This document shows, piece by piece, positions 1 to 64,000 of a DNA stretch of 64,000 nucleotides. Position 1 is the first letter of the stretch, and every line of letters starts with the position of its first letter. Origin of the DNA: Syntrophobacterales bacterium (lineage in GTDB: Bacteria; Desulfobacterota; Syntrophobacteria; Syntrophobacterales; Thermodesulforhabdaceae); assembly GCA_026417655.1 (NCBI GenBank), contig JAOACS010000028.1, forward strand, positions 62,001 to 126,000, given 5' to 3'. The translations under genes and the position numbers were made by a program. The notes beneath the pieces were generated by a model. That model ran no database searches, had not been told where the DNA came from, and was given only the letters and a program-made list of their open reading frames with translations.

Positions 1-2260
1 GGGTCAACCTGTTCTTTAGGCGAAGGTTAGCAAAGGTTCCACGAATCATGACCTCGTGATTGCCCCGCCTCGCTCCATAAGAGTTGAAATCATGAGGTGA
101 GACCCCCAAGTTTTTTAGATAAACTCCGGCAGGGCTATCCTCAGGTATAGACCCTGCCGGCGAAATATGATCCGTAGTTACAGAGTCTCCAAGAAGGAGA
201 AGCACCCTAGCTTCCTCAATATCCCCAACTCCAGGGGGTTCTAAAGGCACATTTTCAAGAAAAGAGGGTCTTCTGAGATAGGTTGATTTACTATCCCAGG
301 GAAAGAGAAGGGAAGATCCATCTGTTCCACCTGCTTCCAGAGAAAGATTTTCCCACAGGTCATCGCCATGGAAAAGATTTTCCCGAAAGATTTCATAATA
401 CTTCGGATTATTCGACTTTTCAAGAGCCTTAAGTACCTCATCCTTTGATGGCATCAAGTCTTTTAGAAAAACCTCCTTGCCATCCAGGGATAGCCCAATT
501 GGTTCTCTGGACCAGTCTATGTCAATCCGGCCAGCGAGCGCAAAGGCCACAACCAAAGCCGGTGAGGCGAGAAAGTTTGCTCGCACAGCGGAGTGAATAC
601 GCCCCTCAAAATTTCTGTTAGCACTGATAACAGCTGCCACAACTAGGTTATTTTCCTTAATGGCCCTCATGACAGATTCTGGAAGAGGACCGCTATTCCC
701 TATACAGGTAGCACATCCATACCCAACTACGTTAAAACCAAGAGCTTCAAGATCCTCCATTAAACCGAGTTCAGACAGGTAATAATAAACCGATCTAGAG
801 CCAGGAGCGAAACTGGTTTTTACCCATGGTTTGGGCTTAAGTCCTAGATTGCGTGCATTTCTAGCAAGAAGAGCTGCTGTTATGAGAAGCTCAGGGTTTG
901 ATGTATTAGTACAACTCGTAATGGAGGCAATAACAACAGAACCATGGCCAATAGTCGATGAATCATTTAGAGAAACGGTAGTATTTATTTCACCTTCAGG
1001 GATCCCATAACCACCCTCCGCTCTTGGTTTTGTAAGCATTTTAGAAAACACTTTGGGAAGATCATCGAGGACAACTCTATCCTGAGGCCTCCTTGGTCCA
1101 GCAACGGATGGAACAGCCCTGGAAAGGTCTATCTCTATGATACGCTCAAACAATATGTTTTCTGGAAACCCTAGATCCTCATCTTCACCATAATGTCCAA
1201 AAATCCCTTGGAGGCGGAAATATTTTTCAATAAGCTTTACAAGCGATGGAGAGCGCCCCGTCTCTAGGAAAAACCCAAGAGTCTTCTCATCGACGGGAAA
1301 GTAACCCATAGTCGCACCGTATTCGGGAGCCATATTGGCTATGGTTGCTCGATCTTGAAAACTGAGCTCTTTAGAAGCCGGCCCAAAAAACTCAACAATT
1401 CTTCCAACGACTCCATGCCTTCTGAGCTCTTCCGTAATAAGGAGCGCCACATCGGTGGCCGAGGATCCCTTCGGAAGGGTACCAAAAAGATAAACTCCTA
1501 CAACCGTAGGAGCAGGGAAGTAATAGGGCTGTCCCACCATCACGGCTTCAGCTTCAATACCACCTATGCCCCAGCCTAGGATCCCAAGGCTATTTACCAT
1601 TGTGGTGTGTGAATCGGTTCCAAAGACCGTGTCGGGAAAAACAACTGCATCTTGAGAGTTCCCGAAAAGGTCTGTCACAACAATCGTTGCGAGGTGTTCG
1701 ATATTGATCTGATGTATAATGCCTTTGCCAGGAGGAACTACAAAAAAGTTAGAAAAGGCGGACTGAGCCCACTTTAAAAATCTATATCTTTCACCATTTC
1801 TCTCAAATTCACGAAGAAGGTTATATCGAAGAGCCTCATCGCATCCCCAGGAATCTACCTGCAGGGAATGATCAATCACAAGATGAACGGGAATCATAGG
1901 ATTTATACGTGATGGCTCTTCCTTCCACTGGACCATTACGTCCCGCATAGCGGCAAGATCTACAACAACGGGAATTCCGGTAAAATCCTGAAGAAGAAGT
2001 CTTGCAGGATAGAAGGGGATCTCACGGTGGCTGTTTTCAGGAAAGGAAACAAGAATTTCATGTATGGCCTCAAAACCTATTACCTCCTCTTTCTGATTTC
2101 TTATAAGATTTTCTAGGATAATTTTCCAAGATATGGGATAGCGACTTAAATTAATGCCAACCTCCTGAGCATAGGCTCTTATGCTAAAATATTTATAGCG
2201 CCTACCCTCTAACTCAAGACTCCTGAGGAAATCACTACTTCTAGATGAATGGCAAGTCAT
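1..2260 (-). CDS. acnA: Aconitate hydratase A, 3' end beyond window
   Basis: Aconitase interconverts citrate and isocitrate in the cytoplasmic TCA cycle using a [4Fe-4S] cluster. The window holds the first 753 codons in one open frame; about 130-150 C-terminal residues are missing off the left edge, judging from the usual length near 890. Cluster ligands are visible: Cys450 in SCTNTSNP, then Cys516 and Cys519 in GYGCATCIGNSGPL. FGTDSHTTM and the C-terminal GDSVTTDHISPAGSI motif are also present, as is the RGTFANLRLKN stretch at the edge. The ATG at 2258-2260 follows a GGAGG five bases upstream. The gene appears monocistronic with its own promoter. With KorAB further right it suggests at least a partial oxidative TCA route. 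Confidence 0.97.
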   Translation of the reverse strand, partial: MTCHSSRSSDFLRSLELEGRRYKYFSIRAYAQEVGINLSRYPISWKIILENLIRNQKEEVIGFEAIHEILVSFPENSHREIPFYPARLLLQDFTGIPVVVDLAAMRDVMVQWKEEPSRINPMIPVHLVIDHSLQVDSWGCDEALRYNLLREFERNGERYRFLKWAQSAFSNFFVVPPGKGIIHQINIEHLATIVVTDLFGNSQDAVVFPDTVFGTDSHTTMVNSLGILGWGIGGIEAEAVMVGQPYYFPAPTVVGVYLFGTLPKGSSATDVALLITEELRRHGVVGRIVEFFGPASKELSFQDRATIANMAPEYGATMGYFPVDEKTLGFFLETGRSPSLVKLIEKYFRLQGIFGHYGEDEDLGFPENILFERIIEIDLSRAVPSVAGPRRPQDRVVLDDLPKVFSKMLTKPRAEGGYGIPEGEINTTVSLNDSSTIGHGSVVIASITSCTNTSNPELLITAALLARNARNLGLKPKPWVKTSFAPGSRSVYYYLSELGLMEDLEALGFNVVGYGCATCIGNSGPLPESVMRAIKENNLVVAAVISANRNFEGRIHSAVRANFLASPALVVAFALAGRIDIDWSREPIGLSLDGKEVFLKDLMPSKDEVLKALEKSNNPKYYEIFRENLFHGDDLWENLSLEAGGTDGSSLLFPWDSKSTYLRRPSFLENVPLEPPGVGDIEEARVLLLLGDSVTTDHISPAGSIPEDSPAGVYLKNLGVSPHDFNSYGARRGNHEVMIRGTFANLRLKNRLT

Positions 2261-2319
2261 AGAAACCTCCACATTAACTTGAAAAGTTTTCCAACTAATG
2301 GACTGGGTATAGGTTTTCG

Positions 2320-2348
2320 CTTATAAATTAGAGACATCCAAAAAGCAA
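2320..2348 (-). promoter_or_regulatory. Predicted sigma-70 promoter of acnA
   Basis: On the minus strand TTGCTT (2343-2348) and TATAAG (2320-2325) are separated by 17 bases and lie about 60 bases before the acnA start. Found by eye only. Confidence 0.5.
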
Positions 2349-2446
2349 GGATCACTGATGATCTCCCTAGGGGGAGGGGGACAGGAAACTTACGAAATAC
2401 TTGAGTGATAGAAGATACTTAGAAGAACCATAGGCTTAAAAATCGG

Positions 2447-3655
2447 TTATTCATGCCTTAGTGCCTCAATAGGATTTAATTTGGCTGCTAACCTTGCTGG
2501 GACGAAGCCAAAGATAACACCTATGACAGCCGAAAAAAGAAAGGCAAGAACATTGATCCCCAATTGAAACTCATAGGGCACTTGCATCATTTTAGTAAGT
2601 CCCAAAGATGCTACAATCGCCACAAGGATACCGATTATACCTCCAAAAGCGGAAAGCACCACCGCCTCAATAAGAAACTGAAAGAGCACTTCCTCTTCAG
2701 TAGCCCCAATGGCGAGTCGAAGACCTATTTCGCGGGTTCTCTCTGTTACAGAAACGAGCATAATGTTCATTATCCCAACTCCACCTACAAGAAGACTTAC
2801 GGCTGCAACCGATCCTAACAAAGTAGTAAGAAGTTCGGTTGTGCTTGTAAGCATCTTTGCTATCTCTTTCATGTCCATTACGGTAAAATTATCTTCGTCC
2901 CCAGGTCTTAATCGGCGCCTTTCCCTCATAAGTCTAGCAATGTCGCTTTGGGCCTTCTCAGTAGGAACACCATCCTGGATTGAAACCATAATCGTTGCAA
3001 CATTCTGATTTCCTGAAACCCGCCTCTGATAGGTCCTAAGAGGTGTGGCTACGAAATCATCCTGATCGATCCCCGTAGCAGTCTGACCCTTGACCTCTAG
3101 AATCCCAATCACCTCACAGGAAAACTTCTGAAAACGGATCATCTCTCCAAGACCGTCGGTAGAGCCAAAAAGCATCCTTCTAACCGTTTCGCCGATAACA
3201 CAAACGGATGCACCGTTTCTCAATTCAGTTTCATCAAACAATCGGCCCCTTTTGAGCCTTCTGTTCGTAACTGTAAAATAATCGTTTGTGGTTCCTGTAA
3301 CCTGAGTAGTCCAGTTCTGATTCCCATAGACCGCTGTTAAAGCCTGGCTCGATACAGGAGCCACAGCAGCTACACTGGTAATATCCCTTGCTATCGCTTC
3401 CGCATCCGCTTCCTTAAAGGGAATATTTGCTCCGAAGGGCTGTCCATGGCCGAATCGCTTGCCAGGTGTAATGATTAGAACATTACTACCCATACTTGCA
3501 ATTTGCCGACGAACTTGCTCTGTCGCTCCCTTTCCAATTGTTACCATAGTTACTACAGCAGCAACACCTATAACTATGCCTAAAATTGTGAGAAAGGATC
3601 TCATAATGTTCCGTCTGATCTCACGCCAGGCTATTCTGAGCATATTTAAAATCAT
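2447..3655 (-). CDS. MacB-type ABC transporter permease
   Basis: This 402-residue inner-membrane protein has the MacB_PCD/FtsX layout: one N-terminal membrane helix (about residues 17-40, with LTILGIVIGVAAV), a large periplasmic domain, and three C-terminal helices (about 275-395) containing the family motif VTERTREIGLRLAIGA. It couples ATP hydrolysis to extrusion through a periplasmic adaptor and an outer-membrane channel. In classical MacB the ATPase is fused N-terminally; here it is the separate gene just upstream, whose 3' end overlaps this start by four bases. Substrate cannot be read from the sequence; macrolides, peptides, siderophores or lipids are all known for the family. Confidence 0.93.
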   Translation of the reverse strand: MILNMLRIAWREIRRNIMRSFLTILGIVIGVAAVVTMVTIGKGATEQVRRQIASMGSNVLIITPGKRFGHGQPFGANIPFKEADAEAIARDITSVAAVAPVSSQALTAVYGNQNWTTQVTGTTNDYFTVTNRRLKRGRLFDETELRNGASVCVIGETVRRMLFGSTDGLGEMIRFQKFSCEVIGILEVKGQTATGIDQDDFVATPLRTYQRRVSGNQNVATIMVSIQDGVPTEKAQSDIARLMRERRRLRPGDEDNFTVMDMKEIAKMLTSTTELLTTLLGSVAAVSLLVGGVGIMNIMLVSVTERTREIGLRLAIGATEEEVLFQFLIEAVVLSAFGGIIGILVAIVASLGLTKMMQVPYEFQLGINVLAFLFSAVIGVIFGFVPARLAAKLNPIEALRHE

Positions 3656-4350
3656 GGTTTCTTACTCCCATTAGGCTCATCCGACACAACCTGACCATCG
3701 AAAAACCGAATAAGTCGCCTAGCATAGAGAGCCATTTCCGGGTCATGAGTTATCATAACCACAGTAATACCATGATTTTCATTGAGGACGGTAAGAAGCT
3801 TCATGATCTCATGGCTTTGGACAGAATCTAGGTTTCCCGTTGGTTCATCGGCAAGAATTACAGATGGACGGGTTACAAGAGCTCGAGCGATAGCAACCCG
3901 CTGTTGCTGTCCTCCGGAGAGCTCAGCCGGAGCATGTTTCTCCCATCCAGAAAGCCCAACAACCGCAAGAGCTTCCTTAGCCCTACTTCTACGTTCTTTT
4001 GGAGGCAAACCTTGATAGATCAAAGGAAGTTCAACATTTTCAAGAGCATTGGTTCTTCCTAAAAGATGAAATCCCTGAAATACAAACCCCAAATGATAAC
4101 GTCTGAGAAGAGCCCTCTGGTATCGGCTCATCCCAGCCACATTGATCCCCTTAAAAAGATATTCCCCCGACGTGGGCGTATCCAAACATCCCATGATATG
4201 AAGACAGGTTGATTTTCCAGATCCGCTCGGTCCCATAATCGCTACAAATTCGCCCTCCTCAATACGAATATCTACTCCTCGAAGGGCCCTAACGGCAGCT
4301 TGTCCGACACCGTAAGTTTTTGTAACAGATCTAAATTCTATAAGGATCAT
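3652..4350 (-). CDS. MacB/LolD-type ABC transporter ATPase
   Basis: A complete 232-residue ABC ATPase. Walker A is GPSGSGKST (near residue 40), the signature is [15 protein letters not shown], Walker B with the catalytic Glu is [12 protein letters not shown], and the H-loop is MITHDPEMA. These match the LolD/MacB/FtsE subclass that drives mechanotransmission transporters. It sits between the adaptor gene upstream and the permease downstream, overlapping the latter by four bases, so it is the motor of the same efflux complex. Confidence 0.95.
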
Positions 4351-4361
4351 CGTCTAATAGA

Positions 4362-5684
4362 TCACCGTTTCTTACTACTATAGATCACATCAACCACAAC
4401 ATCCATGCCAGGTTTAAGCTCCCCACCCGTCACCTCAGTTAAGACCCCATTGGTTGCTCCGGTAGTTATAGTAAGAGCGGTTAGCTTGCCATCTTGCAAT
4501 ACCCAGACCTGTTGTTCCTTTGGTAACACCGTCTCGGGTGTCAAAGTTCTTATGGGGGAACCACCCCCAGCCCTACTTCCAGGAAATCTTGGAAGAAGCT
4601 TTCCCACAAGTCCACCACCCGAGGAGGTCAATGGCTTCGTCTGAACCGTTGGAGGTGAGAATCTAAGAGCAGCCGTTGGAATTACGAGCGCATTACTTAT
4701 CTCCTGCACCGAGATTCTAGCTGTAGCCGTCATACCGGGTCTTAAAGCTAAATCCCTGTTATTAACGTCAAGAATAGCTTCATAGGTCACAACCCCCGAT
4801 ACGGTTGTTGAAGCATATCTTACCTGTTTGACTGTCGCCTTAAAAACTCGCTGAGGATGGGCATCTACTGTGAAGGTAGCTTCCTGTCCATCCTTCACCT
4901 TGGACACATCCGCCTCATCGACGTTAACATGTAAATCCATTTTTGTAAGATCCTCTGCAAGAACAAAAAGTTCAGGCGCCTGCAAGGATGCGGCCACGGT
5001 TTGTCCTGGTTCAACCTTCCTATTAAGGACCACGCCGTTTATAGGAGAACGTATAATAGATTTGGAAAGATCGGTCTCAATAGCCTGAATACTTGCTTTA
5101 GCCTGAGAAACTGCGGCCCTTGCACTCGCAAGATCGGCCTGGGCTCGCTCATAAGCGGCTTCCGCAGCGTCCATCTCTATCTGAGACGGAACTTTACCGT
5201 CACTTAGGGATCGAAGCTGTCTGAGTTGAGAAAGTTTCGCTTGGGTCTCCTTTACCGTAGCCTGGGCTTGTAGGACCTTAGCCTGAGCGGATTCAAGATT
5301 AGCTTTCGCCTGGGCAAGTTGCGCCTCCAGTTTAGAGGTGTCAAGCCGAGCTAGTACCTGACCCACCTTTACCCTATCGTTATAACTTACCTCCACACTT
5401 TTTATAATTCCCGAAAGCTCGCTTCCCACACTTACCGTATTGGTTGGCTGTAACGTTCCTGTCGCAGTTACTATAACAGTAAATCCCCCTATTGAGGCCT
5501 GTTCAGTTTTATATCTCTGTTCCAAATTGGGATTGGAATAACGGGTTAGAATAACAATCCCTATCGAAGCAAGAGCTACCAGAATGATCATAATAAGTCC
5601 CTTTCGCCTTCTCCAGCGAAAATAAGGACTGTCCATGGAAAAGATCTCTGTCACATCAGGTCTTTTCTGTTTTTCACTCATCAC
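4362..5684 (-). CDS. MacA-like periplasmic adaptor (HlyD/RND family)
   Basis: The 440-residue protein has a short cytoplasmic tail, one membrane anchor (about residues 29-46, LIMIILVALASIGIVIL), a lipoyl half-motif (TGTLQPTNTVSVGSELSG), a long alpha-helical coiled-coil hairpin rich in Ala, Gln and Lys (about 115-205), the second lipoyl half (IIRSPINGVVLNRKVEPGQ) and C-terminal beta-barrel regions. Such adaptors bridge the inner-membrane transporter to a TolC-like duct. Its start overlaps the end of the outer-membrane factor gene by four bases (ATGA), and the ATPase follows 11 bases downstream, so all four proteins are probably translated together. A Gly/Pro/Ser-rich insert near residues 345-375 is not typical of MacA. 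Confidence 0.93.
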   Translation of the reverse strand: MMSEKQKRPDVTEIFSMDSPYFRWRRRKGLIMIILVALASIGIVILTRYSNPNLEQRYKTEQASIGGFTVIVTATGTLQPTNTVSVGSELSGIIKSVEVSYNDRVKVGQVLARLDTSKLEAQLAQAKANLESAQAKVLQAQATVKETQAKLSQLRQLRSLSDGKVPSQIEMDAAEAAYERAQADLASARAAVSQAKASIQAIETDLSKSIIRSPINGVVLNRKVEPGQTVAASLQAPELFVLAEDLTKMDLHVNVDEADVSKVKDGQEATFTVDAHPQRVFKATVKQVRYASTTVSGVVTYEAILDVNNRDLALRPGMTATARISVQEISNALVIPTAALRFSPPTVQTKPLTSSGGGLVGKLLPRFPGSRAGGGSPIRTLTPETVLPKEQQVWVLQDGKLTALTITTGATNGVLTEVTGGELKPGMDVVVDVIYSSKKR

Positions 5685-7126
5685 TTCCGCTCCACTTCAT
5701 ACCAAGGAGAGGTTACTTCCCATCCACCACCAAGGGCCCTATACAATCGGATCAAATTAGAAATCACTGCACCTCTAGCTCGAGTTAACTCATCCTGAAA
5801 AGCAAGGTGAGATCTTTGAGCTTCAAGAACTGAACCAAAATCTACAAGGCCTGAAGCATACTTATGGTTAGCCAACTCGGAAGCACGTTTTGCCGCCATT
5901 TCAGCCACTACTAGAGCTTCATACCGCCCCTGCTCTTCCGAGTAGGCCTTCAAGGCGTTCTCCACTTCCTCAAGAGCTTGTAACACCTTTAAGCGATAGG
6001 TAGCAAGAGCCTGTTCCACCAAAGCCCTTTCGACTTCAAGGGCCTGCTTTAGCGCTCCACCTCTAAAGATAGGGAAAGAAAGAATTCCCCTTCCTATAAG
6101 AACTTTCGTAGCTGATGAAAAAAATCCTCCGGGAGATAGAGCTTCAATGCCTATAGTTCCACTCAAGGCAATGGAAGGATAAAGCTCTGCCTCTGCAATA
6201 CCTACCCGCGCTACTTGAGCAGCAAGTTCCCGTTCCGCCTTTCGAATATCTGGACGGCGTCGAAGCAGATCCGCTGGGATCCCTACCACAAGATCCTTTG
6301 GCGGTGACGGGAGTGGAGCGATGTTTTTGAGTTCCTCCTTAAGACTTCCCGGTGGCTCACCCAAAAGCACAGCGAGACGATTCATAGCCTCCTCAACGCC
6401 AGTTCTTAAAAGAGGAATTTGAGATCTTGTGCTTTCAAAATTATACCTAGCCTGTTGCACTGCTAGCTCATCACTAAGCCCTGCCTCATATCGCCACGAG
6501 GCTAAATGTAAGGATTCTTCCTGAACAGTGAGATTTTCTTCCGCCACTGCCAGCCGGTTTTGATAAGTCCGGGTCTCTACATAGGCTAAAGCTACCTCGG
6601 CTGTAAGTGAAACAAGAACATTTCTTAGCTCCTCCTGGGTTGCTTCAAGAGTTCGCTCGGCTGCTTCAACGGCTCGACGTGTTTTCCCAAAGATATCCAA
6701 CTCCCAGGAGGTATCTATTTCAATGGTATAGAGATCTTCCGTTGTAGTGTAACCCCTGGGGGGATCTCGGTATGTTCCCGCAGATGAAAAAGAGGAGCCA
6801 ATTGAAGGAAATAGGGACGAGAGAGCAATGCCACGTCTTGCCCTGGCCTCTCTAATCCGAGCGTAGGCCTTGGCTATATCTAAGTTTCCCTGAATGGCTC
6901 TTCCAATAAGTTTTACAAGTTCTGGATCTCCAAGGGTCTTCCACCAAAAGGCTAACCTTCTTTCATCATCTTCTGAAAGAGCTACCGATGATAGAGGCGC
7001 TTCCACATTACGCCATGCTTTAGGAAGAGAAATTTCTGGCTTTACATAATCGGGTCCCACCGAAAAACATCCGTAAATAAAAACCACCGTCGCTAGCTTA
7101 ACAACTCCTACAACCCATCTAACCAC
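5681..7126 (-). CDS. NodT/TolC-family outer-membrane efflux lipoprotein
   Basis: A 481-residue outer-membrane factor. The N terminus has a lipobox ending at Cys20 (FIYGC) followed by the NodT hallmark SVGPDYVKPEI, and the body has two repeats of long amphipathic helices typical of the TolC alpha-barrel, with GIPADLLRRRPDIRKAE and GLVDFGSVLEAQ motifs. It would form the exit duct for the MacAB-like pump encoded immediately downstream. The predicted start is GTG preceded by AGGGAAG. It is the first gene of the efflux operon; no clear promoter was identified before it. Confidence 0.93.
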   Translation of the reverse strand: MVRWVVGVVKLATVVFIYGCFSVGPDYVKPEISLPKAWRNVEAPLSSVALSEDDERRLAFWWKTLGDPELVKLIGRAIQGNLDIAKAYARIREARARRGIALSSLFPSIGSSFSSAGTYRDPPRGYTTTEDLYTIEIDTSWELDIFGKTRRAVEAAERTLEATQEELRNVLVSLTAEVALAYVETRTYQNRLAVAEENLTVQEESLHLASWRYEAGLSDELAVQQARYNFESTRSQIPLLRTGVEEAMNRLAVLLGEPPGSLKEELKNIAPLPSPPKDLVVGIPADLLRRRPDIRKAERELAAQVARVGIAEAELYPSIALSGTIGIEALSPGGFFSSATKVLIGRGILSFPIFRGGALKQALEVERALVEQALATYRLKVLQALEEVENALKAYSEEQGRYEALVVAEMAAKRASELANHKYASGLVDFGSVLEAQRSHLAFQDELTRARGAVISNLIRLYRALGGGWEVTSPWYEVERK

Positions 7127-7326
7127 TGTAATCTTCCCTTTTTATACATTGTTTCTTCTTTGCAATAGTATGTCGCCTAAAAAAGATATGGTTACAATCT
7201 GGAAGTTCATTCTTCTACATAAACATTTTGGTGTTGGGGAAGGAAACGTAAGACCTAAGAACCCTTACTAAATACCGTAGGGTATAGTTAAAAACAGGCA
7301 TTAAAGCTACCAGGGTTTTTTAGTTC

Positions 7327-8018
7327 TTACTCGTCCTTTATTCTTACAGAAAGAACCTCCCTATACCTTTTTTCAAAATCAGAAACCACCTCTACCCATA
7401 CAATAGAGGGAATAGTCTCCATTTGATAGATTCTAGAGAATATACCGGCCCTCTCAATAACTCCTTTGACGTCCTCTTCGTCTGCTACGTAGGATACCTC
7501 TATGGCTATGAGAACCTCCTTGTCCTGGGAGGGTATTTTACCCCTAAGGAGAACGTCCAGTTTTAGGGCCTCCTCTCGCTCCTAAGGCATCATCTAACCT
7601 TTCTAGCCATTCGTAAATAGGTATTAATTTTACCTTCCTAAGAAATTTTCCAAAATAGGAAGGTGCCTTTTCTATAATCTTTCTCTCAAGATTGTCGCCT
7701 TTGAGGTTTCCTACATCTACCTTAATAACTCCCATATCTTTCTTAAGAATTGCCACATCCTGCTTTAATACCGATACATCCTGTTTTTATGATCTCCACA
7801 TTACCTTAAATTTTATTCGTTCTACTTTCCAAGGGCTCAAATCTCTCACTAACAAACTCATTGAACTTTCTCGGCAATTCGATAAGTTCCTCTGTAAAAA
7901 TGAGAGCTCTTAGCTCCTGAAGCCAATCCTGATTCTCTTTAAGAGCCTTTACTAGATCCCCGAAAGTTCTGATAGTATATTTTTACCTAGGAGACTTTTT
8001 AGAGGTTTTCTTTACCAT
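7327..8018 (-). pseudogene. Broken coiled-coil / PD-(D/E)XK-like gene
   Basis: Joining frames on the minus strand restores one protein. ATG at 8016-8018 gives MVKKTSKKSPR and then a TAA (7983-7985). The same frame continues as TIRTFGDLVKALKEN and ends at a second TAA (7806-7808). Just after it, a five-A run near 7782-7788 shifts the frame by one base; removing one A gives heptads DVSVLKQDV and ILKKDM, then GDNLERKIIEKAPSYFG. A second shift near 7575 leads into REEALKLDVLLRGK and VLIAIEVS, ending in TAA at 7327. The layout (coiled coil, DNLER motif, D...ExS core) matches the DUF3782/PD-(D/E)XK-like proteins common in thermophiles. Two stops plus two shifts argue for decay rather than a single sequencing error. 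Confidence 0.7.
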
Positions 8019-8216
8019 CTTCTAATTAACCCTGTAGCTGGCTTGATTTGCTTCCCCTTTGTCTCTTAAGTTTATATTCCATGGATTAACAAGTTTACCT
8101 AAAGCTCTCTAGTTGTAGCCTCCACCTCTAATTGACGTAGATGAAGTCTACCCCTCTTAACACCCTCTTTATCTTTTGGTAAACTTTTATAATTTACTCT
8201 CCAATTTTTTGCCTTC
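8019..8216. other. Gene-poor stretch with degenerate reading frame
   Basis: No intact gene. On the minus strand a frame reads KNWRVNYKSLPKDKEG and RGRLHLRQLEVEATTREL, then meets three stops within about 20 codons before the broken gene downstream. It may be a remnant of another lost gene, but I do not recognise the family. The stretch at 7127-7326, on the other side of the pseudogene, shows nothing I can name. Confidence 0.3.
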
Positions 8217-9731
8217 CTACTCCACCGCTATCTGTCTTTTCCCACCTGTTTCCCAGAACATCTTTCTGAAATGATAACCGTAAACAGCATAAGTTATTGC
8301 TTCGACAAGGGCGGATCTATGATTTAGCAAGGTGTTCCAGAGTGATTTCCAGTAATGGAGTCGGGCCTGGGCCCTATCCTTTATTCCCAGAAACCACAAC
8401 GACCTTAGAAAGGCCTCAAACTCTTCCAATTTTGGTTTCTTTGTCATTCTAGGTCTATAAAACTCAAGAAAGCGTTTTATCCGATCGTAGTAGGTTTTTG
8501 GCTCGTAGAGTTTTGCCATTAATTTTCGGTAGTTTTCAATTAACCATTCTCGATCTAGCTTAGGAATGAAATTAAGGGCTCCATCGGCATGGGTGTTGTC
8601 ACCTGAAGGTTTAAAATTCGAAAGTAAACGTCCTTCCCTTTCAAGTCTTTTGTAAAGTCTCGTTGTAGGAATTACGGAAAGAAGCCCAACCATTGCGGTA
8701 ACTATGCCGTTTTCCTGAATAAACCGATATTGCTTTTCGAAGATATCAGGTTTATCATGATCAAATCCGATGATAAACCCACCCATCACAGCAAGCCCAT
8801 TGGAAAGAATGGTTCTAACCGAATGGGATAGGTTTTGACGGAGGTTCTGATGTTTTCCACACTCCTTTAGACTTTCCTCCTCGGGGGTTTCAATGCCAAG
8901 AAATACCTTATCAAAACCAGCTTCGACCATAAGTTTCATAAGGTCTATATCAGAGGCAAGATCGACCGATGCCTCCGTGAAGAAGGTAAAGGGATAGTTC
9001 CGCTCCCTTTGCCATCGGATAACCTCTGGTAAAAGCTCCTTTACATGCCGTCTATTACCTATAAAATTGTCATCGACAATAAAAACTGATCCACGCCATC
9101 CCGCATTATAGAGGGCCTCAAGTTCAGAAATGAACTGGGAAAGACCCTTAGTTCTTGGGCGACGTCCATTCATAACGATTATGTCACAAAACTCGCAATC
9201 ATAGGGGCAACCCCTAGAATACTGGATACTCATAGTAGCATAGTTTGAAAGCTTAATAAGGTGCCATGAGGGAGGAGGAGTATTGGAAAGATCGGGGTGT
9301 TCCTTCGAATAATATTCCCGCCTTGCCTCGCCCTTTTCAAGATCTATCAAAAATTCAGGAAAGATCGCCTCGGCCTCCCCTAGCACGAGATGATCCACAT
9401 CGGGAAATTCGTGGCCGTAACACATAAAGAGAGGACCACCTCCGACGGTTTTTACTCTGTGGCTTTTACACCTTCTTATAACCTCCTCGGTAGATTGTCT
9501 CTGAGCAACCATTGCGCTTATAAAAACACACTCCGCCCAGCGCAAATGTTCATCAGTGAGAGGTTCCACATTAATGTCAACGAGACGCTTTTCCCAGGAA
9601 TCTGGTAACATAGAAGCAACAGTAAGAAGTCCAAGGGGAGGAAAGGCCGATTTTTTGCGAACAATTTTAAGAGCGTGAACGAAACTCCAAAAAGTCTCCA
9701 TCACTTTAGGATACACTAGTAAAACTTTCAT
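8217..9731 (-). CDS. B12-binding radical SAM protein, DUF4070 type
   Basis: A 504-residue protein with an N-terminal cobalamin-binding-like domain (about 1-140, starting MKVLLVYPK, with FPPLGLLTVASMLP), a radical SAM core with the cluster motif CPYDCEFC (near residue 180; CxxxCxxC), and a C-terminal DUF4070-like part. FIVDDNFIGN, TEASVDLA and FLGIETPEEESLKE are typical of the family that includes the hopanoid C-2 methylase HpnP, but the family is broad and most members are uncharacterised. A squalene-hopene cyclase lies about 30 kb away, so a hopanoid role is possible but not shown by context. The gene stands alone between a decayed region and the polyamine operon. Confidence 0.85.
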   Translation of the reverse strand: MKVLLVYPKVMETFWSFVHALKIVRKKSAFPPLGLLTVASMLPDSWEKRLVDINVEPLTDEHLRWAECVFISAMVAQRQSTEEVIRRCKSHRVKTVGGGPLFMCYGHEFPDVDHLVLGEAEAIFPEFLIDLEKGEARREYYSKEHPDLSNTPPPSWHLIKLSNYATMSIQYSRGCPYDCEFCDIIVMNGRRPRTKGLSQFISELEALYNAGWRGSVFIVDDNFIGNRRHVKELLPEVIRWQRERNYPFTFFTEASVDLASDIDLMKLMVEAGFDKVFLGIETPEEESLKECGKHQNLRQNLSHSVRTILSNGLAVMGGFIIGFDHDKPDIFEKQYRFIQENGIVTAMVGLLSVIPTTRLYKRLEREGRLLSNFKPSGDNTHADGALNFIPKLDREWLIENYRKLMAKLYEPKTYYDRIKRFLEFYRPRMTKKPKLEEFEAFLRSLWFLGIKDRAQARLHYWKSLWNTLLNHRSALVEAITYAVYGYHFRKMFWETGGKRQIAVE

Positions 9732-9858
9732 AACTAAAAAACCTCCCCTAAAACCCCTTTTTCAAACCACTCCTATGACTCTTAACCAGTTTAACCCTTT
9801 ATACCCTTTCCTTTTAGATTTCAGGACCTCTCAAAACAGTAGATGTCCAAAGGGTATT

Positions 9859-10770
9859 TTATAAAGAATGTCCGAAAAGGAAATAGGCGATTAACTTATA
9901 AATAAGCTTTGCGGCCAGAAAATCAGGGGCGACCAAACTAGGTATAGGTTTTAACTCCATAACATCGAAGCCAATAATAGTCTTTTCCGCAAAAATCATT
10001 CTCAGAAAGGAGATCATCTCATACCAACCGAGACCTCCAGGTTCAGGAGTTCCCACAGAGGGCATGATCGATGGGTCAAAGGCATCAAGATCAATGGTCA
10101 CGTATATCTTTTGGGGTAAAAGATCTAGGATCCTATCCCATAGAACCCTGTTTTCAATAAAGTCACGGCAAAAGAAGATAGGCACAGGATGAAGCTTTGC
10201 AAACTCGAACTCCTCTTTGGTAAGAGAACGAACACCTACTGAGACCACGGAAGTATAGTTTAACACAAGTCTCATAACGCAGGCATTGCTAAAGGTGCTC
10301 CCTTGGTAACTTTTTCTAAGGTCAGCATGGGCGTCAATATGAAGGACACCCCAATCAGATCCTAGCTCCGCTATTGCCCTTATCATGCCAAGAGTAAGAA
10401 GATGTTCTCCACCTATCATAACGGGTAATTTGCCAAGATGGATAATTTCCCTTCCCACCTCAGTAACCTTCGAGACCATCTCCTCCGGGGAACGAACGAT
10501 CACATCCAGTTCATTTAAGGTAAAGATACCATAGCGATACGGCTCTGTACCCGTTTCTTCGTCGAAGGGCTCCAGCTCTCTGGAAGCCATTATAATAGCC
10601 CGAGGTCCTTCCCTAGTGCCCGATTGATAGGTCGTCGTCCCGTCGTAAGGTACGGGAAGAAGGACAACTCTTGCATTCTCGAAGGCCTCGGAGGTCTTTT
10701 CAAGGCCAAGAAAAGAATAGGGGGAACCTCCTAAAAGGATCCCCCTCGTTAAAGTATTTTTTTGGGACAT
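9859..10770 (-). CDS. speB: Agmatinase / ureohydrolase
   Basis: A 303-residue binuclear manganese enzyme of the arginase fold. The metal ligands are all present: His123 (GGEHLLTLG), Asp146, His148 and Asp150 (HIDAHADLR), and Asp227 and Asp229 (TIDLDAFDPS). Agmatinase hydrolyses agmatine to putrescine and urea. The start lies 6 bases after the end of speD, so the two are co-transcribed; together they supply putrescine and the aminopropyl donor for spermidine. A spermidine synthase and arginine decarboxylase are not in the window. Related ureohydrolases act on other guanidino compounds; the speD linkage favours agmatine. Confidence 0.93.
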   Translation of the reverse strand: MSQKNTLTRGILLGGSPYSFLGLEKTSEAFENARVVLLPVPYDGTTTYQSGTREGPRAIIMASRELEPFDEETGTEPYRYGIFTLNELDVIVRSPEEMVSKVTEVGREIIHLGKLPVMIGGEHLLTLGMIRAIAELGSDWGVLHIDAHADLRKSYQGSTFSNACVMRLVLNYTSVVSVGVRSLTKEEFEFAKLHPVPIFFCRDFIENRVLWDRILDLLPQKIYVTIDLDAFDPSIMPSVGTPEPGGLGWYEMISFLRMIFAEKTIIGFDVMELKPIPSLVAPDFLAAKLIYKLIAYFLFGHSL

Positions 10771-10776
10771 GGGCGT

Positions 10777-11223
10777 CTATCTTCGTCCTCTAAGTATCCT
10801 ATCCATCCTCACGACTTGGGCCGAATCGTGGATAGTATTGGGAAATTCCTGACCACGGTCAAGAACATGGATTTCAGCCTTTTGAATATAGAAATATTCC
10901 TTGAGTGTCTCAATAGCCTTTTGGGTATCAAAGGGCTTACAGGAAAACATATCAACACTCAGGTAAAGCTTCTCCGGAAAAGTGTGGATACTTATATGGC
11001 TTTCTGCAATGAGAACAAAACCCGATATTCCCCAGTCCTCCTTGACGGGTCCTTCGTAGCGAAAGACGTAGGGAGGCATAATCTTGGTCATCTCCATCTG
11101 AGCGGGGTATTTATCGAGGAAATCGTAAATATATTGTATATCCACAAGTGTTTCTCTCTTGCAGCCGTATCCATCTAGCATGAGGTGGACTCCAAAGCCA
11201 AACTCTGGTTTTTTCATGGCCAT
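10777..11223 (-). CDS. speD: S-adenosylmethionine decarboxylase proenzyme
   Basis: A 148-residue bacterial class 1 AdoMetDC. The self-cleavage site is Glu74/Ser75 in AESHISIHTFPE, which would generate the pyruvoyl cofactor on the new alpha chain. The downstream SVDMFSCKPFD motif contains the conserved Cys of the active site. The product, decarboxylated SAM, is the aminopropyl donor for spermidine. The ATG at 11221-11223 follows GGAGG with nine bases between. It sits between the XRE-cupin regulator and agmatinase in one operon. Confidence 0.95.
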   Translation of the reverse strand: MAMKKPEFGFGVHLMLDGYGCKRETLVDIQYIYDFLDKYPAQMEMTKIMPPYVFRYEGPVKEDWGISGFVLIAESHISIHTFPEKLYLSVDMFSCKPFDTQKAIETLKEYFYIQKAEIHVLDRGQEFPNTIHDSAQVVRMDRILRGRR

Positions 11224-11278
11224 TATTTATTACCTCCCTCTCCTGAAAAACGTTTTGCCACCAATTTACTAAAATACC

Positions 11279-11842
11279 TCACGCTTGGTTTTCAAATCTA
11301 AAAGGTGTAATAACCCAAAGGATATGAGCTTCCCCACTCCCAACGTTTTCAATCCAATGTTTGGTCGAACTCTTAAAGGAAAAACAGTCACCCGCCTTTA
11401 GCTTATGGGATTGCTGATCTAACCATAGAAACACTCTTCCTTTGAGAACGAATCCAAATTCTTCCCCCCCGTGGGCATCCTCTTGAGGTGTCTTTGCTCC
11501 CCTTCCTAATACAACGAGAACAGGATCCATAAGCCTTCCAGTAGCGCCTGGCAACAGGTAATAGATTTTACATTCGTCGGTAGACTTAGGGCTAAGCACA
11601 CGTCTTCTCTCATGCCCAACCACCGGATGATGTCTTACATCCCGAAAGAAATCAGCAAGGTCTACCCCTAGTACATCCAAAATAGACTTAAGAGTAGCAA
11701 TGGATGGTGAGGTAAGATCCCGTTCAAGTTGGGATATGAAACCCTTTGTTAAAGATGCTCTACTTGCAAGCTCTTCCTGAGTGAGACCCCTCTCCATTCT
11801 TAGCCTCTTAAGCTTAATCCCTATATTAAGCTCATTCTCCAT
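11279..11842 (-). CDS. XRE-cupin transcriptional regulator
   Basis: 187 residues: an N-terminal XRE helix-turn-helix (about 8-63, with LTQEELASRASLTKGFISQLERD) and a C-terminal cupin_2 sensor barrel (about 110-182, with PQEDAHGGEEFGFVLKG). This architecture is that of PuuR and related regulators, several of which respond to polyamines or amino acids. It is the first gene of a probable operon with speD (55 bases downstream) and speB, so regulation of polyamine synthesis, possibly sensing a polyamine through the cupin, is the natural inference. A perfect 6-bp inverted repeat directly in front of the gene could be its own operator. Confidence 0.92.
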   Translation of the reverse strand: MENELNIGIKLKRLRMERGLTQEELASRASLTKGFISQLERDLTSPSIATLKSILDVLGVDLADFFRDVRHHPVVGHERRRVLSPKSTDECKIYYLLPGATGRLMDPVLVVLGRGAKTPQEDAHGGEEFGFVLKGRVFLWLDQQSHKLKAGDCFSFKSSTKHWIENVGSGEAHILWVITPFRFENQA

Positions 11843-11855
11843 AGTTTACCTTCAT

Positions 11856-11914
11856 TAAACTATAAGTTTAGCAAAAAGTGATGCTCATATAAAGATTATC
11901 ACCGAAAATGTCAA
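11856..11914 (-). promoter_or_regulatory. Promoter and operator-like repeat of the polyamine operon
   Basis: On the minus strand TTGACA (11909-11914) and TATATG (11886-11891) are 17 bases apart. Just downstream, where transcription would begin, lies the inverted repeat TAAACT-ATA-AGTTTA (11856-11870), 14 bases before the regulator's start codon. The position suits autorepression by the XRE-cupin protein. Confidence 0.6.
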
Positions 11915-11950
11915 GCAAAGAATGAGCCTACCCGACTCTCAAGGTAATTT

Positions 11951-12790
11951 TTACGGACCAATTCTTAACCGCTCAGTTAACCTGCCGTCCTGCCAAAAAA
12001 GAGGGTAAGCCTTTACGGAAGTGCCAATAAGAGACTGTATCACCCCTTCAAAGGCGGTTATTTCACCAGTAGTGTAATAGGTGACAAGGCCTTGAGAAGG
12101 GTCCTCCTTGTAAAGCCCACAAAGCTCTAGAACTCGTCTAACCTGTCGAGCCACGGCCGGTGCAGGATCGATCACCTTTATCCCTTCTCCAACTATGGAT
12201 TTAATCACTGGAATTACAAAAGGGTAATGGGTGCATCCTAAAACGATTGTATCAATTCCCTGTTTCAACATCGGAAAAAGAACGTCTTCGAGTATCCTTC
12301 GGGTTCTGTCGTCATAAATAAGGCCCTTTTCAATAAGGTCCACCAATCCGGGACAGGTATGCTGCAGAACCTTCACCCCATGGGCGAATCTCTCTAAAAC
12401 CGAGGCGTAAAGTTCCCCCTGAAAGGTAGCTTCTGTCGCTAACACTCCGACTACACCACTTCTAGTCTGTTCTGTTGCGGGCTTTACAGCTGGTTCCATA
12501 CCCACAAAGGGTACATAAGGAAAAAGGCTTCTAAGATAGCGTAAGGCTGCAGCTGACGCCGTGTTGCAAGCAACAACTATAAGTTTTACCTGTTGCTTCA
12601 GAAGAAACTCCGTGATACCAAGAGAAAATCCTTTTACCTCCTCAAGGGATCTGGGACCATAGGGAACGTGAGCCTGATCAGCAACATAGACAACACTCTC
12701 CTGAGGCATTATATCCACTATGGCGCGAAGGACTGAGAGTCCCCCTACTCCAGAATCGAAAATCCCAATAGGAAAACTCTTCTTCTCCAC
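11951..12790 (-). CDS. murI: Glutamate racemase
   Basis: A 279-residue cofactor-independent racemase that makes D-glutamate for peptidoglycan. Both catalytic cysteines are present, Cys75 in VVACNTASA and Cys186 in VLGCTHYPF, along with the N-terminal GIFDSGVGGLSVLRA and DQAHVPYGPRS motifs. The gene is divergent from ileS, with about 210 bases between the start codons. Length and motifs are standard. Confidence 0.96.
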   Translation of the reverse strand: MEKKSFPIGIFDSGVGGLSVLRAIVDIMPQESVVYVADQAHVPYGPRSLEEVKGFSLGITEFLLKQQVKLIVVACNTASAAALRYLRSLFPYVPFVGMEPAVKPATEQTRSGVVGVLATEATFQGELYASVLERFAHGVKVLQHTCPGLVDLIEKGLIYDDRTRRILEDVLFPMLKQGIDTIVLGCTHYPFVIPVIKSIVGEGIKVIDPAPAVARQVRRVLELCGLYKEDPSQGLVTYYTTGEITAFEGVIQSLIGTSVKAYPLFWQDGRLTERLRIGP

Positions 12791-12898
12791 CTCTCTAACC
12801 TCTTAAAAAATGTCCAAGCAATCGAATCACGCGGCAAAGAAATAAGCTAAAGCAGCTACTCGGGTCAACAATTGAAGTGGAAATACCGCCCGATTGGC

Positions 12899-12926
12899 TT
12901 GACTTGGAACCTACCTGTGTTATCTA
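12899..12926 (+). promoter_or_regulatory. Predicted sigma-70 promoter of ileS
   Basis: TTGACT (12899-12904) and TATCTA (12921-12926) are 16 bases apart. The leader of about 70 bases has a small GCGG-N6-CCGC hairpin (12958-12971) followed by TTTTAATTTTT, which could act as a weak attenuator. No T-box motif was seen. Confidence 0.45.
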
Positions 12927-13003
12927 CTTAGTCGCATTACAATTTGGCAAGCGTGAGGCGGTTTTTTCCGCTTTTAATTTTTAAGCAAAGAGGGCGAAAG
13001 AGA

Positions 13004-15811
13004 ATGGACTACAAGGAAACCTTAAATCTTCCTAGAACAGATTTTCCCATGAAGGCGAATCTTCCCAAGAAGGAACCAGAAATTCTTAAAAAGTGGGAAG
13101 ATGAAAAGCTCTATGAAAAACTCCGCCGTATTTCCAAAGACAGGCCTCGATACGTCCTCCACGACGGTCCACCCTATGCCAATGGGCATATCCATCTAGG
13201 CACGGCTCTCAATAAAATACTAAAGGATATGATCGTAAAAACCAAGCAAATGAGTGGTTACGATGCTGTCTATGTTCCTGGATGGGATTGTCATGGCCTT
13301 CCGATAGAACATCAGGCCGACAAAGAGTTGGGTGAAAAGAAAAAGAACATGTCTCCTGGGGACATTAGAAGGTACTGCCGAAGTTATGCCGAAAGATTTA
13401 TAAATATCCAAAGAGACGAATTCAAACGACTTGGGGTTTTAGGTGATTGGGAAAATCCCTACTTAACCATGTCATACGATTACGAGGCCATAATCGCCAG
13501 AGAATTGGGTCGCTTTTTTGAAAAGGGAAGTGTAATCCGATCCAAGAAACCAATTTATTGGTGTCCTAGTTGCCGAACGGCTCTCGCAGAGGCAGAGGTG
13601 GAATATGAGGATCATGAATCACCGTCCATTTATGTCAAGTTTCCTTTAAGGCCTGAATTCGCAATAGAGATCACCAACGGTAGTAGCTCCCTCCCTGTAA
13701 GTGTGCTCATTTGGACAACAACACCATGGACCATCCCGGCAAATCTCGCCATCGCTCTACATCCCGATTTCGACTATGTGGCTGTAGAGCCTCAAGATAG
13801 AAAGGAGATATGGATTCTTGCCAAGGGGCTTATTGACCGTTGCATGGAAGAATTCGGCATAAAGAGCTATCGAGTCGTGAAACACCTTAAGGCTAGTGAC
13901 CTTGAGGGGAAAACCTGTTCCCATCCCTTTATAGATAGAGAGTCTTTAATTGTTCTCGGCACTTACGTCACTCTCGACACAGGAACTGGTTGTGTTCATA
14001 CCGCCCCTGGTCACGGTCGTGAGGATTACGATACAGGAATTAAATACGGGTTGGAGATCTATTCCCCAGTAGATGATGATGGTTGCTTTACTCAAGATGT
14101 GCCCTTCTTCGCTGGTCAGTTTGTATTCGATGCCAATTCATCGGTGGTTAACAAACTTCGAGAGGTAAATGCTCTCATAAAGGATGGGATGATCATCCAT
14201 AGTTACCCCCACTGTTGGAGATGTAAAAGGCCGGTCATTTTCCGATCCACTCCCCAGTGGTTTATATCAATGGATAAGACAGGTCTTAGGAAACGGGCCC
14301 TTGACTGGATTAATAGGGTTCAATGGATCCCTTCTTGGGGTAGAGATAGAATCTATAACATGATAGAAAATCGTCCCGATTGGTGCATATCGCGACAACG
14401 TGCCTGGGGAGTTCCAATAACGGTTTTGATTTGTGTTGACTGTGGTGCGCTGATTGCGGAGAAGGAAATTTTTAACCGAGTCGTCGAGATCTTTGAGCAA
14501 GAAGGAGCAGACAGTTGGTTTGATCGGCCTGTGGAAGATTTTCTCCCTGAGGGGTTTTCTTGTCCAAATTGTGGAAGTCGGCAGTTTTTGAAGGAGACCG
14601 ATATCCTGGATGTGTGGTTCGATTCTGGTGTATCCTTCGCGGCTGTATTAGAAAAAAGAAAAGATCTAAAATTTCCCGCCGATCTCTACCTTGAAGGGAG
14701 CGATCAACATCGTGGATGGTTCCATTCAAGTCTTCTTGCGGCGGTGGGAACTCGAGATCAGGCACCCTATCGGGCGGTTCTTACTCACGGATTCGTTGTG
14801 GATGGAAGCGGATACAAGATGTCAAAGTCCCTTGGAAATGTTATCTATCCCCAAGAGGTTATAGAGAAATACGGGGCGGAAATTCTAAGACTATGGGTTG
14901 CCGCGGAAGATTATCGAGATGATATCCGCATCTCTTCCAATATCTTGAGTCGTCTCAGTGAGGCCTACAGGAAAATCCGTAACACCTGTCGATATCTTCT
15001 CGGAAATCTTTATGACTTTGATCCCTTCCAGGATCGCATCCATTATAGCGAAATGGAGGAGATCGATAGGTTCGCCCTCCATCAACTCCAAAAGGTTATA
15101 GGACGATGTAGGGATGCCTTTGAAAGGTTCGAATTTTTCAAGGTTTATCATCTTCTTTTCAATTACTGCACCGTTGACCTAAGTGCCTTTTACCTGGACG
15201 TTCTTAAGGATAGGCTCTACACCTCTACTCCTACGGGTAGAGAAAGACGATCGGCCCAGACGGTTATATACGATATTTTGGTAGCGCTTTTAAAGCTAAT
15301 GGCCCCTATCCTTTCCTTTACCGCTGAAGAGGCCTGGGGATATGTTCCAGGAAAAGTCGATGGAAGGTCTATCTTTGAGGAATCCCTACCGGATGTCGAT
15401 CAAAGTCTCATTGATGAAAAGCTTGAAGCCAGATGGCAACAGATTTTGAATCTCCGAAGCGAGGTATTGGTAGCCCTTGAACGAGCTAGAAAAGAAAAAC
15501 TCATCGGTCATTCCCTTGAAGCTAAAGTTATTCTCTATCTTCCCCCATCTCTTACAGAAACTTTGAAGGATGATCCCGAACTCCTTAAAACGGTATTTAT
15601 TGTTTCTCAGGTAAAATACGGAGATCCTAGTAGTGAGGGAGCCATGGTGGTGATAGAAAGCTCAGAGATAGCAGGATTAGTTGTGGGAGTTACAAAAGCT
15701 GAAGGTACCAAGTGTGAAAGATGTTGGGTATGGGACCGAAGTGTTGGGACCTATTCGGACCATCCGTCCCTTTGCACAAGGTGCCGAAATGTCATCTCCT
15801 ATAGCACCTAG
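13004..15811 (+). CDS. ileS: Isoleucyl-tRNA synthetase
   Basis: A class Ia synthetase that charges tRNA-Ile. The ATG at 13004 gives 935 residues, the usual size; an upstream in-frame TTG would only add an unconserved 20-residue tail. [11 protein letters not shown] (HIGH motif) lies near residue 56, the editing domain has [17 protein letters not shown], and KMSKS is at 605-609 followed by LGNV. The C-terminal zinc finger CERCW...CTRC is present. It is the first gene of a plus-strand series. The usual deltaproteobacterial partner lspA is absent; a lipoprotein gene follows instead. Confidence 0.97.
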
Positions 15812-15842
15812 CCTTTGTTCATATAGGAAGAGGGGAAGAAAA

Positions 15843-16460
15843 ATGGCTATAAGATCAAAAGCTTGGCTGCTTTTTGCAATTTCCCTAGTGTTACTTGCTT
15901 GTTCACCTTCCTATAAACCCCTTTCGAGGCCTTACTACCCCTATCCCCCTCCTCCATCAACCTCACCTCCTCCTGAATCAGGCCTCATAAAAAGGAGCCC
16001 CATGGAAAACCTGTCTTCCCCTACAGCATCACCACCCTCAATAGTAGAAAGAACCCTCGAAGATTCATCCCCAGCAATTCAACCAGCACCCAAGGAAAGG
16101 ACTCCTAGTAAAACGATAGAACCTCCCACCTCTAAGGGAGCTCCCCAGGCTATGGCATCCATAAAGTTGGTCGATAATGCTCGACAGCTTAGAGTGAACG
16201 GTAAAGTAGATGAAGCCATAAGAACCCTTGAACGGGCTATAGAGCTCGATGCATACAATGGAGAAGCCTTTTATGAGATGGCTCTCTGTTGGCAAAATAA
16301 AAAGGATTTCAATAAAGCTTTAAAATTTGCGGACCGTGCCGAACAGGTGTATTCTAAGAACCCAGAAAAATTAAAGAAGGTGTACCTACTTAAGGCCCAG
16401 ATTTTGGAATCTACCGGTAAAAAGGAGGAAGCTTATAAATACCGTCAAAGAGCAAAATAA
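15843..16460 (+). CDS. TPR-containing lipoprotein
   Basis: A 205-residue predicted lipoprotein with a signal peptide and lipobox ending at Cys20 (VLLAC). Residues 25-115 are a low-complexity Pro/Ser/Thr-rich linker, and the C-terminal part (about 118-200) is tetratricopeptide-like, with a canonical repeat around GKVDEAIRTLERAIELD and a second around KKDFNKALKFADRAEQ. Such proteins tether TPR scaffolds to the cell envelope. The ATG at 15843 follows a GAGGGG Shine-Dalgarno, 31 bases after ileS. The specific function is unknown. Confidence 0.85.
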   Translation: MAIRSKAWLLFAISLVLLACSPSYKPLSRPYYPYPPPPSTSPPPESGLIKRSPMENLSSPTASPPSIVERTLEDSSPAIQPAPKERTPSKTIEPPTSKGAPQAMASIKLVDNARQLRVNGKVDEAIRTLERAIELDAYNGEAFYEMALCWQNKKDFNKALKFADRAEQVYSKNPEKLKKVYLLKAQILESTGKKEEAYKYRQRAK

Positions 16461-16477
16461 GCTGCAAGGAATAGTTC

Positions 16478-17605
16478 ATGGAAAGACAGTCTGAGCTTTA
16501 CCGTCCCTTTATGCTCTTCCTTTTAATCGTCTGCCTATGGCTTGCCTACTTAGTCCTAAAACCCTTCATGCATACTATCATTTTGTCGTTCCTACTAGGA
16601 AGCATTGTTGTGCCGATTTACGAGAAACTACTCACTAGGCTTAAGGGACGGAGAAACACGGCAGCAGCAATTGTAGTTATAGGGCTTATTGGTGTTATAT
16701 TTATTCCGATGGTTTTATTTATTTCAGCCCTGGTGAATCAGGCCATCACCACCATTTCTCACATAAATGAATGGCTCCGAGCCGGAACTTTACAAAACCT
16801 TATACAGAAGAGTGAAATACAGCTTATCTTCTATAAGCTCAATGCATTCCTTGCAAGATGGGGTATAGAGGAGATAAATCCAAAAAACTGGGATATAGGA
16901 ACACCCCTTATTACAATCACTAGATACATTGGCCAGTTTATCATCTCCCACGGAAAGAGCTTTTTGAGTAACATTATGAAGCTTGTCATTCACCTTCTTA
17001 TCATGGTTGTGCTCATTTTCTATGTAATCCGTGATCATCAGAAGATCCTTAAAAAACTAAAGGATCTCTCCCCCCTTAAGGAGGAACAGGAAGACCGGAT
17101 CTTGAACATTATTAAATCGGTTGCTAAGTCCGCCATATTAGGAAACTTCGCTACGGCCCTATCTCAGGGTATTGCAGGAGGTATAGGATTTTACATAATA
17201 GGCATTCCCCCAATATTTTGGGGAACAATGATAGCCATCTCCTCCCTCATTCCCGTGATAGGAACAGCGATAGTGTGGATTCCTACGGTCATATATCTTT
17301 TGATAGCTGGAAAAATTAAGTTAGCCATATTCTTTGCTCTTTGGTCAACAATTGTTGTGGGAACCCTTGATAACGTCATACGTCCCCTTTTCATGAAGGG
17401 AGCAGGAGAGATGTCAACTCTTCTTCTTTTTATGGCCATCATGGGAGGCGTCCAGTATTTTGGCTTGCTAGGTATTATATATGGTCCTCTAATTCTTGGC
17501 TCTGCCCTGGTGTTGATTTACATATACGAGATGGAATTCCTAAAATCGAAAACATCTTCTTCTCTTCAGCCTAACTCTTGCCCACCGCCCGAGTCTCAAC
17601 AATAG
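16478..17605 (+). CDS. AI-2E family (PerM-type) membrane permease
   Basis: 375 residues with the AI-2E/PerM topology: paired N-terminal helices (about 8-70), a cytoplasmic amphipathic section, then five or more C-terminal helices including GIAGGIGFYIIGIPPIFWG and VGTLDNVIRPLFMKG, a family hallmark. Members have been linked to autoinducer-2 export, sodium/proton exchange and other solutes, so the substrate is open. It starts 17 bases after the TPR lipoprotein and probably shares its transcript. Confidence 0.9.
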   Translation: MERQSELYRPFMLFLLIVCLWLAYLVLKPFMHTIILSFLLGSIVVPIYEKLLTRLKGRRNTAAAIVVIGLIGVIFIPMVLFISALVNQAITTISHINEWLRAGTLQNLIQKSEIQLIFYKLNAFLARWGIEEINPKNWDIGTPLITITRYIGQFIISHGKSFLSNIMKLVIHLLIMVVLIFYVIRDHQKILKKLKDLSPLKEEQEDRILNIIKSVAKSAILGNFATALSQGIAGGIGFYIIGIPPIFWGTMIAISSLIPVIGTAIVWIPTVIYLLIAGKIKLAIFFALWSTIVVGTLDNVIRPLFMKGAGEMSTLLLFMAIMGGVQYFGLLGIIYGPLILGSALVLIYIYEMEFLKSKTSSSLQPNSCPPPESQQ

Positions 17606-17617
17606 AGACCTTTTGGG

Positions 17618-17646
17618 TTGACGATTACTTGAAGTCTTAATATTAA
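17618..17646 (+). promoter_or_regulatory. Predicted sigma-70 promoter
   Basis: TTGACG (17618-17623) and TATTAA (17641-17646) with a 17-base spacer, about 65 bases before the flavodoxin-like gene. It would drive the three-gene unit up to 19427. Confidence 0.5.
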
Positions 17647-17715
17647 CTTTAAACAATCGTTTGTAACGACCCAAACCTTTCTGTTAACCACCCATTTAGG
17701 AAGGAGTGGTGTCAC

Positions 17716-18342
17716 ATGAGAGCCATAGCAATAAACGGAAGCCATAGGAAGGGGAAAAACACGGCAATTCTTCTTAGGACCATCCTTGAAGAACTTTCGA
17801 AAAAGGGCGTTGAGACTAGATTATTTGAACTTGTTGATCTACGGATAGAATACTGTAGAGCCTGTAACAGATGTCTTTCTGAACCTAAGTGCTCTATTGA
17901 AGATGATGACATGGCTATGCTAGCGGAAGAGATGCTCCGATCGGATGTTATAATCATCGGTTCCCCAGTCTACAACGCAAATGTAACCTCTAAACTTAAA
18001 ACCTTTATAGATAGGACCCGATGGATGCACATGAAAAGGGAACTTCTACAGGGGAAGCTTGGGGCTTCAGTTACCGTAGCAGGACTCAGAAACGGAGGAC
18101 AAGAACTCGCCCATGCGATTATAGAAAGATTCTTCCTTTCTCGGGGCATGAAGATAGTCGGAGTAAGGGACCCGGAAAGAGGCATATACAACATGGGTGT
18201 TATGGCAACACTTTATGACCATCTAGAGGGAGAAGCTGATCTACCTTCTATTAAATGGAAAAAAACCGTCTCCGATGACCCTCTAGCCATGGCAACTTGC
18301 CGTTTCCTCGCTAGTAATATTCTTAAAGCCCTAAAGGAGTAG
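17716..18342 (+). CDS. Flavodoxin-fold NAD(P)H-dependent oxidoreductase
   Basis: 208 residues of the NADPH-dependent FMN reductase / iron-sulfur flavoprotein-like superfamily. The FMN phosphate loop is NGSHRKGKNT near residue 9, and GSPVYNANVTSKLKTFIDR (about 77-95) is the conserved flavin-contact strand. The short motif CRACNRCLSEPKC (near residue 51) resembles the cysteine cluster motif of archaeal iron-sulfur flavoproteins, so a [4Fe-4S] centre is possible. It is the first gene of an operon with a hotdog thioesterase four bases downstream and a LUD protein. The electron acceptor is unknown. Confidence 0.88.
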   Translation: MRAIAINGSHRKGKNTAILLRTILEELSKKGVETRLFELVDLRIEYCRACNRCLSEPKCSIEDDDMAMLAEEMLRSDVIIIGSPVYNANVTSKLKTFIDRTRWMHMKRELLQGKLGASVTVAGLRNGGQELAHAIIERFFLSRGMKIVGVRDPERGIYNMGVMATLYDHLEGEADLPSIKWKKTVSDDPLAMATCRFLASNILKALKE

Positions 18343-18346
18343 GCCC

Positions 18347-18763
18347 ATGGAAGTCGAAAAATACTTTATGTTAGATCGGTTTGCAGAGCATCTTGGTATT
18401 GTTTTGGTTGAAACATATCCAGGTTATGCGAAGGTTAAAATGAGAATTGGTAAAGAACATTTAAACGGTGTTGGGATTGTTCATGGAGGGGCTATTTTCT
18501 CCCTTGCAGATTGTGCATTCGCTATAGCTTCCAATTCCCATGGCACTGTAGCCCTGGCAATAAGTGCGGCTATTTCCTTTTTTCGGGCTACCCAGGAGGG
18601 AGAACTCTTTGCCGAGGCTCGAGAGATAGCTAAAACCCCTAGACTTGCTACCTATGAGGTTACTGTAACCGATGGTGAGGGGGAACCGATTGCACTATTT
18701 CAGGGTACGGTCTATCGCAAGAAGGAAAAACTTTCGGACATTCTTAAAAAAACCGTAAATTAA
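18347..18763 (+). CDS. PaaI-type hotdog thioesterase
   Basis: A 138-residue single hotdog-fold protein of the PaaI subgroup. The motif HLNGVGIVHGGAIFSLAD (about 39-56) holds the conserved HGG and catalytic acidic residue that hydrolyse acyl- or phenylacyl-CoA. It begins four bases after the flavodoxin-like gene. Likely role is release of CoA from dead-end intermediates, perhaps aromatic; substrate cannot be told from sequence. Confidence 0.9.
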   Translation: MEVEKYFMLDRFAEHLGIVLVETYPGYAKVKMRIGKEHLNGVGIVHGGAIFSLADCAFAIASNSHGTVALAISAAISFFRATQEGELFAEAREIAKTPRLATYEVTVTDGEGEPIALFQGTVYRKKEKLSDILKKTVN

Positions 18764-18776
18764 AAAGGAGAAGGGT

Positions 18777-19427
18777 ATGGATCCTCTGGAGACCTACTGG
18801 AACATTAAACTTGACTATGTAAAAAAGAACCTTTTAGAAAACGGCTTCGACGCCTTTGTGGTTCCATCCAGGAATGCTGCAAAGGATTTAGTTATGGGGG
18901 AAATAATACCAGCCCTTAAGCCATCGAGCATAGCCTTTGGCGGATCTATGACGGTAGTTGAAACTGGTGTCTACGAGGCGGTAAAATCCCTTTCTGGTAT
19001 AGAAGTAATTGACACCTATGATAATAGCCCGCCACCAGAGGAGCGGATAGAGCGTAGGAAAAGGGCCCTCCTTGTTGATCTTTTTATTACTGGAACTAAT
19101 GCGGTTGTAGAAGGTGGACAACTTGTTAACCTCGATGGCATGGGAAACCGCGTTGCTGCTTTGGCTTTTGGTCCCAAATCGGTGTTGATCCTATGCGGCC
19201 GGAATAAAATAGCTCAGGATCTAGAAAGCGCGTTTATGAGGGTCAAACATTATGCCGCTCCAGCAAATGCAATGAGACTTTCCAGAAAAACCCCTTGCAC
19301 TCAATTATCTTATTGCGATGACTGTTCAAGCCCCGAGAGAATATGTAATGTCTGGAGCATAATAGAAAAATCCGCTCCAAAGGGACGAATCAAGATTATA
19401 CTAATAAATGAAGAGATGGGTCTCTAA
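18777..19427 (+). CDS. LUD-domain (LutC/YkgG-like) protein
   Basis: 216 residues covering a LUD domain, with the conserved SIAFGGSMTVVETG and DLFITGTNAVVEGGQLVNLDG stretches. LutC-type LUD proteins take part in lactate oxidation with LutA and LutB, which are not encoded nearby. The C terminus has a cysteine set (KTPC, then YCDDCSSPERIC) seen in stand-alone anaerobe members and possibly metal- or cluster-binding. It is the third gene of the operon and is followed by a hairpin terminator. The substrate is unknown. Confidence 0.85.
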   Translation: MDPLETYWNIKLDYVKKNLLENGFDAFVVPSRNAAKDLVMGEIIPALKPSSIAFGGSMTVVETGVYEAVKSLSGIEVIDTYDNSPPPEERIERRKRALLVDLFITGTNAVVEGGQLVNLDGMGNRVAALAFGPKSVLILCGRNKIAQDLESAFMRVKHYAAPANAMRLSRKTPCTQLSYCDDCSSPERICNVWSIIEKSAPKGRIKIILINEEMGL

Positions 19428-19455
19428 TCCATTGCCCCTGGTCCTATGAGAATCA

Positions 19456-19478
19456 AGGACAGGCTTAGAGCCTGTCCT
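19456..19478. terminator. Hairpin between convergent genes
   Basis: A perfect 10-bp stem, AGGACAGGCT / AGCCTGTCCT, with a three-base loop lies between the LUD gene and the convergent thioredoxin gene. It lacks a T-run on the plus side, so it may work for both strands or need Rho. Confidence 0.55.
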
Positions 19479-19495
19479 AATATCAAAAGGTATGG

Positions 19496-19729
19496 TTATT
19501 TTTTTAACCACCCCTTAACCTCTTCTTTTGTCGGAACCTTGCCAACCGACTTAACTTCCCCATCAATAATAACTGCAGGCGTTCCAAAGACGCCATAGGA
19601 TGCGATCTCCTTCGGATCGGTTATCTTTTCTACATTAGCGACAATACCACTTTCCGCCAATGCATCCATCACTATAGACTCAGTCTGTTTACACCTTGGA
19701 CAACCTGGCCCTAGGACTTTAATATCCAT
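19496..19729 (-). CDS. Small thioredoxin-fold protein (redox-active disulfide protein 2)
   Basis: 77 residues with a compact thioredoxin fold. The redox motif is CPRC (GPGCPRCKQTE, residues 8-18), and the cis-Pro is in FGTPAVIIDGEV. These small proteins resemble glutaredoxin-like archaeal thioredoxins and often accompany ArsR regulators and permeases. Its Shine-Dalgarno lies in the last codons of arsR, one base away, so the two are translationally coupled. It may handle thiols or sulfur for the TauE protein encoded divergently; that link is inference. Confidence 0.9.
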   Translation of the reverse strand: MDIKVLGPGCPRCKQTESIVMDALAESGIVANVEKITDPKEIASYGVFGTPAVIIDGEVKSVGKVPTKEEVKGWLKK

Positions 19730-19730
19730 C

Positions 19731-20126
19731 TTACTCCTCCCTATTTCTTACAATCCCAACAGCTCCCTTCCTTTTAAAAGCCGCCTTTTCGCATATTTCA
19801 TACCGGTCTATCAGATTCACTCTTGAGGTGAGATTTTTTATAGTGGGATCATCTTCAAGCCACTCATCTAAAAGTGGAATGAGAGTCCTAGCATAAGGAT
19901 TAGGAGTATCTCGATATAATCGGTAGTTAACCCATAGATTTTCCTTGAAGGACTCAACTAGTTCAGCATCCTCAAGGGCTTTGAGATGCTTTGAGACCGT
20001 GGGTTGAGCGAGCCCTAAAAGGGCTTGCAACTCACAGACACACATTTCCCTCTTAGCAAGAGCCTTTAGGATCTTCACTCTATTTGGTTCTGAGAGAGCC
20101 TTCATGACCCTTATAAAATTTTTCAT
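19731..20126 (-). CDS. ArsR-family metal/redox-responsive repressor
   Basis: From the ATG at 20124-20126, which has AGAGG six bases upstream, the protein is 131 residues. The winged helix contains KALSEPNRVKILKAL, MCVCELQALLGLAQPTVSKHLK and LVESFKENLWVNYRL. The CVCEL motif in the alpha-3 helix is the classic ArsR thiol-metal site (ELCVCDL), so arsenite, another soft metal, or thiol oxidation are likely signals. An upstream in-frame ATG at 20159 lies inside the predicted promoter and is less likely. It is divergent from a TauE gene and co-operonic with a thioredoxin. Confidence 0.92.
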   Translation of the reverse strand: MKNFIRVMKALSEPNRVKILKALAKREMCVCELQALLGLAQPTVSKHLKALEDAELVESFKENLWVNYRLYRDTPNPYARTLIPLLDEWLEDDPTIKNLTSRVNLIDRYEICEKAAFKRKGAVGIVRNREE

Positions 20127-20138
20127 GTTAAGCCTCTT

Positions 20139-20167
20139 ATAATATTTACAAATGCTCATGTAGTAAA
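20139..20167 (-). promoter_or_regulatory. Predicted arsR promoter
   Basis: On the minus strand TTTACT (20162-20167) and TATTAT (20139-20144) are 17 bases apart. The -10 box ends only 12 bases before the ATG, so the transcript would have a very short leader. Confidence 0.4.
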
Positions 20168-20323
20168 TGACACCTTCTAAGTCAAGACCTTTCCAAGATT
20201 GGAGAAACTTTTTTCGGTACGCCCCGTTTTTGAATTACCCCCTATTTTACTTTTCCCACTATAATGCCAATTTCGTTTGGAAGAGCAGGAAATTCTAAAT
20301 CTTTTAGGAGGTAGATTTATAGC

Positions 20324-21118
20324 ATGAAAGCGCTATCCCAAAAGATTTTTTTACATTCATTATGGATCGGGTTCTTAGCTGGAATGTTTGGTGGATTAGT
20401 GGGTATTGGTGGTGGAGTGGTAATGATTCCTCTTATGGTTGCTATCTTAAAACTTTCTCAACATAGAGCCCATGGAACCAGCCTTTTAGCTCTTGTCTTT
20501 ACAGGCCTTTCTGGGGCAATAACCTATGGGATAAAGGGGGAAGTTGATCTTATGGCGGGGCTAACCCTTGCTATTACCGCCACATTAGCTGCCATAGGAG
20601 GAGCCCGTTTTGCCAATAGCCTGCCAGAGTGGAAATTAAAACGATCCTTTGGGGCCTTCCTAATCTTTGCTTCTGTTATTCTTGTGTCAAAACCCTTTCT
20701 CATGAGCCATTACCATCTTAATATTGCGGGAACCCTAAGAATTGCTGGATTCATGACACTTGGTATCTTTACAGGCTTTCTTGCAGGCATGATGGGCATT
20801 GGAGGTGGCACAGTTACGGTGCCGGCTCTTGTTATCCTCTTCAACTTTACCCAACATATGGCTCAGGGGACCTCCCTTCTTTGCATGATTCCTGCGGGAG
20901 CTATGGGATCCTACACTAACTGGCGTTTAAATAATGTGGCCTTTGAACTCGTCCCAGGACTTGTAGCTGGAATCATATTCGGAACTGTTATAGGAAGCAA
21001 TATAGCATTGGTTCTCCCAGAAGGAACCCTGAGGATCCTGTTTGCATTGATTGTATGTTGGACAGGGGTGAGATTCTTGAGAACCCCTAGACCTAAAGGC
21101 GTTACAGCCTTAGGTTAG
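20324..21118 (+). CDS. TauE/SafE-family sulfite exporter-like permease
   Basis: A 264-residue membrane protein with about eight helices and the internal duplication of the family: GGLVGIGGGVVMIPLMV (about 24-40) and its repeat GMMGIGGGTVTVPALVIL (about 161-178). Each is followed by the conserved AHGTSLL or AQGTSLL motif. TauE/SafE proteins move sulfite, sulfoacetate or other organosulfur anions. It is divergent from arsR and the small thioredoxin, which suggests shared control by ArsR. The ATG follows AGGAGG. Confidence 0.93.
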   Translation: MKALSQKIFLHSLWIGFLAGMFGGLVGIGGGVVMIPLMVAILKLSQHRAHGTSLLALVFTGLSGAITYGIKGEVDLMAGLTLAITATLAAIGGARFANSLPEWKLKRSFGAFLIFASVILVSKPFLMSHYHLNIAGTLRIAGFMTLGIFTGFLAGMMGIGGGTVTVPALVILFNFTQHMAQGTSLLCMIPAGAMGSYTNWRLNNVAFELVPGLVAGIIFGTVIGSNIALVLPEGTLRILFALIVCWTGVRFLRTPRPKGVTALG

Positions 21119-21147
21119 AGAGGTCCCCTTGGTAGCATCTTACCTCG

Positions 21148-21206
21148 TTGACATACTTAAACGAAGTTTGATAAAGTTTTCCTGCATATCTTAGGCTACT
21201 AAGATA
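21148..21206 (+). promoter_or_regulatory. Thiolase promoter and 8-bp inverted repeat
   Basis: TTGACA (21148-21153) pairs with GATAAA or TAAAGT near 21170-21177 as a -10. In the leader, 40 bases before the start codon, is a perfect inverted repeat TATCTTAG-GCTA-CTAAGATA (21187-21206). It is an operator candidate for an unidentified regulator of the thiolase-crotonase operon. Confidence 0.5.
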
Positions 21207-21244
21207 CTATTTTAAACTTTCGCAACTCTTCAGGAGGGGAACCT

Positions 21245-22426
21245 ATGAACACCGCTGTTATTGCCATGGCAGTAAGGACACCAGTAGGAAGTTTTGGAAG
21301 ATCCCTTGCCGGTATTTCAGCAGTTGAACTTGGAGTTATTGCCCTAAAGGAGGCCCTTTCCCGATTGAATCTGGATCCCAAAGAGGTGGATGAAGTCATT
21401 TTGGGGAATGTGCTCCAGGCAGGACAGGGACAAAATCCGGCAAGACAGGTTTCTATAAGAGCCGGAATCCCGGTAGAGGTGCCTGCTTACACGGTAAACA
21501 AGGTATGTGCCTCGGGTCTTAAGTCAGTTATACTCGCTGCCCAGAGCATAATGCTTGGTGAAGCCGATATTATAGTTGCTGGGGGCATAGAGAACATGAG
21601 TCAAGCTCCCTACGCTATACCCAAGGCCCGATGGGGGCATAGAATGGGTGATGGCAATCTGGTAGATCTTATGATCTTCGATGGCCTGTGGGATATTTTT
21701 AATGGCTACCATATGGGCATCACCGCAGAAAACCTTGCCCAAAAATATGGAATAACCCGCGAGGAACAGGATGAATTTGCCTTAGGAAGCCAACAGAAGG
21801 CGGAAGCGGCTATTAAGGATGGAAAATTCAAAGAAGAAATTGTTCCAGTGCCAATTCCTCAGAAAAAGGGTGATCCCCTTTTGTTCGATACGGACGAACA
21901 TCCTCGATTTGGAACTACCCTTGAAGCTCTTAGTAAGCTTCCACCGGCCTTCAAGAAAGACGGAACGGTTACCGCTGGAAACGCTTCAGGTATAAACGAT
22001 GGAGCTGCTATCGTTATCGTCATGTCGGAAAAGAAAGCCACATCTCTTGGTATAACACCCTTTGCTGTAATACGATCCTGGGGAACGGCAGGGGTAGATC
22101 CAAGCATAATGGGGATCGGTCCCGCTCCGGCCAGTAAAAAGGCTCTAGCCAAAGCTGGCTGGACTGTAGCCGACCTTGATCTCATAGAGGCGAACGAAGC
22201 CTTCGCTGCTCAGGCTATAGCGGTGAATCGAGAAATGGGCTGGGATCTTGGAAAAGTTAATGTAAACGGTGGAGCTATCGCCCTCGGACATCCTATCGGG
22301 GCCTCTGGAGCAAGGATTCTTACCACACTCCTTTATGAAATGAAACGACGGGGTGCTAAAAAGGGACTTGCTACACTTTGTATTGGGGGAGGGCAGGGAG
22401 CTGCCCTTACGGTTGAAAGTCCTTAA
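21245..22426 (+). CDS. Acetyl-CoA C-acetyltransferase (thiolase)
   Basis: A full-length 393-residue thiolase. The nucleophilic Cys88 is in [10 protein letters not shown], the His of the GHPIGASG motif is near 349, and the second catalytic Cys is in CIGGGQGAA near 380. It either condenses two acetyl-CoA or cleaves acetoacetyl-CoA. It has AGGAGG upstream and is followed 22 bases later by an enoyl-CoA hydratase, so a short-chain acyl-CoA pathway (butyrate or fatty acid oxidation, or the reverse) is implied. A 3-hydroxyacyl-CoA dehydrogenase is not in the window. Confidence 0.95.
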
Positions 22427-22448
22427 GACTTTTATAGGAGGAAAGACG

Positions 22449-23243
22449 ATGGCCTACGAAAACATACTCTTCGAAGTAAGAGACGATGGAGTTGCAATCC
22501 TTACAGTGAATCGCCCTAAATCTCTTAACGCTTTGAATCCCCAGACTCTCGAAGAAATTGATAGAGCCCTTGATGAGGTAGAGAAAAACGATAAGATAAA
22601 GGTTTTAGTAATTACCGGAGCAGGCGAAAAGGCCTTCATAGCTGGAGCGGACATTACGGAATTTCCCAAAATGAATCCCCTTCAGGCCTATAAGTTTGCT
22701 GAAAAAGGGCAGAATGTATTCTTGCGCCTTGAGCAGCTTCCAAAGCCTGTTATTGCCTGTGTCAACGGATTTGCCCTTGGTGGCGGCTGTGAATTAGCCA
22801 TGAGCTGCGATTTTATATACGCTTCGGATAAAGCGAAATTTGGTCAACCAGAGATTAACCTCGGTATTATCCCTGGTTTTGGAGGAACTCAACGTCTCGC
22901 ACGTCTTGTGGGGAGGGCCAAAGCTAAGGAGCTCTGTATGACGGGCGAAATGATCTCAGCAGAAGAGGCAAAAAATATAGGGCTTGTAGCAAAGGTTTTT
23001 CCTGCAGAAAATCTTTTCGAAGAAACTATCAAGGTTGCCTCTGCCCTTGCCCAAAAGAGTCAAGTTGCCCTGAGGGCTATCAAGAAAGTAATTGATGAAG
23101 GCATTGGTTCAGATCTTAGAAGTGGTTGCCTCCTTGAAGCCAACGCCTTCGCCCTAACCTTTGCAAGTGAGGACGCTAGAGAGGGTGTCCAGGCCTTTCT
23201 TGAAAAGAGAAAACCAAGCTTTAAAGGTGGCTACGACTCATAG
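22449..23243 (+). CDS. Enoyl-CoA hydratase (crotonase family)
   Basis: The ATG at 22449, eight bases after AGGAGG, gives a 264-residue crotonase, the normal size; an upstream in-frame start would overlap the thiolase. The oxyanion-hole segments are AFIAGADITEF and ALGGGCELAMSCDF, and QPEINLGIIPGFGGTQRL contains the second catalytic Glu position. It hydrates crotonyl- or similar enoyl-CoA to the 3-hydroxyacyl-CoA, in series with the thiolase immediately upstream. Confidence 0.95.
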   Translation: MAYENILFEVRDDGVAILTVNRPKSLNALNPQTLEEIDRALDEVEKNDKIKVLVITGAGEKAFIAGADITEFPKMNPLQAYKFAEKGQNVFLRLEQLPKPVIACVNGFALGGGCELAMSCDFIYASDKAKFGQPEINLGIIPGFGGTQRLARLVGRAKAKELCMTGEMISAEEAKNIGLVAKVFPAENLFEETIKVASALAQKSQVALRAIKKVIDEGIGSDLRSGCLLEANAFALTFASEDAREGVQAFLEKRKPSFKGGYDS

Positions 23244-23261
23244 AAGGTTACAACTTTTTTC

Positions 23262-23290
23262 TTGACATGTAACAAAAAAAGGAAAATATA
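23262..23290 (+). promoter_or_regulatory. Predicted promoter of the EF-hand gene
   Basis: A consensus TTGACA (23262-23267) is 17 bases from AATATA (23285-23290), about 60 bases before the start codon. It suggests independent expression from the crotonase gene. Confidence 0.5.
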
Positions 23291-23352
23291 GGTAGCGTTG
23301 TTTAGGGTTAATAACTTTACTAAACTTTAAACTCAATGACGGAGGTTGATGT

Positions 23353-23607
23353 ATGAAGCGTTTGGTAGCTGTTTTGATGGCGTTGGCTCTTGTGGTTGTT
23401 TTCGGTGTTGGTGCTGCTAATGCAGCCGAAGCAAAGCCCTGCCCCGACACCTTCAAAGCTCTTGACAAGAATGGTGACGGGAAGCTTGCTCTTGATGAAT
23501 TCAAGGCTGGTGGCGAAAAGAACACCGAAGACGCCTTCAAAGCTAAGGACGCCAACAAAGACGGTGCTCTTACTGTTGAAGAGTTCTGCGGTGCTGAGAA
23601 GAAGTAA
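23353..23607 (+). CDS. Secreted EF-hand protein
   Basis: 84 residues. A signal peptide (about 1-24, ending ANAAEA) is followed by a pair of canonical EF-hand loops, DKNGDGKLALDE (38-49) and DANKDGALTVEE (66-77), each with Asp/Asn at loop positions 1, 3 and 5, Gly at 6 and Glu at 12, the full calcium-binding set. Cys30 and Cys79 flank the pair and could form a disulfide in the periplasm. It has its own promoter and a strong terminator, so it is a single-gene unit that may be well expressed. The function is unknown; calcium buffering or sensing in the periplasm is likely. Confidence 0.9.
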   Translation: MKRLVAVLMALALVVVFGVGAANAAEAKPCPDTFKALDKNGDGKLALDEFKAGGEKNTEDAFKAKDANKDGALTVEEFCGAEKK

Positions 23608-23636
23608 TTTAAGGTAAAAAAAGATATACTTCTAAG

Positions 23637-23674
23637 AAGAAGGGGATCTTGATGAAGTTCAAGATCCCCTTCTT
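23637..23674 (+). terminator. Intrinsic terminator of the EF-hand gene
   Basis: A perfect 16-bp stem (23637-23652 with 23659-23674) and six-base loop, followed by AGTTTT, lies 30 bases after the stop codon. Confidence 0.85.
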
Positions 23675-23794
23675 AGTTTTAAAGCCCTGGATCGCCATAT
23701 TTATTATTCATATTTTGAGCCGGTAAGAACACGCCGTGTTAAGGCTTAGCGATCTTTAGGGAAGTTATAATCGGGGTTTTTCCAATAACCCAAA

Positions 23795-23832
23795 GGAAGA
23801 CTAAACCTTACCTAATGGTAGACTTGTCTTCC
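23795..23832 (-). terminator. Possible rpsU terminator hairpin
   Basis: GGAAGAC (23795-23801) pairs with GTCTTCC (23826-23832) around a loop with further weak pairing, 11 bases past the rpsU stop; the minus strand continues with TTT. The rest of 23675-23794 shows only a short AACACG-C-CGTGTT repeat (23728-23740). Confidence 0.4.
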
Positions 23833-23843
23833 CTTGATGAATC

Positions 23844-24038
23844 CTAAGCTGAACGCATAAGGCGGCGTTCTCTACGTTGTAAGCGCTTAATAGCCTTTTT
23901 CTGCTTTATACGCCTTCGTTCGCCCTTAGACAGATAGTAGTTATGTCTACGAAGAACAGGCTGAACATTTTTCTGAAAATCTTTTCTAAGCTTGCGGATC
24001 TTCTTCTCAAAGGATTCCTTTACTTCCGCTTCCGCCAT
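23844..24038 (-). CDS. rpsU: Small ribosomal subunit protein bS21
   Basis: 64 residues, strongly basic. FEKKIRKLRKDFQKN and VLRRHNYYLSKGERRRIKQKKA follow the S21 pattern (FEKALRRFKR, then a RRREYYEKPSEKRKRKK-like stretch), though the middle is divergent. S21 binds the 30S platform near the anti-Shine-Dalgarno and assists initiation. The ATG follows AAGGTGGG. It is a single gene between hairpin structures, next to rlmD. Given the divergence I hold some doubt, but no other small basic family fits better. Confidence 0.8.
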   Translation of the reverse strand: MAEAEVKESFEKKIRKLRKDFQKNVQPVLRRHNYYLSKGERRRIKQKKAIKRLQRRERRLMRSA

Positions 24039-24153
24039 CTAGATTTCACCCACCTTTCTATAATTTTTAATGCATGTTCCACCGGCTCCTATCAAACCTT
24101 GCCCATAACACATATCGTTATTCCTTACAAGTTTAAAGCTCTAAAAAAACCGC

Positions 24154-25566
24154 CTATCGGAGATCTAATCTCACAATAGTTTCAACATGATAGGTATGAG
24201 GAAATAGGTCAAAGGGCTGAACAGTCTTTACAGAATATTTGCTAAGGAGTTGCCTAATATCCCTTGCCAATGTAGTTGGATTACAGGAAACGGCTATAAT
24301 TCTTGATGGAGAGAGCTCAAGGAGAGCCTTTATTACCTTTGGATGCATGCCAGCTCTAGGAGGATCCGTAACTACTACCCGAGGCCTTCGATGGGCAAGA
24401 GTTGCTATAACTTCCCGAATATCCCCAGCGTAGAATATACAATTTTCTATACCATTTATTTCGGCGTTTTTATGAGCATCCCTAATCGCCTCCTCCACCA
24501 GTTCAATACCTATCACAAGCCTAGCCTGACGAGCGAGAAGTAGTCCTATGGAGCCAGTTCCACAATAGAGATCCCAAACTTCTTCAGAGCCAGTAAGATC
24601 TGACCATTCTAAAATTCGACCATAAAGTTTTTCTGCCCCTAAAGAATTAGTCTGAAAGAACGAATGGGCAGAAATGGTAAGATTTAGCTCAAGACATTGC
24701 TCTCGTATGGAACCTCCTCCCCAAAGCACCTTGGAATCTTCTCCCACAGCCACCTGGGATCTCTGATCATTTGTAGAGTGCACAAATGTTGTGATTTCTA
24801 TCCCCTTCGTAGAAAGTCTTTTGCCTAGAGCCTCTACAACAGTGTCACCTGTAGAATCTGACATAGTGATTATATGAACCAGCCTCTCCCCCGTCCTTTT
24901 CCCCTCCTTGATAACAAGAAAACGCCAAAATCCGCTATGCTCCATTATATTATAGGCTGGCATGGCACTTTCTTTACAAAAGGCCCTCACCTCCTTTAAT
25001 ATCTCTACAGAAGCTGGAGACTGAAGAATGCACTCCTCAACGTCAAAAACCCGATCAAAGGCCCCATGAACATGAAGTCCAAGACCACAGCCTCTATCAT
25101 GGATGCTTTCCTGAGACTTCTGAATCTCCTCAGGATTCAACCATCGCCTTGCCGAAAAGGTAAACTCCATCTTATTACGATAGTATTGGGTAGAGGGTGA
25201 CGGTTCTATAGGATAAAGGGGGATCTTCTCTAGGCCAGCAATATGGACAAAGGATTCTTCTACCTGGCGTGATTTCCACTCTAGTTGAGTAGAATAGTCT
25301 AAGCGTTGCCAGAGGCATCCACCACAGTAGCTTTCATGTTTACACAAGGGTTCTCGTTCCCATGGAGATTTCTCTAAAACCTCAAGGGTCTTTGCCAAAA
25401 AATAGTCCTTTTTACGTCGAGTAATTACCGCCTTTACGGTCGATTTAGGAAAGGCCCTATCCACAAAAATAACCGTATCATCTACCCGTCCCACACCGGC
25501 ACCACCATAGGCGAGTTTCTCAATCTTAACTATGACCTCCGCACCTTTTCGCAAAGCCCCCCTCAT
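24154..25566 (-). CDS. rlmD: 23S rRNA m5U methyltransferase, RlmD/RumA type
   Basis: 470 residues: an N-terminal TRAM domain (about 5-65, KIEKLAYGGAGVGRVDDTVIFV), a [4Fe-4S] motif (CKHESYCGGC plus an upstream or downstream Cys), and a Rossmann methyltransferase with DLYCGTGSIGLLLA, the catalytic VSCNPTTLARD Cys and TDPPRAGMHPKV. The enzyme makes 5-methyluridine in 23S rRNA (or a related RNA target) using SAM. The family includes TrmA/RlmC relatives, so the exact uridine is not certain. It starts 15 bases after the REC-CheW fusion gene, a likely chance pairing. Confidence 0.93.
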   Translation of the reverse strand: MRGALRKGAEVIVKIEKLAYGGAGVGRVDDTVIFVDRAFPKSTVKAVITRRKKDYFLAKTLEVLEKSPWEREPLCKHESYCGGCLWQRLDYSTQLEWKSRQVEESFVHIAGLEKIPLYPIEPSPSTQYYRNKMEFTFSARRWLNPEEIQKSQESIHDRGCGLGLHVHGAFDRVFDVEECILQSPASVEILKEVRAFCKESAMPAYNIMEHSGFWRFLVIKEGKRTGERLVHIITMSDSTGDTVVEALGKRLSTKGIEITTFVHSTNDQRSQVAVGEDSKVLWGGGSIREQCLELNLTISAHSFFQTNSLGAEKLYGRILEWSDLTGSEEVWDLYCGTGSIGLLLARQARLVIGIELVEEAIRDAHKNAEINGIENCIFYAGDIREVIATLAHRRPRVVVTDPPRAGMHPKVIKALLELSPSRIIAVSCNPTTLARDIRQLLSKYSVKTVQPFDLFPHTYHVETIVRLDLR

Positions 25567-25581
25567 AGGAAGTTATACCCA

Positions 25582-27537
25582 TTATACAGAAGCAATTTTT
25601 GCGAGTTCCATTTTTTCAAATAGATTCATAACATCCAGAAGTACCTTAACGTTTCCGTTAGACTTTGCCATGGCCTTTACAAATGGCACACTGACTCCAG
25701 AGCCAAACCTTGGGGGTGGCTCAACATCCCGAGCCTTGATGGTTTCAACATGGGATACCGTATCCACCACTAACCCAAGATGGAAGACCTTTTGTTCCAA
25801 AGGAATTTCAAGAATTACAATGCAAGTCTTCTCATTATACTCAGCCTGTGGCATACTAAGCTTGAGTCGAAGATCTATCACGGGGATTATTCTACCTCGC
25901 AGATTAATAACCCCCTTTACGAAGGAAGGAGCCTGAGGGATTTCTCTAATTGGCATTATACCAACGATTTCCTTTACATTAAGCACATCGATCCCGTATT
26001 GTTGGTTGCAAAGATTAAAGATCAAATATTTTCCTTCCTGTCCAAGAAGGCTTTTTGCAGATATTCGTTTTTCCCTAATATCCTCGTTGATCCTTGCAAT
26101 AAGAGCCTTTACATTAAGCAAGCGAGATGGTCTTGGAATGTAGCTACTCGACTCTTTATAGGCCGCATCACAAAAGCTCATATCTACAAAGGATCCGACA
26201 TCTACATTGAGATCTATAGCCATGTTCTCGCTCATGTAGGAAAGCATCTTATCAAGGGCATCCGTATCTGGTCTTAGATCATCTGTTCTTATACCCTGAG
26301 ACTCCGTAAGAACATTTTTGAGTATAGGCACCTTTAGTCCAAGAACTTTCTGAGGATCTAGGAAAGAGACCCCTATTTCAGCCGCCTTTTCTGGTTTCCT
26401 AGCTATGAAGTTGCCAGCCTCCACCATGAGTCTTACGAATTCCTCTACCGCTTCCCCATGTTGCTCAATAACTTCAGAACGTACCGCCACTAAACAACAA
26501 GGATGATTTTGCCAAACCTCCGATGAGAGGAACACCTGTTCTGCTATCCCCTCGGCTATAGCTTTAGTTCCAATAGGTTCCGCAACCATGAATCCACTCG
26601 CATCGGGATTCATCTTTAAAAACTCCGGCATCTTTACAGGCGGAACCACTTCATAGTAAAAATCGCCCTCTCTACTTCCAGTTATACCTGCCCTTAACCC
26701 CAACTCACTCATGAACATGTGGGAGATAATATGATGAATGGAAAGTTCATGGGGAATGCAGAAAGTTTTATTTCTAAAGAAGTTCTCAAGCGATCTTATA
26801 GGCTCTTTCTTTCTAACACAAATACTTCCATTCTTATGGGCAAGCAAGACAACCCTAATGGGAACATTATAGGCGAAAAGATCCATGGCAATGGGGGCAA
26901 GAATTAAGGCTCCGTCTACCGTTCCCTTCTCCAAGGCCTCCTGTACAGGGTTCCAGCTAGTCATACAAATAGTCTGAAGGGCGGCGAAATGCCTAGGCGA
27001 AACTCTCCCCGTATCTATCAGATACTTTGCCACACCAAGTGTCAAATGATCGGTTATCTGAATGTGAGCAATGTGTAAGATGGGCTTTCCTGAAGCCTCC
27101 AGAACTAGCTCCCTTGTAGGTATTTCATCGGAGACGGTCTGTAAGGTACTCCCCGAAAAGGTCTCCTCCATAACCTTGAGAAGCTCAGCTGGTGCAAAGG
27201 GTTTGGTAATTATATTGCTTGCCCCTGCTTCCGCTGCCTCCACTACTTCTTTTTTCTGAGCTCTTCCGGTTGCGAGAATGAAAGGAAGGTTTCGATACTT
27301 CTCTTGCTGGCGAACCCATTTGAGGAGCTCAATACCCCCCATGTTTGGCATATTCCAATCGCTGATTATTACAGCTACATCCGGATGTTTTGAAAGAAGA
27401 TCTATCGCATGTTCCCCATCGTCGGCCTCAATAACATTATTGAAGCCAAGATCGTTTAGGACCTTACATTCCATCCGTCGAGTTATCTTTGAGTCCTCAA
27501 CTAGGAGAATCTTAACCGTTTTGTCTATCGATGACAT
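25582..27537 (-). CDS. REC - NrtA-like binding domain - CheW fusion protein
   Basis: 651 residues with no signal peptide or membrane helix, so cytoplasmic. Residues 8-127 are a complete CheY-like receiver: acidic pair Glu14/Asp15, phospho-acceptor Asp60 (SDWNMP), Thr90 and Lys112 (TKPF). Residues about 152-430 resemble the nitrate/bicarbonate/sulfonate binding proteins (NMT1/NrtA type), with the hallmark stretch FMVAEPIGTKA and VWQNHPCCLVAVR. Residues about 503-651 are a CheW domain (YGIDVLNVKEIV, VKGVINLRGRIIPVIDLRLKL). The gene begins 6 bases after korB. A periplasmic-type binding fold between REC and CheW is very unusual; it suggests a soluble coupling protein that senses a cytoplasmic small molecule for a chemosensory array. 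The ligand is unknown. Confidence 0.9.
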   Translation of the reverse strand: MSSIDKTVKILLVEDSKITRRMECKVLNDLGFNNVIEADDGEHAIDLLSKHPDVAVIISDWNMPNMGGIELLKWVRQQEKYRNLPFILATGRAQKKEVVEAAEAGASNIITKPFAPAELLKVMEETFSGSTLQTVSDEIPTRELVLEASGKPILHIAHIQITDHLTLGVAKYLIDTGRVSPRHFAALQTICMTSWNPVQEALEKGTVDGALILAPIAMDLFAYNVPIRVVLLAHKNGSICVRKKEPIRSLENFFRNKTFCIPHELSIHHIISHMFMSELGLRAGITGSREGDFYYEVVPPVKMPEFLKMNPDASGFMVAEPIGTKAIAEGIAEQVFLSSEVWQNHPCCLVAVRSEVIEQHGEAVEEFVRLMVEAGNFIARKPEKAAEIGVSFLDPQKVLGLKVPILKNVLTESQGIRTDDLRPDTDALDKMLSYMSENMAIDLNVDVGSFVDMSFCDAAYKESSSYIPRPSRLLNVKALIARINEDIREKRISAKSLLGQEGKYLIFNLCNQQYGIDVLNVKEIVGIMPIREIPQAPSFVKGVINLRGRIIPVIDLRLKLSMPQAEYNEKTCIVILEIPLEQKVFHLGLVVDTVSHVETIKARDVEPPPRFGSGVSVPFVKAMAKSNGNVKVLLDVMNLFEKMELAKIASV

Positions 27538-27543
27538 TATTGC

Positions 27544-28431
27544 TTACTCCCTGTTGTTCTGACAAAGGGTTGGTTTAAAACCATCCAATATCTTTGAAAT
27601 CTCATCGGAAGAAGGTGGTGCAAGCTCTGAAAGGGAGGAATAACCCGTCTCCCTAAAGAAATCCTCTCCAAATATAGAACGATGGGGACCCTTGAATATC
27701 ACTCCTGTAAGAAAGGGTGGATCTGGTTTAAGGACAACCTCTAAAGCTCTATTAAAATCTCCTGGATCATAGTTAGAATCAAGCATTTTCACATTTTGAC
27801 GAAACCAGTCTAGGGGCCTCGAATCCCAGGTAATGCAGGGTTGAATAATATCAACATAGGAAAACCCTCTAGTCATAATTGCTTCCTTTAGGATTTCCTT
27901 TAATTGGCTTCTCTCTAACGCAAAGGCTCTAGCTACAAAAGGCGCCTGGTGTATAATAGCTATAGCTAAGGGGTTAAGAGGTGGCTGAGATACTCCCACA
28001 ACGTGAAGACTACGGCGTTCTCCAATGGGGGTGGTAGGGGATGCCTGCCCCTTCGTTAAGCCATAGATAGCATTGTTATGAACCAAAAGAGTAACGTTAG
28101 GATTCCTCCTTATAGTGTGGATAAAGTGGTTTCCTCCTTCTCCATAACAATCTCCATCACCGGTTGTAACCACGACGGTTAAGTCGGGTTTTGCTACAGA
28201 AATGGCCGTAGCAACCGGTAGAGCCCTCCCGTGGAGTCCGTTAAAGAAATTACATCGCATATAATGGGGAAGCTTTGCAGCCTGTCCTATTCCGGAAACC
28301 AAGCATATCTCATGGGGATATTTTTCTAGCTCCGTTAAAGCTTCCCTTAAGGCATGAAGGATAAGATGGTTAGGACATCCAGGGCACCACTGTATAGGGG
28401 TTTGTATATTAAATTCATTGAGGTCCACCAT
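27544..28431 (-). CDS. korB: 2-oxoacid:ferredoxin oxidoreductase, beta (TPP) subunit
   Basis: 295 residues. The thiamine diphosphate site GDGDCYGEGGNHFIHTIRRN (about 93-112) and the downstream NNAIYGLTKGQASPTT are the hallmarks of KorB/PorB-type beta subunits, and the N-terminal WCPGC motif supplies two cluster ligands. With KorA it oxidatively decarboxylates a 2-oxoacid, most likely 2-oxoglutarate, passing electrons to ferredoxin, or runs in reverse to fix CO2. Its start overlaps korA by 17 bases. No separate delta ferredoxin subunit is encoded. Confidence 0.94.
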   Translation of the reverse strand: MVDLNEFNIQTPIQWCPGCPNHLILHALREALTELEKYPHEICLVSGIGQAAKLPHYMRCNFFNGLHGRALPVATAISVAKPDLTVVVTTGDGDCYGEGGNHFIHTIRRNPNVTLLVHNNAIYGLTKGQASPTTPIGERRSLHVVGVSQPPLNPLAIAIIHQAPFVARAFALERSQLKEILKEAIMTRGFSYVDIIQPCITWDSRPLDWFRQNVKMLDSNYDPGDFNRALEVVLKPDPPFLTGVIFKGPHRSIFGEDFFRETGYSSLSELAPPSSDEISKILDGFKPTLCQNNRE

Positions 28432-30112
28432 AGAAACGTCTCCTTATATCCTTTGCTGTCACAGGCAAACCGTTATAGAAAAGCATCCGCCTCGGTTTAA
28501 TATGGGGTAGCTCTCTGCTTAAGAGACTTGCAAACTGCCCTATGGCATTCTGTTCTATCACTGTAACGGGAATATCGGGTGGAAAATACTCACTAGGAGA
28601 GATTTGTGGAAAAGGCCAGATTTCTGTAAAATGGATCGCTCCTACCCTTTTACCTTCCCCTCGGAGTATCTCTACGGCCTCGAAAATGGAATTTTTTGTG
28701 CTACCCCAGCCGACCAGAATTTCCTCCGCGTCATCCAGGAGGAATCTTTCAGGAGGTTCAATCACCTGCCGAAGTCCCTCTATCTTTCTTAGTCTTTTTT
28801 CAATCATTGGAACCGCTATACCATCAAGGTCCTCCGTTATATGCCCCTCCTCATCATGTTCATCACTGTCGGCTGTAACAAGGTGTTTGCTCTGACCAGG
28901 ATAAAGTCTTGGGGAGATTCCCGATGGAGTAATGGTATAACGTCTATAATCTATAAATCCCTCCGGATCGGCAAAGAAAAACTCGGGCTTAGATGCTTCA
29001 ACATCGAAACCATCTATAGAAAATTGTGAGTCTGCAAGGAACTGATCGGTCATAACAATAACAGGGATCTGATACTTATCGGCAATATTAAAGGCACGAA
29101 CCATCTTATGGAATGCATCGTAGGGATCGGAAGGAGCAAATACCGCCCGTGGAAACTCTCCATGACCAGCATGAATAGCAAAAAGAAGATCTCCCTGAGC
29201 CGTCCTAGTGGGAAGTCCCGTCGCTGGACCGGGTCGTTGAGCAAGAACTATAACAACAGGAACCTCAACCATTCCTGCGAGACTTAAGGCTTCCACCATT
29301 AGAGAAAATCCACCACCGGATGTGGCTGTCATAGCTCTTGTTCCGGCAAATTGAGCTCCTATCGCCATATTGATCGCAGCGATTTCATCTTCAGCCTGTT
29401 CCGTGAAGACCTTACATTCCCTATGCTGAGCTAGAAAGGTAATAATCCCCGTTGCAGGTGTCATAGGATAGGCTGCCATGAAACGACAGCCCGCTCTTAC
29501 AGCTCCGAGAGCGATGGCAGGGTTTCCCGCTATCAGATAGAAGCACTTTGGCCCCTTCTCTAGCCTCCATGAGCAAATACCCTGACAGGACTCTTCAGCA
29601 TAGGTGTACCCGTCCCGGGCAGCCTCAACATTGGACCTGATAACCTTTTCCGATTTCCCGTAAAACTCTTCCTCTATAGCCTTCCGAATGGCTTCAAACT
29701 CACCGCCTATGACCGACCATAGAGCACCCAATGCGATAGTGTTCGCATAAATGGGATTTTGCCATTTGTCCCTCGCTAGTTTTCCGAAGGGAACATAAAT
29801 CTCCGTTGCATCGTCGGTTTCATCCCTTTCCTCTGCAATGATAAGTCCCCCTGGATTTAGCCATGAACGGTATTTTATTCGGGCCTCTTTTCTTAGAGGA
29901 AGTAGGACGTCCGCGTCTCGTCTCGGAGCATTCTTAAGGGAGGTTGAAACCCTAATAGAATAGCTGTTAAGACCTCCTCTTATTCGAGATTCATACTCCT
30001 GCCAAGAAAAAACGGCTAATCCACATCGAGCCAGGGCATCAGAAAAGATGGATCCTACCGTCTGGATACCTTCCCCGGCAGCACCGCCAATTACAACATT
30101 AACGTCCATCAT
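28415..30112 (-). CDS. korA: 2-oxoacid:ferredoxin oxidoreductase, fused gamma-alpha subunit
   Basis: 565 residues: an N-terminal gamma domain (about 3-185, IGGAAGEGIQTVGSIFSDALA) fused to the alpha pyrimidine-binding domain (about 190-400, GNPAIALGAVRAGCRFMAAYPMTPAT and EQAEDEIAAINMAIGAQFAG) and a transketolase C-like end. This gamma-alpha fusion is the KorA layout of two-subunit 2-oxoglutarate synthases. Together with aconitase it fits a ferredoxin-linked TCA segment. Its start lies inside the end of the SMI1-like gene upstream (14-base overlap). Confidence 0.94.
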   Translation of the reverse strand: MMDVNVVIGGAAGEGIQTVGSIFSDALARCGLAVFSWQEYESRIRGGLNSYSIRVSTSLKNAPRRDADVLLPLRKEARIKYRSWLNPGGLIIAEERDETDDATEIYVPFGKLARDKWQNPIYANTIALGALWSVIGGEFEAIRKAIEEEFYGKSEKVIRSNVEAARDGYTYAEESCQGICSWRLEKGPKCFYLIAGNPAIALGAVRAGCRFMAAYPMTPATGIITFLAQHRECKVFTEQAEDEIAAINMAIGAQFAGTRAMTATSGGGFSLMVEALSLAGMVEVPVVIVLAQRPGPATGLPTRTAQGDLLFAIHAGHGEFPRAVFAPSDPYDAFHKMVRAFNIADKYQIPVIVMTDQFLADSQFSIDGFDVEASKPEFFFADPEGFIDYRRYTITPSGISPRLYPGQSKHLVTADSDEHDEEGHITEDLDGIAVPMIEKRLRKIEGLRQVIEPPERFLLDDAEEILVGWGSTKNSIFEAVEILRGEGKRVGAIHFTEIWPFPQISPSEYFPPDIPVTVIEQNAIGQFASLLSRELPHIKPRRMLFYNGLPVTAKDIRRRFYGGPQ

Positions 30113-30587
30113 TTTTCACCCTTTTTTTACCCATAATAAGTTTAATGAAGTTCGATAGACTTAACCTTTTTTCTGAAATCGGACGATCCTTTATCCAGGC
30201 AATAAAGTTACGTACCCACATATCGAAGGAGTTTTCCACCTTTTCAATTTTTCCAAAGGTGTCCACAAAAAAGACCTCAGACGTTTCAGTATCCAAGCCT
30301 ATAAAAACATCGAGTTCCATTTCCTGGTGGTTAATGATCACCTTTTTTAGGCCAGCATAACCAATTATTACCAGTTTCTTTGGAAAGTTATCGAACTGAT
30401 TTCGGAAGGCTTGGGTCGTCCCAATAACGAAAGAGAGATTACCAAAGCCGGATTTCCGGCAACAATGATCCGCTGGATCGTCATCGAGGTCTTTAAAGTG
30501 ATTACTTATGAAATTAAGATAATCCTCCGGAAGTCTTACCCCCAGCGAATTGTAGATCATATCATCACAAACAAGATTCTTTGACAT
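30099..30587 (-). CDS. SMI1/KNR4 (SUKH)-like protein
   Basis: 162 residues without signal or membrane segments. The pattern GVRLPEDYLNFISNH near residue 16, then FPKKLVIIGYAGLKKVIIN, LDVFIGLDTETSEVFFVD and KVENSFDMWVRNFI resembles the SUKH fold, known as immunity proteins and as eukaryotic regulators. Here it overlaps korA by 14 bases and has no toxin gene nearby, so an immunity role is not supported by context. Two adjacent cysteines (HCCRKS) are present. Assignment is by pattern only; a conserved protein of unknown function is the fallback. Confidence 0.6.
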   Translation of the reverse strand: MSKNLVCDDMIYNSLGVRLPEDYLNFISNHFKDLDDDPADHCCRKSGFGNLSFVIGTTQAFRNQFDNFPKKLVIIGYAGLKKVIINHQEMELDVFIGLDTETSEVFFVDTFGKIEKVENSFDMWVRNFIAWIKDRPISEKRLSLSNFIKLIMGKKRVKNDGR

Positions 30588-30620
30588 ATTAGCATTACCC
30601 CACGGGAAGTAGTTTCCACC

Positions 30621-31109
30621 CTAGAACTTAACCATCTTAATGATTTCTTCGTAGGCCTTAATCTCTTCAGGAGTGAGCTCACGATGAAGTAACTTTTTGT
30701 TCACCATAATTGGGATGCCCTCATGAAGAGCTAGAGCTACTGCATCACTTGGACGACTATCAAATATCCTTTCTTCACCATGAATTCTGGCATATACCTT
30801 AGCATAGAAAGTATTCTCCCGAACATCATATATCTCAATCTTATCAAATACTACCCCAGCCTGATGCAGAATAGAAAGATAAAGGTCGTGGGTGAGGGGT
30901 CTTTTGGGCTCAACAAAACCCTTTTCCTTGGCAATCGCCGTGATCTCAGCATCTCCAACAAACATCATGAAATAGTATGGTGAGCTTTCGCTTTCCTTGA
31001 GGATAACCATATTTCCCTGGGTTCTGTCGGTTTTTATGTAAACCTCCTTTGCTTCTATATAGGAAGTTTCCTGAGAAGCCTTTTCCAGAATCGGATTTTT
31101 CTCATCCAT
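30621..31109 (-). CDS. Bifunctional nuclease (DUF151) family protein
   Basis: The ATG at 31107-31109, preceded by AGGAGG nine bases upstream, gives 162 residues; a longer frame would run into cysS. The DUF151 core is visible: HDLYLSILHQAGVVFDKIEIYDVRENTFYAKVYA and FDSRPSDAVALALHEGIPIMV, the SRPSDA motif being the signature. The family was named for plant BBD nucleases, while most bacterial members are uncharacterised. It lies 41 bases downstream of cysS as the last member of the isp-cysS operon. Confidence 0.92.
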   Translation of the reverse strand: MDEKNPILEKASQETSYIEAKEVYIKTDRTQGNMVILKESESSPYYFMMFVGDAEITAIAKEKGFVEPKRPLTHDLYLSILHQAGVVFDKIEIYDVRENTFYAKVYARIHGEERIFDSRPSDAVALALHEGIPIMVNKKLLHRELTPEEIKAYEEIIKMVKF

Positions 31110-31150
31110 GATCTCCCACCTCCTATAGGGGTTAAGACGTGATTTATTAC

Positions 31151-32677
31151 CTATACTACACGCCATCTAGTTCCCTGAGGAGTATCTTCAAGTTGGATCG
31201 ATTTTTCAGAAAGCATGGCTCTTATCTGATCGGCCTCTTCAAACCTTTTTTCCCTTCGAGCCTCAGCTCTTTTAGCAATCCATGATTCTAATTCCTCCAC
31301 CGTCATCCCCGTTGTTTTTAGCTTTAGGAGATTCTGTTGTCGGAAAAATTCTTCCGGAGGTTGTTCAATAACACCAAGAATAGAACCTGCTTCTTTGAGA
31401 AAGGCAACGGCAAAACTAACAAGTTCTTCCGAAGGGCCCTTCAGTTTTTTCCGTCCCGAGACCTCAAGGAATCGTTGGAGAGCGTTTCTTAAATCAAAAA
31501 TCAGTCCTATAGCCTGAGCAGTATTAAAATCATTATTCATGGCCTCAAGAAATCTTTCTGGAAAGGAAAAGGTCTTTTCCCAAAGCTCGGCATCAAGAGT
31601 TTCATAATTCTTTGAGTGCCTAAGGGACGTGATGGCCTCAAGATCAAGAAGAATCTTCCTGTTAGGCTCTAGCTGTTTCGTCTCTCCAAGTCTTTCCATT
31701 GCATCGGAGATTGTCATATAGAGCCTTTCCAGCCCTTTTTCCGACTCTTTAAGAGCCTCATCGGAGAAATCTACTGGACTTCTATAGTGCTTACTTAGAA
31801 CAAAGAGTCTTAAAACTTCTGGATGAACCTTTTCTAAAATTTCCCGGATGGTAAAGAAATTGCCTAGAGATTTCGACATCTTTTCATTGTTTATATTAAC
31901 AAAGCCATTGTGAAGCCAGTATCTAACAAAGGTTTTTCCAAAGGCTCCTTCACTTTGGGCGATCTCATTCTCATGATGGGGAAAGATAAGATCCTTTCCT
32001 CCACCGTGGATATCAAAGGTTTCCCCCAAAAGTTTTGCGCTCATTGCGGAACATTCTATATGCCAACCAGGGCGGCCGGGCCCCCAGGGGCTGTCCCAGG
32101 CAGGTTCTCCTTCTTTACTACCTTTCCAAAGGACAAAATCAAAGGGATTTTTCTTGTGTTCGTCTACTTCGACCCTTGCCCCAGCTATCATATCCTCAAG
32201 GCTTCTACCTGAAAGTTTTCCATAACCGGGGAAATGGTCAACAGCGAAATAAACGTCACGTCCAGCCTTATAGGCATACCCCTTTTCGAAAAGTTTTTTG
32301 ATAATCTCAATCATATCTTGAATATGTTCAGTGGCCTTTGGCTCCAGGGTGGGACGAAGAATACCAAGTCTATCCATATCTTCATAGAACGCTTTGATGT
32401 AGCGATCTGCTATGGTTTTATAATCGGTCCCTTCTTCCTGAGCTCTTTTTATTATTTTATCGTCAATGTCGGTAAAGTTTCTTACGTAGGTCACATCATA
32501 GCCTAGAAACAAAAGGTAACGATAGATAACATCGAAGACCACGGCACTACGAGCATGGCCAATATGGCAATAATCATAAACTGTCACTCCACAAACATAC
32601 ATCCTAACTTTCCCCTCCTCCAGGGGAATGAATTCTTCCTTCTCCTTCGTAAGGGTGTTATAGACCATGAGCTTCAT
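31151..32677 (-). CDS. cysS: Cysteinyl-tRNA synthetase
   Basis: 508 residues, class Ia. The N-terminal VCGVTVYDYCHIGHARS holds a zinc-ligand Cys and the HIGH motif; the metal site continues with WHIECSAMS and [29 protein letters not shown] is near 270; the DALR helical domain follows. Length is slightly above the 460-480 average because of the C-terminal extension. The start codon overlaps the ispF stop (ATGA), so translation is coupled. Confidence 0.97.
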   Translation of the reverse strand: MKLMVYNTLTKEKEEFIPLEEGKVRMYVCGVTVYDYCHIGHARSAVVFDVIYRYLLFLGYDVTYVRNFTDIDDKIIKRAQEEGTDYKTIADRYIKAFYEDMDRLGILRPTLEPKATEHIQDMIEIIKKLFEKGYAYKAGRDVYFAVDHFPGYGKLSGRSLEDMIAGARVEVDEHKKNPFDFVLWKGSKEGEPAWDSPWGPGRPGWHIECSAMSAKLLGETFDIHGGGKDLIFPHHENEIAQSEGAFGKTFVRYWLHNGFVNINNEKMSKSLGNFFTIREILEKVHPEVLRLFVLSKHYRSPVDFSDEALKESEKGLERLYMTISDAMERLGETKQLEPNRKILLDLEAITSLRHSKNYETLDAELWEKTFSFPERFLEAMNNDFNTAQAIGLIFDLRNALQRFLEVSGRKKLKGPSEELVSFAVAFLKEAGSILGVIEQPPEEFFRQQNLLKLKTTGMTVEELESWIAKRAEARREKRFEEADQIRAMLSEKSIQLEDTPQGTRWRVV

Positions 32678-33192
32678 ATCTTTTCTCCGTCGACTTTTTT
32701 ATAGATTAGGCATACAGCATAAACGGCTATGCCCTCTTCCCTTCCAGTAAATCCAAGCCCTTCGGTAGTTGTCGCCTTTATATTGATTTGGGAAGCTCTA
32801 AGGCCAATCCCTTGAGTAATGGTTCGGATCATCTGATCCCTATAGGGAGCAATACGAGGTTTTTGGGCAACAACTGTTACATCAATATTTCCGACGGCAT
32901 ATCCAGCCTGGTTAACCATTTCCAGAACTCTTTGAAGAAGCACCATACTGGATATCCCCTTATATTTCGGGTCCGAATCTGGAAAGTGCCGTCCTATGTC
33001 TCCAAGACCGGCGGCTCCGAGGAGGGCATCACAAATTGCATGTAACACAACATCAGCATCGGAATGTCCTGCAAGTCCAAGCTGGGATGGAATTCTGATT
33101 CCTCCAAGCATAAGAGGACGATCCTTTACGAAGGGATGAACGTCATAACCAATACCCACTCTTATTTCCCAATCTTTCTTTGAAGATGCCAT
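32674..33192 (-). CDS. ispF: 2-C-methyl-D-erythritol 2,4-cyclodiphosphate synthase
   Basis: The ATG at 33190-33192, with GGAG eight bases before it, gives 172 residues; a GTG three codons earlier is also possible. IGYDVHPF has the zinc ligands Asp and His, GLAGHSDADVVLHAICDALLGAAGLGDIG is the family signature, and TTEGLGFTGREEGIAV closes the active site. It catalyses the fifth step of the MEP isoprenoid pathway. It overlaps ispD upstream, the common ispDF arrangement, and cysS downstream. Confidence 0.96.
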   Translation of the reverse strand: MASSKKDWEIRVGIGYDVHPFVKDRPLMLGGIRIPSQLGLAGHSDADVVLHAICDALLGAAGLGDIGRHFPDSDPKYKGISSMVLLQRVLEMVNQAGYAVGNIDVTVVAQKPRIAPYRDQMIRTITQGIGLRASQINIKATTTEGLGFTGREEGIAVYAVCLIYKKVDGEKI

Positions 33193-33887
33193 AAAAGCCA
33201 CTCCATATCTTCCCTTGATGTTACCTTTATATTAAGTGGATCTCCTTCCACAATGGCCACTGGATGATTTAAACGCTCTACAAGGGACGCATCATCGGTA
33301 GCTGTAAAATTATAGCGAAGGGCCTCTTCGTAGGCCCTCATTATAAGCTCCTTCTTAAATATTTGGGGTGTTTGGGCGAGCCATAGGATGGAACGGTCAA
33401 GGGTTGAGTTAATAAAAAGACCATCGTGATCCCTTTTAGCTTCCTTAACCGTATCTCTAACGGAGAGGGCCGCTATTGCCGCTTGAGCAGCCTTAGCCTT
33501 TCGAAAGACTCGTCTAAACAGCTCAGGAGAAGCCATAGGACGAGCTCCATCATGGATCACCACCCATTCGGTGTCTTCCGGAAGCTTTTTTATCCCCTCC
33601 CAAACGCTCTCTTGACGTTCAGTCCCTCCAGGAACAGTAAATACTTGGCGATTTCTAAGAAGAGTAGAAAAATCCACTAACCATGATTCTACAATCTCTC
33701 GATAATGCTCAAAATCATCCTTTGGAAGCACAACGACAAGATAGGAAATAAAATCGATTTCAAGTATCGCCTTCATAGTCCAGAAAAGCAAAGACTTATC
33801 AAAGATGGGTACAAACTGCTTGGGAATCTCCCCTCCAAAACGCCTTCCCTGCCCAGCAGCAGGAATAATAGCGGCAACCTTTTCCAC
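33162..33887 (-). CDS. ispD: 2-C-methyl-D-erythritol 4-phosphate cytidylyltransferase
   Basis: I choose the GTG at 33885-33887, nine bases after GGGAG, giving 241 residues that begin with the family's usual MEKVAAIIPAAGQG; a GTG ten codons earlier lacks a ribosome site. The CTP-binding loop AAGQGRRFGGEIPKQF, the HDGARPMAS motif and TTDDAS-like ATDDASLVE are intact. It forms CDP-methylerythritol in the MEP pathway that feeds the squalene used by the hopene cyclase. The RNase P RNA gene ends only about 45 bases upstream, so both may be on one transcript. Confidence 0.95.
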   Translation of the reverse strand: MEKVAAIIPAAGQGRRFGGEIPKQFVPIFDKSLLFWTMKAILEIDFISYLVVVLPKDDFEHYREIVESWLVDFSTLLRNRQVFTVPGGTERQESVWEGIKKLPEDTEWVVIHDGARPMASPELFRRVFRKAKAAQAAIAALSVRDTVKEAKRDHDGLFINSTLDRSILWLAQTPQIFKKELIMRAYEEALRYNFTATDDASLVERLNHPVAIVEGDPLNIKVTSREDMEWLLWHLQRKIGK

Positions 33888-33930
33888 AGAAGGCTTCTCC
33901 CATGAACATTTTCTCACTTATCTAGTTAGA

Positions 33931-34339
33931 TCAGGCGGAGAGCCGGTCTATAAGCCGGGTTCTGTCCTACCACCTTAGAAAAGGTGGCGTCACGATCATT
34001 TCTCTTGTCCCTCCGTTACCGAAGGGATCTAGCGACCTACCCGGGAGCTCGGGCGGGCCACCCTCAAACGCTCCCCTATTTGGTCTTGCTCCAGGTGGGG
34101 TTTACCTAGCACTCGATGTCACCATCGAGTCTGGTGAGCTCTTACCTCACCGTTTCACCCTTGCCGGGTTCTTACCCCACACCACTAGGTGAGGTAAAAA
34201 CCTTAGGCGGTCTCTTTTCTGTGGCACTTTCCTCCCGTCACCGGGACTGGGCGTTACCCAGCACCTTGCCCTGTGGAGCCCGGACTTTCCTCCCCGTGAT
34301 CCAGTCACGAAGCGATCGTGCAACCTGCTCTCCACCTGA
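33931..34339 (-). ncRNA. rnpB: RNase P RNA (class A)
   Basis: About 409 bases on the minus strand. The 5' end reads GTGGAGAGCAGGTTGCACG with the conserved GAGGAAAGTCCGGGCTCC element of helix P4 and its surroundings, and the 3' end has ACAGAACCCGGCTTATAG, the universal J-P4 partner and substrate-binding region. The two ends pair as a 13-bp P1 helix (34327-34339 with 33931-33943, one G-U pair), which defines the limits. The RNA matures tRNA 5' ends. Short open frames on both strands within it are not genes. Confidence 0.96.
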
Positions 34340-34351
34340 AAACTCCAATAT

Positions 34352-34380
34352 TATTTAACACCGCAAGCAGTTAAGAGCAA
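34352..34380 (-). promoter_or_regulatory. Predicted rnpB promoter
   Basis: On the minus strand TTGCTC (34375-34380) and TAAATA (34352-34357) with a 17-base spacer place the start of transcription just before the P1 helix. Confidence 0.5.
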
Positions 34381-34395
34381 GAATATGCGATGGGT

Positions 34396-35718
34396 CTATG
34401 AAGAAACTACTGGCCTTCTCCCCACACTATAATAGATAAAGCCCGCTTCCTCCATCTGCCTTCGGCGATAGACATTTCTAAGATCTATAAAAATTGGCTC
34501 GAGGAGAAGCTGCCTTAACCTATTAAGATCCAAAGCACGGTATTCCCTCCATTCGGTCATAAGAACCACCGCATTACTCCCTTCACAGGCTTCATAGGGA
34601 TTGGAGCAATAGATGAGGTCGGGGAGGAGCTTCTTAGCCTCTTTCATACCCTGGGGATCATGGGCTCGTATTCTGGCTCCCCGCTCAATTAGTGCAGGAA
34701 GGATAGTAAGAGAAGGGGCTTCCCGCATGTCATCGGTCTCCGGTTTAAAGGTAAGTCCTAAAACGGCTATGGTTTTCCCCGTTTCAGAGCCTCCAAGCGC
34801 CTGCCGAATCTTTCGAATCATTCTGGCCTTTTGAGCTTCATTCACTTCAACGACGGCTTCAACAATTCTTAGAGCAACACCATGTTCCTGGGCTATCCTT
34901 AGAAGAGCTCTGGTGTCCTTAGGAAAACAGGAGCCACCGTAACCAGGACCTGCTTGAAGAAAACTTCGACCAATCCTTGTATCAAGTCCCATGCCCTGAG
35001 CCACATCAAGAACATTGGCTCCTGTCTCTTCACAAAGGGCGGCAATCTCATTGATGAAGCTTATCTTCGTGGCAAGAAATGCGTTTGAGGCGTATTTAGT
35101 AAGCTCTGCCGACTCAATTGACATCGTAACAAAGGGAACTTCAGCAAGAAGCAAAGGACGATAGACCTCCCGTAGAATCTTTTCCGCTCTGGCGTTATCC
35201 ACCCCAATGACAACCCGACAGGGCTTCATAAAATCTCCGAGAGCTTCCCCTTCCCGGAGAAACTCTGGGTTGCTTGCTATATCAAATTCAGCATTAGGAT
35301 TGGTTTCTTTGATGATTCTCGCAACTTGCCTCCCTGTCCCTACAGGGACAGTGCTCTTTATGACAATAACCTTATGATCGTCAAGAAGGGGAGCTATTTC
35401 TCTAGCCGCATCATAGACGTAGGTAAGATCAGCGTAACCATCCCCTCTTCTAGAGGCAGGGGTTCCCACAGCAATAAATACTACCTGGGCTCCTGAGAGA
35501 GCCTCTTCTGTCTTCGTTGTAAAAGAAAGCCTTCCAGCACGGCGATTCTTCTTAACTATCTCTTCAAGACCAGGTTCATAGATAGGCATATGTCCTTCCA
35601 GAAGGTCCTTTATCTTGGCTTCATCCTTATCGATACAAATAACCTCATGGCCAAGATCAGCGAATCCCGCACCACTTACAAGCCCAACATACCCTGTCCC
35701 AACAACTGCAATCTTCAT
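34396..35718 (-). CDS. ugd: UDP-glucose 6-dehydrogenase
   Basis: 440 residues. The N-terminal NAD-binding motif is VVGTGYVGLVSGAGFADLGH, the catalytic Cys lies in GPGYGGSCFPKDTRAL, and the C-terminal UDP-binding domain has LGLTFKPETDDMREAPS. It oxidises UDP-glucose to UDP-glucuronate for capsule, LPS or exopolysaccharide. Its start overlaps the end of a thioesterase gene by four bases. It may supply precursors to the glycan locus at 45.9-55.6 kb, though it is not next to it. GDP-mannose dehydrogenase is a related alternative. Confidence 0.94.
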   Translation of the reverse strand: MKIAVVGTGYVGLVSGAGFADLGHEVICIDKDEAKIKDLLEGHMPIYEPGLEEIVKKNRRAGRLSFTTKTEEALSGAQVVFIAVGTPASRRGDGYADLTYVYDAAREIAPLLDDHKVIVIKSTVPVGTGRQVARIIKETNPNAEFDIASNPEFLREGEALGDFMKPCRVVIGVDNARAEKILREVYRPLLLAEVPFVTMSIESAELTKYASNAFLATKISFINEIAALCEETGANVLDVAQGMGLDTRIGRSFLQAGPGYGGSCFPKDTRALLRIAQEHGVALRIVEAVVEVNEAQKARMIRKIRQALGGSETGKTIAVLGLTFKPETDDMREAPSLTILPALIERGARIRAHDPQGMKEAKKLLPDLIYCSNPYEACEGSNAVVLMTEWREYRALDLNRLRQLLLEPIFIDLRNVYRRRQMEEAGFIYYSVGRRPVVSS

Positions 35719-36155
35719 GGGGTCATATCCTCAACTATTTTCCTTAGTTCTTGGGGAAGTTCACAGGCTTTCCAACTTCGATCAATAGCAACTATTACTA
35801 CATAACCTCTAGCCACCAGCTGGAGGTTTTCCCTTTCATAGAAAGAAAACTCAAAGGTTATAGACTTACTTTTAACATCCTTTACCTTAACATCGAGCCA
35901 AAGCTCATCTCCGTAACGAACCGGTTTAAGGAATTGACAGGTGGCTTCTACTACAGGAAGACCAAAGCCACGCTCAGGGTTACGAAAATATTGATGGGGC
36001 GGCAGACCGTAATGACGAAGAAAAGCTTCTATGCCATGATGGCAATATTTAAAATAGGAAGCAAAATAAACCACTCCGTAGGGATCGGTATCTCCGAAGT
36101 GGATCCTTATGGGAATTCTTAGGGCCCTATCTACGATCTCCTCTGACATCCTCAT
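35715..36155 (-). CDS. YbgC-type acyl-CoA thioesterase (4HBT)
   Basis: 146 residues with a single hotdog domain. IHFGDTDPYGVVYFASYFKY (about 16-35) contains the catalytic Asp of the 4-hydroxybenzoyl-CoA thioesterase/YbgC class. It hydrolyses short acyl-CoA or acyl-ACP thioesters in the cytoplasm. The start overlaps the DUF3786 gene by 29 bases, and the end overlaps ugd. No Tol-Pal genes, the usual partners of YbgC, are nearby. Confidence 0.9.
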   Translation of the reverse strand: MRMSEEIVDRALRIPIRIHFGDTDPYGVVYFASYFKYCHHGIEAFLRHYGLPPHQYFRNPERGFGLPVVEATCQFLKPVRYGDELWLDVKVKDVKSKSITFEFSFYERENLQLVARGYVVIVAIDRSWKACELPQELRKIVEDMTP

Positions 36156-36762
36156 CTCCTTTTAGGGCTAGTTCTATCATAAGCCGGCTTGTATGCTCTG
36201 CAACATCAGCTAAGGCATCGACTGGCATAAAGGGATATTCCGAAGAAAATAGACATTTCGCCTCGGCAGGGAATTCTTCATCGGGAAGGTAGAAAATATA
36301 TAAAAGAGGTAGCTTAGGAAGAGGAAATACTATAAAAGAAAAATCCCCCGGCATATCCACCACCTGTCTTCCCTCAAGATATTTAAAAAGTTTCTCCCTT
36401 AAGGAAAAGATCCTTTCAACAAAGGGAACTAGCGGCTCCTCCACATTCGATCTAAAGGCTCCCCAGTAGGGCATAGTGTTGGGAATATCCCTAAAGGCTT
36501 TCCATGAAGAAGGAATTACCATATCGGCATCTGGAACATGGGAAAGATAAATGCTTATGAGAACCCCTTTAGCTCCCCTCTCCTCGAGACTATCTAAGAA
36601 GATACCTTGTTCGCTTACATAGCATATCCTTCCAAAGGCCTTAAACATGAGACCCCTATCGGTTAGTTCAGCTGGAATGGCTTCCTTAAGTCTGGAAGTC
36701 CCTCTAGAAAATGCCTTATCGAGATAGGATCTGATAGTGGATCCATAATTTTCACTACCCAT
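36127..36762 (-). CDS. DUF3786 domain protein
   Basis: The ATG at 36760-36762 with AGAGAGG upstream gives 211 residues; the frame is open further back but would cross the divergent promoter area. FGRICYVSEQGIFLD, GVLISIYLSH, WKAFRDIPNTMPYWGAFRSN and FPAEAKCLFSSEYPFMPVDALADVAE follow the DUF3786 pattern, a family found largely in strict anaerobes, some members of which are fused to cluster or corrinoid proteins. The function is unknown. It is divergent from the DAC-like gene set. Confidence 0.75.
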   Translation of the reverse strand: MGSENYGSTIRSYLDKAFSRGTSRLKEAIPAELTDRGLMFKAFGRICYVSEQGIFLDSLEERGAKGVLISIYLSHVPDADMVIPSSWKAFRDIPNTMPYWGAFRSNVEEPLVPFVERIFSLREKLFKYLEGRQVVDMPGDFSFIVFPLPKLPLLYIFYLPDEEFPAEAKCLFSSEYPFMPVDALADVAEHTSRLMIELALKGDEDVRGDRR

Positions 36763-36868
36763 GGTTGACCTCTCTTTTCTTATCAATTGCGTCCTTTGCA
36801 TAAACGTGGTTAAATTAAAATGTAGCGAATTTTCCCACAATCGAGAAGTAAAAAGAAAGGAGAAGATC

Positions 36869-37288
36869 GTGACTATTAGAAGACCATCGGCAAAGGAACT
36901 TTCCCAAATGACTCCCTTCTCTATGAAAAATCCCTATATCCTGAATTTCTGCAGAGTGTTAGTAGAGAAGAAAGGAGAAAAACACTCTCCCGAAGGCCTT
37001 AAAAAACTACTAAACGACATGTATAAGCTTTTTGAAAATCTTCTCGGTCAGAATATGGTAAAGGCCCTTCCAGAGGATAAGAGAAAGGAGTATCTCACTC
37101 TTTGCGAAGATCTAAATCAGCTTTCCTACGAGCGGATTGCAGAGATTTTCGATAAACACGTTCCAAATTATCAGGAAATCATGAAGGAAACCATGAAGCA
37201 ATTTGCTGACCTATTTATGAGAAATCGAAACTTTGACCCCAAAGAATTTGAACAGGCCATGAAGGAGAGACCAGAGCAGGACGAATAG
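36869..37288 (+). CDS. Conserved helical protein of unknown function
   Basis: I place the start at GTG 36869, seven bases after AAGGAG, giving 139 residues with no signal peptide. It is largely helical and charged, with KGEKHSPEGLKKLLNDMYKLFENLLGQNMVKALP and a run of Lys/Glu at the C terminus. I do not recognise a family. It is the first gene of a three-gene plus-strand unit ending in the DAC-like protein, with 26 bases to the next gene. A regulatory or adaptor role is possible but unproven. Confidence 0.75.
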   Translation: MTIRRPSAKELSQMTPFSMKNPYILNFCRVLVEKKGEKHSPEGLKKLLNDMYKLFENLLGQNMVKALPEDKRKEYLTLCEDLNQLSYERIAEIFDKHVPNYQEIMKETMKQFADLFMRNRNFDPKEFEQAMKERPEQDE

Positions 37289-37314
37289 ACATTTGAGAAA
37301 GGAGCGAACAACCT

Positions 37315-37587
37315 ATGGAACAGGAACAAAGGAGTAAAACCATCTGCCCTCACTGTGGCTCGCAAATGAAAAAATGGCGGGTACCTCTCTTTTCCACATG
37401 GACATCAGAATTTTTCTACGTCTGCTTTAACGATGACTGTCCCTACTATCAGCGTGGGTGGAAACACATGTTTACAAACTACAGAAACCCATGTTCCTAT
37501 AGATATCGTTACGATCCAGACTCAGGCCAATCTGGCCCCCTTCCTGTATGGTCCCATGAAGATCTAAAGGATGGAATTATAGAATAG
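37315..37587 (+). CDS. Small zinc-ribbon protein (Ogr/Delta-like)
   Basis: 90 residues. The pairs CPHC (11-14) and CFNDDC (about 37-42) form a treble-clef-like zinc ribbon similar to the phage Ogr/Delta family, followed by aromatic-rich PYYQRGWKHMFTN and SYRYRYDPDSG. Ogr proteins are transcription activators; stand-alone chromosomal relatives are common in Desulfobacterota and of unknown role. It has AGGAG-like upstream sequence and lies between the helical protein and the DAC-like gene, 30 bases from the latter. Confidence 0.8.
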   Translation: MEQEQRSKTICPHCGSQMKKWRVPLFSTWTSEFFYVCFNDDCPYYQRGWKHMFTNYRNPCSYRYRYDPDSGQSGPLPVWSHEDLKDGIIE

Positions 37588-37617
37588 AAACACCTTGTGG
37601 TCTAAGAGGGAATACTT

Positions 37618-39057
37618 GTGATCGCTGACTTTAGCAAGCGACTCCGCATATTCAATGTTATGGAGGGGCTTACAGAAGGGCTTTCTCGATTCTGCGGAAG
37701 ACCTACAAGAGTTGCTTTTCTTTATGCGGAAAAATACGATGATCCCCTTGTATTATATGATCCCCACAAACTGCTCGATGGTCACGAGTATCGCTTAAAA
37801 GAACTCTATGTGGATTCTGCCATCTGGCGTAGCTGTCCCTTGAGACTTGATGGATTAACGCTCTTTGGGGAGATGTTTCCAGAAAAGGATTTAGGGTTGA
37901 GTGGGATCATTTCATACGGTGGGCGAACGGGAAATATTTTTTATCAGATGTGGTTTGTAGAACATCATCCAGACGTTGCATCCACAGGCCCTATAGAAAG
38001 ATGGCTAGAAAATGCTGTCTGTGTGCTTTCCCATGATTTCGCCATTGATGATACCTTTTACACCGCTACGTCAAGATTAGTTCTTAGGGAATATGCTTCC
38101 TACGCAGTGAGAGATTACATCATGGATGAACTGAACTTACTCATAGGTTGGGATATGCCGTATATGGTCTCAAGTGTGCTTGAAGCTATTCTTGAAATCT
38201 CCAGAACACCTGAGGAAGGATTCTTTCCAGAGGGAAAGCTTACCATTATAGAACCTTCCAAACTCGACAGTGTAAGGTTACTTATGGGATTTCCCCACGA
38301 TGAACAACCGAGTCTTTTCAACAAAAGACACGTAAGGAAACTACTAACCGCTGTAAAACAGTCTTCCACTACTCTCGTTTCCGACGGTAAGAAAATTTTA
38401 GGAATCGCCTATGATACAATTTCCTCTCCCGCTATAGTTGCAGATTTTCGAAAGGCCTACGGTTTCTTGTTTATAAACAGAAAACTTGTCTGCAGTTTCG
38501 CCGAAGGTAAATTCTTCGCTACCACTCGAAGGCCTACCCTGGTAGAGTTTGAAGAAATTCTTGTAGAGTCCGATCTGGATAAGGATACAAGAGATGATCT
38601 TCTTTCCATTGTCACCCACATCGTTCAGGAAGCCACTGAAAAGCAGCACGGAGCCTCCATAGTGGTGGATCTTGGATCACCACCGCTAAAACTCTCGGGA
38701 CAACACCTCGACAAGCCATTACTCCTTACTAATAGGGAAAATCTTGCTCTAGCCTGCCGGCTTTCAAAACTAGATGGTGCTATCCATATAGGTAGAGATC
38801 TTCATCTTTATGCCTTTTCATGTCTTCTAGACGGACTAGCGGTTCCTAATGAGAATAGATCCCGGGGGGCTCGGTTTAATTCTGCTCTACGCTTTTCTCA
38901 TCAACATCCAGAAGTTGTTGTAATTACCGTTTCGGCCGATAGGCCGGTGTCGATATTCCAAAACGGGATAGAACTTACCTCCACTATACCCCTCGAGACA
39001 TCTCTTAGTTCCCTCTACAAGGCCCCATCTCTCGAAGCCTGGCTTGGCTTGAAATAA
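37618..39057 (+). CDS. DisA_N/DAC-like nucleotidyltransferase-fold protein
   Basis: 479 residues from a GTG start after a GAGGG site. The C-terminal part (about 335-455) follows the diadenylate cyclase fold: HGASIVVDL, LSKLDGAIHIGRDLHLYAF with the DGA motif at 386-388, RGARFNSALRF at 416-426 where DisA has GTRHRAA, and VVVITVSADRPVSIFQNG. The first Arg of the RHR motif is kept (Arg419), but His and the second Arg are Phe and Asn, and Thr is Ala. Residues 1-330 carry no domain I can name, but such positions are filled by predicted sensor domains in related proteins. It either makes c-di-AMP with altered residues or senses nucleotides. Confidence 0.7.
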   Translation: MIADFSKRLRIFNVMEGLTEGLSRFCGRPTRVAFLYAEKYDDPLVLYDPHKLLDGHEYRLKELYVDSAIWRSCPLRLDGLTLFGEMFPEKDLGLSGIISYGGRTGNIFYQMWFVEHHPDVASTGPIERWLENAVCVLSHDFAIDDTFYTATSRLVLREYASYAVRDYIMDELNLLIGWDMPYMVSSVLEAILEISRTPEEGFFPEGKLTIIEPSKLDSVRLLMGFPHDEQPSLFNKRHVRKLLTAVKQSSTTLVSDGKKILGIAYDTISSPAIVADFRKAYGFLFINRKLVCSFAEGKFFATTRRPTLVEFEEILVESDLDKDTRDDLLSIVTHIVQEATEKQHGASIVVDLGSPPLKLSGQHLDKPLLLTNRENLALACRLSKLDGAIHIGRDLHLYAFSCLLDGLAVPNENRSRGARFNSALRFSHQHPEVVVITVSADRPVSIFQNGIELTSTIPLETSLSSLYKAPSLEAWLGLK

Positions 39058-39070
39058 AGGGATCAGCAAA

Positions 39071-39129
39071 TTGCAACAATTTGTTGACTTTTTTGTTGCA
39101 AACATCTATAAAAATTTATTGATCGATCA
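39071..39129 (+). promoter_or_regulatory. Promoter and palindromes of the tetR-shc operon
   Basis: TTGACT (39084-39089) and TATAAA (39107-39112) with an exact 17-base spacer form the best sigma-70 promoter in the window. A perfect 9-bp inverted repeat TTGCAACAA / TTGTTGCAA (39071-39079, 39093-39101) brackets the -35 region, and the palindrome TGATCGATCA (39120-39129) lies at the expected transcription start. Either could be the operator of the TetR protein that follows. Confidence 0.7.
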
Positions 39130-39168
39130 GTTAATTAGATTCTAAATCGGAAGACAAAACAGGAGAAT

Positions 39169-39858
39169 ATGCTCCAGGAAGTGCGAGATAACAAAAAGGA
39201 TCGGGATTCAGAGTTGACAAGAAAAATAATACTTGATGCAGCAGAAAAGCTATTTTCTGAGCGAGGGTTTGCGGGCACTTCTGTTCGGGATATTTCTGAA
39301 GCCTCTGGTGTGTCTCAACCCCTTATTCATCACCACTTCGGTAGTAAAAAAATGCTTTACCATGAGGTAAAAAAGAGAGCCATCGAACGTTTTTGGGAAA
39401 GGTGGACCCACAGATCGCTTCCCGATGAAAGTGGAAGGGATCTAAAACCGGAAATATTTCTTTCTGAAGGTATTGAGTCCTTTTTCTGGTTCGTCCGGGA
39501 CAACGAAAATATTATTCGACTTAGTATATGGGCCTGTCTTGAAGGAGATACGGATCTATGGCCTGGTGAAAAAGAAAGTGTAGAAATTCTTGCCCAGCAG
39601 GTTGCTCGAGCTCAGGAAGCGGGAATCATAAATCCCAATGTAGACCCCCGGATGTTCACAATAATGATAGAGGCGGTCACGATCTTTTGGTGGCAATATC
39701 GATCGAATCTTGTTAGGCTTTTCTTTGATGAAGGAAAAATTTTTGATAGGAAGGTGTTAGATACTCTAGACCGATTATACCTTGATAATGTATTAAGAAT
39801 TTTTAGCGGTTGTAAAGCAGGGGCTCGGCACGAGGAAGAAGGGAAAGAAAATAAGTAA
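39169..39858 (+). CDS. TetR/AcrR-family repressor
   Basis: 229 residues. The N-terminal TetR helix-turn-helix is clear: TRKIILDAAEKLFSERGFAGTSVRDISEASGVSQPLIHHHFGSKKMLYHEV (about 18-68). The C-terminal ligand domain is helical and unclassified. It precedes squalene-hopene cyclase by 14 bases in the same orientation, so it is probably an autoregulated repressor of hopanoid synthesis. The inducer is unknown; a membrane-active or lipid compound would suit the family. Confidence 0.93.
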   Translation: MLQEVRDNKKDRDSELTRKIILDAAEKLFSERGFAGTSVRDISEASGVSQPLIHHHFGSKKMLYHEVKKRAIERFWERWTHRSLPDESGRDLKPEIFLSEGIESFFWFVRDNENIIRLSIWACLEGDTDLWPGEKESVEILAQQVARAQEAGIINPNVDPRMFTIMIEAVTIFWWQYRSNLVRLFFDEGKIFDRKVLDTLDRLYLDNVLRIFSGCKAGARHEEEGKENK

Positions 39859-39872
39859 CAGGATAGGGGCTT

Positions 39873-41894
39873 ATGGCGGGAGTCGCATGCAAAAGTGTAG
39901 AGCCGGATAAGCTAGATCAATCCATCCACGAGGCGGTTGAGTGGCTGAAAAATGCCCAAAAGCCTGAAGGTTACTGGATGGGATGGCTTGAATCTAATAG
40001 TTGCATGGAAGCGGAGTGGCTTCTTGCCCTTCATTTTTTAAGCATTGACGATCCCGTAAAGCGACAAGGTCTTGTGAAAACCATCCTTAATACTCAAAGA
40101 TCCGACGGATCTTGGGAAGTTTACTATCGTGCCCCTGAGGGTGATATAAACGCTACGGTTGAATGTTATGCCGCTCTTCGAGCTGCAGGGCTTTCGGCAG
40201 ATCATCCAGCTCTAAAGAAGGCTCGCGAATGGATCCTTTCTCATGGAGGTGTAAATTCCGTAAGAGTTTTTACCCAATATTGGCTTGCCCTTATAGGTGA
40301 ATGGCCCTGGGAAAAGACCCCTACTGTCCCACCAGAATTTATTTTTGCTCCCGATTGGTTTCCCATAAACATTTACGAATTCGCCTCCTGGGCAAGAGCT
40401 ACTCTTGTGCCCCTTATGATTCTTTCGGCAAGGAGGCCTGTTAAGCCCCTTCCTCCTGGATCAAGGCTCGATGAGCTCTTCCCCGATGGTCGAGAAGGTA
40501 TTAAACCTAGCCTTAGAAAGCCAGCAAGCTTTCTCTCCTGGGATAGTTTCTTCTACTGGGTAGATAGGTTGCTGAGATATTACGCTTCCTTTCCCTTCAA
40601 ACCAGGTAGAGAAATAGCGATAAAACTTTGTCTGGAATGGATCATTAAACATCAGGAGATAGACGGAGCATGGGGAGGTATTCAACCTCCGTGGGTCTAT
40701 GGACTTATTGCTCTTTATGTTGAAGGTTTTACCCTCGATCATCCTGTAATGGCTAAGGGATTGAAAGCTCTAGAGGAGCCGCATTGGTCCTATTGGAGAG
40801 ATGATGGTAGCTGGCATGTTCAGGCAAGCAACTCACCCGTATGGGACACCGTTCTTGCCATGGTTGCTCTTTTAGACGTTGGCTTCGACTATCCAGGTGT
40901 AGCCCAAATGCTTAAGTCCGCAATGGATTGGGTAATAGAGAATCAGGTAATGGAAAAGGGAGATTGGTATTACAAAGCCAAAGCTGAGCCTGGTGGTTGG
41001 GCCTTTGAAATGGCAAACCGCTGGTATCCAGATGTTGATGATACGGCGGTCGCCATGATCGCTCTAGCTCGTATGCTTCCCTATTTAGGCGCCTCTGAGG
41101 CAAATAACGTTCACAGAGCCCTTATAAAAGCCGAAAGATGGGTGCGAGCTCTTCAGTCATCGAATGGCGGTTGGGCAGCCTTTGACAAAGACAACACCAA
41201 CCGACTTATTACTCACATACCCTTTTGTGATTTTGGCGAAGTCCTCGATCCCCCAAGCGTTGACGTTACAGCCCACGTTGTGGAAGCTTTCGCCACCATT
41301 GGCCGCACCTCTCGCGATCCCGCCATTAGAAGAGCCCTTCAATATATCAAATCTGAGCAGGAGAAGTGTGGAAGCTGGTTTGGCCGCTGGGGTGTTAATC
41401 ATATTTACGGAACCTCAGCCGTTCTCCAGGCTTTGAAGGCCCTAAAAGAAGATATGAGGGCACCTTATATTAAAAAAGCTTCTCAATGGATTGTCGAACA
41501 TCAGAACGAAGATGGAGGATGGGGAGAACTACCTGCTTCTTATATGGATCCATCCTTTTGGGGTGTAGGTCCCAGCACCCCTTCCCAAACCGCATGGGCG
41601 CTTCTTGCCTTGATAGCAACGGGAGACCCCTGTTACAAAGAGGCTGTTTATAGAGGAGTAAAGTTTCTTATTGAAACCCAGCGGGACGGTACTTGGGATG
41701 AGCCCTACTATACAGCTACAGGTTTTCCAGGTTATGGCCATGGTGAAAGAACAACCCTTGATAAGAATGAAGATACCCTTGATCAGGGAACCGAACTTAG
41801 CCGTGGTTTTATGATAAATTATAATATGTATCGTCATTATTTTCCCCTCATGGCCCTTGCGAGGGCAAGATCATATCTTGCTATACCTTCTTAA
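39873..41894 (+). CDS. shc: Squalene-hopene cyclase
   Basis: 673 residues of the alpha/alpha-barrel terpene cyclase family. The protonating DVDDTA motif is at 387-392, several QW repeats are visible (for example RSDGSWEVYY, SSNGGWAAFD, NEDGGWGELP and QRDGTWDEPYYTATGFP), and the C-terminal GYGHGERT-like loop is present. It cyclises squalene to hopene on the inner membrane; the MEP genes ispD and ispF supply the isoprenoid. No other hpn genes adjoin it. It lies 14 bases after tetR. Confidence 0.97.
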   Translation: MAGVACKSVEPDKLDQSIHEAVEWLKNAQKPEGYWMGWLESNSCMEAEWLLALHFLSIDDPVKRQGLVKTILNTQRSDGSWEVYYRAPEGDINATVECYAALRAAGLSADHPALKKAREWILSHGGVNSVRVFTQYWLALIGEWPWEKTPTVPPEFIFAPDWFPINIYEFASWARATLVPLMILSARRPVKPLPPGSRLDELFPDGREGIKPSLRKPASFLSWDSFFYWVDRLLRYYASFPFKPGREIAIKLCLEWIIKHQEIDGAWGGIQPPWVYGLIALYVEGFTLDHPVMAKGLKALEEPHWSYWRDDGSWHVQASNSPVWDTVLAMVALLDVGFDYPGVAQMLKSAMDWVIENQVMEKGDWYYKAKAEPGGWAFEMANRWYPDVDDTAVAMIALARMLPYLGASEANNVHRALIKAERWVRALQSSNGGWAAFDKDNTNRLITHIPFCDFGEVLDPPSVDVTAHVVEAFATIGRTSRDPAIRRALQYIKSEQEKCGSWFGRWGVNHIYGTSAVLQALKALKEDMRAPYIKKASQWIVEHQNEDGGWGELPASYMDPSFWGVGPSTPSQTAWALLALIATGDPCYKEAVYRGVKFLIETQRDGTWDEPYYTATGFPGYGHGERTTLDKNEDTLDQGTELSRGFMINYNMYRHYFPLMALARARSYLAIPS

Positions 41895-42015
41895 CCATTC
41901 CTAAAGCCTACTTAATCAGCTCCCATTAGAATCCTAAAGAGGCATACTTTTTGATTCGCCCTTATAACGTGATCTTGGTACATACAAATTCACATTCCTT
42001 TAAAAGGATTGAGCC

Positions 42016-42426
42016 ATGGATAGAGACATTAACATCTTAATTGTGGATCCTGATGAAGATATGCAAGATCTATTTTTCAGAGCTTTGGCTAATCAGAAAA
42101 ACTTCCGGTGTTTCGTTGCAAAGGATAAAAAGGAGGCTGTAAGGATTCTTAATTCATTTACCATTGATTTGATACTTCTAGATATTAGCATCGTTCTTCC
42201 ATCCCATTTTGATTTGGTCCGAGAGTTTGCCTCCCTCTGTCCTCATGCAATTCTTATAGTTAATGGCTCTATTCATCAAATGCGTCACCTTAAGGATTCA
42301 ATCTCTATGGGGGCCCATGGTTACTTCATAAAGCCTATATCGTTGTATTCATTGAGAAAAATAGTAACATCCTTTGCTAAAAAGCTTAACCTGTCACCAG
42401 AAAGTTACGAGCATGTCTCCTCTTAG
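42016..42426 (+). CDS. Stand-alone receiver-domain protein
   Basis: 136 residues made only of a CheY-like receiver. Asp11, Asp13 (LIVDPDED), phospho-acceptor Asp56 (LILLDIS) and Lys106 (FIKP) are in place. The usual Thr/Ser after the fourth strand is replaced in LIVNGSI, so signalling may be atypical. No kinase is adjacent. It lies just upstream of the sigma-54 promoter of the usp cluster, but lacks the AAA+ domain of an activator. Confidence 0.88.
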   Translation: MDRDINILIVDPDEDMQDLFFRALANQKNFRCFVAKDKKEAVRILNSFTIDLILLDISIVLPSHFDLVREFASLCPHAILIVNGSIHQMRHLKDSISMGAHGYFIKPISLYSLRKIVTSFAKKLNLSPESYEHVSS

Positions 42427-42427
42427 G

Positions 42428-42454
42428 TTCAACATGCCTATCTTCCGTGTTGAA
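42428..42454 (+). repeat. 7-bp inverted repeat upstream of a sigma-54 promoter
   Basis: TTCAACA (42428-42434) and TGTTGAA (42448-42454) are perfectly inverted around a 13-base spacer. The position, some 56-82 bases before the expected transcription start, could suit an enhancer site; it could also be the terminator of the receiver gene, though no T-run follows. Confidence 0.45.
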
Positions 42455-42483
42455 GAACTCCATAATTAAAAGCCTAGCCTAGG

Positions 42484-42498
42484 TGGCACGGTCGTTGC
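42484..42498 (+). promoter_or_regulatory. Sigma-54 promoter of the usp-tauE cluster
   Basis: TGGCACG-GTCG-TTGC matches the -24/-12 consensus TGGCACGNNNNTTGC exactly. Transcription would start near 42510, about 50 bases before usp. This puts the cluster under RpoN and an AAA+ activator not encoded in the window. Confidence 0.8.
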
Positions 42499-42562
42499 CT
42501 AATAGGGTGCCTTGAGAGGTTATGCTGAAGGGGATCACCATTAAAGAGAGGAGGCTGAAAAG

Positions 42563-42982
42563 ATGGGACAAAAGATTCTAGTGGCAACGGATGGATCTGA
42601 TCATGCCATGAAGGCGGTAAGAAAAGCTCTTGAATTGGCCGAGAAGGAAGGAGCCGATGTAAGCATTATCGCTGTAGCCTATTATGCAAAGGATGTATTT
42701 GATGAGATGCCACTTGATATTCAACTAAGGCTAGAAAACCAAGCCCAGGATGCACTCGATAAAGCTAAGGCTTTGTTTGAAGAGAAGGGTATCTCAGTGA
42801 AGACCTATCTGGAAGCTGGGTTGGTTCCTGCAAACAACATTCTTCGTTTTGCTCAAGAACAGAAGTTCGACTTGATCATTTTAGGTAGCACTGGAATCAC
42901 AGGTTTTATGAGAACTCTTATAGGTTCCACTGCCGCTAAGGTAGTTTCCCAGGCGCCATGTAGCGTCTTGGTAGTAAGATAA
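42563..42982 (+). CDS. Universal stress protein (UspA family)
   Basis: 139 residues, single Usp domain. ILVATDGSDHAMKAVRKAL opens the fold and GSTGITGFMRTLIGSTA has the G-2x-G-9x-G(S/T) ATP-binding motif, so it is likely of the ATP-binding class. It follows the sigma-54 promoter and is separated by 18 bases from the small membrane protein. Its presence in a transporter cluster suggests regulation of, or signalling from, the TauE permease. Confidence 0.95.
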   Translation: MGQKILVATDGSDHAMKAVRKALELAEKEGADVSIIAVAYYAKDVFDEMPLDIQLRLENQAQDALDKAKALFEEKGISVKTYLEAGLVPANNILRFAQEQKFDLIILGSTGITGFMRTLIGSTAAKVVSQAPCSVLVVR

Positions 42983-43000
42983 ATGAAAGGAGGTATAACT

Positions 43001-43300
43001 ATGAAGCGGTTATGGTCAATGATTATTGGTTTCTTAGGGGTAACTATGTTTATCTTCCCTTCAATTGTCCAAGCAGCAGGTGGAGGGAAGGTAGCTAACG
43101 TGGTTATTGTAGCGGATCCAAGAAAGGTCCACGGTGTTCTTGCCTGGTGGGCCAATCTTTATAATGAGAGTCACCTATATTTTACGTTACTTACGATTAT
43201 AATAGTTCCTTTAATAGGTGTAGCCTTCGGATTCTTGGCTGATTTCATAATGAGCGCTATGGGGATCGATCTAAAGTCCAGAGAGCTTGCAGAACACTAA
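43001..43300 (+). CDS. Small two-helix membrane protein
   Basis: The ATG at 43001 follows AAAGGAGG and gives 99 residues. There is a signal-like N-terminal helix (about 5-25, ending VQAAGGGK) and a second membrane helix near 65-88 (LYFTLLTIIIVPLIGVAFGFLAD). I know no characterised homologue, but the order Usp, small membrane protein, TauE, lipoprotein looks like a conserved unit in sulfate reducers. It is probably a partner subunit of the permease encoded next. Confidence 0.8.
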   Translation: MKRLWSMIIGFLGVTMFIFPSIVQAAGGGKVANVVIVADPRKVHGVLAWWANLYNESHLYFTLLTIIIVPLIGVAFGFLADFIMSAMGIDLKSRELAEH

Positions 43301-43328
43301 TAATAGTTTAAATAGGGGAGGGACAAAA

Positions 43329-44402
43329 ATGGATTGGCTTTATATTACCATGCCTATTGCTGGAGTGCCGATTTTTTGGCCAGGACTAATTATCCTTGGT
43401 GCTGGAGTTGGAATTATCGGTGGGTTTTTTGGAATGGGTGGAGCCTGGATGGTAACCCCTGGTTTAAACATCTTGGGCTTCCCAATGGCTTTCGCTATAG
43501 GAACAGATATAGCTCACATGGCAGGAAAGTCTCTTATTTCTACAATGCGTCATGGAAAATTTGGCAATGTTGATTACAAACTGGGACTAATAATGCTTAT
43601 TGGAACGGTTGTAGGCTTTGAAGTGGGTGCCCAGATGGTTATGTGGCTCGAAAGGATTGGTAGTGTGGAAAAGGTGGTTCGATGGCTCTATGTTTTCCTA
43701 CTCCTATTCATAGCATGGATGGTTTTTTATGATGTAGCAAAGAGAAAAAGAAAGGAACAGGAGGCTCTCAGAGCTGGAAAGCAAGTTGACAAACTCGCAA
43801 CAGGTATCGAATGGCATAAGACACTTCACAAGATTCACATTCCCCCAATGATGCATTTTAAAGCTGCGGGTATTTACTGCTCTATGTGGCTTCCGGTAAT
43901 AGTTAGCTTTTTAACCGGGTGGTTGGCGGGTATCCTTGGAATCGGTGGTGGATTAATCCGAATGCCAGCTCTTATTTATCTCGTTGGATGTCCTACCCAT
44001 GTCGCCGTAGGAACTGACCTTTTCGAGGTTATGATCTCTGGTCTCTATGGAGCGGCAACTTATACATACAAGGGCCGAACTGAGCTTCTAGCCGCTTTGA
44101 TAATGCTGGTCGGTGCCTCAGTAGGTGCCCAGATCGGAACAGTCGCTACGAAGTATATTAAAGGTTATGGTATTCGTATAGCCTTTGGATGGGCTGTAAT
44201 CGGATGCATGATTTCGGTAGTATTAAAACTCATTCCTTCCTACGTTCCTAGTATAAAGAGCACGTGCGATACCCTTGCGACTGTTGTGGTTCTCGGGGTC
44301 GTCTCCGTCCTTAGTCTCTATATTACAGTCCGAATGGTACAGGGAGCCAGAAAGGAAATTGCTTCGAAGAAACAGAAACTAGTAGCGGAACGAGGTGTCT
44401 AA
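43329..44402 (+). CDS. TauE/SafE-family permease, long form
   Basis: The ATG at 43329 with GGGGAGGG upstream gives 357 residues. The two family repeats are GFFGMGGAWMVTPGLNILG and GILGIGGGLIRMPALIYL, each followed by a TD(I/L) motif (GTDIAHMAGKS, GTDLFEVM). A charged cytoplasmic loop of about 60 residues (KRKRKEQEALRAGKQVDK) lies between helices four and five, which the shorter TauE at 20.3 kb lacks. The probable role is export or import of a sulfur oxyanion or organosulfonate. Confidence 0.92.
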   Translation: MDWLYITMPIAGVPIFWPGLIILGAGVGIIGGFFGMGGAWMVTPGLNILGFPMAFAIGTDIAHMAGKSLISTMRHGKFGNVDYKLGLIMLIGTVVGFEVGAQMVMWLERIGSVEKVVRWLYVFLLLFIAWMVFYDVAKRKRKEQEALRAGKQVDKLATGIEWHKTLHKIHIPPMMHFKAAGIYCSMWLPVIVSFLTGWLAGILGIGGGLIRMPALIYLVGCPTHVAVGTDLFEVMISGLYGAATYTYKGRTELLAALIMLVGASVGAQIGTVATKYIKGYGIRIAFGWAVIGCMISVVLKLIPSYVPSIKSTCDTLATVVVLGVVSVLSLYITVRMVQGARKEIASKKQKLVAERGV

Positions 44403-44437
44403 GACTTTCCATGGAAAAAATGCGGGAGGTGAAAAAT

Positions 44438-45037
44438 ATGAAAGCTCTAAGTGGGGGGATTATAGGAATTGTAATTCTGGCTCTAGCAATCTCCGGTTGT
44501 AACTTCGGAAAAGTAGATCAAGGAAGAACCGTTAAGTATGACAAAGAAAAAAAGGTTGTAACTATCATAAGAGAAACAGGAGATGAAAAAAATCCAAAAT
44601 ACGAAGGGCCTCCAGTATCTTACAAAATGCCAGACGATCCTGATGAAATCGGACCTGAGCCGAAGGAGGGTGGTAGATTAAATCTGGACGTGGCAAAACA
44701 ACAGATAACCATATTCAATCCTGAGTCCCAAAAGGTAGAAACTATCCCTATCACCATAATAGACAAGAAGGAAAATGTTGAAAGGGAAAACCCCCTAGTC
44801 TTTGATACGGCGGAGAAAAAACCTAAAAAATTCCCCATCGTAGACAAGGAGCGTAAAACTATCACGATCTACTCTTCTAGGCAGAAGCTTCTTGTAACAT
44901 TTTCGCTTCCCCAAGAATACTTCAATCTTCCACCTAGCACCTGGGACTCGGGTGATGTGGTGCGGATTTATTACAAAGAAGAGGGTAAAGCCAGTCGATT
45001 CATGAATGTGACAAAAACCGATATCTACAAAAAGTAA
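44438..45037 (+). CDS. Lipoprotein (DUF4881-like)
   Basis: The ATG at 44438 with GGGAGG upstream gives 199 residues with a lipobox ending in Cys21 (LAISGC). The mature part is a charged protein with repeated short motifs of the form DKEKKVVTI, DVAKQQITIF and DKERKTITIY, suggesting a three-fold beta repeat. It resembles a small lipoprotein family (DUF4881) I associate with Desulfovibrio-type genomes; that name is from memory. It closes the cluster before a strong terminator. Confidence 0.75.
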   Translation: MKALSGGIIGIVILALAISGCNFGKVDQGRTVKYDKEKKVVTIIRETGDEKNPKYEGPPVSYKMPDDPDEIGPEPKEGGRLNLDVAKQQITIFNPESQKVETIPITIIDKKENVERENPLVFDTAEKKPKKFPIVDKERKTITIYSSRQKLLVTFSLPQEYFNLPPSTWDSGDVVRIYYKEEGKASRFMNVTKTDIYKK

Positions 45038-45060
45038 AGATCTAAAATTAGGTAAAGTAT

Positions 45061-45099
45061 AAAAATAGGGCGAGAGAGAGTAAAACTCGCCCTATTTTT
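45061..45099 (+). terminator. Strong intrinsic terminator
   Basis: A perfect 14-bp stem (45061-45074 with 45086-45099) ends in TTTTT, 24 bases after the lipoprotein gene. The A-rich other arm could also serve the minus strand. Confidence 0.92.
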
Positions 45100-45129
45100 A
45101 TCACCTTCCATAACCTACTGGAGGATCCT

Positions 45130-45954
45130 ATGGATCTATCTCTTCTAAAAAAGCGAAAAAGACTAGGCATCCTATGTGCCTTTTGCTGTATCGTTCTTTT
45201 TGTATCCCTCCTTGATGGATTACTTGCCCGCTTTAGACAAAATCCCCACGAATTCCATGTGCTTCCTGGATCTGAGATCCCTGTCATGGGACCTCTTCCC
45301 CATGATATAAAGAATCTAGAACTTCTTAAGGTATCAATCCATCCAGACAATGGAGTAGGATTTGCTTTTGTTGGGACCCAGAGCGGCTATTGGCTTGGTG
45401 GCACCTTTTGGCGGGCATTGGTGGAAGTCCCAAAAAGAGTTCCAGAAGGTAAATACATCATCACGGTAAGCGCACCATTTCCCTACGACAAAAAACCTCT
45501 AGGGGTATTTACTATTTGGGTTCACGAAAATCCTAGAGCCATTCAAAAAACTTCTCTCTCTCTATTCAGACGTTACCTAGGCTTGAACCCTTGGTTTATT
45601 TTCTCGGCAACCTTTGGGATAGTCTTTCTACTTGGTGGATGGCTTTTTCTAGTCTCTTCTAGGATGGAGAAGATTCTTAAAGAAGAAGGTATAGGGGAAA
45701 TATACAGAGTTCTCGTCGATAAGGAGCAAAACCGGACCTACGTTCTCTTCAGTATCGGGAAAAATTCTGGTATTTCAGAAAAAGACTCTCTTGAGGTTAT
45801 CGATACAAATGGAAAGGTCGTTGCATCTGTTGAAGTTAAGGAACTTTTTGAAAACGACGGCGTAGGGCTACTTCTAGAAGCCAATAGCAAAATAAAGCCT
45901 GGACTATTTATTAGGAAAGGGAAGGGCTTTACTAACTTAGAACGCCTTACGTAG
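45130..45954 (+). CDS. Membrane protein of unknown function, two helices
   Basis: 274 residues. One helix near 12-32 (LGILCAFCCIVLFVSLLDG), a beta-rich periplasmic part (about 35-140), a second helix near 155-178 (FIFSATFGIVFLLGGWLFLV), then a cytoplasmic C-terminal domain (GEIYRVLVDKEQNRTYVLFSIGKNSGI). I do not recognise the family. It begins 31 bases past the terminator of the Usp-TauE cluster and may be read through from it. Its 3' end overlaps the convergent glycosyltransferase gene by 18 bases. Confidence 0.7.
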   Translation: MDLSLLKKRKRLGILCAFCCIVLFVSLLDGLLARFRQNPHEFHVLPGSEIPVMGPLPHDIKNLELLKVSIHPDNGVGFAFVGTQSGYWLGGTFWRALVEVPKRVPEGKYIITVSAPFPYDKKPLGVFTIWVHENPRAIQKTSLSLFRRYLGLNPWFIFSATFGIVFLLGGWLFLVSSRMEKILKEEGIGEIYRVLVDKEQNRTYVLFSIGKNSGISEKDSLEVIDTNGKVVASVEVKELFENDGVGLLLEANSKIKPGLFIRKGKGFTNLERLT

Positions 45955-47811
45955 ACGTATATCCACTAATGTCCTTACCGTATCGAAATAGGTTTTGATA
46001 AGGGCGATCCGAGCTGGATTCTTAAGAAGGGTCTCCGAAAGATGGAAAAGGTGTTTGAATAATGAGGTATATTCTACTCTATCATTTTTAGATCCCTCTT
46101 CTCGGCTTCCCTTTTTATCCAAAAGAAAATCATTTATCGCCTGAATAACAGCTTCAAGTCTAGTCCTTTCTTCATAAGAAATTATCCTAGGAACTAGGGA
46201 GTTCTCAACAAGAGAAAGAGTTTCCTCAAGCCTTTTTTTGTTCCATTCTTCATAAAAGAAGAGAGAATTTCTAATGCCGTAGTAAATACTCGTTGAAGAT
46301 CCCATAAAATCTCCAATGGATGCACCACCCTTGTGATAGACTACAGAAAGAGGATTGTATAAGACCATGAAACCATTACGTATGGCTCTAAGACAGATCT
46401 CATTGTCTTCAAAATATAGAAAGTAATCTTCCTCTAAGAGCCCATGAGTTCTCAAAAAGTCGCTTCTAATGAGCATACTGGCACCAGAGACAAATTGAAC
46501 ATTAAGAATTATTTCTGAAGATCCCCCTACTGTAATCTTTCCATGGTAAGAAACGGAAACACCATCAAATTGTATCTTTTCCGTATCAGGATAGCAATGT
46601 AGTTTGGAACCTACAATTGCAACCTGAGGAAGGAACTCAGCAACAGAAATGAGAAAGTAAAGAGCGTGGTCTCCAATAATTGTGTCATTATTAAGAAGCC
46701 AAACATAGTCAGCATTCCAGGAAAGAGCCATCCTTATACCTTCATTAGAACCCCCGCCAAAACCCTTGTTGGAGGTAAGCTTTACAAAAAAAACCTCCCC
46801 TTCGAATCTTGGGCTTGTAGCCTCTATCCTATTAGTTGGGATGTATAGACGTCCCGCACGCTTACAAAGCGATTCTATTTCGGCTGAACGATCCTCGGTA
46901 GATCCATTATCGACAACAATTATATTAAAACGTTCATACTGCTCCTTCATAAATAAAGATGAGAGACTATCGACGGTGTCATCCCAACCATTGTAATTAA
47001 CAATGATAACGGATACCCGAGGTTCTCTCCGCTCTACGTAACGAACCTTTCCCATCCATCTATTGTGAAGAATACGAAGATTTGGGATTGAGTGATCAAA
47101 GCGACCAGGAGATGAGCTCTCAAGATGGTAAAGAACACTCTTTGGCGTGTAGACTACTCGGTAACCGGCTGTTCTAGCTCGGAGACAAAAATCCACGTCC
47201 TCGTATCCGTTAATGAATCTCTCATCGAAGCCCCCCATTTTTTCAAAACATTCTTTTCTGACAAGCATGCACGCAGCCGTCACAACATCGTAGTCACGCT
47301 CAATATTTGCGTCGGGAAGATCCGCTGGTTTTCCAGCATAAATATGAAAAGGCGTAATAGGAAAGGGATAGTTCCGAAACAAGACCCCAGCATGCTGTAT
47401 TGTCCCATTTGGATAAAGTAATTTCGCACCAACTATGCCAATATCCCTACTCCTTTTGGAAACATCCATTAAAGCCTCAAGCCATCCGGGAAGGGTGACC
47501 GTATCATTATTTAGAAAAGCAATATAGTCTCCTCTTGAAACAAGGGCTCCTCTATTACAGGAAGCACTAAAACCCAAGTTTCGATCATTTTTAAGAACCT
47601 TTATGAAAGAGTGGTGCCGTGAGAGATAGGCGAGATAATTTCCAGTGTTGTCCTGGGAATAATCATCCACAATTATTATCTCAAAAGGAATAGAGGGAGG
47701 ATTTTTAAGTATCATTTCTATACATCTCTTTGTGAGCTTTAGCTTGTTGTAAACCGGGATAACAATAGAAACGAGGGATCCTTCATTTCCTTTTAAAACT
47801 TCATACCTCAT
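45937..47811 (-). CDS. Glycosyltransferase with two GT2 domains
   Basis: 624 residues. The first GT-A domain (about 12-230) has SIVIPVYNKLKLTKRC, GDYIAFLNNDTVTLPGWL and NGYEDVDFCLRARTAGYRVVYTP; the second (about 262-500) has VSVIIVNYNGWDDTV, YVWLLNNDTIIGD and YFLYFEDNEICLRAIRNG. The NND motifs stand for DXD. A helical tail follows. Two catalytic units suggest it adds two sugars in series. It is the last gene of the glycan operon; its start overlaps the upstream gene by 11 bases. Donor and acceptor are unknown. Confidence 0.93.
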   Translation of the reverse strand: MRYEVLKGNEGSLVSIVIPVYNKLKLTKRCIEMILKNPPSIPFEIIIVDDYSQDNTGNYLAYLSRHHSFIKVLKNDRNLGFSASCNRGALVSRGDYIAFLNNDTVTLPGWLEALMDVSKRSRDIGIVGAKLLYPNGTIQHAGVLFRNYPFPITPFHIYAGKPADLPDANIERDYDVVTAACMLVRKECFEKMGGFDERFINGYEDVDFCLRARTAGYRVVYTPKSVLYHLESSSPGRFDHSIPNLRILHNRWMGKVRYVERREPRVSVIIVNYNGWDDTVDSLSSLFMKEQYERFNIIVVDNGSTEDRSAEIESLCKRAGRLYIPTNRIEATSPRFEGEVFFVKLTSNKGFGGGSNEGIRMALSWNADYVWLLNNDTIIGDHALYFLISVAEFLPQVAIVGSKLHCYPDTEKIQFDGVSVSYHGKITVGGSSEIILNVQFVSGASMLIRSDFLRTHGLLEEDYFLYFEDNEICLRAIRNGFMVLYNPLSVVYHKGGASIGDFMGSSTSIYYGIRNSLFFYEEWNKKRLEETLSLVENSLVPRIISYEERTRLEAVIQAINDFLLDKKGSREEGSKNDRVEYTSLFKHLFHLSETLLKNPARIALIKTYFDTVRTLVDIRLRKAF

Positions 47812-49441
47812 GATTACATCTCATAATATCATCGTATATTTTATGGAAGAAATTATCATCTACGTCTCTTACAGCTCTATCAATACTAGCCAGTTCTTCC
47901 CCTGAAAACTTTGCTTCCATTTTCATATGATTTCCCAGAACATGAGCCCAACTAGCTCTGGAAAGGGTCAACATCCGTCCAGCCTCTTGGAGATGGATAA
48001 CCTCCACACGACCATCGTAAAGCACCATTCCTCCATGTTTCCATATCTGGATATCATGTTCTAAATCGTCCACTTGAGATGGAGAAAAACATATATCAAA
48101 ATCTGGAATCCCGAATCTTTCCCATCTTCTACGATCAAACAGATGACAACACCCCATAACGGACAGACAGGGACGACGAAAAGAATACTGGCCAAGATCT
48201 AATGGAAAGGGCGCTGTTGGTGTAAATCTTATTTTCCTCTCGCCCGTTTCGTCAAAAAAACGATAGATATATTGAATTGTTCTAACTGAACCAGGGTTAT
48301 AAACCTTCGGTCCTACTACAACAACATTAGGAAAAAGCTCCATGTCCTGAAGATAATAGATAAGCCAGTCCTTAGGAAGTATCACATCATCGTCAAGGTA
48401 GGCGATATAGTCTGCCTCTTGAACCTCTGGAAGATACCACAGCCAGTTTCTTGCAGCAGGAGCTCCTATGTTGACGGGAAGGTGTATTATGGTGACGGGA
48501 TATGATCCGGAAATCTTTTTTATAGCTAATTCAAACTCTTCGGCTGAGAAATTCGTTGAGCCGTTGTTCATTATTACAACATTTGAAGAGCCTATCTTAG
48601 AAGACATAAGGGATAGGAAGGTCTTAAGGGTTTCTTCCAATTTGTTGAAGGTATAAAGAAAGATAAATATTTTTTTTCCTTCAAGAAGATTCTCTTGAGG
48701 TAGTGGTTGCTCTAACTCCCAGAGACGATGATAAATCCATAACTGAAGGGGTTCCCTTTTTAGGGAATCACTCCACCATCTACGAGCTTCCTCCTTGTTA
48801 CCTTCTCTGGCTGCAATCTCAGCTCTAAGATTACTCTTTAAGAAAGAGGAAAGGGCAACGTGGGCCCATTCCTTAGCCCTATCCAGATCATCGGCACTAA
48901 GAGCTGCGAAACCGAGTAATGCCCCAACTATAGGAGCGTAGGGCGTTTTGAGAAGTCGATATGCCGCTCTAATACATAAATCCCATCTTCCCGCCTTCCA
49001 AAATTTCAGCACTCCTTCATAGAGGAGAATAGGATTCATAGCGGATCCCACAACTTGGGAAAGAGAGTCTAAATCATCTCCGTACTGTGAAAACACCTTA
49101 TCCTTTTCCTGTTTCCAGCTCGAATCTTCTTCTCGTAATAACCTCCTAAGTAGGTTAATCCAATTAGTATCAAAGTCCTTAGGAGTAATTAGAGAAGAGG
49201 CTTTAATAAATACTTTCATAAGATCACTATCCATAGGATAGAAAGCAAGAAGTTGCCTAAGAATGGAAAGGAGAAACTCCAAGGAGCGCTCTCTTTCATA
49301 CTCTGGTAAGTTCTTAGATTGAAGAAGCTTAAAGATCGATTCACTAATTATAGTAGCAGCGGAATAATCAAAGGTTCCATATAATCTGTGGAGCCACAAA
49401 ATATTATCCAACAGGGACGATTTGCCAGAATTAATCTTCAT
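47801..49441 (-). CDS. Glycosyltransferase family 2, paralogue 3
   Basis: 546 residues: an N-terminal helical, TPR-like region (about 1-245) and a C-terminal GT2 domain (about 250-480). Catalytic motifs are YIAYLDDDVILPKDWL and, further on, GCCHLFDRRRWERFG with FSPSQVDDLEHDIQIW. The stretch NIGAPAARNWLW is shared almost word for word with the two genes upstream, so the three arose by tandem duplication. The helical half may dock on a protein or carrier acceptor. It overlaps its neighbours by about 11 bases on each side. Confidence 0.92.
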   Translation of the reverse strand: MKINSGKSSLLDNILWLHRLYGTFDYSAATIISESIFKLLQSKNLPEYERERSLEFLLSILRQLLAFYPMDSDLMKVFIKASSLITPKDFDTNWINLLRRLLREEDSSWKQEKDKVFSQYGDDLDSLSQVVGSAMNPILLYEGVLKFWKAGRWDLCIRAAYRLLKTPYAPIVGALLGFAALSADDLDRAKEWAHVALSSFLKSNLRAEIAAREGNKEEARRWWSDSLKREPLQLWIYHRLWELEQPLPQENLLEGKKIFIFLYTFNKLEETLKTFLSLMSSKIGSSNVVIMNNGSTNFSAEEFELAIKKISGSYPVTIIHLPVNIGAPAARNWLWYLPEVQEADYIAYLDDDVILPKDWLIYYLQDMELFPNVVVVGPKVYNPGSVRTIQYIYRFFDETGERKIRFTPTAPFPLDLGQYSFRRPCLSVMGCCHLFDRRRWERFGIPDFDICFSPSQVDDLEHDIQIWKHGGMVLYDGRVEVIHLQEAGRMLTLSRASWAHVLGNHMKMEAKFSGEELASIDRAVRDVDDNFFHKIYDDIMRCNHEV

Positions 49442-51125
49442 CTTTTTTCGATCTCTTTTCCTCTAAAGCTTCCTGAACTACTCGAAGTTTTTTTAAAAAA
49501 TCTTCCCAAAGTAGGGCTCTTTCCCATCTATAGATTTCTCTAAAAGGCTTTCCCGCAAACCTGTTCATCAATTTATACCAATTAGCGTCACCGAGTCTTC
49601 TAGCTCTGAGATCCCTTCTATGAAGTCTTGCTGTATTGTTCATGTGGTACACAGTCAGAAAACCGTTATAGATAGCAGGCCTATCCATAAGGGCCATTCT
49701 AAAATCGTGATCAAGATCATCAAACTGGGAAGGAGAGTAGCGCAAATCAAAGTCACCGCAGCTTAGCAAGACATCCCTCGAAAAAAGATGACAACAGCCT
49801 GTTACATGAACGCAAGGACGGATGTAATCAAATTCCCCAAAATCTTCCAGTTCATAGTGAATTGTAGTCCAGCGATAGGGTGGTATCTCCTTAGAGCTGT
49901 CATTATTAGAAATTCTTACAAGGTGATAGTCCACACTTTGCATTAAATAGGGAGTTTCGCTGTCAACCACTTTACATCCATAGGCTCCCCCATTGGGGTA
50001 AAGTTCCACTGCCGTTCCAAGACGTCCAAGCCAATCAGGAGGCACTATGGCATCGTCGTCAAGAAATAGGATCCATTCGGATCTCTTTACCTCAGGATGA
50101 TGCATTAGCCAGTTTCTCGCCGCAGGTGCTCCAATATTAATGGGAAGGGAAATAATGTGGAAACGATCCTTCCCAAACCTATCCTGCCATCCCTTCACTA
50201 TTTCATAGGAACCATCGGTGCTCCCATTTATAAGAACGAATACGATGCCATTGGGGATCGAACTTTTCGCAATGGAGTCTAGGGTTACATCAATTGCATC
50301 CCTTTTGTTATATGAATAGAGGCAAATACTCACTCGACCAGGGGGAGGTTTTGAGACCCTATTGGCACCTACCAATACATCGTGGATTCTAAGGATAGTA
50401 TTAACGTCCCAGGGATGAATTTTAATATAATGGAGCCAATTGGTTAAGGCCTCTTCGGAGTGCCTTTGCAAAAATGATATGTTTCCTAGAAAATACTTTG
50501 TAAATGCATAGGAAAATACATCGCCCCTAGAGGAGATCATCTTCCTTGCCCTTTCCAAGTCTCCTTGGAAAATGGCTGAATCTAGGAGTAGACGTTGTCT
50601 TATAAATTCAAGTGATTGTGGAAAATTAACTTGCTTTAACAATTCGTCAAACCAGCTCCAAAGCTTATAAATCGAAACCAAGGCTCTAATATGTCTTAGC
50701 CAATTCAGAGAAAAGGGAGGAGAATCTGTGGGGAAGTTAGAAAGTATATGTTGGACGTCCTTGATATCAGCAACACCACAAGGCATAGGAGTGTTCCAAA
50801 AATCATGGATAGCCTTAAGAAGATCTTTCTTTGAAGGAGGAAGGTAGTCCCAAAAGGCTTTGACCGAAGAAATAATTTTTAAGACATTTTGATTGAGAGG
50901 ATCAAATTCCCAAGTTCCTAAAATCATCTTTATACTCATATTGAATACTACATCTGAGATTGGATGAGCCAATTTAGGAATCTCTTCAGCTATTTTAGTA
51001 AAGGCACCTGTAAGGTTGTTACTACCCACTGAACCAATTAGGAGCAGATCACGTATCCCCGGTGTAATAATCCTCCATAAGTTTAAAGGCTTTGATTCGA
51101 GGTTAAATGAATTAATGTAATTCAT
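49431..51125 (-). CDS. Glycosyltransferase family 2, paralogue 2
   Basis: 564 residues with the same two-part build as its neighbours: a helical N-terminal half (about 1-275) and a GT2 domain beginning VSICLYSYNKRDAIDVTLDSI. WILFLDDDAIVPPDWL supplies the metal-binding acidic triad; GCCHLFSRDVLLSCGDFD and YSPSQFDDLDHDFRMA match the other two. An insertion near residue 385 (RISNNDSSKEIPPYRW) differs from its siblings. It follows paralogue 1 by 30 bases. Acceptor specificity has presumably diverged. Confidence 0.92.
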   Translation of the reverse strand: MNYINSFNLESKPLNLWRIITPGIRDLLLIGSVGSNNLTGAFTKIAEEIPKLAHPISDVVFNMSIKMILGTWEFDPLNQNVLKIISSVKAFWDYLPPSKKDLLKAIHDFWNTPMPCGVADIKDVQHILSNFPTDSPPFSLNWLRHIRALVSIYKLWSWFDELLKQVNFPQSLEFIRQRLLLDSAIFQGDLERARKMISSRGDVFSYAFTKYFLGNISFLQRHSEEALTNWLHYIKIHPWDVNTILRIHDVLVGANRVSKPPPGRVSICLYSYNKRDAIDVTLDSIAKSSIPNGIVFVLINGSTDGSYEIVKGWQDRFGKDRFHIISLPINIGAPAARNWLMHHPEVKRSEWILFLDDDAIVPPDWLGRLGTAVELYPNGGAYGCKVVDSETPYLMQSVDYHLVRISNNDSSKEIPPYRWTTIHYELEDFGEFDYIRPCVHVTGCCHLFSRDVLLSCGDFDLRYSPSQFDDLDHDFRMALMDRPAIYNGFLTVYHMNNTARLHRRDLRARRLGDANWYKLMNRFAGKPFREIYRWERALLWEDFLKKLRVVQEALEEKRSKKDED

Positions 51126-51155
51126 ACAAAGACCCTTTAAGGTTACTGCTAGTTT

Positions 51156-52751
51156 TCAATGTCCTAAGTTATTTTCTCTTTTTAGAAAGGAAAGATAGGG
51201 ATAAAATCGATAGAAGAACTTAACATCATTTCCCATAACGTTCCCAACTTTTTGGAAATCCAATTGAGTCTCTCTTCCTACTCCACCGAGTTGATAATGT
51301 ACACACTCAACGAGCCCACAATAGATAACATCAAAGCCGTTAATTCTTAAGTCTAAATCATGAGCGATATCATCCATCTGGGATGGGGAAAATCTTATGT
51401 CGAACCCTCCTACCTTATCTATAGCCTGCCTGCTAAACACATGACAACAGCCCATAACATTGGTCGTTGGTCTGACAAAATCGTAAGTTTTAGGATCATA
51501 ATTAATATAAGGAACATCTAAGCTTAAACGAATAAATCCCTCCTTCGCAACGGAAATGTTACGGTAAAGATACTGGAGTCTTTTGGGTCTTCCTGGATAG
51601 ACCACTTTAGCACCTACGACACCAGCTTTGGGGTAATTTTTCATAACATTTAGAAAGACCACAAGCCAATCGGAAGGTACTTCCACATCGTCGTCAAGGA
51701 AGGCCACATAATCGGACTCCTTCGCAGCCGATGTGCTAAGAAGCCAGTTCCTTGCCGCAGGAGCACCTATATTGACTGGAAGGGAGATGATCTCTATGCG
51801 ACCACCAAAATGTTCCCTGTTTATATGGTTAACAATATCGATAGAATCATCGGTGCATCCGTTGATAAGAATAACTACTCGAGACTTTCCAAGTAAAGAG
51901 CCAGCGAGACTTAAAAGGGTGTTTTTAAGAAGGGTTGATTTGTTATAGGAATATAAAAATATGGAGATTAAGGATGAATCAACAACTCCATAATCCACTC
52001 TCAAAGGATTAGAAATTTGATTGATCCTGTGTATAATAGGCGTTTGATATTTATCAATCCTAAGAGACTCTTCATACAGAGAAATAGACGTAGATGTGTC
52101 TCCCATACAATATGCTATCTCTGCTGCGCAGTTAAGCCATCTGGGACTATTGGGTCTATTCTTCTTGGTTTTTTCGTAATAAACATAGGCCTCCTCCATA
52201 TTCTCTTGAAGGAAATTGAGCTGCATAAGTAGTTCTTCGAAGATTGTTTTCACTTCGGGAGGGATCTTGACTATGTCCAACCATTCACTTCCCACAGGAA
52301 CATTCTGGTTTAGGTCCAACAAATAGGCTCTCCAAATAAGATCAACGCTGTAGGGATAAGCTTTAAGATGGGACCATAGAGCTCTACGTTGAACCTCCAA
52401 GGCTTGACTGGATAATACACGCCACTGAGAAACAATATGATGAGGCGAACTATATCTTTTTAATATACTCAAAAAGGGATCCCTTATGCCCGTAATATTT
52501 TGTCGTAACTCTCTAATATCTTGATCTATCGGATCTAAGTCACAGGATTTGTTTAGTAGATATATGACCCAAGGAAGGTTTCTATCTAATGTTTCCTTAT
52601 CCTTTAGAAAACGAGAGAGATAAACCCTAGCTACAACTGGATCTAAAAGGAAGTTACCGAGGTAATTCCTCAAATGATCTATAGTCTCTTTGTCGTCCAA
52701 AACATTAAGTTCATAAAAGAGTCCACCTGGTATGAATTGATATTTAATCAT
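51156..52751 (-). CDS. Glycosyltransferase family 2, paralogue 1
   Basis: 531 residues. A helical N-terminal half (about 1-255, including a TPR-like EEAYVYYEKTKKNRPNSPRWLN segment) precedes the GT2 domain starting ISIFLYSYNKSTLLKNTLLSL. Key motifs are YVAFLDDDVEVPSDWL, NIGAPAARNWLL, GCCHVFSRQAIDKVGGFD and FSPSQMDDIAHDLDL. It is the first of three tandem paralogues, 29 bases downstream of the TagF-like gene. Confidence 0.92.
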   Translation of the reverse strand: MIKYQFIPGGLFYELNVLDDKETIDHLRNYLGNFLLDPVVARVYLSRFLKDKETLDRNLPWVIYLLNKSCDLDPIDQDIRELRQNITGIRDPFLSILKRYSSPHHIVSQWRVLSSQALEVQRRALWSHLKAYPYSVDLIWRAYLLDLNQNVPVGSEWLDIVKIPPEVKTIFEELLMQLNFLQENMEEAYVYYEKTKKNRPNSPRWLNCAAEIAYCMGDTSTSISLYEESLRIDKYQTPIIHRINQISNPLRVDYGVVDSSLISIFLYSYNKSTLLKNTLLSLAGSLLGKSRVVILINGCTDDSIDIVNHINREHFGGRIEIISLPVNIGAPAARNWLLSTSAAKESDYVAFLDDDVEVPSDWLVVFLNVMKNYPKAGVVGAKVVYPGRPKRLQYLYRNISVAKEGFIRLSLDVPYINYDPKTYDFVRPTTNVMGCCHVFSRQAIDKVGGFDIRFSPSQMDDIAHDLDLRINGFDVIYCGLVECVHYQLGGVGRETQLDFQKVGNVMGNDVKFFYRFYPYLSFLKRENNLGH

Positions 52752-52780
52752 TGTTTTTTAATCTCTCCAATAAAGAAAAG

Positions 52781-54073
52781 CTAAAAATAGGATAGAACAA
52801 ATTTTGCCAATCTTTCACAGGCTTTCCCATCATCGTAGTTACGATGCATAATTCCTGCGTAAACCGACAGTCTCGATTTCCACTCATTCAGATGTTCTAC
52901 ACTATCCTTAAGGGCATATATAACTTCATCGCTTGAAAAACATGTTATACTAATATCATCTTCCTTCAGAAAACTAAATACTGGAATATCTCTATACTGT
53001 TTAAAACTCTCAACATTGGGTCTATAATTAATAATAGGTTTACCTAAAATTACATAATCATACCTAATTGAAGAATAATCAGTAATCAAGGCATCTGAGA
53101 GCTTCAAATAGGGATAAACATCCTCATTAGGGGTTACTATAGAAAAGTTATCAAGGGCATTACAGATGTTTAAAGCAGTCTTATAGGTATTCGGACATCT
53201 TATCGGGTGCCAAGGATGAAGCTTTAAAATAAAGTGAAAGGATGACATGTCCATAGTTTTTCTAAATAGAGCTATCCAATCATTAAATAATGATGGAGCT
53301 TCAGGATATGTAGGGCAAATCATTACCAATTTCTTACCTTGATTCTTCAATTCCTTTAGTTTCCCCAGTAGTAATAGATCGTTTCCCATGTAATAATCTT
53401 GATCTTCCTGCATGTCGTCGTTGACTAAAAAATCATTTCTTGGAGCCCCAAAGGGTAGGATTTTAGAGGTAGGAAATGAAGAAGAGTAGATTGGAATGAA
53501 CACCTCGTTTTCGGCTATTACATAGTCACACTCCGAAACTGCATGTAATAAGCCAGTAAAGGAAAAAAAATTTTCTGTCCTTATCAAATAATTTGCACCT
53601 ACATGCTTAGCAGGAATACCATGCCACAGTTGGATTTTCAAGGCCCCATCAAGACAGCCTTGCCAAAACCATGAATTTATATCCCTAAAATAATGTGCTC
53701 CATATATCACTATTTTAGCTTTAAGTAATGTTAATGCAGTCCTTTGCCAAGCTATCTCCGGACAAATGCTTGAAAAACCACTAGATTCTATAAGCTGCTT
53801 TTCTGAATAGCTACCAAACCATATAGGCCTGACATCTACACGCCACTTCTTGAAAAATTTAGAAATCCCAATAAAGGCATACTTCGTATTTCCATATATT
53901 CCCCCTTCCGATACAAACACCACAATGTTACTATTTCTAGGTTGTCTTTGAACGGCCTCCCTAAGAAGAGACGAGAAGAAAGCCGAATTAGCCATATAAA
54001 TTAACTTATCCATATGCCTCACGCATAGTAAATCTTTCTTAACATCATTATGGTCATTATAGAAATTCGACAA
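52781..54073 (-). CDS. CDP-glycerol:polyglycerophosphate transferase-like (TagF/TagB)
   Basis: 430 residues of the Glyphos_transf superfamily (GT-B fold). QLWHGIPAKHVG (about 149-160), LPFGAPRNDF, KLHPWHP and ITDYSSIRYDYVILGKPII are the expected conserved blocks; the HG and DYSS motifs hold catalytic and CDP-binding residues. Enzymes of this group transfer glycerol- or ribitol-phosphate from CDP-polyol to a glycan. In a Gram-negative-type organism this points to capsule or LPS polyol-phosphate decoration. The start overlaps the cytidylyltransferase gene by 17 bases; an internal Met at residue 21 is another possible start. Confidence 0.9.
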   Translation of the reverse strand: MSNFYNDHNDVKKDLLCVRHMDKLIYMANSAFFSSLLREAVQRQPRNSNIVVFVSEGGIYGNTKYAFIGISKFFKKWRVDVRPIWFGSYSEKQLIESSGFSSICPEIAWQRTALTLLKAKIVIYGAHYFRDINSWFWQGCLDGALKIQLWHGIPAKHVGANYLIRTENFFSFTGLLHAVSECDYVIAENEVFIPIYSSSFPTSKILPFGAPRNDFLVNDDMQEDQDYYMGNDLLLLGKLKELKNQGKKLVMICPTYPEAPSLFNDWIALFRKTMDMSSFHFILKLHPWHPIRCPNTYKTALNICNALDNFSIVTPNEDVYPYLKLSDALITDYSSIRYDYVILGKPIINYRPNVESFKQYRDIPVFSFLKEDDISITCFSSDEVIYALKDSVEHLNEWKSRLSVYAGIMHRNYDDGKACERLAKFVLSYF

Positions 54074-55589
54074 GTTGAGATAAATCTTTAACTATTAGCT
54101 CAGGCCAATCTACAAGATGCTCAACCATATCTCTAGTTGTTTCTCCAGTGAGGGTCAACACAAAGATTCCGCCCACGTTTCTTGCAAGCACCATATCGGT
54201 ATAGATTCTATCCCCAATGAATACCATGTTTTTACCTTCTGCTTTCCCACTCTCTACAATATACTTAATTATTTCTTTGTTGGGTTTCCCAAAAATTTTC
54301 ATAGGTTCTTTCCCAGTGGTCACTTTGACCATCTCGACAATCGCACCCGCATCAGGAATGAAACCATGTTCCGTTGGACAAACCACGTCTGGGTGAGTAG
54401 CAATATAGTCAATCCCTTTATTTATGGAAATACAGGCTTTTTTAATTTTATCATAGGTAAGCTCGGTATCATAACCTACTACTACAAGCTGAGGATCTTC
54501 TTCACTAATAAGAATCCCGGCCTTTTCTAGCTCGCTTCTCATAGATTCAGTTCCTACTAGATACACTTTTCGTATCTTTCTGTTTCTCAGAAAATCCACT
54601 ACACCATCCGTTGATAACACGATATGGTCACTACTTATTTCAAGTCCTAACAATCTGGAAAGTTTTTTAGCATAATCATTTTTTGATCTCGAGGAATTAT
54701 TGCTAATAAAGTAGAATCTATAACCCTTTTTTAATAAAGACGCTATAAATTCTCTGCTTCCCGGCAATAGTTCTTCACCTAGATACACAGTTCCATCTAA
54801 ATCCAAAAAGAATAGATTTTTGCTACTAAATTTTCCTACCTTGGAAAATACCTTATCTGCAATTGCCAGGTCGTCGTAGTTATCGATTTCTACCCATTTC
54901 CTTCCTGCAATATCAAAAGGTCTAGACTTCCACTCCCCTGCCTTTATTAGCCTATCTATCGCAACCTCTGTCCACTCCTTAAGCCTACCCTCGACCTCCA
55001 CAATATTTTTCATAAGAAAGTATAATCTAAGGGATGCTTCTTCCGAAAATTTGTATAAATCCAGCGAGTTACCAAAAGCTACATCCTTAGATATCTCTTT
55101 ACTTATTCCCGAGACATATCCCAATCCATCAACCGTTACTTTCATGGACTCGATGTTATATGAATTTTTATCAGCTACAATTAAATCCGTCTCTTTCGAC
55201 TCTGAGACATCCCTTATAATAGAATGCTCATAGACAACATCACCATTAGAAAGAAGAAAAGATTTCCCATAAAGTCCTACCTGTTTCATTACTAGATACA
55301 AGGAAAACATATTGTTTGTCACATCGTAGTCTTCGTTCACAACAAAATTAACATTAACATCCCAAAAATCACTCTTTATCAAATACTTTCTTACCTCCTC
55401 TTGAACCAAATCGGCCTTATATCCAACTGCAACGTTAATGTTTTTAATCCCAGCATCTATATAAGCCCTTAATTGATGGATAATAATTGGAATACCCTGT
55501 ACCTTAACAAGACACTTCGGTTTTTCAAAGGTAATCGGCCTCAAACGGGAACCTATCCCTGCAGCTAGTATCACACAATCTTTAACCAT
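54057..55589 (-). CDS. LicC-like cytidylyltransferase fused to HAD-IIA phosphatase
   Basis: 510 residues. Part one (1-255) is a GT-A nucleotidyltransferase with LAAGIGSRLRPIT and EKPKCLVKV (GxGxRxxPxT...PKxL), the YDVTNNMFSLYL motif and WVEIDNYDDLAIAD, a pattern close to phosphocholine cytidylyltransferase LicC. Part two (about 258-510) is a NagD-like HAD-IIA phosphatase with DLDGT at 263-267 (nucleophile Asp263), SNNSS at 296-300, the cap domain and GDRIYTDM. Joined with the TagF-like gene, it probably makes a CDP-alcohol such as CDP-glycerol, the HAD part trimming a phosphate from a precursor. It is the first gene of the operon. Confidence 0.9.
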   Translation of the reverse strand: MVKDCVILAAGIGSRLRPITFEKPKCLVKVQGIPIIIHQLRAYIDAGIKNINVAVGYKADLVQEEVRKYLIKSDFWDVNVNFVVNEDYDVTNNMFSLYLVMKQVGLYGKSFLLSNGDVVYEHSIIRDVSESKETDLIVADKNSYNIESMKVTVDGLGYVSGISKEISKDVAFGNSLDLYKFSEEASLRLYFLMKNIVEVEGRLKEWTEVAIDRLIKAGEWKSRPFDIAGRKWVEIDNYDDLAIADKVFSKVGKFSSKNLFFLDLDGTVYLGEELLPGSREFIASLLKKGYRFYFISNNSSRSKNDYAKKLSRLLGLEISSDHIVLSTDGVVDFLRNRKIRKVYLVGTESMRSELEKAGILISEEDPQLVVVGYDTELTYDKIKKACISINKGIDYIATHPDVVCPTEHGFIPDAGAIVEMVKVTTGKEPMKIFGKPNKEIIKYIVESGKAEGKNMVFIGDRIYTDMVLARNVGGIFVLTLTGETTRDMVEHLVDWPELIVKDLSQLVEFL

Positions 55590-55860
55590 ATGAGCCCCTT
55601 AAGTCTTCTAAAAAACATTACCTTACCCACTATTTGAGAGGTCTAGACATGTATTGACATAAGATCCTTAAAGTCCTTTTAAAAATCCGCTTGAGTCTCT
55701 TCCCAACCTGGTCATATAAGCGATATGATTATATACACAAACCTTGCTCTAGATAACAGTTGATAACAACAATACTTCTTCAAAAAAGATCAAAAATCCC
55801 ATAAAAGTATAGCTCAAATAGAATAGCGCATGAACCTCTAAAAAAACAGGGAGGATAAGA
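55590..55860. promoter_or_regulatory. Divergent promoter region
   Basis: A 271-base A+T-rich gap between the divergent glycan operon and the TRAP gene. On the plus strand TTGAGT (55691-55696) and TATAAG (55715-55720) lie 18 bases apart; TTGACA occurs at 55654-55659 without a good -10. On the minus strand TATAAT lies at 55728-55733 with a poor -35. Confidence 0.4.
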
Positions 55861-56922
55861 ATGAAGAGAATTTTAGGGGTCTTTATGACAGTTTTCTTAG
55901 CTATAGGGATATCGAGGGCTTCCTCTGGAGTAAAACTAACCTGTAACGCCATTTATCCAGAGACTAGTCTTATAACGAAAGGGGTAATAGAGTTTGCCAA
56001 CAAGGTCAAAGAATACACTAAGGGATCAGTAGTTATAGAGGTTAAGGCTGGAGGAGTTCTCGGTTACAAGGGACCAGAATTACTAGGCATTGTTAAAGAC
56101 GGTATTATTCCCATGTCTGACATTCTTATGGGTGTCGTTCAGGATAGCGAAAAGGTTTTTGGGATACCGTCTCTTCCTAGACTTGTACTGACTTACGAGG
56201 ACGCTCTAAATCTTTATAACTCCTTAAAACCCTTCTACGAAAAAGCTGCAGAGAAGTGGAATCAGAAAATCCTATACGTTGCTCCATGGCCACCCACCGG
56301 TCTTTTCACCAAAGAGGAGGTTAAAAACATAGCCGACTTTAAGAATCTCAAGGTAAGGGTTTACAATAGGGAGCTAGAAAAACTTTTTGGTCTACTTTCA
56401 GCCCAACCAATTTTACTTTCATGGAAGGATGTGCCCGATGCTGTGAAGGAAGGAAAGGTCAACGCTGTTCTCACTACGGCAACTATGGGAGGGGAGATAA
56501 AACTCTGGGAACAACAATTTAAGTATTTTATACCCCTTCACCTGGATTTTCCTTTAAATATGGTAACTATCAATCTAGCGATATGGAACGGGCTCTCCCA
56601 GGATCAAAGGGCTGCAATAGAGAAAGCGGCAAAAGAGATTCAGGCAAAGCTATGGGAAGCTTCAAAGATGGATAATGCAGAAGGGATAAAAGGTCTTATA
56701 ACCAGAGGTGTGATAATTAACATGGGAGGAGGTGTAACATCGGAGTCTCGCCACGGCATTAAATTGATGGCTGAAAGTGGTGTCCTCTTAACGGGTCTAG
56801 ACAAAAATTTTCAGATGTCTCTTGATATCACAGCAAAAAGGGTTGTTGAGGATTTCCTATCAACTCTAGAAAAGGACATAGCCGATCTTCTACGGTCCTA
56901 CATGGCGTCAACAAAAAGATAG
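55861..56922 (+). CDS. TRAP transporter substrate-binding protein (DctP type)
   Basis: 353 residues with a signal peptide (about 1-21) and a DctP-fold mature part: ETSLITKGVIEFANKVKEYTKGSVVIEV, FKNLKVRVYNRELEKLFGLLSAQPI with the conserved Arg for the carboxylate ligand, and VTINLAIWNGLSQDQRAAIEKAAKE. It captures an organic acid in the periplasm. No DctQ or DctM membrane subunit is nearby, so it works with a transporter elsewhere or as a receptor-type protein. It is followed by a DUF488 gene 33 bases downstream. Confidence 0.92.
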   Translation: MKRILGVFMTVFLAIGISRASSGVKLTCNAIYPETSLITKGVIEFANKVKEYTKGSVVIEVKAGGVLGYKGPELLGIVKDGIIPMSDILMGVVQDSEKVFGIPSLPRLVLTYEDALNLYNSLKPFYEKAAEKWNQKILYVAPWPPTGLFTKEEVKNIADFKNLKVRVYNRELEKLFGLLSAQPILLSWKDVPDAVKEGKVNAVLTTATMGGEIKLWEQQFKYFIPLHLDFPLNMVTINLAIWNGLSQDQRAAIEKAAKEIQAKLWEASKMDNAEGIKGLITRGVIINMGGGVTSESRHGIKLMAESGVLLTGLDKNFQMSLDITAKRVVEDFLSTLEKDIADLLRSYMASTKR

Positions 56923-56955
56923 TTTGTTGCAATTAGATCAGGAGGGTTGGGCAAA

Positions 56956-57321
56956 ATGGGGATTTTTATTAAACACATTAGGGATCCTTATGATCCTAGA
57001 GACGGGCTCCGATACCTTGTTTGTGAAATTCCAGGTGACTTTTCCAAGGATCAACTGATGTTGGATGGTTGGATTAAAGAGCTCTCTCCAGAAGTTCTTT
57101 ATGACGATATGGACGATTACGAATGGAAACTTTTCAGAAGAAGTTACTATGAGAAACTTATCCAGCCTGATAAAGCCTATTGGATAGAATTTCTCGCTCA
57201 AAAGGCTTCCCAGGGGAATATAACTATTCTTTTTGTAGAGTCTCACAAAACTAGAAATCATGCAACAGTGCTTAAGACTTTACTTGAATTGAAGATTAAG
57301 GTGGATTCCGAGGGTTATTGA
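56956..57321 (+). CDS. DUF488-family protein
   Basis: I use the ATG at 56956, nine bases from GGAGGG, rather than the earlier TTG. The 121-residue protein has the family pattern IKHIRDPYDPRDGLRYLV, then WIKELSPEV, FRRSYYEKL and NITILFVESHKTRNHATVLKTLLE. DUF488 members are small, soluble and biochemically unclear. The last 42 bases overlap the convergent kinase-like gene. Confidence 0.88.
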   Translation: MGIFIKHIRDPYDPRDGLRYLVCEIPGDFSKDQLMLDGWIKELSPEVLYDDMDDYEWKLFRRSYYEKLIQPDKAYWIEFLAQKASQGNITILFVESHKTRNHATVLKTLLELKIKVDSEGY

Positions 57322-58197
57322 GAACTCTTTAGGGACAGGTTTTATGGCCTGTCCCTCTAGGGCTAATCCAATATTAGCTATTAAATTGGAAATAGAGGTA
57401 TCTACGGTAAGCTGTCCTATACTTCCAGCCAAACGATTGGTTCTTGATCCAATAAGCATCGCCTGGGGAAGATCAAATCCAACATCGAGTAAAGCGGAAA
57501 CAATACCGGTAAGAGTATCCCCAGTTCCTCCTATAGCTTCAAGCTCTGGCACATTTGGCTCTGATACGGTATAAGCTATCTGTCCATTTAATACGATATA
57601 ATCAGTTGATGCCTTTACCAAAAGGTTCCTAGCGGCATTTTCGTGGAGATAGGCTCTTTTTATAAGGGCAGGCACATTGTCTTCTTCGTGAATTATAAAG
57701 CCACGAGTATAAAAGGGATGTGGAGCTTCTTCATCAGCGAGAAAGGCAAGTTCTCCAATATCGGGAGTAAATAGATCGTAAAAGCTTGCTTGGCCGCTCA
57801 TCTTTGCCACATACATAAACCCCGCATCAGCAACAATCAGGGTCTTTCCCTTAATAGGCTCGATGGCCATCACAATTTTTATATGCCAGTCAACGTCTGG
57901 GAAAAGGCAGTGAAACACCAGAACATCAGTAAGTATGGTCTTTGGATTTTCTACAATGTAACGATAGATGGCTTGGCTTCCGTCACCCTTTCCAGCATCT
58001 CCAGCAAGAACCGCCCTTATAGCTCCCCGCCGGAAGTATTTAATCACCTCATAGGCAGCGGTAAGAAGTGCCAATGTGCAACGTTGAACATGAAAGGATA
58101 CCCTATCACCAATGGTAACAATACCATTTCGACTCTCCACTACTCCGGTAACAACAGGGACATCAGGATATGGAATAGTTCCTACAACTGTGAGCAT
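57280..58197 (-). CDS. Ribokinase-fold sugar kinase / NAD(P)HX dehydratase-like
   Basis: The ATG at 58195-58197 gives 305 residues; a TTG eight codons earlier is possible. The signature GGTGDTLTGIVSALL (near residue 225) is the anion-hole and base motif of ribokinase-fold enzymes, closest to the CARKD/NAD(P)HX dehydratase branch, and AVLAGDAGKGDGSQAIYRYI and LIVADAGFMYVAK are further blocks. The substrate is not evident. Its start lies within the 3' end of the broken DUF3343 gene and it belongs to the YedE-TusA cluster, so a role in sulfur or selenium metabolism is a guess. Confidence 0.75.
   Translation of the reverse strand: MLTVVGTIPYPDVPVVTGVVESRNGIVTIGDRVSFHVQRCTLALLTAAYEVIKYFRRGAIRAVLAGDAGKGDGSQAIYRYIVENPKTILTDVLVFHCLFPDVDWHIKIVMAIEPIKGKTLIVADAGFMYVAKMSGQASFYDLFTPDIGELAFLADEEAPHPFYTRGFIIHEEDNVPALIKRAYLHENAARNLLVKASTDYIVLNGQIAYTVSEPNVPELEAIGGTGDTLTGIVSALLDVGFDLPQAMLIGSRTNRLAGSIGQLTVDTSISNLIANIGLALEGQAIKPVPKEFSITLGIHLNLQFK
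57331..57356 (+). terminator. Possible terminator hairpin inside the convergent gene
   Basis: A 9-bp stem AGGGACAGG / CCTGTCCCT with an eight-base loop lies 10 bases after the DUF488 stop, inside the 3' end of the kinase-like gene. No T-run. Its arms resemble those of the hairpin at 19456-19478. Confidence 0.45.
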
Positions 58198-58740
58198 AAA
58201 TTTTTGCTCGATCCAAAGCAAGGCTTAGGGCATAGGCACAAAGGGTATAACCTATCTCCAGAGGAGATGGTGCATCCCAGATTGTTTTCCCCACCATCCG
58301 AGCTGCTACAAAGGGAACATCTGGAATCCTCCACCCGAAATATTCACAATTTTACCTGAACGTCTGTCAAAGGAAAGTTTCATGTTAGCAGCTCTAACCA
58401 TAATGAAATTTCCAAACTCTTTTACTCTAAAAATACTTACCGGAGAAAGAAGTCTAGAGGATACAGAAACAATCTATAGGGGCTCTATGCCATTTTTTTT
58501 GAGGCATCTTGTAACATCGGGCTGCATCAATATAGGAAAAACAATAACAAGATCACATCCCTTTCTAAACTCGGGAGGGGGTCCCATCACTTTCACGCTG
58601 TACCCAGAACTTCTAAGAACCTTCTCGACCTTTATAACCTCAGAGGTATTCTCGAATATTAACATCCCTTCACCGCCAAAACTTTTTCTTAACTTATCAG
58701 GCTTTTTGAATCTCCTAAAGAGAAAACCCAAAATGTTCAT
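58163..58740 (-). pseudogene. DUF3343-like gene with internal stop and frameshift
   Basis: The ATG at 58738-58740 opens an 88-residue DUF3343-like segment (FRKGCDLVIVFPILMQPDV, KKNGIEPL) that stops at TAG 58474-58476. The same frame then continues without a break as IVSVSSRLLSPVSIFRVKEF and FIMVRAANMKLSFDRRSGK to VNISGGG. At about 58322-58328 one base is missing; in the next frame the text resumes as PDVPFVAARMVGKTIWDAP and EIGYTLCAYALSL, ending at TGA 58163. Together they form a single protein of about 192 residues, so one stop and one deletion broke it, or there are two sequence errors. Intact relatives, as I recall them, read GGGCPDVP here, consistent with loss of one G from a TGT codon. 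It sits next to TusA and YedE. Confidence 0.65.
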
Positions 58741-58746
58741 TTTATC

Positions 58747-58968
58747 CTAAAAAACCCTTTCTATAGTAATAATGTATCCAAGTGCACTAGGTTCAACCTC
58801 AAGCACTCTCCATCCAACGCTTTTAACCACTATAGTAATATTTTCCCTAGCTGTGTCAGTATCAACAAGCACCTTGAGTTGACTCGACTGAGTGGTTTTT
58901 ATCTTTTCGATAGTTACCAAAAGGGGTTGAGGACAGGAAAGACCTCTTACATCTACTAGCTCTTCCAT
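58747..58968 (-). CDS. TusA/YedF-type sulfurtransferase
   Basis: 73 residues, the whole TusA fold. DVRGLSCPQPLLVTIEKI carries the CPxP active site at Cys12. The protein passes a persulfide or selenide between partners. It is encoded 13 bases after YedE and 6 bases before the DUF3343 frame, the arrangement seen in selenium-linked YedE-YedF clusters. It lacks the C-terminal DsrE-like domain of full YedF. Confidence 0.93.
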   Translation of the reverse strand: MEELVDVRGLSCPQPLLVTIEKIKTTQSSQLKVLVDTDTARENITIVVKSVGWRVLEVEPSALGYIITIERVF

Positions 58969-58981
58969 ATTTCTTCCTCCA

Positions 58982-60085
58982 TCAAACCTCTTTGTGTCTC
59001 ATTGAAAACCCTACCCAGATGCAGAAAACCAATCCCACTATAAGGACCTCTATGGCATTAGGCCCAATTCCCTTAGGGGTTGACGCGAATCCGAAATTAT
59101 GGGCAAAGGCAGCTCCTATGATTATACCCAACACAAAAATGGCAGCATCACCGTCTCCCTCCCCTGCAAGAAAAAGCTGACGCCCAGGGCAACCCCCAGC
59201 AAGAGCAAAGGAAAGACCGGCAAGAGTCATGCCTAGGAAGTTCCAAAGACTCATAGAATGGGCGATAGGTTGATTGGCAAAGCCGGGTTTGAATTGTCCA
59301 AGAATGAGATTTGAGATAAAGGCAAAAATAGCAAGGGATAGGACACCAAGGAAAAGATGGAAATTTCTAAAAAGTATAAGATCTCTGAGGGCTCCCATGG
59401 TACAAAAACGGCTTCGCTGGGCTATGAATCCCAAAGCTATAGCAACTCCCAATGAAATGAAAAAAGGAGCATACTTGGAGCCAGGCCCTTCGAGGCTATA
59501 GAAAAGAACCCCACTTTGGGGTTGACCCTGAATTGGAGGATAAATGATACGAAGGAACAAAAGAGCCATCACAATTAAGACCATTACGAGGCCTGTGGGA
59601 AGAGGGGTTGGAGTGGCCCGTCCAAGAGAATAGCCCCTTTTGAAAAAGAGGGTCCCTATCCAGACACCGAAAAAGAGCCCTAAAAGACCAAAGATAGCAT
59701 TCCCATCCCCACCGGCAATCCTGAGGAGAGCTCGCCAAGGACACCCTAAAAAAGACAAGGGCACCAACCATCGCAAAAAACCAAGAAAAAACCGGACAAT
59801 TGGGGCAGAACCAGCTCGAGGCCTAAACTCTCCAAATGTGAGAGCGGCAATGAAGGATCCTAGAACAAACCCTATAATCTCCGGCCTTAAATACTGAACG
59901 GTTGCTACACGATGAAGTCCTAAAGCGCCGGCAATATCTCTCTCCATACAGGCAACACAGATTCCCATGTTAGGAGGATTGCCTAACTTCTGAAAAATAG
60001 TGGCTAGAATACCTATAACGGCCCCGTAGCGATAATACCCCAGGCAGTTGCAAAGGGATTCCATAATGCTTTTTTCATCCCTCAT
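58982..60085 (-). CDS. yedE: YedE-family (selenium/sulfur) transporter
   Basis: From the ATG at 60083-60085 the protein has 367 residues and about ten membrane helices; the open frame extends 60 codons further but that part is unconserved in appearance. The motif NMGICVACMERDIAGALGLHRVATVQYLRPEI is typical of YedE/FdhT proteins, with the paired motifs SFLGCPWRALLRIAGGDGNA and GGCPGRQLFLAGEGDGDA holding the channel cysteines. Such proteins are proposed to import selenium or thiosulfate-type sulfur. With TusA and a DUF3343 gene it forms a recognised sulfur/selenium handling set. Confidence 0.92.
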   Translation of the reverse strand: MRDEKSIMESLCNCLGYYRYGAVIGILATIFQKLGNPPNMGICVACMERDIAGALGLHRVATVQYLRPEIIGFVLGSFIAALTFGEFRPRAGSAPIVRFFLGFLRWLVPLSFLGCPWRALLRIAGGDGNAIFGLLGLFFGVWIGTLFFKRGYSLGRATPTPLPTGLVMVLIVMALLFLRIIYPPIQGQPQSGVLFYSLEGPGSKYAPFFISLGVAIALGFIAQRSRFCTMGALRDLILFRNFHLFLGVLSLAIFAFISNLILGQFKPGFANQPIAHSMSLWNFLGMTLAGLSFALAGGCPGRQLFLAGEGDGDAAIFVLGIIIGAAFAHNFGFASTPKGIGPNAIEVLIVGLVFCIWVGFSMRHKEV

Positions 60086-60447
60086 CTCCCTCCCATTTGT
60101 AAGTCTAGAACTAGGATTAATATTAGGACGATTAGAACTTATTATATTGAAAATTTTAATAATCCTTTGATAGTTACATTGAAATGATAAATTAGCCTTA
60201 GAAACAATCACAACAGGTGGGGCCGGTGCGGTAACTTCCGTAAAGATATCAAATGCTCTTAGCACCCAAAAATGTCTTTAGTCGACTTTCACAAACCCTC
60301 CCTCTATTAGGAGGATGCAGGACCTCCCTTTTCCTTATAGCTTTGGCATCTCTTTCCGGAAAATCGATTTATTTCGGGACCCCTCGAGAAAGGTTCTCTG
60401 AAACTTCTCTTTAATGTCGCTAGAATAGGGAGGACATCAGGGATTTA
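60086..60447. other. Intergenic region before yedE
   Basis: 362 A+T-rich bases without an open gene. On the minus strand a TATAAT (60141-60146) lies about 55 bases before the yedE start, with no good -35. A short GAGAA-AGG-TTCTC hairpin follows in the 60.3-60.4 kb part. No RNA family or riboswitch was recognised. Confidence 0.4.
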
Positions 60448-61911
60448 CTATAGTCTTTTTAGAGCCATAGCGGTTTTCCACACAAACTTATCCATAACCT
60501 GTCGAACCTTCCAGGTCTTAGAAACATTGTTACAAATGTAAGTTATAGCAAAGGGTGGTGCATCATCTTCCCAAAAGACATAGCCAGAAAACCCTACAGC
60601 CCTTGCAAGTGTTCCAGTTTTACCCTTCACCCTAAAGGGTGCTCCCACCCAATGGCGCCTCAGTGTTCCTTCACGGCCATTTTCGGCAAGAGAAGCTAAG
60701 AAGGGATCTCGGAATGGGGGATTGTTGTAAAGATAGGTAAGAGCCAACCCGAAGGCAGCAGGACTCGCCTTGGTGGTGTAGCTCAATCCTGAGCCGGAAT
60801 CTAAATAAAACTCCCTTAAAGGAACACCTATATCCTGAAGAACCCCACTTACGACCTTTATTCCCTTTTCCCTTGTGCCCGGTGCTCCCATAACCTCACC
60901 GCCTAAATGTCTAAGGAGCATCTCCGCCATAAAGTTATTGCTATGGCGGTTAATCCCGTGAAGAACTTCGGCAAGGGTTGGTGTTCGACATGAGAAAATG
61001 GTTGTTAAACCTTCTCCCTGAATAGGCATGACACTACTTCCTATCTTCACTCTATTGGCCAAGAGAAGGTTTTTTACAGCTCCCGAAATGATTTTAGAAG
61101 GATCATCAAGCTTTATAGCCAATGTTGTTCCGCATTTGTCCTTTATGGAAATGTTTCCACTAAGGACACCAACAAGCTCTCCCGACTCCAATTTAAGTCT
61201 TAGGGAAAGAGCCGTCCTTTGCTTTTGTGATACCGTCTTAGTTAAATTTCTTAAGGGTATTGGCGTAACCCACGATTCTCCCCATCCAACTCTGGCCCTT
61301 TCTCCAATCTTTTGCCCTGGATAAACGGAAATCGTAAGGGTATTGAAATCTACAGCTACGGCAGATATGGTTGGATTGTAGGATTTATGACACTTCCCAT
61401 CTAGGCATAGTCTCTCCACAGAAGGAAGAAAAAATCGTTGATCAACAATAATACCTCCCTGAATTGCCTTTATTCCGAGAGTTGATACAAAGCTTTCTAC
61501 GCAATATTTAAGATCCTTTGAAAACCAGAGAGGATTTCCATCACTTACAACGAATAGATTTCCTTGAATCACACCGTTTTGAGGCCTCTGACCTCGAAAC
61601 TCTGTCCTGAAAACATGATCGGGACCAAGTTTTTTAAGAGCTGCAAGAGAGGTAAGAACCTTTGTAAGAGAGGCTGCCACAAGGGGAACATGATTATTTT
61701 CACTTAAAAGTACTTGTCCATCGGGAAGCCTCCTTATCTCGATACCACAAAGGTCTGCATCACCTGAAATTTCTGACTTCGCTGTAGCCCACTCTCGAAC
61801 AAAGACCTGGGATGCCGAAGGAGAAAAGAGGGCATTACTGCCGCACCATCCCTTTGACGTAATTAAAGCAAAGACTGCTACTAATGTAAGCCTAAGATAA
61901 GCCATAGACAA
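60448..61911 (-). CDS. dacB: D-Ala-D-Ala carboxypeptidase/endopeptidase (PBP4 type)
   Basis: 487 residues with a signal peptide (about 1-24). The three penicillin-binding motifs are present: SLTK (in AASLTKVLTSLAALKKLG), SNN (in RHSNNFMAEMLLRHLGG) and KTG (in VKGKTGTLARAVGFSG). A PBP4-type insertion domain lies between the first two. It trims peptidoglycan side chains or cross-links in the periplasm. Its start overlaps aroA by 20 bases. Confidence 0.95.
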   Translation of the reverse strand: MSMAYLRLTLVAVFALITSKGWCGSNALFSPSASQVFVREWATAKSEISGDADLCGIEIRRLPDGQVLLSENNHVPLVAASLTKVLTSLAALKKLGPDHVFRTEFRGQRPQNGVIQGNLFVVSDGNPLWFSKDLKYCVESFVSTLGIKAIQGGIIVDQRFFLPSVERLCLDGKCHKSYNPTISAVAVDFNTLTISVYPGQKIGERARVGWGESWVTPIPLRNLTKTVSQKQRTALSLRLKLESGELVGVLSGNISIKDKCGTTLAIKLDDPSKIISGAVKNLLLANRVKIGSSVMPIQGEGLTTIFSCRTPTLAEVLHGINRHSNNFMAEMLLRHLGGEVMGAPGTREKGIKVVSGVLQDIGVPLREFYLDSGSGLSYTTKASPAAFGLALTYLYNNPPFRDPFLASLAENGREGTLRRHWVGAPFRVKGKTGTLARAVGFSGYVFWEDDAPPFAITYICNNVSKTWKVRQVMDKFVWKTAMALKRL

Positions 61912-63184
61912 ATTGCTCCCATACCTGCCAATAATTTGGAAAGGACTTACGAACTACATCAGGATTCTTTATACGAACTCCTGGAATCTTTAGCCCTGCG
62001 AGAGAAAAAGCCATCGCTATACGATGATCATCGTAGGTTTCTATTTCTGCTCCTCTGCTGGCCGTTTCTCCGTGGATGATAAGAAAATCTTCTCCCTCCT
62101 CCACAACGGTGCCAAGTCGAGAAAGCTCTGATGCAACGGCTCTAAGTCTATCGGACTCTTTAATACGAAGGTGTCCAACCCTTTTAATAACAGTCTTCCC
62201 AGTAGCAAAAGCGCCAAGAACTGCAAGGGTTGGCACCATGTCAGGCATATCATTCATATCAACCTCTACCGAATGTAGCCTATCGGGTCCTCTAACCTCA
62301 ACCCAAGTATCGCCCCTCCTTACAGTGCATCCCATAGATGAAAGAATCTCTAGGAGTCCAGAGTCACCTTGATAGCTTTTCCTAAATACTGGCTCCGTCC
62401 TTACTAATCCCCCAGTGAGGGCTGCCGTAGCCCAAAAATAGGATGCCGAAGAACAATCGCCTTCCACTATCCAGGTTCCCCCCTTGTAGACCTGGGGTGC
62501 CTTCACAAGGAGTTCACAGGAGCTACTACGTTCCACCCTTATTCCTCGTTCTTCCATCATTCTTATGGTCATGGAAACATAGGGATAGGAGGCCACAGGA
62601 TCGAGCCATCTAATTACAACATCTCTCTTGGCCTGAGGCGAAGCGATAAGGACAGCCGAGAGGAACTGACTGCTTTTCCGGGCGTCCACAATGACAGTTC
62701 CACCTTCGAGTCCGCAAGAAGTAATCTCCACAGGAGGATACCCTTCATGTTTAAGAAATTTACAGTCTACGCCAAGCTGTGAAAGCGATTCCACCACAGG
62801 TCCCACTGGGCGTTCTCTCATGCGCCCACTCCCGTCCAATACAAAACGCCCTTCGATAGCCCCGAGAAAACCAATAAGAAGACGCATTGTGGTTCCACTG
62901 TTTCCAACGAAGAAATCAATGGTCCTATCCTTTCCAAGACTTTTATGGCGAAGCGGCGATAGCTCAAGTCTACCCTCCTCTATCTCCCATTTTAGTTCGC
63001 ATCCTAATTTTTCCAGGGCCTTGGCCGTATAAAGGGTGTCTTCCGATTGGAGCGGATTAACAATTGTAACCGGCCTATCCGAAAGGGCTCCCATCAACAT
63101 AGCTCGATGGGTCATAGACTTGGAACCAGGAAGTTTTATACTGCCGTAAACTTTCCCGTCAACCGGCTTAATCTCTTTAACCAT
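61892..63184 (-). CDS. aroA: 3-phosphoshikimate 1-carboxyvinyltransferase (EPSP synthase)
   Basis: I use the ATG at 63182-63184, which overlaps the aroE stop, giving 430 residues, the usual length. LPGSKSMTHRAMLMGAL (about 17-33) contains the Lys-Ser of the shikimate-3-phosphate site, GNSGTTMRLLIGFLGA is the second signature, and LRIKESDRL and DDHRIAMAFSLAGL the fourth and fifth. It makes EPSP from phosphoenolpyruvate and shikimate-3-phosphate in aromatic amino acid synthesis. Confidence 0.96.
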   Translation of the reverse strand: MVKEIKPVDGKVYGSIKLPGSKSMTHRAMLMGALSDRPVTIVNPLQSEDTLYTAKALEKLGCELKWEIEEGRLELSPLRHKSLGKDRTIDFFVGNSGTTMRLLIGFLGAIEGRFVLDGSGRMRERPVGPVVESLSQLGVDCKFLKHEGYPPVEITSCGLEGGTVIVDARKSSQFLSAVLIASPQAKRDVVIRWLDPVASYPYVSMTIRMMEERGIRVERSSSCELLVKAPQVYKGGTWIVEGDCSSASYFWATAALTGGLVRTEPVFRKSYQGDSGLLEILSSMGCTVRRGDTWVEVRGPDRLHSVEVDMNDMPDMVPTLAVLGAFATGKTVIKRVGHLRIKESDRLRAVASELSRLGTVVEEGEDFLIIHGETASRGAEIETYDDHRIAMAFSLAGLKIPGVRIKNPDVVRKSFPNYWQVWEQFVYGLS

Positions 63185-64000
63185 TACTTTCCATAACCTC
63201 TCTTGCCTCAAGGGCATTCTCTAGAGCTTCCCTCATAGCCTCAATAGGCGCTCTTATACCAAGCCACCATTCGAACTGATGAGCTCCCTGATATAGAAGC
63301 ATCTCGGAACCAAAAATTATGTGGGCTCCTCGCTCTCTTGCATCCCTTAGAAAAACTGTCCATTTGGGTGTATAAACAATGTCCATGGCTACAACCTTTG
63401 GAGAAAATAGGGAAGCAGGAACAGGCGACCTAGTTTCGTCATAGCCCCTCATACCAACAGATGTGGTTTGGACTATTAGGTCCCAGCTACCGGTTTTTAG
63501 GTCTTGTAAAGCTTCGAGAGAGATAACTCGGCATGAAAAATGGCGGCCGATAACTTCGGCTCTCTCTATAGTTCTGTTAGCTACAGTGACATCCATTCCC
63601 ATTTTTCTTAAAGCAAATACCACCGCCCGGGATGCTCCACCAGCACCTACCACCAGAGCTCTTTTGCCAGTCCACAAGGAAGAAACTTCCTCCAGGGCTC
63701 TTATAACGCCAAGCCAATCCGTATTTTTCCCCTCCCATCCATTATCAAATCGCTTCAATGTGTTGACGGACCCAATAAAGGCTGCATCAGCGTCAACATT
63801 GGAGATAATCCTCATAACATCTTCTTTATATGGGACCGTCACACTAAGGCCCTCAAAACCTACTTTTGAAAGGATTTCTAAATCGCCTTCAAGCTCTGTT
63901 ACTTCCATAGCAAGATAGTGGCATGGCAGCTTACAAACCTCAAAGGCCCGATTCATCATAATAGGGCTTAGGCTATGCCCAACAGGTTGTCCAATTACAC
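63177..64000 (-). CDS. aroE: Shikimate dehydrogenase, 5' end beyond window
   Basis: The gene is cut by the right edge; 274 codons are present, reading in frame from 63998. VIGQPVGHSLSP at the edge is the N-terminal shikimate-binding motif, so only a few residues are missing. GLSVTVPYKEDVM has the catalytic Lys, KNTDWLGVI the Asp, and VVGAGGASRAVVFAL the NADP loop. It reduces 3-dehydroshikimate to shikimate, two steps before the enzyme encoded immediately downstream. Confidence 0.96.
   Translation of the reverse strand, partial: VIGQPVGHSLSPIMMNRAFEVCKLPCHYLAMEVTELEGDLEILSKVGFEGLSVTVPYKEDVMRIISNVDADAAFIGSVNTLKRFDNGWEGKNTDWLGVIRALEEVSSLWTGKRALVVGAGGASRAVVFALRKMGMDVTVANRTIERAEVIGRHFSCRVISLEALQDLKTGSWDLIVQTTSVGMRGYDETRSPVPASLFSPKVVAMDIVYTPKWTVFLRDARERGAHIIFGSEMLLYQGAHQFEWWLGIRAPIEAMREALENALEAREVMESNG

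What the first reader, a model, noticed from the sequence alone, without database searches (positions are those of the whole stretch)
25582..27537. Soluble REC - NrtA-like binding domain - CheW fusion
A complete receiver (Asp60, Thr90, Lys112), a periplasmic-type nitrate/bicarbonate binding domain (FMVAEPIGTKA, VWQNHPCCLVAVR) and a CheW domain are in one cytoplasmic chain without signal peptide. Receiver-CheW fusions (CheV) are known, and NrtC-type ATPases show that an NrtA-like domain can work inside the cell, but the three together would be a one-protein sensor that couples a cytoplasmic ligand and phosphorylation to a chemosensory array.
Basis: partly seen in the sequence, partly recalled or inferred. 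Interest (0 to 1): 0.85.

Follow-up and report, generated by a model that had tools for sequence, protein, structure and literature searches.

The report
Chemotaxis adaptor carrying cytoplasmic binding domain
A bacterial protein joins a phosphorylation switch, a nutrient-binding-type pocket and a chemotaxis plug in one intracellular chain, and its relatives keep an unusual histidine/cysteine pocket, which suggests the cell steers by something sensed inside itself rather than outside.

Summary
Window 25582-27537 (minus strand) is one intact 651-aa ORF: CheY-like receiver (10-122), type II solute-binding domain of the NMT1_2 family (150-~466), CheW (503-642), with no signal peptide or membrane helix. 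It is not a sequencing artefact: full-length orthologues (47-82% identity) occur in at least 24 sampled genomes of the same phylum (20 of 395 in an even sample). They form one clade, and the binding domain is the best-conserved part. In some relatives the gene lies beside an MCP, a CheY or CheX. The NrtA-like ligand reading is not supported. The nitrate-contacting Lys269 of NrtA is an invariant Cys348, inside a signature (D163-H164, H268, H345-P-C347-C348) shared with cytoplasmic stand-alone homologues, ECF-sigma fusions and SBPs of CO-dehydrogenase-linked ABC transporters, but not with the other close relatives. The nearest solved structure is 3UN6, deposited with zinc bound. Best explanation: an array-anchored cytoplasmic ligand sensor with CheV-like phosphorylation control, working like CheWS. 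Array docking and phosphorylation are inferred; the ligand is unknown (soft metal or thiophilic compound favoured). New variant of a known kind (CheW-fused sensors). I found no description, though a survey counts 30 unstudied CheW architectures.

The parts
25582..27537 (-). REC - NMT1_2 (type II solute-binding) - CheW fusion, 651 aa
   Evidence: orthologues
27172..27510 (-). CheY-like receiver, residues 10-122, with D15, D60 (phospho-acceptor), T90, K112
   Evidence: closest solved relatives are CheY, E 9e-30; residues invariant in 18 orthologues
26140..27090 (-). cytoplasmic type II solute-binding domain, residues 150-466 (Pfam NMT1_2 150-388)
   Evidence: mean pairwise identity 61%, the best conserved of the three domains
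27046..27051 (-). D163-H164, first element of the pocket signature
   Evidence: 36 of 36 cytoplasmic and periplasmic HxCC relatives; mostly T/C/S and N in 14 non-HxCC relatives
26734..26736 (-). H268, counterpart of NrtA His196
   Evidence: invariant in the HxCC group; alignment
26494..26505 (-). H345-P346-C347-C348; C348 takes the place of NrtA Lys269
   Evidence: reverse complement of 26494-26505 reads cat cct tgt tgt
25612..26031 (-). CheW domain, residues 503-642, keeping the VKEI glutamate (E523) and NLRG arginine (R547)
   Evidence: aligned to a solved CheW, E 8e-28; both residues invariant in 18 orthologues
27544..30112 (-). two upstream genes (2-oxoacid:acceptor oxidoreductase-like by inspection) ending 6 bases before the fusion; probably an incidental operon
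   Evidence: arrangement shared only with the same-genus genome

Best explanation
It is a soluble, array-anchored ligand sensor. The C-terminal CheW domain docks into the CheA/MCP rings; the middle type II binding domain closes on a small cytoplasmic ligand and, through the linkers, changes how CheA is held or activated; the N-terminal CheY-like receiver is phosphorylated by CheA and gives feedback or sets the gain, as CheV's receiver does. The ligand is unlikely to be nitrate, bicarbonate or a sulfonate; a soft metal ion, metal complex or thiophilic small compound fits the His/Cys pocket better. Shown: three domains in one chain, catalytic receiver residues, CheW key residues, binding-domain homology, an invariant pocket, one origin, wide retention, chemosensory neighbours in some relatives. 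Inferred: array docking, phosphorylation, ligand closure, direction of response, ligand class.
For: Domains. Orthologues intact in at least 24 genomes. Binding domain conserved most (61% mean pairwise identity, against 57% REC and 53% CheW; linkers 27%): which speaks against a decaying passenger. One clade for 25 fusions (100/100). MCP directly upstream, same strand, in two sister genera (gaps 77 and 148 bases). CheY directly upstream in L112. Fusion, then CheX, then a signal-less stand-alone homologue in two genomes. Own genome has three CheA, nine MCPs and flagellin. Pocket signature shared with stand-alone, ECF-sigma and CODH-linked homologues. Precedent for a CheW-fused sensor in the array: CheWS, PMC10653840.
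Against: No neighbour is conserved across the family; in the window itself no chemotaxis gene adjoins. No structure of the whole chain: AlphaFold models were poor (pLDDT 52 and 48). HxCC also occurs in other periplasmic SBPs, so the motif alone does not fix a ligand. The zinc in 3UN6 may be a crystallisation effect. No ligand, phosphotransfer or array test could be run.
Confidence: 0.6

Rival explanations
1. A cytoplasmic nitrate/bicarbonate/sulfonate (oxyanion) sensor, with the NrtC/CmpC regulatory domain as the model.
For: Same superfamily: profile matches to CmpC, NrtC and NrtA at E 1e-23 to 3e-16; W195 and H268 match nitrate contacts W102 and H196.
Against: Lys269 is Cys348 and Gly240 is Ala319, invariant in all fusions; the cytoplasmic regulatory domain of CmpC keeps the lysine (HPGK) and this family does not; 3UN6 is far closer (E 7e-41).
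Confidence: 0.12
2. A thiol or redox sensor: the vicinal cysteines C347-C348 react with sulfide, polysulfide or oxidants and no small ligand is captured.
For: Vicinal Cys pair invariant in 36 of 36 relatives with HxCC; hosts related to sulfate-reducing lineages.
Against: D163-H164, H268, G237-S238 and E320 are equally invariant, which a bare thiol switch would not need; the same block occurs in periplasmic transport SBPs.
Confidence: 0.13
3. A CheV-like adaptor whose middle domain is only a spacer or protein-docking module, with no ligand.
For: REC and CheW are intact; no periplasmic partner SBP of this type in the own genome.
Against: The middle domain is the most conserved part and its pocket residues are invariant.
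Confidence: 0.1
4. The middle domain is a catalytic domain (Thi5-like or similar use of the same fold), and the protein links an enzyme product to the array.
For: Thi5 is among the structural neighbours, and some cytoplasmic members of the fold are enzymes (own knowledge).
Against: No similarity to Thi5 by sequence search; homologues serve as transporter SBPs beside permease and ATPase genes.
Confidence: 0.05

Closest known systems
CheWS (Treponema denticola CheW SAM sensor; PMC10653840)
   Same: CheW domain fused to a cytoplasmic small-molecule sensor that sits in the array; the authors call it the first characterised CheW-fused sensor
   Different: Sensor is CheR-like, C-terminal, binds SAM; no receiver. 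Here the sensor is a type II binding domain between receiver and CheW
CheV (CheW + receiver adaptor)
   Same: A CheW domain and a phosphorylatable CheY-like receiver in one chain
   Different: CheV order is CheW then REC with nothing between; here REC is first, CheW last, a 317-residue binding domain between
NrtC/CmpC cytoplasmic regulatory domain
   Same: NrtA-like fold working inside the cell (profile E 1e-23)
   Different: Attached to a transport ATPase; retains the lysine (HPGK) that is Cys here; only a distant relative
3UN6-type SBP of clade-B Ni-CODH-linked NitT/TauT transporters (PMC6344411) and SaoX (NF040735)
   Same: Nearest sequence relatives of the binding domain; vicinal cysteines; proposed by others to carry metal ions or organometallics
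   Different: Periplasmic transport components; SaoX model matched far below its cut-off (25 of 300 bits)
ECF sigma factor - HxCC NMT1_2 fusion (seen here, L126, L170-L172)
   Same: The same type of pocket moved into the cytoplasm and joined to a signalling output
   Different: Transcriptional output; an independent fusion

Membership tests
Pfam Response_reg / CheY-like receiver | Curated score and D/D-D-T-K active site | tested here: met
   86 bits vs 30.2; E14-D15, D60, T90, K112 invariant
Pfam CheW | Curated score; conserved docking residues | tested here: met
   118.4 bits vs 23.5; E523 and R547 aligned to those of a solved CheW
Pfam NMT1_2 (PF13379) | Curated score | tested here: met
   87.7 bits vs 24.7
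CheV | N-terminal CheW directly followed by C-terminal receiver | tested here: not met
   Order is REC-SBP-CheW
CheV | Receiver phosphorylated by CheA, docks in the array | not testable with these tools
   needs biochemistry
NrtA / CmpA periplasmic nitrate or bicarbonate binding protein | Export signal | tested here: not met
   Chain begins with the receiver; no hydrophobic segment
NrtA nitrate site | Contacts W102, H196, G240, K269 | tested here: not met
   W and H kept, G240 is A319, K269 is C348; Q155 equivalent not resolved
CheWS | CheW joined to a CheR-like SAM-binding domain | tested here: not met
   No CheR-like domain
SaoX (NF040735) | Curated cut-off 300 bits | tested here: not met
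   25.2 bits
Metal-binding SBP of the 3UN6 type | Metal coordination by the His/Cys pocket | not testable with these tools
   Homology only: E 7.1e-41; coordinates not available

The most novel reading that the evidence does not exclude
A phosphorylation-controlled chemosensory adaptor that measures a cytoplasmic soft metal or organometallic/thiophilic species with a transporter-derived pocket, one of a set of cytoplasmic sensors (REC-SBP-CheW, ECF sigma-SBP, stand-alone) that share ligand chemistry with CO-dehydrogenase-linked importers.
Probability: 0.3. Interest if true: 0.8.

Novelty: new variant of a known kind. Interest (0 to 1): 0.6.

Why it matters
Chemoreceptors usually look outward, and one characterised CheW-fused sensor is known. 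A widely kept family in which a solute-binding domain is built into the array adaptor, with its own receiver, would show a second way to feed internal chemistry into taxis. The shared pocket signature also ties it to transporters whose cargo is an open question (clade-B CO dehydrogenase clusters), so finding the ligand of this soluble protein could help identify that cargo.

Tried and rejected
Sequencing-error join: rejected, the chain is intact in at least 24 genomes. Conserved operon as a clue to the ligand: the upstream oxidoreductase pair is shared only within the genus. CO dehydrogenase co-occurrence: uninformative, 39 of 40 relatives have a match. AlphaFold of the whole chain and of the middle domain with five sequences: poor confidence; the fold searches on the latter are only supporting. 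Plasmid collection: no record covers 80% of the query. HxCC as a unique ligand mark: weakened, since other exported SBPs carry it. No paper describing the architecture was found, but the supplement of PMC10653840 that lists 30 unstudied CheW architectures could not be opened.

Full report
What is there. The window carries on its minus strand one uninterrupted ORF of 651 codons, 27537 down to 25582. Pfam places a receiver at 10-122, NMT1_2 at 150-388 and CheW at 503-642, each well above its cut-off; an SsuA-family model carries the binding domain to about 456. The chain starts with the receiver and has no hydrophobic segment, so it is cytoplasmic as far as sequence tells.

It is a real family. 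Full-length relatives were found in 16 of 98 genomes around the window's genome and 20 of 395 drawn evenly from the phylum, together at least 24 genomes, at 47-82% identity, all with the three domains in one frame apart from one cut by a contig end. In a tree of the binding domain the 25 fusions used form one clade with full support; the next branch is a pair of stand-alone homologues.

Receiver and CheW look functional. The receiver is closest to CheY, with E14-D15, D60, T90 and K112 invariant in 18 orthologues. CheW aligns to a solved CheW at E 8e-28 with the VKEI glutamate and NLRG arginine in place. The own genome has three CheA loci, nine MCPs and flagellin, so an array to join exists.

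The binding domain. Closest by sequence is 3UN6, whose title says zinc bound; NrtC, CmpC, NrtA and TauA follow. A low-confidence model still gives 3UN6 as best match, Z 11.8 over 139 residues at 3.4 A. Among the three domains it is the best conserved. NrtA binds nitrate by Trp102, Gln155, His196, Gly240 and Lys269 (PMC13204499). Position counting on the alignment gives W102 = W195, G240 = A319, K269 = C348, and the alignment to the CmpC domain gives the histidine as H268. The lysine that hydrogen-bonds nitrate is a cysteine in all 25 fusions, so the nitrate reading fails a direct test, though other ligands of similar shape are not excluded.

A shared pocket signature. D163, H164, W195, G237, S238, H268, E320, H345, C347 and C348 are identical in 25 fusions, two stand-alone proteins, four ECF-sigma fusions and five Tat-type periplasmic proteins; H234 is so in all but one. 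In 14 other relatives from the same search, D163, H164, H234, H345 and C348 change in most rows. These residues thus vary as a block, the pattern expected of one ligand site, although relatedness also contributes and HxCC alone occurs elsewhere.

What the relatives do. Tat-type members sit with a permease and an ATPase directly beside a Ni-CO dehydrogenase gene in two genomes, the arrangement that Inoue et al. reported for clade B Ni-CODH, noting similarity to 3UN6 and proposing metal import (PMC6344411). Another lies in a CheR-CheW-SBP-MCP-PstS-CheA gene row. The ECF-sigma fusions lie beside a molybdopterin oxidoreductase. The nearest permease model in NCBIfam is SaoP and the ATPase is also close to SaoA, of the selenocysteine-assisted organometallic system, but all below cut-off. 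Together these favour a soft metal or thiophilic ligand without proving it.

Chemosensory neighbours of the fusion. An MCP directly precedes it in two sister genera, a CheY-like gene in another genome, and in two more it is followed by CheX and then the signal-less stand-alone homologue. CheX next to it fits a phosphorylated receiver. Most loci, the window included, lack such neighbours.

Mechanism proposed. CheW holds the protein in the CheA ring; ligand closure of the binding domain alters CheA activity; the receiver, charged by CheA, adjusts the response. The nearest working model is CheWS, a CheW-fused SAM sensor (PMC10653840); the receiver resembles the CheV idea with reversed order. Every step after domain identity is inference.

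Novelty. A new variant of CheW-fused sensors. No paper found describes it, but that survey counted 30 unstudied CheW architectures in Pfam, of which this may be one.

Noticed in passing
L126:5057-6505 (+); L170:9415-11031 (-); L171:8993-10423 (+); L172:9187-10797 (-): ECF sigma factor fused to the HxCC binding domain in one chain, next to a molybdopterin oxidoreductase gene: a second, independent cytoplasmic use of this domain.
   Followed up: partly
L125:8238-18166: A Tat-exported HxCC binding protein inside a chemosensory gene row (CheR, CheW, SBP, MCP, PstS-like SBP, CheA, CheB-like): a possible periplasmic counterpart of the fusion.
   Followed up: partly
L165:7901-12424; L166:7848-12371: HxCC SBP with permease and ATPase directly beside a CO dehydrogenase catalytic subunit gene, like the clade B Ni-CODH clusters of PMC6344411.
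   Followed up: partly
L123:8512-10986; L124:5723-8239: The MCP upstream of the fusion has a zinc-binding CZB domain near its N terminus, before the Cache domain, an unusual place.
   Followed up: no
L099 (G244:C1:782616-784028 region): A second, diverged REC-SBP-CheW paralogue with a long acidic/proline-rich linker before CheW in a genome that also has the ordinary fusion.
   Followed up: no
L117:7828-8733 (-); L119:10392-11312 (+): Signal-less stand-alone homologue of the binding domain after the fusion and CheX, followed by a 4Fe-4S protein gene.
   Followed up: partly

Follow-up and report, generated by a model that had tools for sequence, protein, structure and literature searches.

We describe here a gene that joins a nucleotidyltransferase and a HAD-IIA domain in one chain, and which we consider, with a probability of roughly 0.6, to encode a bifunctional enzyme providing a surface glycan with activated glycerol phosphate in the form of CDP-glycerol, most likely CDP-2-glycerol. 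The gene lies in a stretch of 64,000 nucleotides from a Syntrophobacterales genome, called the window throughout, directly beside a gene for a TagF-like CDP-alcohol phosphotransferase (Glyphos_transf). The HAD-IIA half would form a phospho-aspartate at D263 and act on a glycerol phosphate; most probably it would move the phosphate group or transfer it, with glycerol 2-phosphate as the result. The LicC-like half would then couple glycerol phosphate and CTP to CDP-glycerol, most likely CDP-2-glycerol, with R15 and K25 serving the nucleotide and D117 and D236 the Mg2+, and the adjacent Glyphos_transf protein would carry glycerol phosphate from CDP-glycerol to the glycan. Four elements of this scheme we infer: that the alcohol is glycerol, that the 2-isomer is formed, that phosphate is transferred rather than simply hydrolysed off, and that the intermediate passes between the two sites.

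Results

The fused gene begins with ATG, with AAGGGG upstream, and a promoter scan of the upstream region gave no signal exceeding chance. Its 510-residue product contains YDVTNNMFSLYL, WVEIDNYDD and DLDGT, and the AlphaFold2 model of the whole chain reaches a mean pLDDT of 94.9 and a pTM of 0.89. Full-length homologs exist in other genomes; hence the fusion cannot be put down to chance or to a frameshift artefact, and a private oddity of the host is ruled out. A preliminary description of this DNA had placed a LicC-like and a NagD-like domain in one chain, and Pfam, NCBIfam, PDB and AlphaFold2 agree with it, the coordinates and motifs being right as well. Judged from alignment and predicted structure, both halves are intact folds with intact catalytic residues. 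The features are as follows.

54057..55589, minus strand: fused nucleotidyltransferase/HAD-IIA gene, 510 aa (Pfam, NCBIfam, homologs, AlphaFold2 model)
54843..55589, minus strand: LicC-type cytidylyltransferase domain, residues 1-249 (Pfam, structural and profile matches)
55296..55319, minus strand: TNNMFSLY motif, residues 91-98 (alignment rows)
54060..54836, minus strand: HAD-IIA domain, C2-capped and TM1742-like, residues 252-510 (Pfam, NCBIfam, PDB)
54789..54803, minus strand: HAD motif I DLDGT, residues 263-267 (invariant in 39/39 rows)
54195..54215, minus strand: HAD motif IV region G459-D460-R461..T464-D465 (invariant in 39/39 rows)
52781..54073, minus strand: Glyphos_transf gene (TagF-like CDP-alcohol phosphotransferase; PF04464, 1.1e-35; TTG start uncertain)
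45937..52751, minus strand: four family-2 glycosyltransferase genes, following on the same strand

The nucleotidyltransferase half matches NTP_transferase (7.6e-11, residues 6-127) and NTP_transf_3 (1e-8), both above the Pfam gathering score. By sequence it finds LicC in the PDB (1jyk, 6.9e-12), and its best sequence-profile matches there are LicC, PntC and inositol-1-phosphate cytidylyltransferases. Residues 1-249 of the model superpose on LicC 1jyl with Z 27.7 (228/228 residues, rmsd 2.1). The residues R15, K25, D117, E208, E234 and D236 are conserved in the family alignment, and by fold and by the CTP/Mg residues R15, K25, D117 and D236 this half belongs to the LicC-type (COG1213-like) enzymes, whose substrates include phosphocholine, AEP, phosphoglutamine, phosphoglycerate and inositol 1-phosphate. 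Alignment column 115 corresponds to the amine-contacting residues E104 of PntC and D105 of LicC. The column holds Asn in 41/41 family rows; a Treponema/Actinomycete clade has Glu (17/17 rows) and a LicD-linked clade has Asp (12/12). The fusion shares fold and CTP/Mg residues with the CTP:phosphocholine cytidylyltransferase LicC (1jyk/1jyl) but has Asn115 in place of the choline-side acid D105, and its partner is mostly Glyphos_transf rather than LicD; we rejected a phosphocholine-specific LicC proper. PntC (6pd1), an AEP cytidylyltransferase-transaminase, has the same fold and is likewise joined in one chain to another enzyme of the pathway it serves; however, its amine contact E104 is also Asn115 in the fusion, and in the host genome (96% complete) PEP mutase scores 24.5 bits against a cut-off of 31.5, so that a phosphonate enzyme was rejected too. 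Asn115 is also found in Archaeoglobi nucleotidyltransferases (10/10) and in CpgD-like ones of the CpgD phylum (9/10), and therefore speaks against an amine substrate but not for glycerol.

Could the first domain be an ordinary hexose-1-phosphate nucleotidyltransferase, with the HAD half acting as a sugar phosphatase? The general NTP_transferase fold is common and the RmlA, GalU and GlmU models do match weakly, yet all NCBIfam equivalog cut-offs (RmlA, GalU, GlmU, MurU) are far missed by the fused protein, with 60 against 320 bits for RmlA-long and 33 against 327 for GalU. The PDB profile matches given above point elsewhere as well, and the fusion-family nucleotidyltransferases stand apart as a clade of their own, set off by the TNN motif, D177 and W206 in tree and alignment. 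We regard this reading as hardly credible. Support for the clade is an SH-aLRT of 94 only, in a tree in which one sequence (L144) covers just 49% of the columns and CpgD itself is left out.

The C-terminal half matches Hydrolase_6 (3.8e-26, residues 260-359) and Hydrolase_like (1.2e-15, residues 433-506) above the Pfam gathering score, and with 151.8 bits against the curated NCBIfam cut-off of 100.15 for TIGR01460 it is a HAD-IIA member. Its PDB match by sequence is TM1742 (1vjr, 3.9e-63), on which residues 252-510 of the model superpose with Z 34.6; the glycerol-phosphate phosphatase Rv1692 is also among its relatives (Z 29.2). The C2-capped fold is accompanied by HAD motifs I, III and IV (D263xD265GT, K435 and GD460R..TD465), which are kept in 39/39 rows, and D263 and D265 are the predicted nucleophile and acid/base of motif I. 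HAD-IIA enzymes are frequently promiscuous phosphatases, a point against our preferred reading. TM1742 (1vjr) and Rv1692 (4i9f/4i9g) share the C2-capped fold and the catalytic residues with the fusion, but they are standalone phosphatases.

The neighbouring protein had been called TagF-like, and its PF04464 match bears this out; it is presumed to use the product of the fusion. Spacing and strand indicate that the four glycosyltransferase genes that follow belong to a probable surface-glycan operon. The host genome has a single Glyphos_transf member, the one adjoining the fused gene, and one copy of GpsA. A TagD gene elsewhere in the host genome was considered and rejected, as the TIGR01518 model, with a cut-off of 165.4 bits, scores no higher than 41.5. 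No Fe-ADH_2 member in the window's genome exceeds the cut-off, and no gtp1-type dehydrogenase is adjacent to the window gene.

A genome scan for related loci matched 577 stretches, of which 508 were relatives and 80 were kept; two of these (L113 and L141) lost their gene to the ORF filter, leaving 78 analysed loci, with one (L111) entered by match coordinates and another (L095) lacking its first 43 residues. Since the scan demanded TNN[MI][YF]SLY, fusions without the motif were missed and conservation at residues 91-98 is partly selected. The fused form occurs at 26/78 loci from diverse phyla; at 10/78 the two enzymes make up a split pair, encoded side by side as separate genes, these counts being of related loci and not of independent events. 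The pair recurs in many bacterial and some archaeal lineages. In E. coli the fusion is carried by the O33 and O130 O-antigen clusters (11/5,426 genomes), where RefSeq names it 'HAD-IIA family hydrolase' after the HAD half alone and automatic annotation also lists a 'CDP-glycerol glycerophosphotransferase family protein'. That the fusion might be absent from relatives, as the preliminary description had considered, holds for the 54 other genomes of the host's class, where it was not found, but not for the family with its full-length homologs. Whole-protein tblastn in plasmids and phages gave single-domain matches only; standalone HAD matches in phage- or plasmid-labelled records (L043-L046) were rejected as fusions because they are single-domain genes. 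Among viral contigs, a single-protein scan gave no lead, and of two alignment-guided scans one returned a short partial match and the other none. In the open-licence literature searched, neither a description of the fused form nor the O33/O130 O-antigen structures were found.

At 25/26 fused loci a CDP-alcohol phosphotransferase gene is found nearby, be it Glyphos_transf, one of its relatives or LicD: 17 are Glyphos_transf by profile and four are Glyphos-related c10 genes, one (L073) matches Glyphos at 6.2e-8 in a six-frame translation, one (L069) matches Glyphos at 8.8e-4, below the gathering score, and two loci (L072 and L090) have LicD. The pairing with Glyphos_transf genes anticipated from the window is thus conserved, and together with the TagD score and the single Glyphos_transf of the host it upholds the earlier suggestion of a non-TagD route to the neighbour's CDP-alcohol. 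An Fe-ADH_2 gene, related to glycerol-1-phosphate and glycerol dehydrogenases, adjoins the module in 10/10 split pairs and at 0/26 fused loci, while a GpsA-type glycerol-3-phosphate dehydrogenase adjoins 2/26 fused loci (L070, L081). Counting both kinds, which belong to unrelated families, a glycerol(-phosphate) dehydrogenase is present at 12/36 module loci. Partner enzymes that yield either enantiomer, or glycerol itself, would suit a product without handedness, such as glycerol 2-phosphate. Judged by this genomic context, the alcohol is more likely glycerol than choline, ethanolamine or ribitol, although the lack of Fe-ADH_2 at every fused locus and the rarity of GpsA there weigh against our preferred reading.

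Discussion

The closest parallel to the module is the Gtp1/Gtp2/Gtp3 system of Streptococcus pneumoniae (cps 23F, 15A/B/C), which we take to be the CDP-2-glycerol pathway; Wang et al. reportedly described the biochemistry of CDP-2-glycerol in 2010. The pneumococcal 23F order is wchX-gtp1-gtp2-gtp3, annotated as glycerol phosphotransferase, glycerol-2-phosphate dehydrogenase, nucleotidyl transferase and phosphotransferase. A nucleotidyltransferase, a phosphate-handling enzyme and a dehydrogenase thus stand beside wchX, and split loci such as L097 (Glyphos, Fe-ADH_2, nucleotidyltransferase, HAD) have the identical order. The kinship of Gtp2 and Gtp3 with our module is suggested by gene order and annotation, and a difference is that Gtp1/2/3 are separate genes, while the window has both enzymes in one chain and no gtp1-type neighbour. 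TagD/TarD, the CTP:glycerol-3-phosphate cytidylyltransferase, would likewise supply CDP-glycerol for Glyphos_transf, but its fold is unrelated to that of our nucleotidyltransferase. A CDP-C3 compound made by a LicC-type enzyme without TagD has a precedent in CpgD, the phosphoglycerate cytidylyltransferase of Caulobacter, which however lacks a HAD domain; CpgD-like sequences of its phylum fall in a clade apart from the fusion family.

It had been assumed that the HAD domain removes a phosphate. By analogy to gtp1-3 and to the C. difficile Type A genes it need not do so and might instead pass one on or shift its position. An alternative to be weighed is nevertheless that the nucleotidyltransferase makes CDP-3-glycerol or CDP-1-glycerol directly and the HAD domain simply hydrolyses glycerol phosphate, as a regulator, for proofreading or to dispose of the wrong isomer, since among characterised proteins those nearest to the HAD half are phosphatases, TM1742-type HADs occur standalone (the close relative L043 within a glycerol-3-phosphate cluster), and GpsA at L070 and L081 provides sn-glycerol 3-phosphate. 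Fusing such a phosphatase to the user of its own substrate would be wasteful unless it were tightly specific, though, and the two domains are kept together across phyla, the pneumococcal gtp3 carries a phosphotransferase annotation, and at one locus (L092) the fusion accompanies a TagD-like gene in which the motifs HxGH and RTxGIST are present, a single case which suggests that the fusion there has a different product. We therefore rate the phosphatase as unlikely. A specific form of the preferred phosphotransfer, which we put forward tentatively, is that the HAD half is a glycerol-phosphate mutase, passing the phosphate of sn-glycerol 1- or 3-phosphate via D263 to the C2 hydroxyl before the fused domain adds CMP. 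Glycerol 2-phosphate is prochiral, so a one-chain CDP-2-glycerol synthase of this kind would accept either enantiomer from central metabolism, and the family could have spread by gene transfer via surface-glycan loci through bacteria and some archaea.

Glyphos_transf-like enzymes may use other donors, and in C. difficile CDP-threonine has been proposed, a point against glycerol (PMC10714395). In the Type A locus, CD0241, CD0242 and CD0244 are proposed to encode a HAD phosphotransferase, a cytidylyltransferase and a Glyphos-like transferase, the same series as in the window (PMC10714395). By this three-enzyme logic, and given how varied the substrates of LicC-type enzymes are, from phosphocholine to inositol 1-phosphate, the alcohol might be another neutral phosphoalcohol or a phospho-amino acid. 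We think this quite improbable: the C. difficile enzymes are three separate genes, CD0241 is of the phosphoserine-phosphatase/ThrH type and not a C2-capped HAD-IIA, glycerol(-phosphate) dehydrogenases accompany a third of the module loci, and the O33/O130 transferases of E. coli are named CDP-glycerol enzymes, albeit by automatic annotation.

A CDP-glycerol synthase, most likely for CDP-2-glycerol, thus is our preferred reading of the fusion. Because the module recurs widely and usually beside a glycerol-phosphate transferase, it is probably an overlooked, widespread route to activated glycerol phosphate. If this is true, the isomer made and the ability of a HAD-IIA domain to act as phosphate transferase or mutase become testable, and a single enzyme for activated glycerol phosphate would be useful in making defined glycans. 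A widespread gene that is named by its HAD half alone would then be a TagD-independent CDP-glycerol synthase, which would explain how glycerol phosphate is activated in Gram-negative O-antigen and capsule loci and in some archaea.

Results

Domain composition and genomic setting of the fused gene

A preliminary description had placed a nucleotidyltransferase (NTase) and a HAD-IIA domain on one chain, encoded by the following gene:

55589..54057, minus strand: fused NTase/HAD-IIA gene, open reading frame, 510 aa

Pfam finds NTP_transferase (7.6e-11) in the protein and Hydrolase_6 (3.8e-26) in its HAD-IIA part, where the NCBIfam model TIGR01460 (HAD-IIA) scores 151.8 bits, above cut-off. In an AlphaFold2 model computed from a 25-row alignment (mean pLDDT 94.9, pTM 0.89), residues 1-249 align structurally with pneumococcal LicC (1jyl; Z 27.7, 228/228 residues, rmsd 2.1) and residues 252-510 with Thermotoga TM1742 (1vjr; Z 34.6); the glycerol-phosphate phosphatase Rv1692 (Z 29.2) is among the fold relatives of the HAD half. 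Domain and fold matches thus confirm the two-domain chain, and the motifs cited for it are present.

Directly downstream on the same strand lies the sole Glyphos_transf gene (PF04464, TagF-like) of the host genome, followed by four family-2 glycosyltransferase genes. G+C reaches its minimum for the window in the 52-56 kb region (36.5-36.7% vs 40-48% elsewhere). At E <= 1e-50, the 54 other genomes of the host's class yielded no match, and in a 395-genome sample of the phylum (host's own included) all matches listed besides the window's gene are single-domain. Because the class is without the fusion and the G+C is low, the gene likely entered the host genome by horizontal transfer. The host genome has one GpsA and none above cut-off of TagD (41.5 vs 165.4 bits), Fe-ADH_2 or PEP mutase; since the genome is rated 96% complete, these absences are not absolute. 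It also carries two tandem NTase-type genes of a different clade (G000:C6:21557-23640; 6513-8689 of locus L065), the first of 481 aa and one with a TSSMYSLW motif, which are also found in the same genus. Three adjoining glycosyltransferase-2 proteins of the window (47801-52751) each have some 250 N-terminal residues without Pfam match.

Distribution of fused and split forms

A motif-pattern scan of 85,000 species genomes matched 577 stretches, 508 of them relatives. Among the best 80 of these 508, 78 loci passed the ORF filter: 26 fused, 10 split side by side and 42 with the NTase alone. The fused members, 35-46% identical, come from Paenibacillaceae, Pseudomonas, Chromohalobacter, Paracandidimonas, Kluyvera, Aeromicrobium, Spirochaetes, Rubritalea, Acetomicrobium, Zixibacteria, Parcubacteria, Gastranaerophilales and a Methanomicrobiales archaeon, among others. 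With the Kluyvera gene as query, 11 of 5,426 complete E. coli genomes match (67-70% DNA identity). In the four inspected, the fusion lies in the O-antigen locus, of type O130 in two (L149, L152) and O33 in two (L150, L151); all four clusters hold an annotated 'CDP-glycerol glycerophosphotransferase family protein', and in RefSeq the fused gene is simply called 'HAD-IIA family hydrolase'.

In a 90-row NTase tree (quick search), the fused and split rows together with two NTase-only loci, L104 and L105, form one group of 41 rows (SH-aLRT 94). The LicD-linked, Treponema, Archaeoglobi and phylum groups fall outside it, and within it fused and split members intermingle. Standalone phylum HADs (L034, L036, L041) nest within the fused ones in a HAD tree of 49 rows, which looks like loss of the NTase domain in them; L062, L063 and L066 likewise nest there. 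A single neighbourhood was examined, that of L066 (which coincides with L034); mutS and TRAP-transporter genes occur in it. Counting L066 (4565-6719), genes of TRAP transporters (DctP or DctM) adjoin the window's fused gene (55861-56922) and two standalone TM1742-type HAD genes, the other being L046 (4601-6765, its DctM assigned by eye), which may be chance or may reflect a common substrate. Another TM1742-type HAD (L043 8452-9252; MT835755, a phage-labelled human-gut contig) lies in a bacterial-looking glycerol/glycerol-3-phosphate utilisation cluster, and the phage label looks wrong.

Active-site residues

We aligned the window protein with 26 fused, two E. coli and ten concatenated split sequences. 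D263, D265, N297, N298, K435, D460 and D465 of the HAD half and N115, D117, D177, W206, E208, W232, E234 and D236 of the NTase half are present in 39/39 rows, R15 and K25 in every row except the truncated L095. Such retention indicates that both halves are under selection. By our reading of a profile alignment to 4jd0, R15, K25 and D117 stand at the places of R16, K26 and D112, given as critical in Thermotoga inositol-1-phosphate cytidylyltransferase (PMC12275187). Residues near the amine are described as E104 and E196 in PntC and D105 and D192 in LicC (PMC6697681); in the profile alignment the PntC places correspond to N115 and E208, respectively. Column 115 is Asn in all 41 rows of the fused/split clade, in 10/10 Archaeoglobi and in 9/10 phylum sequences, Glu in 17/17 of the Treponema/Actinomycete clade and Asp in 12/12 of the Bacteroidales clade, whose members adjoin LicD (e.g. 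L116, Pfam LicD 2.3e-47). The substitution at N115 argues against an amine as substrate. D177 and W206 are likewise present in 41/41 rows; other groups have Asn or Gly at column 177, and Trp206 occurs in only 3/10 phylum rows.

Partner genes

With a profile built from the module-scan loci, Glyphos_transf was found within 3 kb of 17/26 fused loci, 5/10 split loci (8/10 within 3.5 kb) and 10/42 NTase-only loci, where strong scores came only from L104 and L105, both in the family by tree. Among fused loci, L073 has a Glyphos_transf match of 6.2e-8 and L069 a sub-threshold one (8.8e-4); in L083, L086, L087 and L091 profile comparison links a nearby gene to Glyphos_transf at 98% probability, L072 and L090 have LicD nearby, and no CDP-alcohol phosphotransferase was found near L095. 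Some kind of CDP-alcohol phosphotransferase thus lies near 25/26 fused loci, the sub-threshold case included. A 353-aa gene overlaps the fused-gene start in L087 (8947-10005) and L091 (4338-5396), that of L087 with a weak second HAD match (HAD_SAK_2, 2.5e-5).

An Fe-ADH_2 gene, most like glycerol dehydrogenase 3ce9 and glycerol-1-phosphate dehydrogenases, neighbours 10/10 split loci (a Pfam scan covered two of these) and 0/26 fused loci; a GpsA-type dehydrogenase lies directly downstream of the fusion in L070 and L081. The TagD signature (HxGH with RTxGIST) occurs in one of 36 module loci, the fused locus L092 (8172-11506), as a 146-aa TagD-like protein with both motifs, which hints that the two proteins there make different CDP-glycerol isomers. 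Phylum relatives combine a LicC-type NTase with a Glyphos_transf-like part, as neighbouring genes in L057 (G150; 4832-7453, minus strand) and on one 818-aa chain in L048 (G203:C26:84000-97000; 4424-6877, minus strand), the latter an independent fusion of a cytidylyltransferase with its likely user.

Discussion

Two unrelated glycerol/glycerol phosphate dehydrogenases, glycerol-phosphate transferases and a HAD fold akin to Rv1692 point to glycerol phosphate as the alcohol substrate of the fused enzyme. We put the probability that its product is CDP-glycerol, of some isomer, at roughly three in four. A CDP-2-glycerol route from separate genes is already known, and the 2010 work of Wang et al. 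is said to have glycerol 2-phosphate made by Gtp3 and CDP-2-glycerol by Gtp2. The split loci match the pneumococcal layout wchX-gtp1-gtp2-gtp3, whose three gtp genes are listed, in that order, as glycerol-2-phosphate dehydrogenase, nucleotidyl transferase and phosphotransferase (PMC3493582). A parallel for the series of HAD protein, LicC-like cytidylyltransferase and TagF-like transferase is the C. difficile Type A pathway, as outlined in PMC10714395, where the HAD protein is the proposed phosphotransferase feeding the other two. Because of the glycerol context, the pneumococcal layout and roles and this parallel, we favour a route in which the HAD half would yield glycerol 2-phosphate, the phosphate being transferred or moved via D263, the LicC-like half would form CDP-2-glycerol, and Glyphos_transf would use it. 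This full route is, in our estimate, moderately probable.

LicC-type enzymes are known for diverse CDP-alcohols, CpgD being one for phosphoglycerate, as summarized in PMC12275187. Our literature search, covering open-licence papers, turned up no account of the fused form. Its one-chain architecture, its broad distribution, its occurrence under a name that says little in the O33 and O130 clusters of E. coli, and a residue signature (M94, N115, D177 and W206) that sets it apart from choline- and phosphonate-type relatives all seem to be new.
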